Origin: Dehalococcoidia bacterium
Lineage (GTDB): Bacteria; Chloroflexota; Dehalococcoidia; GIF9; AB-539-J10
Reading direction: 5' to 3'
NCBI GenBank assembly: GCA_030606165.1
Contig: JAUWGZ010000003.1
Span: forward strand, 1 to 36,834
Length of the DNA: 36,834 nucleotides
The notes under the pieces are model-generated. The model made no database searches. It was given only the letters and a program-made list of their open reading frames with translations, and was not told where the DNA came from. Below are positions 1-36,834 of this stretch, piece after piece. The position numbers and the translations under genes were made by a program. The stretch's first letter is position 1, and every line of letters starts with the position of its first letter.

Positions 1-1
1 A

Positions 2-223
2 TTTCCAGGTTTCGTTAGTGCTGAGCATATCAGAAGCGTGAAAGGCAGTCCTATTGCCGCTCTGTTATACAATTGGGCGGGACTTGAGGATTGGGATATA
101 TGGGAGAGTTCAAAGCTTAGAGAACAGCTACTACACGAGGCAGAGGCACTCTGGGTATCAGAGCCGAGGATAACAGTATATGAGGTAATACCCACATCAG
201 CATGGACAAGTATCATAGGTTAG
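2..223 (+). CDS. C-terminal fragment of an unidentified protein, open through the left edge
   Basis: Frame is open from base 2 (FPGFVSAEHIRSVKGSPIAALL...) to the stop at 223; no recognisable family. Confidence 0.35.
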   Translation, partial: FPGFVSAEHIRSVKGSPIAALLYNWAGLEDWDIWESSKLREQLLHEAEALWVSEPRITVYEVIPTSAWTSIIG

Positions 224-364
224 GTAACCGAAAATCTATGATAGCAAGGATTCTATCCCTCGCAGTTGTGGGTGTCAATCACAGCAAGGCAGAGCTTTCC
301 AAGCCATTGACTATGCCTGGGTGATACAGTATGCTTAAGTTGCATAAGCAGGAGGTACAATTAA

Positions 365-553
365 ATGAGCCAGTGGCATTATCATGTAGAAAAATACACC
401 TTTAGAGAGTTAGTAAAACCAGGGTATTTAAATTCTCTTGGAGAAGAGGGCTGGGAACTGGTTGGTTTGAAGAGACTATCAGAAACTCAGAAAGCAACTC
501 AGCAGCAATGGTTGGCAGTGTTTAAGAAGCAGCTTGGGAAAAAAGAAGGGTGA
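365..553 (+). CDS. Small DUF4177-like protein
   Basis: MSQWHYHVEKYTFRELVKPGYLNSLGEEGWELVGL...: LNxLGxEGWELV signature; AGGAGG upstream. Confidence 0.55.
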   Translation: MSQWHYHVEKYTFRELVKPGYLNSLGEEGWELVGLKRLSETQKATQQQWLAVFKKQLGKKEG

Positions 554-590
554 CCACGATTTCAGTGTTACTGCCTTTCGTGTAGTCCAA

Positions 591-634
591 GGCGTAGGTA
601 GCACCAATGCCCAGGGGCATACCCCCATATCAAT
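591..634. repeat. 44-bp direct repeat, copy 1
   Basis: ggcgtaggtagcaccaatgcccaggggcatacccccatatcaat; 41/44 identical to 2476-2519; contains atgccc-ag-gggcat inverted repeat. Confidence 0.8.
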
Positions 635-1026
635 ATGTGAACATCCAGCTTTGCCTTGTAAACAATCTAGCTTTGAATACCTGCTACTTAGACATCCCTG
701 CTCACAACCTCCGATAAAGCCTCAAGCTATCCTCAAACCTCGCTGACCGAGTGAGTGGTATAATTAGGTTTAGTTGACGAACTGCACCCCTTTGCCTGAT
801 GAGTAGGCTAGCAAGCCTGCTTAGAGAGGTAACATTTTGGCTCATAGTGGTGGCAGTACTTTGGATAAGGGGTTTTTCAGCATGGGTGACGGCGTACTAC
901 ACAGCAAAGGAGGTCTAAAAAAGGATTGAGAAAGGGGTAATCGTGGATTAAAGCATCTACTAACTGAAGAAATCTAATATCGAAGCACAGAACTTGACAA
1001 GAAGTGTGCGTTCAAAGGAGGGATAA

Positions 1027-2337
1027 GTGTTGAATCAGACCAGTCATTGGTACAAATTACAGTACCCCGAGTGTTTCGTTAATGAAGAGCTACGAATGAT
1101 GCAAACCACGCTTGCCGATTTTGTCGACAAGGAGATTATGCCGGTTCGTGATAAGATTGATGATGATGTAACCCACGAAGAAATAATTACTCCCATCCTG
1201 AAGAAATTACAGGTAGGCCTGGGCTACCAGAAAAACAAGATACCCCAAGACTTCGGCGGCAACCAGCAGCTTTCCATGGTCGGGGATGCCCTAATACAGG
1301 AGCAGCTTTCCCGCGCTGACTACGGCATAAGCCTCCACAGCGCCTGCACCGACTGGGGGCTGGTACCAGCTGCCCTTGCCTACTTCTCACCATCGCCAAC
1401 AGGGAAGGCATGGGGAAAAGCAGTGTTCAGGGAATTTGCCCCCAGGTTCACCGGCAATGAGCTAGCCGTTGCCTGCATGAACTTCAGTGAAGAAGACTCC
1501 GCCTGTGATGTTGAGAACCCGCTTAACGAGGGCAGGACGGTAAAGGTGAGGGCAGAGCTTAAGGGCGACGAATGGGTGGTAAACGGTAATAAGTTATGGG
1601 CATCCAATGCCGGCATTGCCGACCTCAACTGTGTGGTCTGCAATATGGACCCGAAGCTGGGAATAGCTGGCTTTGCCCTGGTCTATGTTCCTGAACCGTG
1701 GACAGGGGTCTCCCATGGTAAATTCGAGGTCAAGTGCGGGGCTAACGCTGACAGGAATACTCCCACCTATTTTGACAACGTCAGGGTGCCCAAGGAGTGG
1801 GGAATACAGGGGCCTGAGGCCTGGGCCATTTTCACCAATACCGTGTCTGCCCCCATGTCCCTGAATGCCGCCAACGCCATTGGTACTCTGCAGGGGGCCT
1901 TTGACCTCCTGGTTGAGTATACCGGGCAGAGAGTGGCTGGGGGCAAACCGGTCAACCAGCACCTCCATGCGGCCATGATACTGGGCGAGATGGCAGCGTT
2001 TATATCCGTGGGCAGAGCCGCCGTTCTGGAGCTAGCTCACCAGTATGACCATCAGGATATCTATGGTCCGTGGAACTCGGAAAGCATGATGGCTAAAGGA
2101 CATGCAGTGCACGCCTATATTACCCGCACCGTGCCCGACCTGGTATCAAGGGGCTTAGAACTGATGGGTTCCTTTGGCCTTGTCCGGGAAAACGGTTACG
2201 AGAAGTATTACCGTGATGCCGTAGTGCTGAAAATAGTCCTGGGCGGCTCACACTTGGGTTACTTTGAAACCTGCAAGCAGTTCTATGACCTGGACTACTC
2301 CTCGTTTGGCCTGGGAAAGCTTCACGAGCCAGCTTAA
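1027..2337 (+). CDS. Acyl-CoA dehydrogenase family protein
   Basis: Full-length ACAD architecture (IPQDFGG, VNGNKLWASNAG, C-terminal helical domain with LELMGSFGLVRENGYEKYYRDA); GGAGG RBS upstream. Confidence 0.85.
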   Translation: MLNQTSHWYKLQYPECFVNEELRMMQTTLADFVDKEIMPVRDKIDDDVTHEEIITPILKKLQVGLGYQKNKIPQDFGGNQQLSMVGDALIQEQLSRADYGISLHSACTDWGLVPAALAYFSPSPTGKAWGKAVFREFAPRFTGNELAVACMNFSEEDSACDVENPLNEGRTVKVRAELKGDEWVVNGNKLWASNAGIADLNCVVCNMDPKLGIAGFALVYVPEPWTGVSHGKFEVKCGANADRNTPTYFDNVRVPKEWGIQGPEAWAIFTNTVSAPMSLNAANAIGTLQGAFDLLVEYTGQRVAGGKPVNQHLHAAMILGEMAAFISVGRAAVLELAHQYDHQDIYGPWNSESMMAKGHAVHAYITRTVPDLVSRGLELMGSFGLVRENGYEKYYRDAVVLKIVLGGSHLGYFETCKQFYDLDYSSFGLGKLHEPA

Positions 2338-2475
2338 CTCCACTCCCGCCTCTTTAAGTCAGGTCTTAGTGATACCTCGCAAGACCAAGAAGTATCGAGG
2401 AGGAGCTACGAGAGGCCTTAGTCTAGATATTAGCCAAACCTGAGATTTTTATGAGAAGGCAACTTCAGGTGGCTA

Positions 2476-2519
2476 GGCGTAGGTAGCGCCAATGCCCAGG
2501 GGCATACACCCATACCAAT
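2476..2519. repeat. 44-bp direct repeat, copy 2
   Basis: ggcgtaggtagcgccaatgcccaggggcatacacccataccaat; same orientation as 591-634. Confidence 0.8.
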
Positions 2520-2569
2520 CCTGAGCAAAAACAGCTAAGGACACCAGGCGTTGTGAAATCAGGATCGCC

Positions 2570-2842
2570 TTACTCTTTACCTTCCGTTTCCCTGACGTGT
2601 AAATAAATGCCAACTGCCCAGCCAAGCCAGCAACCCAAGCCGAATATCAAGCTGGCGATTGCCAGTAGAAACCAGGATGTCGAATAAAGCCCGATAACAA
2701 ATTTGCCACTTGCCTCGGCAATAATTCCGACTATAGCGAATGCAACGCCGAGCCAGGTCGCAATACTGCCCATAATTCCCATACGCCCGCGATTGCGCTT
2801 GGTGAATCCAGGTCCCGTCCACATTTCCATCATGGTTATCAC
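2570..2842 (-). CDS. Small membrane protein
   Basis: Two hydrophobic segments (IATWLGVAFAIVGIIAEA; WFLLAIASLIFGLGCWLGWAVGIYL). Confidence 0.55.
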   Translation of the reverse strand: MITMMEMWTGPGFTKRNRGRMGIMGSIATWLGVAFAIVGIIAEASGKFVIGLYSTSWFLLAIASLIFGLGCWLGWAVGIYLHVRETEGKE

Positions 2843-2858
2843 CCCCTTTCTTTTGTAT

Positions 2859-3419
2859 TCAGGATTTCGGTAATCCTATCCATCTTGGCGTTCTCTCCAT
2901 GTATTCTCGGTAAGCATCACCGTACTTCTCAAGGCACATTTGCTCCTCCGAGCCTGCATATATGAGGCTAAGAGCTGTATATGCAATGGTTAGCAGCAAG
3001 AAAAGCCACGAAGCTGAGGCTATACCCACCCCGATGAACATTACTAACTGGCTGATGTACATGAGATGTCTGGAGTAGCGGTATAGTCCCGTGGTTATTG
3101 GTTTCTCACCAATCGAGGTAGTAACGAAGGACACTATAACTATGATGTAGGTAACTACGCCGACCAGGGCAATGGGAAGACCTGCGTAAAACCATATCGT
3201 ACCCAGCCGCAGCGGCAGGAAGATAGAGTACACGAAGGCCAAAGCCCAGAGTATCCACTCCATATAGTATACAGCCTTATGAACCCCGCCATACGATTTC
3301 AATGAGTCTTCTACCAAACCTTTATGAACTCTCATAATTATGGGCATGGGCAAGAAATTGATAAGCATGAAAATCCAGGCATTCCAGACACCTATTTCAA
3401 AGACTGGTATAGCTGACAT
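2859..3419 (-). CDS. Isoprenylcysteine carboxyl methyltransferase / phospholipid methyltransferase-like membrane protein
   Basis: LYRYSRHLMYISQLVMFIGVGIA...EEQMCLEKYGDAYREYMERTPRWIG is typical of the ICMT/PEMT fold. Confidence 0.75.
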   Translation of the reverse strand: MSAIPVFEIGVWNAWIFMLINFLPMPIIMRVHKGLVEDSLKSYGGVHKAVYYMEWILWALAFVYSIFLPLRLGTIWFYAGLPIALVGVVTYIIVIVSFVTTSIGEKPITTGLYRYSRHLMYISQLVMFIGVGIASASWLFLLLTIAYTALSLIYAGSEEQMCLEKYGDAYREYMERTPRWIGLPKS

Positions 3420-3642
3420 GATTTACTTCCTTTTTACAACATTTTTGAGGTTAACATATACGTTGGAGACTGAGTGTAGTCCTCTGTGATTTTATTGTCA
3501 ACAGGCACCTGGTTACCGGCTCAGAGGAATACCACCTTGCAGGACAAGGTAATTCAAATACCAAACCTTGAACCTGAAAAATGATTGAAGAGTTTCGAGA
3601 AATGGGTTACCTGTATCTCCAGAATGGTAATACCATTACCTA

Positions 3643-3718
3643 TGGTGGGCGGTAGAGGACTTGAACCTCTGACCTCCTGTGTGTAAGACAGGCGCTCTCA
3701 CCACTGAGCTAACCGCCC
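3643..3718 (-). tRNA. tRNA-Val (anticodon TAC), encoded CCA
   Basis: GGGCGGT acceptor pairs ACCGCCC; anticodon arm cctgt-cttacac-acagg; GGTTCAAGTCC T-loop; CCA encoded. Confidence 0.95.
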
Positions 3719-3719
3719 A

Positions 3720-3796
3720 TGGCACGCCTGGCGGGATTTGAACCCGCGACCTCAGCCTCCGCAGGGCTGCGCTCTATCCAGCTGAGCTACAGGCGC
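3720..3796 (-). tRNA. tRNA-Arg (anticodon GCG), encoded CCA
   Basis: GCGCCTG acceptor; anticodon arm cagcc-ctgcgga-ggctg; GGGTTCAAATCCC T-arm; CCA encoded. Confidence 0.93.
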
Positions 3797-3813
3797 ATGC
3801 ACACCCATTAAAT

Positions 3814-3899
3814 TGGTGCCGAAGGAGGGATTTGAACCCTCACGTCCTTAAGGACACTACGCCCTGAACGTAGCGCGTCTGCCTTTCCGCCACTTCGGC
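3814..3899 (-). tRNA. tRNA-Leu (anticodon CAG), long variable arm, encoded CCA
   Basis: GCCGAAG acceptor; anticodon arm ctacg-ttcaggg-cgtag; variable arm tgtccttaaggacg; CCA encoded. Confidence 0.95.
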
Positions 3900-3913
3900 A
3901 TCTAATCCTCTGT

Positions 3914-4309
3914 CTAAAATTCTCTCTTTCCCAGGGAGACAAAAATAACTGCCAATAACCCCAATAGATTGAGGGGAATAAGGGCACAGATAGCCCCGGC
4001 TAAGGACAGGCCAAAACTTTTCCTTCTTATGGCCGAGATGCCACCTGCTATGGCTATTATACCCAGGACAAGAAGAAGTCCTCCTATAATAATCAACCAA
4101 ATTGGGACGACAGCTATGCTATGTTCAAACCAAGACCAACCGCCTGGAATGCCTGGCAAGAATGAAGAAAGCCACAGCCTGAGCGGTATGCTGAGGCTTA
4201 CTAAAGCCACCATTATCCCTCCACCAATTACCTCAAATGCTCCCACTACTATACTTAAGACTCCGCCAGCGCTAAGTAACCCGCCCCTGTCATTACCATT
4301 ATATGCCAT
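3914..4309 (-). CDS. Small membrane protein
   Basis: Several hydrophobic helices (GGVLSIVVGAFEVIGGGIMVALV; VVPIWLIIIGGLLLVLGIIAIAGGI); lies between tRNA genes. Confidence 0.6.
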   Translation of the reverse strand: MAYNGNDRGGLLSAGGVLSIVVGAFEVIGGGIMVALVSLSIPLRLWLSSFLPGIPGGWSWFEHSIAVVPIWLIIIGGLLLVLGIIAIAGGISAIRRKSFGLSLAGAICALIPLNLLGLLAVIFVSLGKREF

Positions 4310-4330
4310 TTCCTTTTCCTCCTCATTTTA

Positions 4331-4406
4331 TGGTGGGCAGTACTGGACTTGAACCAGTGACCTCTTGCGTGTGAAGCAAGCGCTCTAACCGCTGAGCTAA
4401 CCGCCC
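4331..4406 (-). tRNA. tRNA-Val (anticodon CAC), encoded CCA
   Basis: Acceptor GGGCGGT/ACTGCCC with one mismatch; anticodon arm cttgc-ttcacac-gcaag; CCA encoded. Confidence 0.92.
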
Positions 4407-4790
4407 ATGCTTATTATTTATTAAGATATATTAACTTTACCATACACGCAAGCGGCATCTCAATTCAATCACTACACCTATTTGATAATTCAACTTCCAA
4501 CACCAGAACGGCATTTACTGGATTAGCAATTACATATATCTTCTCTTGCTTCTTCTCTTTCGGTAGCTTGTCGCAAGCGACCACCATCGCCTGTCGCTTT
4601 GCACTACAATGGCCTCAAAGGCACTTCAGAGCCCCTGGAGGCCTTATCAATCACTCCATCCATGGTTTACCCTACCCCCTAGTTCACCCCCAAAACTTCG
4701 TTTTCTCCATTCATGGGACTAAATAATCATGGAGGGGATATTTCATCCTCAGCCGAGCCAGGAGCAGAGGGTAATTATGAAATGCTTAAA

Positions 4791-6137
4791 TCAGTAGCGT
4801 TTAGCTTGCCGTGTAGGCTTTACATTGCCCCGGTAATCGGGAGCGGTGATGTTGAATACCAGGCTTATCATTGGGTCCACCATTCGTGAACTGATTCGTG
4901 TTTCAATCTCGTCTAAAGAGAGACATGTAGTGACCACCATTGGCAACTTGGCATTATAACGGTAGTTTATCAATTGGTATAGCTTCTCCTGAGCCCAGGG
5001 CGTGGCCGATTGTTCCCCGAAGTCATCGAGTATCAGCAATGGAACTTCTTTGATCCTCTCAGAAAACTCGTCGTAGGATATTTTGCTATCCGGACTGAAT
5101 GTAGAACGTAAATGGTCGAGAAGGTCAGGAACAACCACAAAAAAGACTGGTTTTCCCTGCGCCAGCTGAAAATTAGCGATAGCCGCTGCCAGATGAGTTT
5201 TGCCACAACCATTGATACCGTGGAATATCAACCAGCCTTCCGGGGAGCGAGCGAATTCTACTGCTAAGTTGAAAGCCTGGCGCAAGTTTTGCCGCTGTTC
5301 CAGAGGAAGTTCCAGTCTTTTGTGGTCAAAATTATCAAAGGTCATATTCCGTAATAGCTCTAATTTTAAGCCACCCTGGGATTCCAGGGGCGATGCTGGC
5401 TCAATCGTCCATACCTGGCAGAACTCATTATTGGCAAGATGGCCGCGTAAGCGTTCATCCATTCTTTCCAGCGGTATATCGGTGATAATTACCGTGGCCA
5501 GCCTGGCATTGAAGCGATGATGAAGGAGTTGCTCTAGCTTCTCTTTAGCCCAGGTAGTAGCGCTTCCCAGAGTAAGGTCATCAAGCACTAATAGAGGCAC
5601 ATTCTTTACTCGCTCAAACAGCTCGTCATAAGTGGTGTCACTTGTGGGGCTGAAAGCGGAGCGGAGGTGGTCAAGGAGGTCAGCAGCACCGATATAAAAC
5701 ACAGGTTCCCCCAAGCTGAGACGGTGATTAGCGATAGCACAAGCCAGGTGTGTTTTACCAGAGCCGCTGGGACCTAAAAATACCAGCCAACCCTCGGGAT
5801 TATCAGCAAAGACTTTGGCAGCCTGGTAAACCTGAGCAAAGTGCTCCTGAGATTCTTCGCTTCGCTCAGAATGACGGGTAGTCCTTCCTTTAGGAGATAA
5901 ATTGTCAAAGGTAAGCTGCGACAGGGAACCCAAATTGCTGTATTTCTCAAGATACTCTGTTTTTTTCTTTCTCAGCTCCCCCTTACTGCATTGGCAGGGT
6001 ACCACCCGGCTGAAATCAACTTGCCCTGAATCCAGAGCAGGATGAACAAAGCCCGCCCCTTTGCAAACAGGGCAGATTTCACCTGCGCCTTCTTCTATCG
6101 AGGGCAAGGGAGCATTACCTTCTGACCATGTGTCCAT
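4791..6137 (-). CDS. Tandem DnaC/IstB-type AAA+ ATPase (putative helicase loader) with N-terminal Cys cluster
   Basis: Two Walker A (GPSGSGKTHLA, GINGCGKTHLA) and two Walker B (LLVLDDL, LLILDDF); N-terminal CPVCKGAG...CQC. ORF opens at 6227; ATG at 6137 (MDTWSEG) preferred to reduce overlap with the upstream gene. Confidence 0.85.
   Translation of the reverse strand: MDTWSEGNAPLPSIEEGAGEICPVCKGAGFVHPALDSGQVDFSRVVPCQCSKGELRKKKTEYLEKYSNLGSLSQLTFDNLSPKGRTTRHSERSEESQEHFAQVYQAAKVFADNPEGWLVFLGPSGSGKTHLACAIANHRLSLGEPVFYIGAADLLDHLRSAFSPTSDTTYDELFERVKNVPLLVLDDLTLGSATTWAKEKLEQLLHHRFNARLATVIITDIPLERMDERLRGHLANNEFCQVWTIEPASPLESQGGLKLELLRNMTFDNFDHKRLELPLEQRQNLRQAFNLAVEFARSPEGWLIFHGINGCGKTHLAAAIANFQLAQGKPVFFVVVPDLLDHLRSTFSPDSKISYDEFSERIKEVPLLILDDFGEQSATPWAQEKLYQLINYRYNAKLPMVVTTCLSLDEIETRISSRMVDPMISLVFNITAPDYRGNVKPTRQAKRY
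5851..5876. repeat. Interspersed-repeat-like sequence inside the DnaC-like CDS
   Basis: gattcttcgcttcgctcagaatgacg, giving RHSERSEESQ in the protein; matches a repeat type common in many bacterial genomes. Confidence 0.7.
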
Positions 6138-6762
6138 ATCGGCCCTTGATGTATTTGTCAGGGTCAATCTTCTTAATACGTCTCCTATGTTCTCCACTGT
6201 CCTTACCTTCGCTAGCCCATCTTTCAAGGATGCGGGCGATATATTTCCAACTGCGCTTATTCAGCGTAACTGCTTCCTTAAAGGCTTCTTCAATCCACTG
6301 GGGTGGATAAAGCTTCTCCGCTTCCTTAAGTTCTTCAACAATCAGGGGCGTTATCATGCCGATATTCTGCTCGTAGAGAGCAAAGATGTTGACAGCCTGC
6401 CCGCCAGGGCTTGGCAGGCGGGCCGGCGGCTGATGGCTATCAGCGGTCAGAGAGTAAACATCCTCGAGCACTCCATTTATATTTAAAGTCGAGTGTAATA
6501 GAGCACCGTGCTCTACAGCCGAGTTCAAAGCCTGGCGGAGTGTCTTCTCGCCCATCGTAGCCAATAGTTCATGGGATAGCAATTCCTTATAAGTGACAAA
6601 ATAGGGACGCTCTTGCTTTCGCAGGATAAGATAAGAGACATATAACACTATCTTAAGTTCAGCCAGGTCTTGAATTTTAGGTATCGCCTGGGTAAAGAAA
6701 GAGTCAGGCAAGGAGATAAAATCTGTTTTCCTTTGAGAGCTTGCTAATTGCCGGTTAGGCAT
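6115..6762 (-). CDS. DnaD-domain replication protein
   Basis: N-terminal winged-helix-like region; C-terminal LYEQNIGMITPLIVEELKEAEKLYPPQWIEEAFKEAVTLNKRSWKYIARILERWASEG is DnaD-like; adjacent to dnaB. Confidence 0.75.
   Translation of the reverse strand: MPNRQLASSQRKTDFISLPDSFFTQAIPKIQDLAELKIVLYVSYLILRKQERPYFVTYKELLSHELLATMGEKTLRQALNSAVEHGALLHSTLNINGVLEDVYSLTADSHQPPARLPSPGGQAVNIFALYEQNIGMITPLIVEELKEAEKLYPPQWIEEAFKEAVTLNKRSWKYIARILERWASEGKDSGEHRRRIKKIDPDKYIKGRYGHMVRR
6396..6422. repeat. GC-rich imperfect inverted repeat inside the DnaD-like CDS
   Basis: cctgcccgccagggcttggcaggcggg, encoded in the interdomain linker (PARLPSPGGQA). Confidence 0.5.
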
Positions 6763-6772
6763 CTTTTCACCC

Positions 6773-8149
6773 TTAAGAGGCGGAAATCAGCTCAGCCTCT
6801 AAATTATCAAATTTGACAACCCTGCTCAGGAAGCGCAGCTTAATTTGTCCTAAAGGACCATTGCGGTGTTTGGCTATGTTAATATCGGCGATGCCGCGGG
6901 GATAAGGTTCCTTTTCAATATCATGCACCTTGCTCCAGTCTTCGGCGGAAAAATACATGTCGTCTCGATAGATGAAAAGAACGACATCAGCATCTTGCTC
7001 GATACTGCCACTTTCGCGCAAGTCAGCAAGCTGAGGTACATGGGAGGCTCGCCATTCTACGGCTCGACTGAGTTGGGACACCGCTAGTATGGGCACATTT
7101 AGCTCCCTGGCCAGGGTTTTTAAGGCACGGGTTATCTTGCTAATTTCCTGGACCCGAGTTTCATTCTTGCCATCGCCTTGTATCAGTTGTAGATAATCCA
7201 CGATAATCAGGTCGATGTTGCGTTCGAAGTGAAGGCGTCGTGCCTTACTTCTTATATCCAAAGCGCGAAGTTGAGGCGAATCATCAATATAAATCGGCGC
7301 CTCGGATAAGACGCCGCTGGCTTCCATAATTTTTATCTCATCTTTCTCACCAAAGCGCCCAAGACGAACCTTTCTAGAATCCACCCCAGATTCGCTGGAC
7401 AGAAGCCTCTGCACCACCGCGTCTCGGGACATCTCTAAGCTGCATAAAGCAACGCAAGCCTTCTGGTTAATAGCGGCATTTCTGGCAATATTCAGGGCCA
7501 GGCTCGTTTTGCCCAAGCTAGGCCTGGCAGCCAAAACAATTAAGTCAGACCTCTGTAATCCTCCCAAAAAATCATCCAGGGCGGCAAAACCAGTCAGAAT
7601 ATGAAGTATTTCCCCTTCCCGCGGTGCGGTAGACGAACCAGCCTCCTCGAAGTATTGGCCCAAAGCATCCCGAATGGGGACGAAATCCCGGGGTTCCCGC
7701 CTCATTCGCACTTGAAACAGGATATCTTCAGCTTTATTGAGGCTAGCCTCAACCTCCGGGCTGGCTTCGTAGCCAAGAGCTTCGATTTGCCCAGCGGCAG
7801 CGATCAGCCGCCGCATTATTGCTGCATTGGATACTATTTGAGCATAATATTCAACATGGAGGGATGTGGGCACATTACTTATTAAATGGCTCAAGAAGGC
7901 AGCACCGCCGATTTGCTCCAGCTTGTCCTGACGCATTAGCTCATGAGCCACTGTAATCTGGTTTATAGCTTCGTTGCGCTGATAAAGAGAGAGACACGCC
8001 TGGTAAATCACCCGATTTGTTTCTGAAAAAAAATCCTCGGCCTTGAGGGAAACGGCGACTTTCAATATGGCCTCAGGGTCAATAAGCAGAGACCCAACTA
8101 CTGCCTCCTCAGCTTCAATATCATGGGGTGGTAATTTTTCCTCTGCCAT
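6773..8149 (-). CDS. dnaB: Replicative DNA helicase DnaB
   Basis: PHDIEAEEAVVGSLLIDPEA; Walker A-like ARPSLGKTSLALNIARNAA; IIVDYLQLI; REGSIEQDADVV-like RESGSIEQDADVVLFIYRD. Confidence 0.97.
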   Translation of the reverse strand: MAEEKLPPHDIEAEEAVVGSLLIDPEAILKVAVSLKAEDFFSETNRVIYQACLSLYQRNEAINQITVAHELMRQDKLEQIGGAAFLSHLISNVPTSLHVEYYAQIVSNAAIMRRLIAAAGQIEALGYEASPEVEASLNKAEDILFQVRMRREPRDFVPIRDALGQYFEEAGSSTAPREGEILHILTGFAALDDFLGGLQRSDLIVLAARPSLGKTSLALNIARNAAINQKACVALCSLEMSRDAVVQRLLSSESGVDSRKVRLGRFGEKDEIKIMEASGVLSEAPIYIDDSPQLRALDIRSKARRLHFERNIDLIIVDYLQLIQGDGKNETRVQEISKITRALKTLARELNVPILAVSQLSRAVEWRASHVPQLADLRESGSIEQDADVVLFIYRDDMYFSAEDWSKVHDIEKEPYPRGIADINIAKHRNGPLGQIKLRFLSRVVKFDNLEAELISAS

Positions 8150-8151
8150 GC

Positions 8152-8760
8152 CTAATCTTTCTCTTTCTTCTTCCCTGGCTTTTTCTCTGCCTTCTTCTCT
8201 GCCTTCTTCTCCGCCTTTTTCTCTTTCTCCTTCTCTGCCTTCTTCCCTGGCTTTTTCTCTGCCTTTTTCTCTGTCTTCTTCTCCGCTTTTTTCTCTGTCT
8301 TCTTCTCTTTCTCTTTCCCTTCTTCGATAACCACCGTAATTTGCGGATTAAGGTCGCTGGCTAACTTAACAGCTACTTCATAGCTGCCTGTTTTGCGTAA
8401 AGATTCCCCTATGTCTATTTTCTTCTTATCAATAACAGACCCTATGGCCTGACTTAATTCTTCAGCTACGTCGGCAGCGGTAATAGAGCCAAACAAGCGC
8501 TCTCCGGCACCCATGCGAGCTTTAAAACGAATTTCCTTTCCCTCAATTTGCTGAGCCAGTTCAACTAGTTTATCCCGGTCAATACTTTCCTCAAGCTTCT
8601 CCTTCTCTAGACTGGACTCTACTTGTTTAATGACCGCGGGGGTGGCTAGCAAAGCTAAACCCCGAGGCAAAAGGAAATGCCTGGCATAACCTTTGCTTAC
8701 CTCCTTTATCTCTCCAGCCTTTCCCTTTCCGGGGAGGTCTTCTAGTAAAACAACTTTCAT
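8152..8760 (-). CDS. rplI: Ribosomal protein bL9 with long Lys/Glu-rich C-terminal tail
   Basis: [36 protein letters not shown]; start at 8760 after GAGGAGG; tail [11 protein letters not shown]... Confidence 0.95.
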
Positions 8761-8772
8761 AAAATTCCTCCT

Positions 8773-8796
8773 CAGCACTCAGCGCGCTGAGTGCTG
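8773..8796. promoter_or_regulatory. Perfect 24-bp palindrome abutting the rplI Shine-Dalgarno; CIRCE-like half-sites
   Basis: cagcactcagcg/cgctgagtgctg; AGCACTC-N8-GAGTGCT. Confidence 0.55.
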
Positions 8797-8798
8797 GG

Positions 8799-9743
8799 TC
8801 AAAACGACAGAGATCTCTCTGCTGATATGGCAGCAGTAGCGCCGTCTCCAGCAGCAGTTACCGCCTGCCTGGCTGAATTGTGGCGGATATCTCCAGCAGC
8901 AAATATTCCTAGAATCTTCGTTTCCATGAGTTCATTGGTGATTATGTAGCCTACTTCGTCCAAAGGCAACAACCCCCGCCACTGAGCACTATTGGGCTCC
9001 GAGCCGATAGCCACAAAAACACCAGCCAGCTCTAATGTTGATATTTTATCATTTTTGGTGTTTTTTAGCACGAGTTGCTTAACTAACCCATCACCTTCAA
9101 TTTGGGTTACTACAGTACCCCAAATAAACTCTATCTTTGGTTCGCCCATAGCTCTTTCCTGAAATATCTTGCTGGCTCGAAGCTGGCTGCGACGGTGAAT
9201 GACCTTAACCGAGGAAGCAAACTTACTCAAGTAGAGAGCCTCAGTTATGGCAGCGTCGCCGCCACCTACTACAGCCACTGCTTTACCTTTGAATAAAGGG
9301 CCGTCACAGGTAGCACAATAGGAAACTCCCTTGCCCAAAAGTTTATCTTCCCCAGGCACGCCTAGTTTGCGAAATTGCGAGCCAGAGGCAATGATTATCG
9401 ACTCAGATACAAAATCGCCTTCACTGGTGCTGACCAGATTACGCTTCTGGCTGGGCACTGCTTTGGTAACCTCGGCAAGCAAGGTTTCCAATCCATAGCT
9501 AATGGCTTGCTCATGGATAAGTTGTCCTAAATCAATACCTGAGATACCCTTGGGAAAGCCAGGGTAATTCTCAACTCGCTCAGCATTGGTTATTTGCCCG
9601 CCAATTATTCCCTTTTCGATAAGCAAAGTATTAAGCCTCGAGCGGGCGCAATATAGCCCGGCAGCGAGTCCCGCCGGTCCACCACCAATGATGACTACTT
9701 GATAAGTCTTTTCGGGATTGCTTCGTTTCACTCGCAATAACAT
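8799..9743 (-). CDS. trxB: Thioredoxin-disulfide reductase
   Basis: VVIIGGGPAGLAAGLYCARS, SYCATCDG, VAVVGGGDAAITEALYL, GIFAAGDIR. ORF opens at 9779; ATG at 9743 is the closest Met to the domain. Confidence 0.93.
   Translation of the reverse strand: MLLRVKRSNPEKTYQVVIIGGGPAGLAAGLYCARSRLNTLLIEKGIIGGQITNAERVENYPGFPKGISGIDLGQLIHEQAISYGLETLLAEVTKAVPSQKRNLVSTSEGDFVSESIIIASGSQFRKLGVPGEDKLLGKGVSYCATCDGPLFKGKAVAVVGGGDAAITEALYLSKFASSVKVIHRRSQLRASKIFQERAMGEPKIEFIWGTVVTQIEGDGLVKQLVLKNTKNDKISTLELAGVFVAIGSEPNSAQWRGLLPLDEVGYIITNELMETKILGIFAAGDIRHNSARQAVTAAGDGATAAISAERSLSF
9714..9741. repeat. Interspersed-repeat-like sequence at the trxB 5' end
   Basis: gggattgcttcgtttcactcgcaataac; encodes LLRVKRSNP at the predicted N-terminus. 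Confidence 0.55.
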
Positions 9744-9800
9744 TACTTTAACCTGTAGCTGCTCCCTCCCACAAATCACAGCGTGCCTACCCTAACCACT

Positions 9801-10958
9801 TTAGAATTCCTGCTTAATCCTATCAAGCATTCCTGGTTGGAGGATATCAGCCACAGTCATAGCCATTGCCTTGGCTGCATCCATTAAGCCTTCGTGTCCT
9901 GCTTCAGAGGCGGCTGCGGAGGCAAACTCCTGTGTATGTATGAACACCCCAGGCGAAGCTATGGCTATCGTAGGATGTATGCTCGGTACCACTTGACTGA
10001 CGTTTCCCATATCTGTGCTGCCAAAGCCAAAACGAGGGTCGAAGGCTTCGACATGTCGCCCCAGCGATTCTAGATTTTGCTTGAATAGCCCGGCTAAAGT
10101 CGCATTGTTTTTCATCGGAGCATAGGCCCTGTCTCTCCACCTATATTCTAATCTTGCCCCGCTGGCTACAGATGCTCCTGTAAAACAGTTTAAAACCTTA
10201 TCCTTCAACTCAGCAAGATACTCATTATCTGGAGCACGTACCAAAAACACGGCAGCGCTGTGAGCAGGCACTACGTTAGGAGCTTCACCTCCGTCTGTGA
10301 TTATGCCATGGATGCGTGCTTCACTCCTTATGTGTTGACGCAATGAATTTATAGAAGTGAAAGCTAATACCATAGCTTCAAGGGCATTTATACCCTCGTA
10401 AGGTTGGGCAGCAGCGTGGGCTGGCCGGCCAAAAAATTCCACCTCCAGGGAGCTGCAGGCAAGCGCTTCTATGTCTACCATATTTCGGAGATTGGGATGT
10501 ATTATCATAGCCACATCTATTTCTTTGAAGGTTCCCGCTTTCACCATGTCTATCTTGCCACCGAAGACTTCCTCTCCAGGAGTGCCCAGAACCACAACAC
10601 TGCCTCCTAACTGGTCAATTATAGATTTACTGGCCACAGCAGCCCCGACTGCCGAAGTAGCTATTATATTATGCCCACAGCCATGTCCTATTTTGGGTAA
10701 AGCATCATATTCGGCAAGCAAGGCAATTCTCGGGCTACCCTGGCCATACGTCGCTCGAAAGGCTGTAGCCAAGCCGGCAATGCCTCGTTCTACATGAAAT
10801 CCATTGTCTTCAAGATAGATAGCAAGCCAAGCCGATGCCTTTTCCTCTTCGAAGCCCAACTCTGGGTTATCATGGATATTAAGGCTCAACTGAATAAGTT
10901 GCTGCCTTTGCAATTCGACGCTATCTTTTACCTTTAGCTTCAGTTTTCCTATCTCCAA
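9801..10958 (-). CDS. M20 family metallopeptidase/amidohydrolase (AbgB-like)
   Basis: LSLNIHDNPELGFEE, LLAEYDALPKIGHGCGHNIIA, GTPGEEVFGGK, GFGSTDMGNVSQ. Confidence 0.9.
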   Translation of the reverse strand: MEIGKLKLKVKDSVELQRQQLIQLSLNIHDNPELGFEEEKASAWLAIYLEDNGFHVERGIAGLATAFRATYGQGSPRIALLAEYDALPKIGHGCGHNIIATSAVGAAVASKSIIDQLGGSVVVLGTPGEEVFGGKIDMVKAGTFKEIDVAMIIHPNLRNMVDIEALACSSLEVEFFGRPAHAAAQPYEGINALEAMVLAFTSINSLRQHIRSEARIHGIITDGGEAPNVVPAHSAAVFLVRAPDNEYLAELKDKVLNCFTGASVASGARLEYRWRDRAYAPMKNNATLAGLFKQNLESLGRHVEAFDPRFGFGSTDMGNVSQVVPSIHPTIAIASPGVFIHTQEFASAAASEAGHEGLMDAAKAMAMTVADILQPGMLDRIKQEF

Positions 10959-11034
10959 GGTTGTTTAGCCCTCCCTTCTGTCATTCTGACACTTCCGCTC
11001 AGGTGACAAAATAATCGTTTTCTATTCCCAATAC

Positions 11035-11063
11035 TTGAACCTCTTATGAATAGTTATTATACT
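11035..11063 (+). promoter_or_regulatory. Sigma-70-type promoter for yceD-rpmF-fabD-nusB
   Basis: TTGAAC (11035-11040), 17-bp spacer, TATACT (11058-11063), ATG at 11097. Confidence 0.65.
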
Positions 11064-11096
11064 TTGTACTTGATCTAAATTTCTAGGCTATGACAG

Positions 11097-11537
11097 ATGG
11101 AAAAAGAACCTCTGAGGGCTTTGATAAATGTAGCTCAGTTGTTGAAAGAGCCCATTGGCTCTAGCCAGAGCCATGATATAAGTGGGACGATTGGTGAGGA
11201 AGTTGAAGGTTTTGTTGAAGGAAAGGCAAATGTGATTCGTATCGGTCGGGGAGTTTTAGTTCAGTGTAAATTAACTGCTGAGGTAAAACTCATATGTAGC
11301 CGCTGCCTCAAGACATTCTTATGCCCAATAAGTTTCACCGCCGAAGAAGAATTTCTTCCGATATCCGATGTGTCTGGTGATGTAGCACGCTCTTTGCCGG
11401 AACAATCAGAAGGGTTCACCATTGATAATAAAAATGTACTTGACCTGAGCGAGCTAATACGGCAATATATCTTGATAAATTTGCCCATGAAACCACTATG
11501 TCGACCTGAATGCCCAGGAATGAAGGAGGCGAATTAA
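11097..11537 (+). CDS. yceD: DUF177 / YceD family protein
   Basis: CSRCLKTFLCPISFTAEEEF...DLSELIRQYILINLPMKPLCRPEC; directly upstream of rpmF. Confidence 0.88.
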   Translation: MEKEPLRALINVAQLLKEPIGSSQSHDISGTIGEEVEGFVEGKANVIRIGRGVLVQCKLTAEVKLICSRCLKTFLCPISFTAEEEFLPISDVSGDVARSLPEQSEGFTIDNKNVLDLSELIRQYILINLPMKPLCRPECPGMKEAN

Positions 11538-11538
11538 C

Positions 11539-11727
11539 ATGGCGTTACCTAAGAAAAAAACTGCTAAATCTCGCCAGGGAAAAAGGCGCAGCCACCTTAA
11601 ACTAACTCCGCCTGCCACGGATGTGTGCCCACATTGTCACAGTCCTAAGCTACCTCACCATGTTTGCCCTAACTGTGGCTGGTACAATGATAGAGAAGTA
11701 ATTGAGGTCAAACCCGCCAAGAAATAG
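11539..11727 (+). CDS. rpmF: Ribosomal protein bL32 (Cys-containing form)
   Basis: MALPKKKTAKSRQGKRRSHLKL...CPHCHSPKLPHHVCPNCGWY. Confidence 0.96.
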   Translation: MALPKKKTAKSRQGKRRSHLKLTPPATDVCPHCHSPKLPHHVCPNCGWYNDREVIEVKPAKK

Positions 11728-11732
11728 TTCGC

Positions 11733-12683
11733 ATGTCTGAGTTACCCAAGGTAGCTTATGTTTTCCCAGGGCAGGGCTCCCAAAGCCCTGGTATGGGGCT
11801 GGACCTGTACAAAAGCTATCCTTCAGCCAAGGAAGTCTTTGATGGAGCTGATGCTTCTTTAGGCTTTTCCCTCTCTAGTTTATGCTTTGAAGGTCCAGAG
11901 AAGGAATTGACGAAGACGCATAACGTCCAGCCAGCGATACTAGTCGTCAGCATCGCCTGCCTTAAAGCGCTTGAAGAGGCAACCATAGCTAATTTCCCCT
12001 CTCCCACGTTTGTTGCTGGACATAGTTTGGGTGAATATACTGCTCTGGTTGCTGCTGGTGCGCTGGGCTTGACTGATGCTGTTTTGCTTGTCAGGGAAAG
12101 AGGGAGATTAATGTATGAAGCTGGGCTAAAAAATCCCGGGAGCATGCTGGCTGTAATAGGGCTTGGTGAAGAAACAGTTAGGGATATAAGCTTTCATAGT
12201 GGAACTGAAATCTCCAATATAAACTGTCCCGGGCAGATTGTAGTCAGTGGTGCTGCCCAGGCTCTGGCTGAAGCTGATAAATTAGCCAGGATAAAAGGTG
12301 CTCGTGCCGTTATTCCTTTGAAGGTTAGCGGGGCCTTTCATTCTGCCTTAATGGAGCCAATCATAGCTGAATTCAGTAAAATAGTCTCGAGCTTTGCGTT
12401 CCATCCACCAGTCATCCCCATAATATCTAATGTGGCTGCTCGGCCGTTAACCGATGTTGATTCGATAAAAGAAGAGCTGGTGAAGCAGCTTCGTAATTGC
12501 ATCCAATGGCAAAGGTCGGTGGAATATATGATGCAAGGTGGGGTCACCACCTTTTATGAGATAGGTCCAGGGAGAGTGCTCAGCGGTTTACTCAGGCGAA
12601 TCAATTCAGAACTCCAAACTTTCAATATATCGGGACCTGAGGATATAGCGCAGCTAGCATCTAAAGAGGGACCAACTAACTAA
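11733..12683 (+). CDS. fabD: Malonyl CoA-ACP transacylase
   Basis: [41 protein letters not shown]. Confidence 0.96.
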
Positions 12684-13099
12684 TGGCTGGCACCAGGCGA
12701 AAAGCGAGAATCGTTGCTCTCCAAACGCTTTATGAGCTTGATTGCACGAAGCATAAGGCGGAGGAAGCTTTGGCTCACCTGAGAGCGGGGGAAACGCTGC
12801 CCCAAGAAGCACTTAGCTTCAGTGAGGAGCTTGTGAAAGGAGTGCTACAGAACAAATCTGAGCTTGATGCCCTCATTAAAAAGTTTGCTCCAGCTTTTCC
12901 CCCGGAGCAAATGTCGGTCATTGATAGAAATATTTTGCGCTTGGCTATTTTCGAAATTTTATTTAGCGATAAAACTCCGCTCAAGGTAGCTATAAACGAG
13001 GCTATAGAGTTAGCCAAGGAATTCGGAGGCGATTCTTCCCCCCGATTAATCAACGGAGTATTGGGCTCAATAACAACTGAACGCGGCGTAGAACGATAA
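12683..13099 (+). CDS. nusB: Transcription antitermination factor NusB
   Basis: [13 protein letters not shown]...[52 protein letters not shown]. Confidence 0.93.
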
Positions 13100-13110
13100 A
13101 GACTCCCTAA

Positions 13111-13165
13111 GGGACATGAGAGCCTTGTCTGCTCTCCGGTAACCTCTTAACCGGGGTGATGTCCC
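13111..13165. other. Predicted three-way-junction RNA structure
   Basis: gggacat/atgtccc closing stem; gagagc-cttgtct-gctctc; cggt-aacctctta-accg. Confidence 0.4.
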
Positions 13166-13182
13166 ACAAAAGATAAATTTTC

Positions 13183-13212
13183 TTGACAGTACAATTAAAT
13201 GTAATGTAAAAT
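13183..13212 (+). promoter_or_regulatory. Sigma-70-type promoter for the sigma-54-like gene
   Basis: TTGACA (13183-13188), 18-bp spacer, TAAAAT (13207-13212). Confidence 0.6.
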
Positions 13213-13221
13213 ATTTATACA

Positions 13222-14337
13222 ATGGCTAGCATGGAGATTCAACAAACACAATCCTTGCAGGCACGGCAAGAGTTCAAATTGATTATGCGACTGGAACAGG
13301 CTGGTTTGCTGGAGATGCCCGAAGAGGAGTTCAACAGGCTTACCACCGAGGTAGAAAGCAGCCCCTTGTTTAAAAAGTTATATCGGAAGGAGAGAATAAT
13401 TCGCTATCAGAGATATCCTAAGACGGATATTTCTCCTCGCTTTTATCAGCTTAATGAAGAGATTGCCGCCGGGACAGGCACTCTTGATATCGAATCCCTT
13501 TTATCTGACAAAGAAGATGTACTTCGTCGGATAAAGAAAATAGGTAGGGAGAATTTTGAGCGATATTTCTTATATCCTGAACCTGGGGTAAGCGTAGGAG
13601 AGGTCGCTAAAGAGTGCAATTTGGAGCTTGCAGAGGTTGAGGAGATAAATAGGCTCATTAACGAATTCTCCATTATGAACGAGTTTTACAACCCTTCTGC
13701 TCTCAGTTCAGAACATGGAATTTACTACTCCAAGGTCGCTTCGATAGAAAGGGGGGCTGAGGGTTTTATTATCGGCTATCTCTCACCTTCTTATGCTCGG
13801 GGAAGATATTCGATTGACTATGAGAGATTTGAGGAATTGAAGGGCAGCGGAGTTGTCAGTGGTGCTGAGGCAAAAGAAATCAGGCAGCTATTTAAGAGGC
13901 TAGAGCTAATCAATAGCCGTAAGGACACGGTAACTCGGATATTGCAAGGGATTGTGGAAAAGCAAGCACCCTATTTCGAATCCGGTAACGGCAAAGCTGT
14001 CCTGCCATTTAGCCAAAAGGAGCTAGCTGAAAGGATTGGGGTCGTTCCAAGCTCAATTAGCCGCGCCATTGGCGGCAAAAGCCTTGAGACGCCCTGGGGT
14101 GAAGAGAAAGCTCTTAAGGATTTCTTTCCTCGGCCGAGAATGTTCAGGAAGGAACTGGTCAGGCAGCTTCTTGAAACAGGGGAGGAATTCCCCTCTGATG
14201 AAGCGATTAAAGCTAAACTTGAACAAACATTTGGCGTTTCTATTTCCCGTCGCTCAATAGCAGATTTAAGAAAGGAGTTGAAATTTCCCTCGGCTTGGAA
14301 GAGAAAACAAGCTTTGCCTCAGCAGAGGAAACTATGA
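13222..14337 (+). CDS. rpoN: Divergent, short sigma-54 (RpoN)-like factor
   Basis: N-terminal Region I-like QTQSLQARQEFKLIMRLEQAGLLEMPEEEFNRLTTEVESSPLF; C-terminal HTH KELAERIGVVPSSISRAIGGKSLETPWGEEKALKDFF; RpoN-box-like ISRRSIADLRKEL followed by KRKQ. Confidence 0.75.
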   Translation: MASMEIQQTQSLQARQEFKLIMRLEQAGLLEMPEEEFNRLTTEVESSPLFKKLYRKERIIRYQRYPKTDISPRFYQLNEEIAAGTGTLDIESLLSDKEDVLRRIKKIGRENFERYFLYPEPGVSVGEVAKECNLELAEVEEINRLINEFSIMNEFYNPSALSSEHGIYYSKVASIERGAEGFIIGYLSPSYARGRYSIDYERFEELKGSGVVSGAEAKEIRQLFKRLELINSRKDTVTRILQGIVEKQAPYFESGNGKAVLPFSQKELAERIGVVPSSISRAIGGKSLETPWGEEKALKDFFPRPRMFRKELVRQLLETGEEFPSDEAIKAKLEQTFGVSISRRSIADLRKELKFPSAWKRKQALPQQRKL

Positions 14338-15560
14338 CTGATCATCCCACTCCAAAGAGTACATGGCAGCGCTGGAAGGATAGCATTGCAATGAAAACCA
14401 TTAAATGGTTACCGGAGAACCAGGTGTCTAGGGGTGTGCGAAGCCCACACTTCTGGATAATCGCTGCGCTAATGGCAGTTCTTACGCTCGTTTACTATGC
14501 GGGATACACTCCCTTAGCCCAATTCGGAAGCTTTTTCACCGATGCTTTTCCTCACGATTTGCATCGAACTCTGTTTTTAATTCCCATAATCTACGCAGCT
14601 CTAACTTTCAGAGTGCGGGGGGCCCTGGGTGCTTCGTTTGTTTTCTTGTGTGTTGTGTTGCCACGTACCTTTTACTCCCCATACACTGACCCGCTAGTCA
14701 GGCCGCTTCTCCTTGTCCTGTTTACCGCTTTCCTCGGGGTATTAACTGCAATGCTGATAGATCGAGTTGAGAAAGAAGAAAAGGCTCACGTCGAGCTAAA
14801 TATAGCTCACCAAAAGCTTAGCACCTATGTTCAGCAGCTAAAGGAAAGCCAAGATCAACTCATCCAGGCTGAAAAGCTGACCTCCCTGGGTCAGATGGCT
14901 GCCTCCATCGCTCACGAAATCAATAATCCTCTGGCCGGTGTCCTGGTCTACACAAGGTTGCTATCAAAGAAATTAACTGAGGATACTGCTAGGAAGGAGG
15001 AATCCTTAGATTACCTTGCCAAGATGGAATCAGAGGTGAGTCGTTGCTCAAGGATAATCCGAAACCTCCTGGATTTTGCTCGGCAGACGCAGCCAACCTT
15101 GAGGCTTGTGGACATTAACCAGGTTATAGAACAGGTCTTGGCCATGGTAGGCCATCAAGCTCAACTTCAAAACGTTGAGGTTGTGAAAGAGTTTAGCCCA
15201 TCCTTGCCTAAGGTCATGGCTGACTTCGACCAGCTTCAGCAGATATTTACCAATCTCACTCTTAATGCTATCCAGGCAATGCCTGATGGGGGCAGGCTGA
15301 CCATTCGCAGCTCAGCGGTGGATAGCGAGGTCAGGATCGATGTCCAGGATACAGGCTGTGGTATATCAAAAGAGAACATGGGCAAACTTTTCACCCCTTT
15401 CTTCACCACCAAGGCAAAAGGCAAGGGTGTAGGGTTAGGATTAGCTGTAGTTCATGGGATTATTGAGAGGCACAAGGGAAGAATCAAAGTACAAAGTGAG
15501 GTGGGGAAGGGAACCACCTTCAGCGTCTACTTGGGAGGCCACGACGATGAAAAGGGTTAA
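14334..15560 (+). CDS. Membrane sensor histidine kinase
   Basis: N-terminal TM helices; SIAHEINNPLAGVLVYTRLL H-box; N box NLTLNAIQAMPDGG; DTGCGI; GVGLGLAVVHGIIERHKG. ATGA overlap with the sigma gene. Confidence 0.92.
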   Translation: MTDHPTPKSTWQRWKDSIAMKTIKWLPENQVSRGVRSPHFWIIAALMAVLTLVYYAGYTPLAQFGSFFTDAFPHDLHRTLFLIPIIYAALTFRVRGALGASFVFLCVVLPRTFYSPYTDPLVRPLLLVLFTAFLGVLTAMLIDRVEKEEKAHVELNIAHQKLSTYVQQLKESQDQLIQAEKLTSLGQMAASIAHEINNPLAGVLVYTRLLSKKLTEDTARKEESLDYLAKMESEVSRCSRIIRNLLDFARQTQPTLRLVDINQVIEQVLAMVGHQAQLQNVEVVKEFSPSLPKVMADFDQLQQIFTNLTLNAIQAMPDGGRLTIRSSAVDSEVRIDVQDTGCGISKENMGKLFTPFFTTKAKGKGVGLGLAVVHGIIERHKGRIKVQSEVGKGTTFSVYLGGHDDEKG

Positions 15561-16893
15561 AATACTCGTGGTTGATGATGAGGCTATTGTCCGCGAGTCG
15601 CTAGGCGACTGGCTCAAGGATGTTGGCTATCAGGTTTTCACCGCTGAAAACGGTCACAAGGCGTTAGAGGTAATTGAGAAGGAAAAGCCAGGCATCATGA
15701 TTGCCGATCTGGTGATGCCAGGTATGGATGGTATTGAGTTGATGAAAAAAGCTAAAGCACAGCAACCCAAGATTGAGGTTATTATCATCACAGCCTATGC
15801 CAGCATTCCCACCGCCATCACTGCCATGAAGGAAGGGGCATACGATTACATTGAAAAGCCTTTTTGTCCCGAGAGAGCCGAATTCCTGGTCGAAAAATTA
15901 GCTGAACATCAGGAACTAGTTGAGGAAAACCTCTCCCTGCGGCAGAGATTGGAAGACCGTTACCGCTTTGAGAATATCATCGCGAAAAGCTCCAAGATGC
16001 AGCGGCTGATTGAGCTAATAAAGGTTGTGGGCAAAAGCAACGCCACCATATTGATCACAGGCGAGAGTGGCACAGGGAAGGAGTTGGTGGCACGTGCCAT
16101 TCACTCTCAGAGCCATCGCCGGAACAAGCCCTTTGTCGCTGTTAGTTGTGCCGCTTTGCCTGAAAGCCTCTTGGAAAGTGAGCTATTTGGCCATGAGAAA
16201 GGTTCCTTCACGGGAGCTTATGCTCAAAAGAAAGGTAAATTCGAGTTCGCCAATGGGGGGACACTGTTTTTGGACGAAGTCGGCGAGATGAGTGCCAATA
16301 TCCAGGTCCACCTGTTAAGGGTCTTAGAAGAGAAAGAATTTACTCGTGTCGGTGGCAATGAGCCAATCAGGGTTGATGTAAGAGTTATTTCAGCGACTAA
16401 TAAGGACTTAAGAAAGGCCATAGAAAAGCAGGAATTCCGGGAGGACCTTTATTACCGGCTCAATGTAGTTAACATTGAATTGCCTCCCTTAAGGGAAAGA
16501 AAGGAGGACGTCCCTCTATTAGCTGAACATTTCTTGCATAAGTTTGCAATGGAGAATCAGAAGGAGATCACAGGGTTCTCTCTCGAGGCCATGGAGCTTG
16601 CGCTTGATTATGACTGGCCGGGCAATGTCCGTGAGCTGGAAAATGCTATTGAAAGGGCAGTCATCCTGGCTAAGGATAGCATTATCACTATTGCTGACCT
16701 GCCTCAGGAAAATCTGTCGCCGGCTCGTTTAGCTTCAACAGGGAAAAATCTGAAGGAAATAGAGAGGAACCATGTCTTGAATATTCTCCGTGAAACCGGC
16801 GAGAACTACAGTAAGGCAGCTAGAATTTTGGGAATCAGTAGAATGACACTCTACAACAAGGCAAAGGAGTATGGTTTTGATGTAAAAAAATAG
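15547..16893 (+). CDS. NtrC-type response regulator (REC-AAA+-Fis HTH)
   Basis: VKILVVDDEAIVRESLGDW; GESGTGKELVARAIH; HEKGSFTGAYAQKKGKFEFANGGTLFLDEVGEM; Fis-like C-terminus NYSKAARILGISRMTLYNKAKEYG. ORF opens at 15454; ATG 15547 preferred. Confidence 0.95.
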   Translation: MKRVKILVVDDEAIVRESLGDWLKDVGYQVFTAENGHKALEVIEKEKPGIMIADLVMPGMDGIELMKKAKAQQPKIEVIIITAYASIPTAITAMKEGAYDYIEKPFCPERAEFLVEKLAEHQELVEENLSLRQRLEDRYRFENIIAKSSKMQRLIELIKVVGKSNATILITGESGTGKELVARAIHSQSHRRNKPFVAVSCAALPESLLESELFGHEKGSFTGAYAQKKGKFEFANGGTLFLDEVGEMSANIQVHLLRVLEEKEFTRVGGNEPIRVDVRVISATNKDLRKAIEKQEFREDLYYRLNVVNIELPPLRERKEDVPLLAEHFLHKFAMENQKEITGFSLEAMELALDYDWPGNVRELENAIERAVILAKDSIITIADLPQENLSPARLASTGKNLKEIERNHVLNILRETGENYSKAARILGISRMTLYNKAKEYGFDVKK

Positions 16894-16952
16894 ACGCCGA
16901 GTGACTCGTTTCTTTACATAGTTAGAGAGACAGTAAATTTTCAGCATTGGTG

Positions 16953-16986
16953 AAAAAGGCTACCCGGAAATTCGGGTAGCCTTTTT
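16953..16986. terminator. Bidirectional rho-independent terminator
   Basis: aaaaaggctacccg-gaaatt-cgggtagccttttt, perfect 14-bp stem with T-run. Confidence 0.92.
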
Positions 16987-16990
16987 ACTT

Positions 16991-17006
16991 TGGCAAGAAA
17001 ATTGCG
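16991..17006 (+). promoter_or_regulatory. Sigma-54-type -24/-12 promoter
   Basis: TGGCAAGAAAATTGCG versus TGGCACG-N4-TTGCW; correct GG-N10-GC spacing. Confidence 0.75.
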
Positions 17007-17079
17007 ACACCAAAGGGTGAAGGAGATAAAAATGAATAAACAAACAATGCCAGCAAAACAACAAAAGGAGGTGAAAGAA

Positions 17080-18108
17080 ATGAAACCAGTGTTAATCGTT
17101 GAAGACGAAACCATCATGCGGGAGTCGCTCCGAGACTGGCTTAAGGAGGAAGGCTATGAAGTGGACACTGCTGAGTCGGGTGAAGAGGCGCTGCAGAAGA
17201 TCGGAGAAAAGGAATTTGGTGTTGCCGTGCTCGACCTAAAGCTGCCGGGGAAAAATGGGCTCGAGGTGTTAAGAGAGGCTACAGCTCAAAATCCAAAGTT
17301 TAAGGGGGTTATCATTACTGCTTATCCTTCAGTGGAGACGGCAGTGGAGGCGATGAAAATCGGGGCAGTGAGTTACATGGTCAAGCCCTTTGCCCCCGAC
17401 GCCTTGGAGAAAGCGATTGAGGAGGTTCTCGGCCCTGTTCAGGCGGAAGTAAAACCCAAGGAGGGTAAGGTTGAGGAAGCCGCAGCGAAACTCCCGGTAG
17501 TTGAGGAGGCTGAGGTTGAGGAAGCTATAGCAATAACTGAGGAGGAAGTTCCTGCCCACCTGGAGCAAGGCCAGACTTACTTCCAAGCAGGCCACTATAA
17601 GGAGGCACTGAGAGAATTTCAGTCCATTTTACACATCGCTCCAGGACACATAGAAACTCGAGTCTGGGTCCGAAAGGCGAAGGAAGAAATGGTGAAGCCC
17701 AGGGTTGAGGTGCCTGAAGGTGAGGGTGCTGTTGAAGAAGCGGTGAAAATCAACGAGTGTCTCTGGTCAAAGATGGGAGTGGTCTCTTACAGGATCTGCA
17801 CCCGGAATTATGACTGCCTTACCTGCGAGTTTGACCAGACGATGCAGGATAAAATAGCCGCTGGTGAAGCGTCAGAGCTCGACGAGGCTCTGGAGAAGTT
17901 TAAGGAGCTACCGGGACCACAGAGGATTTGCCGTTATGCCCTCAAGGGCGATGTCTCCTATCGGCTTTGCACGCGTTTGTTCCAATGTGCAACCTGCGAA
18001 TTTGGTCAGTTTATGCAGGATGCCCTAGAGCAAAAGATGGCCAAGCTAGCAGCTCGTCGGGAGGCCCTGCGTAAAAAGGAAACAAGCGCTAAAGGCGAGG
18101 TTAGTTAG
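17080..18108 (+). CDS. Response regulator receiver protein with TPR-like segment and two four-Cys motifs
   Basis: REC domain (LIVEDETIMRESLRDWL...VLDLKLPG...TAYPS...KPF); TPR-like YFQAGHYKEALREFQSILHIAPGH; CLWSKMGVVSYRICTRNYDCLTCEFDQTMQD and CRYALKGDVSYRLCTRLFQCATCEFGQFMQD. AAAGGAGGTG RBS before ATG 17080. Confidence 0.85.
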   Translation: MKPVLIVEDETIMRESLRDWLKEEGYEVDTAESGEEALQKIGEKEFGVAVLDLKLPGKNGLEVLREATAQNPKFKGVIITAYPSVETAVEAMKIGAVSYMVKPFAPDALEKAIEEVLGPVQAEVKPKEGKVEEAAAKLPVVEEAEVEEAIAITEEEVPAHLEQGQTYFQAGHYKEALREFQSILHIAPGHIETRVWVRKAKEEMVKPRVEVPEGEGAVEEAVKINECLWSKMGVVSYRICTRNYDCLTCEFDQTMQDKIAAGEASELDEALEKFKELPGPQRICRYALKGDVSYRLCTRLFQCATCEFGQFMQDALEQKMAKLAARREALRKKETSAKGEVS

Positions 18109-18145
18109 TATTGCGGCAAAATAGCGGTACAGGTCTGACTGGCAT

Positions 18146-18184
18146 AAAGGGGTCAGGTATCTAATAAGGCATCTGACCCCTTTT
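18146..18184 (+). terminator. Rho-independent terminator after the Cys-motif response regulator
   Basis: aaaggggtcag...ctgaccccttttc. Confidence 0.85.
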
Positions 18185-18402
18185 CTTTACCAGCTAGCGA
18201 CTTGTGGTAGGCCTAGTTTAGCCGAGAAGATGGCCACACAATGTTGGCATCATAAGAAATTCTCTCATCTGCTCCCGAACCCAATTTAAGAAAAGCTCTT
18301 AGAAAATCACTAACCATTTTGCCAGAAGGCTAGCACAGAGGTTTGTCTTTCTTGCCGGGGTTTGTTATACTTCGCAGTCGTGCTTCAATCTATATTCCGG
18401 AG

Positions 18403-18444
18403 AAAAAGAGTGGCTGCAACGCTTTTGTAAGGCCACCCTTTTTT
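18403..18444 (+). terminator. Terminator/attenuator-like hairpin upstream of the Hdr cluster
   Basis: aaaaag-a-gtggc...gccac-c-ctttttt, 36 nt before ATG 18480. Confidence 0.55.
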
Positions 18445-18479
18445 GTAACCAATTCTGAAGAGTCGAGGTAAATATTAAA

Positions 18480-19628
18480 ATGGAAGTGCTAAGTCCTTAC
18501 AAGGAAGCCACAGATGTGATACTCGAGGCTGGTGGCGAACCACTCAAATTGTGTTACCAGTGTGGTCTTTGCACCGGTATTTGTCCCTGGAACCTGGTCC
18601 GAAGTTTTGTCGTTCGCCGCATCATGCATGAAGCTCAGCTTGGGGCAACTGATTTTGGCAGCGAAGATGTCTGGACTTGCGTCACCTGTCGAGCTTGTGT
18701 TCAGCGCTGCCCCCGAGGCGTCGAGATAATAGATGTCATGAGGGCTATGCGCCGAGCCGTAGCTAGCCTGGGCATCGGCGTTGTCCCTGATGCCCTGAGA
18801 ATTTCAGCTAAGAACATCGCTGGCGTAGGTAATCCACTTGGTGAGGCACCAGAAAAGCGAGATGACTGGGCCAAAGAACTTAAGGTGAAAAGTTTTTCCT
18901 CGGGTACTGAAATACTTTATTTCCCTTGCTGTATTCCGTCCTATGATCCTGATGTAAAAACAGTGGCTCGATCTACCGCCACAATCTTCAATAAGCTTGG
19001 GATTAATTATGGCCTTATAGGCACTGAAGCAAAATGCTGCGGTGAGGCAATTAGAAAAGCCGGGTATGAAGATACGTTTCAAAGTCTGGCCCAAAACAAT
19101 ATTAATCTCTTTACCAGTAATGGTGTCAAAACCGTGGTAGTTTCCTCACCGCACTGCTACCACACTTTCAAAAATGAGTATCCCGAGCTCGGAGGCAAAT
19201 TTGAAGTAATTCATATCACCCAATACCTGGCTTCACTTATCGAGCAGGGGAAATTGAAGCTCTCTAAAAAGATAAACAAAAAGGTAATCTATTCCGACCC
19301 CTGCTATTTGGGGAGACACAATGAGGTCTATGACGAGCCAAGGAGAGTTTTGCAAAGCATTCCCGGCCTGGAATTAATAGAATTTCCCGATGCTCGTGAG
19401 GATGCTCTTTGTTGTGGTGGTGGTGGCGGTAGAATCTGGATGGATACGCCGAAAGGGGAAAGGTTCTCTGATATAAGGGTGGAGCAAGCGGTTGAAAGGG
19501 GCGCTGATATTATAGCTCTGGCCTGCCCTTACTGCTTCCTAAACTATAGGGATAGTGTGCTCTCCATGGGCAAGGCAGAGACCATGCAGGTTAAAGATAT
19601 CGCTGAGCTTGTTGCTGAGGCAATGTAA
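18480..19628 (+). CDS. Fused HdrC/HdrB-like (HdrD-type) heterodisulfide reductase subunit
   Basis: Two 4Fe-4S motifs (CYQCGLCTGICP, CVTCRACVQRCP) followed by CCG-domain motifs (KCCGEA, DPCYLGRHNEVYDEPRRVL, CCGGGGGRIW, CPYC). Confidence 0.9.
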   Translation: MEVLSPYKEATDVILEAGGEPLKLCYQCGLCTGICPWNLVRSFVVRRIMHEAQLGATDFGSEDVWTCVTCRACVQRCPRGVEIIDVMRAMRRAVASLGIGVVPDALRISAKNIAGVGNPLGEAPEKRDDWAKELKVKSFSSGTEILYFPCCIPSYDPDVKTVARSTATIFNKLGINYGLIGTEAKCCGEAIRKAGYEDTFQSLAQNNINLFTSNGVKTVVVSSPHCYHTFKNEYPELGGKFEVIHITQYLASLIEQGKLKLSKKINKKVIYSDPCYLGRHNEVYDEPRRVLQSIPGLELIEFPDAREDALCCGGGGGRIWMDTPKGERFSDIRVEQAVERGADIIALACPYCFLNYRDSVLSMGKAETMQVKDIAELVAEAM

Positions 19629-19644
19629 TAATGGAGGAATCAAA

Positions 19645-22600
19645 ATGGCAGATGTAAAGATTGGCGTTTACATCTGCCACTGCGGCTTAAACATCGCTGG
19701 CGTAGTGAATGTGGAAGAGGTAGCCAGGTATGCTGGAACTCTACCCAATGTAGTGGTCTCTCGTGACTACAGGTATATGTGTTCTGATCCAGGGCAGGAT
19801 CTCATAAAGAAGGACATCAAAGAGCTAGGGCTCAATCGAGTTGTGGTTGCTTCTTGCTCGCCAAGAATGCATGAGCCTACATTTCGTAAGGCTTGTCAGG
19901 ATGCTGGGCTAAATCCTTATTTGTATGAACATGCTAACATCCGGGAGCACTGCTCCTGGCCCCATGCTACAGAAAAGAAGCGAGCTACAGAGAAAGCCAA
20001 GGATCTTGTGCGTGCTGCAGTAAGGCGTGTTTACTGGCATGAAGCTCTAGAGGTTAAGGAGGTTCCAGTTAATCCTAACGTCTTAGTTGTTGGTGGGGGG
20101 ATCGCTGGCATTCAGGCTGCTTTAGATATTGCTGATGGGGGTAAGAAAGTCTATATGGTAGAACGCGACCCATCCATCGGCGGACACATGATCCAGCTCG
20201 ATAGGACCTTCCCCACTTTGGACTGTTCGGAATGCATTCTCACACCAAAAATGACTGACGTTGGTCACCATCCTAATATTGAATTAATGACCTCAAGCGA
20301 AGTGGAGGAGGTTTCAGGCTATATTGGCAATTTCAAGGTCAAAGTGAGAAAGAAGCCTAGATATGTCGACCTTGACAAATGTAACAGCTGTGGAGACTGT
20401 GCTAAGGCATGTCCTGTTGAGGTGCCTGATGAGTTTGAAATGAATTTGCACATGAGAAAGGCAGCGTATCTTCCTCTCCCCCAGGCTGTCCCTGCTGCTT
20501 TTGCCATTGACAAAAGAGGCATCTCATCATGTCGCATTGCTTGCCCAGCTGGGGTCAACGCTCATGGCTATGTCGCCCTTATTTCGCAGGGCAAGTTTAA
20601 GGAGGCTTTGGAGCTAGTTAGACGAACTATGCCATTTGCCGGGGTTCTTGGGCGGGTCTGCACCCACCCCTGTGAGCTAGACTGTGAGCGGGGGAAGCTT
20701 GATGAATCTATTAGCATCCGTGCTTTGAAGCGCTTTGTAGCTGACTATGAGCTGAGGGTGGGTAGAGAAAAGGCAACCCCAATTGAAAGGACGAAAGAAG
20801 ATAAAGTGGCTGTTATTGGCTCTGGGCCTGCTGGGCTTGCCTGTGCTTACGATTTGATAAGAGAAGGTTATGCCATTACCGTTTTCGAGGCCCTCCCTCA
20901 GGCAGGCGGTCTTCTGAGTTATGGTATCCCTGATTATAGATTGCCCAAAGAGGTAGTGGATAACGACATCAGTTACATACAAGAACTAGGGGTGGAAATC
21001 AAGACAAAGACCCCGGTGAAAAATCTTACTGAAATCTTCAATCAAGGATATAAAGCCATTTTCCTGGGCACAGGTGCTGGCGTCAGCCAAAAGATGGGAA
21101 TTCCTGGTGAGGAAACCAAAGGGGTGATCCATTCCCTTGACTTTCTAAGGATGGTGAATTCTGGAGTGGAGATGAAATTGGGGAGCCGGGTGGCGGTTAT
21201 TGGTGGCGGCAACGCAGCTATTGATGCTGCCAGAGCAGCATTACGCCTCGGGGCAAAAGAAGTTGCCATCGTTTATCGTCGTTCTCAAGTTGAAATGCCC
21301 GCTATAAGAACAGAAATTGAGGAAGCCGAGCGAGAAGGAATCAAATTCCACTCCTTGGCTGCTCCAGCTAAAATCCTGTCCAAAGATGGTCAATTATCTG
21401 CAGTGGAATGTATCAGGATGGAATTAGGCGAACCCGACGCTAGTGGTCGCCGACGTCCCGTACCTATCAAGGGTTCGGAGTTCACCATGAATGTCGACAA
21501 TTGCGTAATCGCCATTGGTCAGGCCGTGGATAAAACAATGCTGCCTAAGGAGTTAGACTACACCGGTTGGGGCACACTTGAGGTCGACCCCGTTACTTTA
21601 CAAACAAATATTGATAGTGTTTTCGCTGGCGGCGATTTAGTCTCTGGACCTGCTGATGTTGTTGCCGCGGTTGCTGCTGGCAAGGAAGCAGCTATTTCCA
21701 TCGATCGCTATCTAAGAGGCATTAGCCTGACGGAGGAAAGGCAAATAACGCCGAAAAAAGTAGAGAAGGTATCAACGGAAGGAGTCAAGCCAAAAGCAAG
21801 AGCTGCCATGCCACTACTTCAAATTAGTGAGAGAAAAGGCTCCTTTGCCGAGGTTGAACAAGGCTTTGATGAAAAAACAGCCATTGAGGAGGCTAAGCGT
21901 TGTCTCAATTGTGGCGTGTGTTCGGAATGCTTTGAATGCGTGAAGGTGTGTGAACAGGAAGCGATTAACCACGAAATGAAAGAGGAGACGGTTGAGATAG
22001 AGGTAGGTTCAGCCATTCTGGCTACTGGTTACGATCAGTTTGATCCTAGTGTCATAACCCACTACGGATACAAGAAGTACGATAATGTTCTAACTGGACT
22101 TGAATTTGAGAGGATAACCTGTGCTGGAGGACCAACCCAGGGACAAATTCAACTTAAAGACGGTAGAGAACCAGAAAGTGTAGCCATAGTCCATTGCGTA
22201 GGCAGCCGCGATAAGAATTACCATGAGTATTGCTCCAGAGTGTGCTGCATGTATGGTCTCAAATATGCGGAATTGATAAAAGAATTTACCAAAGCCGAGG
22301 TATATGAATTTTATATTGACATGCGCTGCTTTGGAGAAGCCTATGAGGAATTTTACCAACACGTTTCGGAGATGGGAGTCAATTTCATCAGGGGCAAAGT
22401 TGCCAAAATAACCGACCAAGCTATAACTGAAGAGGAAAAGGGGAAACTGGTTGCTGTGGCTGAGGATACCTTACTGGGGAAGATAGTCCGTGTCCCAGTA
22501 GACATGGTTATCCTCTGTGCTGCCCTGCAAGCTCGGTCTGATGCCAGTGAGGTCGCTAGCCGTTTTACCATAGGTCAAAGAGGCGACAAATTCTTCTTGG

Positions 22601-23010
22601 AAACCCATCCTAAACTTGCTCCGGTAAACACGGCGACAGACGGAGTTTTCATCGCTGGTTGCTGTGAAGCACCAAGGGATATTCCCGATACCGTAGCCCA
22701 GGCATCCGCGGCAGCATCTAAGGCTTTGTCTTTGATAAGCAAAGGGAAGGTCACCACGGAAGCAGCTGTATCCCACGTTGATGAAACAATTTGTCATGGA
22801 TGTGGACGTTGTGAGGAAATTTGCACTTTTCACGCCCCCACAATCATTAGCAAGAATGGAGGCGTGGTTTCCAGTATAAATGAAGCCCTATGTAAAGGAT
22901 GCGGAGCATGTGCTGTTGTCTGTCCCACGGGAGCAATATCCATTAGGCATTTCAATATGCAGGAAATAGAGAGTTTGGTTGATGGCTTATTGGAGGTGTA
23001 CCATGGCTGA
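19645..23010 (+). CDS. HdrA with inserted GltD-like NAD(P)H oxidoreductase domain (HdrL-like)
   Basis: HdrA FAD motif [21 protein letters not shown] and DCSECILTPKM; central GltD (VAVIGSGPAGLACAYDLIREG, VAVIGGGNAAIDAARAALRLGA); HdrA C-terminus HCVGSRDKNYHEYCSRVCCM; two C-terminal ferredoxin motifs. ATG 19645 (GGAGG) preferred over 19555. Confidence 0.92.
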   Translation: MADVKIGVYICHCGLNIAGVVNVEEVARYAGTLPNVVVSRDYRYMCSDPGQDLIKKDIKELGLNRVVVASCSPRMHEPTFRKACQDAGLNPYLYEHANIREHCSWPHATEKKRATEKAKDLVRAAVRRVYWHEALEVKEVPVNPNVLVVGGGIAGIQAALDIADGGKKVYMVERDPSIGGHMIQLDRTFPTLDCSECILTPKMTDVGHHPNIELMTSSEVEEVSGYIGNFKVKVRKKPRYVDLDKCNSCGDCAKACPVEVPDEFEMNLHMRKAAYLPLPQAVPAAFAIDKRGISSCRIACPAGVNAHGYVALISQGKFKEALELVRRTMPFAGVLGRVCTHPCELDCERGKLDESISIRALKRFVADYELRVGREKATPIERTKEDKVAVIGSGPAGLACAYDLIREGYAITVFEALPQAGGLLSYGIPDYRLPKEVVDNDISYIQELGVEIKTKTPVKNLTEIFNQGYKAIFLGTGAGVSQKMGIPGEETKGVIHSLDFLRMVNSGVEMKLGSRVAVIGGGNAAIDAARAALRLGAKEVAIVYRRSQVEMPAIRTEIEEAEREGIKFHSLAAPAKILSKDGQLSAVECIRMELGEPDASGRRRPVPIKGSEFTMNVDNCVIAIGQAVDKTMLPKELDYTGWGTLEVDPVTLQTNIDSVFAGGDLVSGPADVVAAVAAGKEAAISIDRYLRGISLTEERQITPKKVEKVSTEGVKPKARAAMPLLQISERKGSFAEVEQGFDEKTAIEEAKRCLNCGVCSECFECVKVCEQEAINHEMKEETVEIEVGSAILATGYDQFDPSVITHYGYKKYDNVLTGLEFERITCAGGPTQGQIQLKDGREPESVAIVHCVGSRDKNYHEYCSRVCCMYGLKYAELIKEFTKAEVYEFYIDMRCFGEAYEEFYQHVSEMGVNFIRGKVAKITDQAITEEEKGKLVAVAEDTLLGKIVRVPVDMVILCAALQARSDASEVASRFTIGQRGDKFFLETHPKLAPVNTATDGVFIAGCCEAPRDIPDTVAQASAAASKALSLISKGKVTTEAAVSHVDETICHGCGRCEEICTFHAPTIISKNGGVVSSINEALCKGCGACAVVCPTGAISIRHFNMQEIESLVDGLLEVYHG

Positions 23011-23437
23011 GTTTGAGCCAAAGATTGTTGCTTTTGCCTGTAACTGGTGTACTTATGCTGCAGCCGATTTAGCCGGGACAGCCCGGCTTCAATATCCTCC
23101 CAATGTCTATATTGTGAGGCTGATGTGTAGCGGGATGATAAATGCCGATTATATCTTAAGAGCGTTTGAAAAAGGAGCTGATGGAGTCATAGTCTCTGGT
23201 TGTAAGTACACAGATTGCCATTATATCGATGGCCCGGTAAAGTGCGATGCCATGTTTGCCAAGCTAAAGAGGCTAGTCCATATTCTTGGTTTGGAGGACG
23301 AAAGACTAAGGCGCGAAATGATATCTACTTCCGAGGGAACGGTGTTTGCCAGAGTAGTCAAGGAATTTGTCGATCAACTTAAGAAGCTAGGGCCTTCACC
23401 CTTTTCATCTTTAAGAAAGGAGAAGGTAGCGGTTTGA
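23003..23437 (+). CDS. mvhD: MvhD-type hydrogenase/Hdr linker iron-sulfur subunit, copy 1
   Basis: PKIVAFACNWCTYAAADLAGTARLQYPPNVYIVRLMCSG...GCKYTDCHY. Confidence 0.93.
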   Translation: MAEFEPKIVAFACNWCTYAAADLAGTARLQYPPNVYIVRLMCSGMINADYILRAFEKGADGVIVSGCKYTDCHYIDGPVKCDAMFAKLKRLVHILGLEDERLRREMISTSEGTVFARVVKEFVDQLKKLGPSPFSSLRKEKVAV

Positions 23438-24582
23438 GTTTAGAGGACATTATTCAAGAAACTAAGACCTATTACTGCCTGGAGTGTGGCAAATGTACTA
23501 GTGTATGTCCTGTCGCCAAATATGATCCAGCCTTCTCTCCGCGGATGATGATTGAAAATGCTCTACTGGGATTTGAGAATGACTTGATCTTCAACCGAGA
23601 ACTTTTCTCCTGCTTAACTTGTTACACTTGTCAGCAGAGATGCCCCTCTGATGTTGATTTTCCTGTTTTCATCCGCAAAGCCCGCGCTATGGCCCAGGAT
23701 AATGGACAGCATGGAATTTGTGCCCACTCGGGGCAACTACAATCTCTGGCACGACTTATGACAAGTCTTGACATTAAGCAAAGAAGATTGGAATGGCTAT
23801 CTGATGAATATCGTACTTCTGATGACTCCGATGTTCTTTTTTGGGTTGGGTGTGCTCCATATTTTGAACCCATCTTTGAGGATATCGAATTCAATGCTCT
23901 GGACATAACCAAGGCCAGCCTCAAGACCTTGAACTTGCTGGGGATCGAGCCCAAGCTGCTTCCTAATGAGAAATGCTGTGGTCATGATGCGCTTTGGACT
24001 GGCGATATAGAGACATTTAAGAAACTAGCCGAGCACAATGCCACCCAAATAAAAGAGGCCGGCGTGAAGAAAATAATATTCTCCTGCCCTGAAGGCTACC
24101 GAACATTCAAGCTGGATTATCCAAATTACGGCTTTGATGTAGGTTGTGAGTTACAACATATCTCTGAATTTCTGGCGGAGAGAATAGAAAAGGATGGGTT
24201 GAAGTTTAATGAAGTGAAAAAAAAGGTGACCTACCAAGATCCATGCAGGTTGGGAAGGCATCTGGGAGTCTATGATGCCCCTCGAAAGATACTTGAATCT
24301 ATTCCCGGCATAGAACTTGTCGAGATGCAATATAGTAGATGGGATTCTATTTGCTGTGGCACCAGTGCTTGGACTAATTGTGACTCGTGCTCCAACATGC
24401 TCCGGGCGGAAAGGTTGTCTGAGGCAACTGCAACCGGGGCTGAGACGCTCATAACCTGTTGTCCCAAATGTCAAACCCATTTTAGATGTGCCATGATAGA
24501 TAAGGGAGAGGAAAAGCGATCAATGCCAAATATTGAGATAATGGATTTGGCAAACCTGGTAGCAAGCGCTATGGGAGACTAA
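23434..24582 (+). CDS. Fused HdrC/HdrB-like (HdrD-type) subunit, second paralog; TTG start
   Basis: [67 protein letters not shown]. Confidence 0.88.
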
Positions 24583-24584
24583 TA

Positions 24585-25580
24585 ATGAACGGAGAGAACG
24601 GACGTAAATCGGTATTAGTAATCGGTGGTGGCATCGCTGGAATTCAGTCCTCACTTGACCTGGCCAATATGGGCTTTAAGGTGTATTTGGTGGAAAAGAC
24701 GCCCAGCATCGGGGGGAGGATGTCACAACTAGATAAGACCTTTCCCACTAATGATTGTGCCATGTGTATTCTCGCTCCTAAGATGATAGAGGCAAGCCAG
24801 CATCCTAATATAGAACTTCTGACCTATTCCGAGGTCGAGGGAGTCTCGGGAGAGGTAGGAAATTTCAGGGTCAAGGTTAAGAAGAAGGCGACGTACGTTG
24901 ATTGGGATAAGTGCACCGGCTGCGGGGAATGCTCTCAGATGGAGTTAACTGACACAAAGGAGTTTGAGGGTGAAATTTGGGTTGACAGGATTAGGATAGA
25001 CGAGGCGAGTTGCATCCAGTGTGGTGAATGCGCCCAAGCCTGTGTTGAAGAGAATAAGGAAAAGCATGCGATGACCAACATTGTGCTTGAAAGGCGAAAT
25101 TTCACTGAGCTTCCTCCAGAAGAACGAGAAGGAAGAGAACCTGAAACGTTGGCGCAGCGGATAGCTTTAATGGACGAGAAATCACGGATGGATTTTTGGC
25201 AGAAAGAACTCAGCAGATGCATAAAGTGCTTCGGATGCCGTGATGTTTGCCCTGTATGGATTTATGACAAAACTGAACTAGAAGATCCAGAGTGGATCAC
25301 GCCCGGGGAAATACCTCCTGCTGTTCCTCTCTTTCACATAATAAGGGCTTATCGCGTTGGCGATAACTGCATTAACTGTGGTATGTGCGAAGAGACTTGT
25401 CCTATGAGTATACCTCTGCGTACTATCCAGCAGCTTATGCAGCGTCAACCTCCTGAGTCAATTTTTGAAATCACTCCGGGCTTAGATGCGGAGACGAAAA
25501 AGAAACTCGTGCAAGCAGTGCGCAAGCAACCCAAAGCCGAGAAGAAACAACCTGCAGCCAAGAGGGAGGGAAGGAAATGA
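24585..25580 (+). CDS. HdrA N-terminal half (FAD-binding) fused to ferredoxin domains; lacks HdrA C-terminal half
   Basis: [47 protein letters not shown]; Cys clusters [44 protein letters not shown]. Confidence 0.88.
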
Positions 25581-27616
25581 ATAGTGACTTTGTATTAACC
25601 GTATGTCCTTTCTGTGGCTGTGGCTGTCAGTTTTATCTCCAGACTATGGATAATGAGATAGCTGGAGTGGTTCCTTGCAAGACCGACGAAATAAGTGAAG
25701 GAAAGCTTTGTATAAAGGGAAGAAATGCAGCAGATTTTGTCAACCACCCTGACCGGCTCAAGTCACCCTTGGTAAAAAGAGATGGCAAATTTGAACCGGC
25801 AAGCTGGGATGAAGCTTTAGACATCGTGAGTAAACAGCTAAGCCAGATAAAGCAAATACACGGCCCTGATTCCGTAGGTGTCCTTTCATCTGCTAAGTGT
25901 ACCAATGAGGAAAATTTTGTCCTGATGAAATTTGCCCGGGCGGTCATTGGCACAAATAACGTTGACCATTGTGCTCGACTTTGTCATGCCTCGACGGTGC
26001 TGGGTTTAGTCAAGTCTTTTGGCAGTGGAGCGATGACAAACAGCGTACCAGAAGTGGAAGGTGCGGATTGTATTTTCGTGATAGGAAGCAATACGATAGA
26101 GCAGCATCCCCTCATAAGCTCAAGGGTTCTACGGGCCAAGGAAAAGGGAGCCAAGTTGATTGTGGTTGACCCGCGCCGTACACCTCTAGTTGAGTTTGCT
26201 GATGTTTATCTTCAGCATAAGCCAGGAACGGATGTTTGCCTGCTTAATGGCATTATGAATCTCATCCTTTCTTGGGATTTGGCTGACAAGGATTTCATTG
26301 CCCAGCGTACCGAAGGGTTTGAGGAATTGGAAAGGAAAGTGAAAGAATACCCACCAGAGAGAGTGTGCGAAATAACCGGAGTTGACCAAGCTGCTTTGGA
26401 GGGGGCAGCTCGAACTTATGGCGAAGCCAAAAAAGCGAGCATCCTATATGCCATGGGTATAACGCAGCATACCACCGGCACTGATAACGTGGAATCTTGC
26501 GCCAATCTGGCAATGCTCACCGGGAATGTTGGTCGCGAGTCAACAGGGGTAAATCCGCTTCGCGGGCAAAACAATGTCCAGGGTGCCTGTGATGTGGGCG
26601 GCTTGCCAAATGTTTACTCGGGCTATCAATCAGTTACAGATGGGACGGCAAGAGCCAAATTTGAAAAAGCCTGGGGGGTTAAGCTGCCACAAGAGGTAGG
26701 GCTCACTGTTACTGAGATGCCAGATGCTGCTCTTAATGGTTCGCTTAAAGCAATGTATATAATGGGAGAGAATCCCATGCTTTCTGACCCGGATATAAAT
26801 CACTTAAAGAAGGCTCTCAGTTCTCTCGATTTCATGGTGGTACAAGATATATTCCTGTCTGAGACGGCACAGTTCGCCCATGTGATATTGCCAGCCTGTT
26901 CCTTCGCTGAGAAGGAAGGCACTTTTACCACAACGGATAGAAGAGTTCAAAGAGTAAGGAAGGCAATAGAGCCCATAGGTGATTCTAAGCCGGACTGGCT
27001 CATAGTGGGTGAGCTTGGCCAAAAAATGGGGGGCAAAGGATTTGATTATAAGTCAGCTCAAGACATTATGAAGGAAATCGCACAGCTTACCCCCAGTTAT
27101 GCCGGTATTTCCTATGAGCGATTGGATGATGGAGAGGTTCTGGCTTGGCCATGCCCTTCGAAAGGACATCGCGGAACTAAGTTCCTTCACAAGGATGCCT
27201 TTACCAGAGGTAAGGGAAAGTTCTTTGCCATTGAGTATAAAGAGCCTGCTGAATTACCAGATAAGGAATATCCTTTTATCTTGACTACGGGTAGGTTAAT
27301 GTTTCAGTTTCATACTGGGACTATGACTCGCAGGATTCCTATCCTGGAGAGGGAACTCCCTACCGGTTTTGTGGAACTCAATACTGAAGATGCGAAAAAA
27401 CTCTCGATAGCACAGGGGGAAAAGGTAAAAGTAAAATCACGGCGAGGCGAAATTGAGATAAAGGCTTTCGTTACGGATGGAATTCTCCCAGGAGTGGTAT
27501 TCATACCTTTTCACTTTGCTGAATGTCCCGCCAATGAGCTTACCAGCAGCAACCTTGACCCTGAAGCTAAAATCCCCGAGTTTAAAGTCTGCGCTGTGAA
27601 AGTCTACAAGGGGTGA
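25577..27616 (+). CDS. fdhA: Formate dehydrogenase catalytic (molybdopterin) subunit, Cys form
   Basis: [13 protein letters not shown]...[28 protein letters not shown] with Cys (TGT) at the Sec/Cys position; C-terminal molydopterin dinucleotide-binding region. Confidence 0.88.
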
Positions 27617-27621
27617 TAAAC

Positions 27622-29064
27622 ATGGCTGAAAAGGAAACAACCGTAATAACGGAAGCAGAGAAAATTTTAGATAGGGAAAACATAATAGCGAAAGCAGAGG
27701 AGGTCTTAGACCAAGGCTATGATGGCATCATTGGGCTTCGAAAAAGATGGGGACATGTAAGCCCTTATCTTTTTACAACTAAGGACGAGCTTAAAGAACT
27801 GGAACTGGAGCCCCGATATAACCTGGCAACTTTTGTTCGTCAACTCAAAAATAAATGGCCTGATGCAAGATTGGGGATTGTTTCTAGAGGATGTGACGAA
27901 AGGGCTTTAGATAAACTTGAAGAACTAGGTGTTTTTAGTAAAGAGGGCGTGGTTTTTATAGGTATAACCTGTTCCATGGAGCAGGCGGAGGAATGTAACT
28001 GTGAGAAGCCAATCTATACTCCCTTGGATTGCACCGGCTGCTGGAAGTGTATGGAAGAGTGCCCGAAGGATGCTATCACACGGATAAATGTTTGCCCCAT
28101 CCTGGTGCCTGATCAGTTTAACTTGGGCCTGGGGCAGAGAAAGGCCATCTATTTACCCTTCCCTCAGGCAGTGCCTAAGAAAAACGTCAGAGATCCCAAT
28201 CACTGCCTACGAATCACAGAGAAGCTCGAATGTAAGGGATGTGAAAACGCTTGCGAAGCTAAGGCAATCGTTCATGACATGGCTGACCAGATTGTGGATC
28301 TGGATGTTGGCGCCATTATAGTCGCCACTGGCTTAGATTTCTACGATGTCTCAGGACTGGAAGAGTATGGCTATGGAAAGATAAAGAATGTCGTCACGGC
28401 TATGGAATATGAGAGATTAACCTCAGCATCAGGACCCACTTTGGGATCGCTTGACCGACCATCAGATGGCAAGGTCCCTCACAATATAGCCTTCATTCAA
28501 TGCGTTGGCTCCCGCGATTTTAGGTGTGAACCATATTGTTCTAGCGTCTGCTGCATGCATGCCACTAAGGAAGCCATGATGGCATATGAGCATGAGCCAG
28601 GGACGAAGTCCACTGTCTTTTATATGGATATGAGGGCTGTAGGCAAAAGGTTCCAGGAATATATTGCCAGGGCTAAAAGCGACTATAATGTGACTTATAT
28701 CAGGAGTCGCCCGGGCAGGATCGAAGTTAACCCTGAGAATGATAACCCTATTATCTGGTATGAGGATACAACTACTGGGGAAATAAAGAAATTTGAGGCA
28801 GAAATAGTGGTTCTTGCTCAAGCGATGATTCCTCAAATCACAAAGGACCTAGCAGAAATATTAGGTATAGAGTTAGATGAAAATGGCTTTGTGAAGACTC
28901 CAGGTGGATTCTTGCAACCTCTGGATACTACAAAGCCTGGCATCTTTGCTTGCGGCTATGTCCACAGTCCACGTGATATCCCGGATTCTGTAACCCAGGC
29001 CTCGGGGGCAGCGGGCAGAGCTGCTGAAGAGATTGCTTCGCTCCACTCGCAAGGAGGCAAGTGA
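27622..29064 (+). CDS. FrhB/FdhB-like N-terminal segment + ferredoxin + HdrA C-terminal half
   Basis: GIVSRGCDERALDKLEELG...IGITCSMEQAEEC; CTGCWKCMEECP; RKAIYLPFPQAVP, VGAIIVATG, QCVGSRDFRCEPYCSSVCCMHATKEA, GIFACGYVHSPRDIPDSVTQASGAA. No N-terminal GxGxxG. ATG 27622. Confidence 0.85.
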   Translation: MAEKETTVITEAEKILDRENIIAKAEEVLDQGYDGIIGLRKRWGHVSPYLFTTKDELKELELEPRYNLATFVRQLKNKWPDARLGIVSRGCDERALDKLEELGVFSKEGVVFIGITCSMEQAEECNCEKPIYTPLDCTGCWKCMEECPKDAITRINVCPILVPDQFNLGLGQRKAIYLPFPQAVPKKNVRDPNHCLRITEKLECKGCENACEAKAIVHDMADQIVDLDVGAIIVATGLDFYDVSGLEEYGYGKIKNVVTAMEYERLTSASGPTLGSLDRPSDGKVPHNIAFIQCVGSRDFRCEPYCSSVCCMHATKEAMMAYEHEPGTKSTVFYMDMRAVGKRFQEYIARAKSDYNVTYIRSRPGRIEVNPENDNPIIWYEDTTTGEIKKFEAEIVVLAQAMIPQITKDLAEILGIELDENGFVKTPGGFLQPLDTTKPGIFACGYVHSPRDIPDSVTQASGAAGRAAEEIASLHSQGGK

Positions 29065-29065
29065 A

Positions 29066-30745
29066 GTGGAAGAACCTCGTATCGGAGTCTTTGTCTGTCA
29101 TTGTGGCAGGAACATAGGGGCATATGTAGATGTTCCTGGAGTGGTGGAATACGTAAAGGGATTGCCTAATGTCGTGCATGCTGAGCGTAATCTCTACACC
29201 TGCTCTGAAGAGGGGATATCGGCGATTAAGAAGGGGATTCAGGAGCACAATCTGAACCGCGTCATAGTAGCTTCTTGTACACCTAGGACTCACGAGCCGC
29301 TCTTTAGGTCTGCCTGCGAAGCTGTAGGCTTAAACAAATATCTTTTTGAGTTTGTTAACATAAGGGATCAGTGCTCTTGGGTGCATATGCATGAGCCTGA
29401 GAAAGCTACGGAAAAGGCTAAAGACCTCATCAGGATGGGAGTAGCCAAAGCGAGGCTGCTTGAGCCGCTGGAGGAGATTGAAATCAAGGTAACTCCTTCT
29501 GCCTTAGTGATTGGTGGCGGAGTTGTAGGCATGGGCGCTGCCTTAAATTTGGCAGCGCAAGGTTTCGAAGTCCATGTGGTGGAAAAGGAGCCAGAACTTG
29601 GAGGAACTCTTCGCAGTGTTTATAAGCTTTACCCCACGAATGAAGAGGCAACAAAGGTAACCAATCCACTTATTGAAAAAGTCAAGAATGATCCTAAGAT
29701 TAAGACTTATCTTTCGGCCAAAGTAAAAGAAGTCAGCGGGTTTATAGGGAATTTTGATGTCGTTGTGAATCAAGACGGAGAAGAGAGTAAGTTCAATGTA
29801 GGTACTATCATAGTAGCCATCGGGGCTGATAAGTTAAAACCGACGGGGCAATATGGCTATGGTGAGATGCCTAATGTCCTCACTCAATTAGAGCTGGAGG
29901 AACGGATGAAGAAGGGTGAGCCGGTAGGTCAGAATGTTGTAATGATCAATTGTGTGGGAGCCCGGGTTCCGGAGAGAACTTATTGCAGCAGAATCTGCTG
30001 CATGACGGCAATTAAAAATGCCTCCCTTATTAAAGAATCGAACCCAAAGGCAAAGGTCTGGATATTGCACCGAGACCTCATGACTTATGGTGTGGACTTC
30101 GAGAACTATTATCGAAAAGCCATGGAACTGGGAGTTAGATTCATCAGATATAGCTTGGAAAGGCCTCCTCAAGTTATTGGGGATGGGAAAGCTGAGGAGA
30201 TAAAGGCATACCATGAACTACGAAGAGAGGAGATAGAACTTCCCTGTGATATGCTCGTTCTAACTACTCCCCTTATCCCTGCCGAGGATAACCAAGATAT
30301 CTCTAAGATGCTTAAAGTCTCCTTAGATGAGTTTGGTTTCTTCCTGGAAGCGCACCTAAAACTCCGACCTGTGGAATTTGCTATGGATGGTATTTACATC
30401 TGTGGCTCAGCAAAGTGGCCTACAGATGTGACCGAAGGAATCTCTCAAGCCTACGCTGCTGCTTCAAAAGCGGCCGGTCCCCTGAGAATGGGTTATGTCA
30501 AGCCTGAGGCGATAAACGCCTTGGTTAATGAGGATAAGTGCTCAGGCTGTGGCATTTGCGAACTTTTGTGCCCCTTTCAGGCTATTGAGCTTCAGCCTAG
30601 AGATGGGAAGAGAGTGTCCCATGTCAATGAAGCAGTATGCAAGGGTTGTGGCACCTGCGGTGCTGCCTGCCCTTCAGGAGCCATCGCCATGCACTACTTC
30701 ACTGATGAGCAAATTCTAGCTCAGGTAGAAGCTTTATTTAGCTAA
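29066..30745 (+). CDS. HdrA-like protein lacking the DCxxC motif and internal ferredoxin; GTG start
   Basis: GVFVCHCGRNIGAYVDVPGVVEYVKGLPNVV; ALVIGGGVVGMGAALNLAAQG; NCVGARVPERTYCSRICCM; CSGCGICELLCP, CKGCGTCGAACP. Confidence 0.88.
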   Translation: MEEPRIGVFVCHCGRNIGAYVDVPGVVEYVKGLPNVVHAERNLYTCSEEGISAIKKGIQEHNLNRVIVASCTPRTHEPLFRSACEAVGLNKYLFEFVNIRDQCSWVHMHEPEKATEKAKDLIRMGVAKARLLEPLEEIEIKVTPSALVIGGGVVGMGAALNLAAQGFEVHVVEKEPELGGTLRSVYKLYPTNEEATKVTNPLIEKVKNDPKIKTYLSAKVKEVSGFIGNFDVVVNQDGEESKFNVGTIIVAIGADKLKPTGQYGYGEMPNVLTQLELEERMKKGEPVGQNVVMINCVGARVPERTYCSRICCMTAIKNASLIKESNPKAKVWILHRDLMTYGVDFENYYRKAMELGVRFIRYSLERPPQVIGDGKAEEIKAYHELRREEIELPCDMLVLTTPLIPAEDNQDISKMLKVSLDEFGFFLEAHLKLRPVEFAMDGIYICGSAKWPTDVTEGISQAYAAASKAAGPLRMGYVKPEAINALVNEDKCSGCGICELLCPFQAIELQPRDGKRVSHVNEAVCKGCGTCGAACPSGAIAMHYFTDEQILAQVEALFS

Positions 30746-31609
30746 ATGAATTGGGATGGAGTTCACCAAATGTTTCGGATTATTTCTAGAGAGACTTTAG
30801 GGACGAAAATTCATCTGTTCAAAATCGAAGCACCGGCAATTGCTAGAAAAGCGCTGGCGGGGCAGTTTGTTGTCATCAGGATTGATGAAAGGGGCGAGCG
30901 TATTCCTCTGACGCTTGCTGACTGGAATGGGAAGGAAGGCAGTGTTACCCTGGTGTTTCTGGAAGCGGGAGCGACAACCTTTAGGCTGGCGTTGCTGAAA
31001 GCCGGTGACTTCATTGCTGACTTTGTTGGTCCCCTTGGTGTACCATCGCATATTGACAAATTTGGTACTGTAGCCTGTGTGGCGGGAGGGGTTGGTGCTG
31101 CGTCAATAACGCCTATTGCCAAGGCACTGAAGGAGAAGGGAAACAAGATTATCTCCATTTTGGGGGCACGGAGCAAGGACTTGCTCTTTTGGGAAGATAA
31201 ACTACGCAGTGTCAGCCAGCGACTAATAGTTACTACTGATGATGGCACGTATGGTCGCAAAGGGGTAGTAACTGAGCCACTGAAGGAGCTGCTTGAGAGT
31301 GAGGAGAAGGTTGACCGAGTCATTGCCATTGGCCCGAGCATCATGATGAAGTTCTGTGCCCAGACCACCCTGCCTTTCGGGGTGAAGACTATTGTTAGCC
31401 TGAATCCAATAATGGTTGATGGCACCGGGATGTGTGGCTGCTGCCGGGTATCCGTTGGTGGCGTAACCAAGTTTGCCTGCGTGGACGGGCCTGATTTTGA
31501 CGGGCATCAGGTAGACTGGGACTTGCTCTCAGCCCGACTGCGTATTTATCTTGATGAAGAAAAACGCTCTTTTGAGCAGTGGCAGGCTCGGATGGGCAAG
31601 CGTTCTTGA
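30746..31609 (+). CDS. nfnA: NfnA / ferredoxin-NADP+ reductase alpha (SudB-like)
   Basis: FRIISRETLGTKIHLFKIEAPAIARKALAGQFVVIRIDERGERIPLTLADW; MCGCCRVSVGG [2Fe-2S] motif. Confidence 0.9.
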   Translation: MNWDGVHQMFRIISRETLGTKIHLFKIEAPAIARKALAGQFVVIRIDERGERIPLTLADWNGKEGSVTLVFLEAGATTFRLALLKAGDFIADFVGPLGVPSHIDKFGTVACVAGGVGAASITPIAKALKEKGNKIISILGARSKDLLFWEDKLRSVSQRLIVTTDDGTYGRKGVVTEPLKELLESEEKVDRVIAIGPSIMMKFCAQTTLPFGVKTIVSLNPIMVDGTGMCGCCRVSVGGVTKFACVDGPDFDGHQVDWDLLSARLRIYLDEEKRSFEQWQARMGKRS

Positions 31610-31630
31610 ATGGAGGCCTAAGCAACATAC

Positions 31631-33028
31631 ATGGCTAAGCTGAATCTCAACAGAGAGCCAATGACAAAGCAGGACCCCAAGACGCGGGGTAAAAACTTTA
31701 ACGAGGTTGCCTTGGGTTACAGCGCCGAGCAGGCTAAAGCCGAGGCAAGCCGTTGTATCCAGTGTCCCAAGCATTCCTGTACCGATGGCTGCCCGGTGGA
31801 GATAGATATCCCCGGTTTTATCAAGGCTGTCCTTGATGATAATATGCCCGAAGCGGTAAGGATACTCAAGGATAAGAACAGCCTGCCCGGCATCTGCGGG
31901 CGGGTCTGCCCGCAAGAGACACAGTGTGAACAAGCATGCTCGCTAGCTAAGAAAGGAGCGCCTATTGCCATCGGACGCTTGGAGCGTTACGTGGCTGACT
32001 GGGAGCGGACTAATATAGGGGCGCTGAACCCCAAGGCCGAGCCGCCCAGACCAACTGGTAAACAGGTGGCGGTGGTCGGCTCCGGACCAGCCGGACTGGT
32101 TGCCGCTGCCGATTTAGCCAAGCTCGGCCATAGCGTTACTCTTCTTGAGGCATTGCATGTAGCTGGCGGGGTGCTGATGTATGGCATCCCCGAGTTCAGG
32201 CTACCCAAAGAAATTGTGCAGGCTGAGGTTGCCTACGTCGCTTCCCTGGGGGTGAAGATTGAGCTGGATTCGGTAGTGGGGAAGGTGGTGACGCTGGATG
32301 AATTGCTGGAGAGCGGCTACCATGCTATTTTCTTGGGTACTGGTGCCGGAGCACCCATGTTTATGGACATTCCCGGCGAGAACTTAAATGGCATCTATTC
32401 AGCGAATGAGTTCCTGACCCGGGTTAATCTGATGAAGGCGTACCAGTTTCCTGAATATGATACGCCGGTGTTTGTGGGCAGAAGGGTGGCAGTGATTGGT
32501 GGTGGTAATGTGGCTATGGACTCAGCCCGGTGTGCTCTCCGACTTGGTACTGACGAGGTTTACATTATCTACCGTCGCTCAGAGGTAGAGATGCCTGCCC
32601 GCCGTGAGGAAGTTGAGAATGCCAAGGAGGAAGGAATCCAGTTCAAGCTGCTGACCAACCCAAAGAGGTATATCGGCAGTGAGTCGAACTGGGTAGTTGG
32701 TATAGAGTGTTACGAGATGGGGCTGGGTGAGCCTGATGAGAGCGGTCGGCGGCGCCCCATTGCCAAAGAGGGAAGTGAGTTTATCCTGGATGTGGATATG
32801 GTGGTAGCTGCCTTGGGCACCCGTCCCAATCCCCTTATTGCTCAAACTACTTCCGATTTGAAGACAACCAAGTGGGGTACGGTAGTGGCTGATGATACTA
32901 CCGGCAAGACGATGAAGGACAGAGTCTGGGCTGGTGGGGATATAGTTACCGGCGCCGCTACGGTAATAAGCGCTATGGGCGCTGCCCGCCGCGCAGCAAG
33001 GGATATAGATGAGTATTTGAGGGGGTAG
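31631..33028 (+). CDS. nfnB: NfnB / NADPH-dependent glutamate synthase small-subunit homolog
   Basis: CIQCPKHSCTDGCPVEIDIPGFIKAV; CGRVCPQETQCEQACSL; VAVVGSGPAGLVAAADLAKLGH; VAVIGGGNVAMDSARCALRLG; VWAGGDIVTGAATVISAM. Confidence 0.92.
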   Translation: MAKLNLNREPMTKQDPKTRGKNFNEVALGYSAEQAKAEASRCIQCPKHSCTDGCPVEIDIPGFIKAVLDDNMPEAVRILKDKNSLPGICGRVCPQETQCEQACSLAKKGAPIAIGRLERYVADWERTNIGALNPKAEPPRPTGKQVAVVGSGPAGLVAAADLAKLGHSVTLLEALHVAGGVLMYGIPEFRLPKEIVQAEVAYVASLGVKIELDSVVGKVVTLDELLESGYHAIFLGTGAGAPMFMDIPGENLNGIYSANEFLTRVNLMKAYQFPEYDTPVFVGRRVAVIGGGNVAMDSARCALRLGTDEVYIIYRRSEVEMPARREEVENAKEEGIQFKLLTNPKRYIGSESNWVVGIECYEMGLGEPDESGRRRPIAKEGSEFILDVDMVVAALGTRPNPLIAQTTSDLKTTKWGTVVADDTTGKTMKDRVWAGGDIVTGAATVISAMGAARRAARDIDEYLRG

Positions 33029-33160
33029 TGTCGAATAGTTTAGCGTATAGATTATTTAGTCACCTGCAAAATTAGTATAATGGTATTAGTTATCCGTGCT
33101 ATTGAGCTGGCAAGTAAGGGTGGATTGGCACTACTCTTTTTGTTTAATTTAGGAGGATAG

Positions 33161-33604
33161 ATGGACAACTTTGAACCAAAAATAGTAGCTTTTTGCTGTA
33201 ACTGGTGCTCTTATGCCGGTGCTGACCTGGCTGGCACTTCTAGAATGCAATACCCCCCTGCTATCAGGATAATCAGGGTGATGTGCAGCGGCAGAGTAAG
33301 CCCTTTTTTGGTCCTTAAGGCCCTTAGCGTTGGTGCTGATGGCGTGTTAGTTCTTGGTTGCCATCCCGGTGATTGCCACTATATTGAAGGGAATTACAAG
33401 ACAATGCGCCGCATCCCGTTACTTAAGAAGGTGTTGAAGCAGTTTGGGATAGAGGAAGAAAGAGTTCGGCTGGAGTGGGTTTCTGCATCTGAAGGAGCAA
33501 AATTTGCGGAGGTAGCTAATAGTTTTACGCAATCCATAAAAAACTTGGGGCCAAGTACATTGGACAATTTAAAGCAGAGTTCTAAGGGGGCAAAGCATGG
33601 CTAA
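33161..33604 (+). CDS. mvhD: MvhD-type linker subunit, copy 2
   Basis: [41 protein letters not shown]...[18 protein letters not shown]. Confidence 0.93.
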
Positions 33605-34556
33605 ACTTAAGATAGCTCTTTACTGGGCGGCTAGTTGTGGTGGTTGTGACATCGCCACCCTAGCAATAGGCGAAAAGATTTTGAAGCTAGCTGAGGCCGC
33701 CGACATCGTGTTCTGGCCGATAGGCCTGGATTTCAAGTATGCTGATGTAGAGAAGATGCCAGATAAAAGTATTGATGCCTGTCTATTTAATGGTGCTATT
33801 CGGACTTCGGAGAATGAGCATGTTGCCAAGCTCTTACGAGCCAAATCTAAAATAATGATCGCTTATGGCTCTTGTTCCTATGAAGGCTGTATCCCCGGGC
33901 TGTCTAACTTCTACAATCGGCAGATGACATTCGAGCACGTCTACATAGAAACCCCAACGACTGATAATCCTGGGAAAATTTTCCCTCAGACGAAAGTTAA
34001 GGTGCCCGAGGGTGAGCTTGAGCTCCCTGAGTTCTATGATACGGTTAAGACTCTGGCCCAAACCGTGGATGTCGATTATTTCGTCCCCGGTTGTCCCCCG
34101 GAAGAAAAGACTACCTGGCTTGCCCTTGAAGCTTTGATTACAGGCAAGTTACCACCGAAAGGGACTGTCATAAGTCACGCGGTAAAGGCTGTTTGTGATG
34201 AGTGTCCTCGTAAGAAAGGGGAAAAGAAAATCAAAAAATTCTATAGACCTTACGAAATAGTCCCTGACCCGGAAATATGTCTACTGGAGCAGGGATTGTT
34301 GTGCTACGGCATAGCTACTCGGGGCGGCTGTGGTGCTCTCTGCCCTCAAGCCAATATGCCTTGCACCGGCTGTTATGGACCAGTGGAAGGAGTAATTGAC
34401 CAGGGGGCTCATTTTTTGAGTGCTCTTTCGTCTATCATTGACTCCAACGACCCTGAGGAAATCCAAAAAATAATTGATGATATTCCTGACCCGGCAGGCA
34501 CTTTTTATCGCTACAGTCTGCCAGATTCATTACTCAGGAGGGCGAGGATAAAATGA
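33597..34556 (+). CDS. mvhG: [NiFe] hydrogenase small subunit, MvhG-like (group 3c-type)
   Basis: [67 protein letters not shown]. Confidence 0.93.
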
Positions 34557-36022
34557 AAAAAATAATGATAGACCCCATCACCCGACTTGAAGGGCACGGT
34601 AAAATTGCCATCTTCCTCAATGACGATGGCGGGGTAGCCAATGTTTATTTCCAGGTTCCCGAGCTCAGAGGCTTCGAGAAATTTTCCGAGGGCCGCCCGG
34701 CTGAGGATATGCCCCAGATAACTCAGCGTATCTGCGGCGTCTGCCCTGAAGCCCACCATATGGCATCAACCAAAGCCTTAGACGCCCTGTTCCATGTCGA
34801 ACCAACCAGCACAGCCAAAAAGCTGCGTGAGCTTCTTTATAGCGCGTTCTATGTGACTGACCATACTACCCACTTTTATATCCTTGCTGCCCCCGATTTC
34901 GTTATGGGACCGGATGCTCCTCCTGCTGAGCGCAATATACTTGGAGTAATCGCCAAGGTAGGATTGGAGCTGGGAGGCGCTGTAATCAGGACACGCCATG
35001 AAAATCACTGGGTTATCCAGACAATTGGTGGCCGTCCAATACACCCCTGCTTCGGATTGCCCGGCGGTGTAAGCAAGGCCATAAATGAAGAGGAAAGGGC
35101 AAAGATAGAAGAAATAGCCAAATCGTCGGTGGAGTTCGGCAAATTATCGCTCAAAGTCTTTGATGACGTGGTTCTCAAGAACAAAGAGTATTTGGACATG
35201 GTCCTGAGCGATACTTTTACCCACCGGACTTATTCTATGGGGTTGGTTGATGAAAATAATAAGGTCAATTTCTACGATGGCAAAGTTCGTGTGGTTGACC
35301 CTGAGGGCAAAGAGTTCTGTAAGTATGCCCCTCGGGACTATCTGGAGCATGTGGCGGAACATGTCGAGCCCTGGACATATCTCAAGTTCCCTTATCTTAA
35401 GAATGTCGGCTGGAAAGGTTTTGTTGACGGCAAAGATAGTGGAGTTTATCGATGCACACCTCAATCACGGCTAAATGCTGCCGATGGTATGGCAACTCCT
35501 CTAGCTCAGGAAGAATATGAAAAGATGTATTCCACTCTTGGTGGCAAGCCAGCCCACTATACTCTGGCAACCCACTGGGCACGCCTGATTGAACTTCTTT
35601 ACGCCGCTGAAAGAATGGTGGAGCTTGTTCGAGATCCGGAGATAACCAGCCCGGATATTCGTACCATTCCTACGGCAACGCCTGACGAAGGGATAGGTAT
35701 TGTTGAAGCCCCGCGAGGTACACTTACCCATCATTACATAACTGACGAAAGAGGGATTATAAAGAAGTGCAACTTGATTGTCGGCACTACCAATAACCAC
35801 GCGGCTATCTCCATGTCTATCAAAAAGGCAGCCGTAGACCTGATAAAACCTGGTAAAGAGATAACTGAAGGTTTGCTCAACCGCATCGAGATGGCATGGC
35901 GTCCCTACGATCTCTGTCTTGCCTGTGCCACTCACTCTCTCCCTGGGCAAGCGCCTCTGGAAGTGACCATCTATGACGCCCAGGGCAACGAGCTTAAGAA
36001 ACTGAGCCAGGGCATCTCATAA
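34553..36022 (+). CDS. mvhA: [NiFe] hydrogenase large subunit, MvhA-like
   Basis: DPITRLEGHGKI; RICGVCPEAHHMAS; C-terminal DLCLACATHSLPGQ. Confidence 0.95.
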   Translation: MKKIMIDPITRLEGHGKIAIFLNDDGGVANVYFQVPELRGFEKFSEGRPAEDMPQITQRICGVCPEAHHMASTKALDALFHVEPTSTAKKLRELLYSAFYVTDHTTHFYILAAPDFVMGPDAPPAERNILGVIAKVGLELGGAVIRTRHENHWVIQTIGGRPIHPCFGLPGGVSKAINEEERAKIEEIAKSSVEFGKLSLKVFDDVVLKNKEYLDMVLSDTFTHRTYSMGLVDENNKVNFYDGKVRVVDPEGKEFCKYAPRDYLEHVAEHVEPWTYLKFPYLKNVGWKGFVDGKDSGVYRCTPQSRLNAADGMATPLAQEEYEKMYSTLGGKPAHYTLATHWARLIELLYAAERMVELVRDPEITSPDIRTIPTATPDEGIGIVEAPRGTLTHHYITDERGIIKKCNLIVGTTNNHAAISMSIKKAAVDLIKPGKEITEGLLNRIEMAWRPYDLCLACATHSLPGQAPLEVTIYDAQGNELKKLSQGIS

Positions 36023-36041
36023 CAAGTTTTCACGAATCGAA

Positions 36042-36497
36042 ATGAAAACCCTGGTTTTAGGGACGGGAAATCCTATTTTATCTGATGACGGAGTGGGGAT
36101 TAAGGTGGCGCAAGAGGTGGGGGAGAAGCTCAACGACCCCCAAATAACTGTGGCTGAAACAAGTGAAGCTGGCCTTCGTCTCTTAGATTCTATCGTGGGC
36201 TATGATAAAGTTATTATCATTGATGCCATCCAAACCAAAAAAGGAAAGGCAGGTCAAATATATCGTATGAAGCCTGAAGATTTTTCCTACGCCAAACATC
36301 TTTCCTCACCTCATCAAATAAACTTGGTTACTGCTCTAGAATTGGGGAAGATGCTTAACTTAATGATGCCCCAAAAGATCACGATATTCACTGTAGAAGC
36401 CAAAGATATTACTAACTTCAGCGAGAAATGCACGCCTGAGGTGGAGCAGGCAATTCCCGAAGCGGTTAAGATGGTGCTGGAAGAGTTAGTCGGCTAG
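36042..36497 (+). CDS. Hydrogenase maturation endopeptidase (HycI/HyaD family)
   Basis: [47 protein letters not shown]. Confidence 0.92.
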
Positions 36498-36834
36498 GTA
36501 AAGCCCGCTTTTGCCTCCGCTCTTCCTTACTAAGCGAATCTCTCCAATGGTCATGTTTTTGTCCACTGCTTTGCACATGTCATAAATAGTCAAAGCACTT
36601 ACAGATACCGCTACCAGCGCCTCCATTTCGAATCCTGTTTTCCCAACTCCCTTGGCGCTGGCAGTAACCTCAACAAAATTACCATTTTCGAGGAGCTTAA
36701 ATTCAACTGCAATGTGGGTGAGCTGGAGAGGGTGACACAGAGGTATGAGACGGTGAGTTTCTTTCGCGGCCATGATTCCGGCTGTTTTTGCTACGGCCAA
36801 GACATCTCCTTTTGCTAGTTCCCCTTTACGGATA
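36486..36834 (-). CDS. moaC: Cyclic pyranopterin monophosphate synthase MoaC, 5' end beyond the window
   Basis: [38 protein letters not shown]...[39 protein letters not shown]; frame is open through the right edge. Confidence 0.95.

Follow-up and report, generated by a model that had tools for sequence, protein, structure and literature searches.

The window, a stretch of 36,834 nucleotides belonging to a 1.28-Mb MAG that is 81% complete, carries a two-component cluster next to an Hdr operon, and all genes from the RpoN-like gene through the hydrogenase genes are read in one direction, on the forward strand. The first gene encodes an RpoN-like protein of 371 amino acids (13222-14337; PF04552, Sigma54_DBD, E=2e-20). 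It is followed by a histidine kinase with a hydrophobic N-terminus (14334-15560; HisKA/HATPase_c), an NtrC-type response regulator with the order REC-sigma54 activator-HTH_8 (15547-16893) and the gene of interest (17080-18108), which encodes a receiver protein of 342 amino acids with two four-cysteine (C4) modules, here called REC-C4x2. Translation of this gene could also begin at an in-frame ATG at 17032, which has a ribosome-binding site of its own.

A 370-nt gap containing a hairpin separates REC-C4x2 from an HdrBC-like fusion (Fer4 + CCG; 18480-19628) that opens the Hdr operon. Downstream lie an HdrA-like fusion interrupted by a GltD/NfnB-like insert (19639-23010; 1123 amino acids, the inserted segment being Fer4_20 plus Pyr_redox); genes for MvhD, a second HdrBC and an HdrA-like Fe-S protein (23003-25580); an FdhA-like molybdopterin oxidoreductase, HdrA-like flavoproteins, a PF10418 protein and an NfnB/GltD-like oxidoreductase (25577-33028); and MvhD, the hydrogenase small and large subunits and a maturation protease (33161-36497). 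An operon of the same kind, HdrBCA-MvhD-FdhBA (Hdr-associated formate dehydrogenase), has been described for deep-sea Chloroflexi (PMC5736913), and its text, searched for histidine kinase, sigma and response regulator, makes no mention of the regulatory genes. Elsewhere in the window, a 478-amino-acid ORF (4791-6227) appears by eye to consist of two tandem DnaC-like AAA segments.

Inspection of the genomic neighbours, as the initial annotation had proposed, revealed a conserved sigma-54/NtrC cluster with Hdr genes alongside. Dehalococcoidia relatives whose contigs are intact keep the order RpoN-like-HK-NtrC-REC-C4x2-HdrBC-HdrA. Another family of the class has HdrBC-HdrA-MvhD-MvhG-MvhA-HycI-RpoN-like-HK-NtrC-REC-C4x2, so that the Hdr-Mvh operon lies just upstream.

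A receiver protein with paired four-cysteine modules

The domain order proposed from the sequence alone was borne out. The receiver domain (17089-17421; amino acids 4-114; PF00072, E=7e-29) has the acid pair, phospho-Asp, Thr and Lys of a CheY-like response regulator, and these phospho-site residues are kept in 31-32 of 32 REC-C4 proteins. An acidic linker leads to a single TPR-like segment (17554-17649; amino acids 159-190), for which the best PF07719 match (E=2e-5) falls just under the Pfam curated cut-off. The two C4 modules follow, with a basic C-terminal helix beyond module 2. The earlier statement that no recognised HTH is present also stands: Pfam and NCBIfam match the receiver (and TPR) only, with neither an HTH nor an AAA+ domain in the protein, which sets it apart from the DNA-binding response regulators (NtrC, OmpR, NarL) that carry one or the other at the C-terminus. 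The best reading of the sequence is that REC-C4x2 is a receiver protein without DNA binding.

Modules 1 (17758-17850; amino acids 227-257) and 2 (17929-18021; amino acids 284-314) were found exactly as first quoted. Each is a 31-residue unit with the spacing C-x12-C-x5-C-x2-C and the W, Y/F, E-F/Y and Q positions of the tandem C4 family. The copies are identical at 18 of 31 positions, with a local score of 102 (20,000 shuffles gave at most 54), and hold every one of the eight Cys in the protein. Four conserved Cys per copy, as originally described, were confirmed: copy-1 Cys are 98-100% conserved across 121 relatives, collected by a DNA scan that selected on the C-terminal part of one module, mostly copy 2, and mostly left copy 1 unselected. 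Across the 42 rows of an alignment, the eight Cys, one Trp, the Glu and the Gln do not vary.

That the motif might match a well-characterised domain of unrelated function was also considered, and no match above cut-offs to the Cys region was found in Pfam, NCBIfam, PHROGs or PDB sequences. No Pfam Fe-S family (PF04060, Fer4, CCG) matched the C4 region of the window protein at E<10, and the families listed at E<0.1 for the 42 relatives include none. The closest sub-threshold likeness is to zinc fingers, with PF05495 listed for 22 of the 42 relatives at E=0.003 or weaker, and the protein falls outside the CHY and other Pfam zinc fingers (16.4 bits versus a cut-off of 31.3). AlphaFold2, run on the 42-row alignment, gave a fairly confident small helical C4x2 domain (pLDDT 83.9, pTM 0.65), for which Foldseek returned nothing from the PDB at E<=10; a full-length single-sequence fold (pLDDT 48) was left out of the analysis. 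The module had no match in the plasmid collection, and we found no paper describing it, as judged from titles, abstracts or passages. The C4 pair is a widespread domain that is unmodelled in the databases searched.

Distribution and partners of the module

To follow the module beyond the window, the IUPAC DNA pattern for C-x3-[YF]-x-C-x2-C-E-[FY]-D-Q was scanned over 257 Gb of genomes. The module occurs in at least 120 loci, where a hand estimate gives about 2 by chance; weak matches such as those in G006, G027 and G470 are probably chance. The matches listed are mostly from Desulfobacterota, then Dehalococcoidia, WOR-3/Stahlbacteria and Aminicenantes, and the domain is present in 60 of 297 Desulfobacterota genomes and about 5 of 400 sampled Chloroflexota genomes.

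The module extends well beyond this regulator, and most copies are fused to a GcvH-like domain and not to a receiver. Among the matches listed, C4 usually forms a tandem pair 5' of the GcvH-like domain (PF01597), which is present in 147 C4 ORFs, against 12 with a receiver. Lipoylation of this partner was considered and rejected, as the lipoyl Lys is found in just 6 of these 147 ORFs. The C4x2-GcvH-like proteins of Desulfobacterota and WOR-3 share the tandem eight-Cys domain of REC-C4x2, often its HK/NtrC neighbours and -24/-12 promoter, and sometimes an HdrA neighbour. They differ in having a GcvH-like domain where REC-C4x2 has REC-TPR; PF01597 spans only their second half, leaving the C4 part without a family model, and has no match in the window protein, which thus falls outside the GcvH-like class. 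From its architecture, the window regulator is the receiver-fused, Chloroflexota/Aminicenantes form of the C4-pair proteins.

Other architectures include TPR-like-C4x2 without a receiver (L061, L119, L094), single modules with all four Cys and one four-module protein. Fer2-Fer4-C4-GcvH proteins are encoded immediately upstream of HdrA in L231-L233 (domains assigned with Pfam in L233), Fer2-Fer4-C4 lies next to FdhA and HdrA in L106/L192, and C4x2 stands on its own upstream of HdrA in L233. These ferredoxin-type fusions favour Fe-S in the modules, and the weak zinc-finger likeness keeps Zn a candidate. In a short form of REC-C4 (L022-L027; L216, 7217-7898), Cys1 of module 1 and Cys2-4 of module 2 are lost and Cys1 of module 2 is retained, a pattern which hints that the latter can complete module 1; a general Cys swap between modules is opposed by the single modules that keep all four Cys. 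The short genes adjoin a kinase, often with HdrA-MvhD close by and without NtrC.

The matches listed include 78 long GcvH-type loci outside Chloroflexota; 48 have an NtrC-type gene, 47 of the 48 measured distances being within 1.8 kb, and 15 have HdrA. Many C4 loci have neither an HK/NtrC nor an Hdr gene within 8 kb. Since the module recurs in several anaerobic phyla and often lies close to Hdr genes, it probably serves Hdr control as a metal-binding redox component.

Promoter-like sigma-54 sites, receiver and kinase

A -24/-12 promoter-like site, TGGCAAGAAAATTGCG, lies at 16991-17006 on the forward strand, with 2 mismatches to TGGCAC-N5-TTGCW. Just before it, downstream of the NtrC gene, is a terminator-like hairpin (16957-16989; -24.9 kcal/mol, then a T-rich end). 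With this site at the correct spacing, REC-C4x2 is predicted to be a sigma-54-dependent gene. Matches across the window as a whole are at chance level, so the evidence lies in positional conservation. At no more than 2 mismatches and within 170 nt of the start, a site precedes 13 of 16 REC-C4x2 genes (1.8% of random windows). Among the matches listed, 153 upstream regions belong to C4 genes that lack a receiver; 69 have a site with no more than 2 mismatches (background 3.0%) and 57 one with no more than 1 (background 1.3%). These counts are not phylogenetically independent and are inflated by related sequences. Scanned more widely, the clusters with REC-C4x2 had such sites 5' of REC genes and seldom elsewhere. 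HdrBC is different: a -24/-12 site was found before 0 of 8 HdrBC genes, which leaves both a promoter of this type for HdrBC itself and NtrC control of the Hdr operon unsupported. Overall, the C4-pair proteins often appear to be sigma-54-controlled and near Hdr genes.

A whole-genome search found that the RpoN-like protein holds the sole sigma-54 DNA-binding domain of the window genome, and the NtrC of the cluster is its sole strong sigma-54 activator. Sigma54_AID (region I) had no match in this genome, and the RpoN-like protein may be a reduced sigma-54. In families f1-f3, two-copy REC-C4x2 is present in 12 of 13 sigma-54-bearing genomes, the single exception being G018; G010 has REC-C4x2 without a sigma-54 match. 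At the same locus position G018 encodes a receiver followed by another kind of four-Cys unit, C-x2-C-x8-C-x7-C, present twice (L240, 7496-8351, G018:C204; CTLCHYAGMSDLCVLFETGTC and CTLCQYSGFSNPCDLLESGHC), which has no Pfam match and is also preceded by a -24/-12 site.

In a tree of 113 receivers, those of REC-C4 and a few others encoded at these loci form one group, whose sisters are the receivers of the adjacent NtrC proteins in Dehalococcoidia (support 99/90). The NtrC-type sigma-54 response regulators of the same cluster are thus the closest in their receivers, and REC-C4x2 differs from them in having neither the AAA+ activator domain nor the Fis-type HTH. One relative (L175, 5264-9083, G026:C50) has three more receiver fusions between NtrC and REC-C4x2, all with close receiver copies: one is to a GltD/NfnB-like Fe-S flavoenzyme (770 amino acids), the other two to a C-terminal domain that Pfam does not match and that by eye resembles AsnC/Lrp. 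Together, the tree and these fusions indicate that the receiver is a shuffled part of the locus. By domain content, its partners are non-DNA-binding, and several are redox or Cys-rich domains. Receivers of the REC-C4 lineage also occur behind an N-terminus that looks ribbon-helix-helix-like by eye (L186, 14218-14776; L189, 1148-1820), in genes adjoining MvhG or MvhD.

Most relatives encode a cognate kinase with an [FeFe]-hydrogenase-like sensor (PF02906, E=4e-49), in which Fer4, Fe_hyd_lg_C and FeS domains are present. Histidine kinases with an Fe-hydrogenase domain are known, and passages of PMC4324140 describe Swol_1040 of Syntrophomonas wolfei, whose sensor is of the same type; no mention of a C4 protein is made in those passages. 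The window kinase differs from the Swol_1040 type in its hydrophobic N-terminus, which takes the place of the Fe-hydrogenase domain, and Fe_hyd_lg_C has no match anywhere in the window genome. The sensor is thus swapped among sister species, being hydrophobic at the N-terminus in the window (14334-15560) and hydrogenase-like in L174 (7240-9223).

Possible roles in Hdr control

We propose, at about even confidence, that a dedicated two-component system governs Hdr-type flavin-based electron bifurcation, with REC-C4x2 as its Cys-module component. The histidine kinase, an [FeFe]-hydrogenase-like H2/redox sensor in most relatives, would phosphorylate the NtrC-type regulator. The conserved promoter and the synteny suggest that NtrC and the cluster's own sigma-54 would then act at the -24/-12 promoter of the REC-C4x2 gene. 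As the receivers of REC-C4x2 and NtrC share a recent ancestor, the same kinase can probably phosphorylate both. REC-C4x2 itself would not bind DNA, and each four-Cys module would hold one metal or Fe-S centre. Phosphorylation may gate, or redox state may report, contact of REC-C4x2 with the Hdr/Fdh/Mvh complex or with the kinase/NtrC pair, and such contact would match bifurcation capacity to redox supply. Architecture, Cys units, synteny, promoter enrichment, receiver kinship and sigma-54 co-occurrence all point this way, as do the C4 modules in Fer2-Fer4 proteins next to HdrA, the flavoenzyme fusion of L175 and the alternative four-Cys pair of G018. Against it stand the HdrBC genes without sites, the 370-nt gap and hairpin before HdrBC, the many C4 loci lacking HK/NtrC or Hdr genes within 8 kb, G010, the short REC-C4 loci without an adjacent NtrC and the lack of any PDB match, by fold or sequence, that would point to a metal.

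The suggestion of a redox-sensing output came through in part. A metal or Fe-S site fits the conserved unit and its ferredoxin/HdrA context, and the Fe-S/redox idea is plausible on these grounds; that it serves as an output was an assumption. The C4 module could just as well take in a redox signal, or carry electrons with phosphorylation-gated docking. It is a doubtful prospect that a two-component system works on an energy-conserving enzyme directly, with receiver phosphorylation switching electron flow through the bifurcating Hdr/Fdh/hydrogenase complex via paired Fe-S modules. In that case the same eight-Cys domain, joined to a receiver or a GcvH-like partner, would have this task in Dehalococcoidia and Aminicenantes as well as in WOR-3 and sulfate reducers.

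The foremost alternative, tentative as it is, makes the C4 pair itself a part of the Hdr/Fdh/Mvh complex, as an electron-carrying or adaptor subunit with two Fe-S clusters. Here the kinase would switch docking only, through the receiver, and transcription would play no part. The place of the module between Fer4 and GcvH-like domains directly upstream of HdrA, the solitary C4x2 of L233 and the fusion of a REC-C4-type receiver to a GltD/NfnB-like enzyme in L175 are all consistent with such a subunit. However, among the matches listed most C4 proteins adjoin HK/NtrC and a minority lie near HdrA within 8 kb, and the motif is unmatched to any known cluster-binding family.

It is rather unlikely that the modules bind structural zinc and mediate contact between proteins (by dimerisation or by binding of HK/NtrC) with no redox role. 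Four Cys in a 31-residue unit would suit such sites, as would the position of PF05495 as closest sub-threshold profile, but no zinc-knuckle pattern is present, hosts and neighbours are anaerobic Fe-S systems, and the module occurs inside ferredoxin-type subunits. We consider it improbable that REC-C4x2 vies with NtrC for the kinase, as a phosphate sink or in feedback, and that its Cys modules are incidental stabilisers. An intact phospho-site, kinship with the adjacent NtrC receivers and an NtrC-type promoter upstream are what feedback would predict; yet the eight Cys are near-invariant across phyla, including in proteins without a receiver, and in G018 the C4 pair is replaced by another pair of four-Cys modules. 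Despite the basic C-terminal helix after module 2, a transcription factor with a divergent nucleic-acid-binding zinc domain is very improbable, since Pfam and NCBIfam give no DNA-binding match and the same module is found in GcvH-like and ferredoxin fusions.

In the papers searched, control of HdrA-type bifurcation in anaerobes is largely undescribed. The Hdr genes of the window adjoin a conserved regulatory cassette, which includes a domain absent from the models of the searched databases. With one sigma-54, one activator and one conserved promoter, this cassette predicts a specific regulon. The eight-Cys candidate cofactor domain is also found among cultured sulfate reducers, for example in Desulfosarcina, Desulfospira and Desulfoferrobacter.
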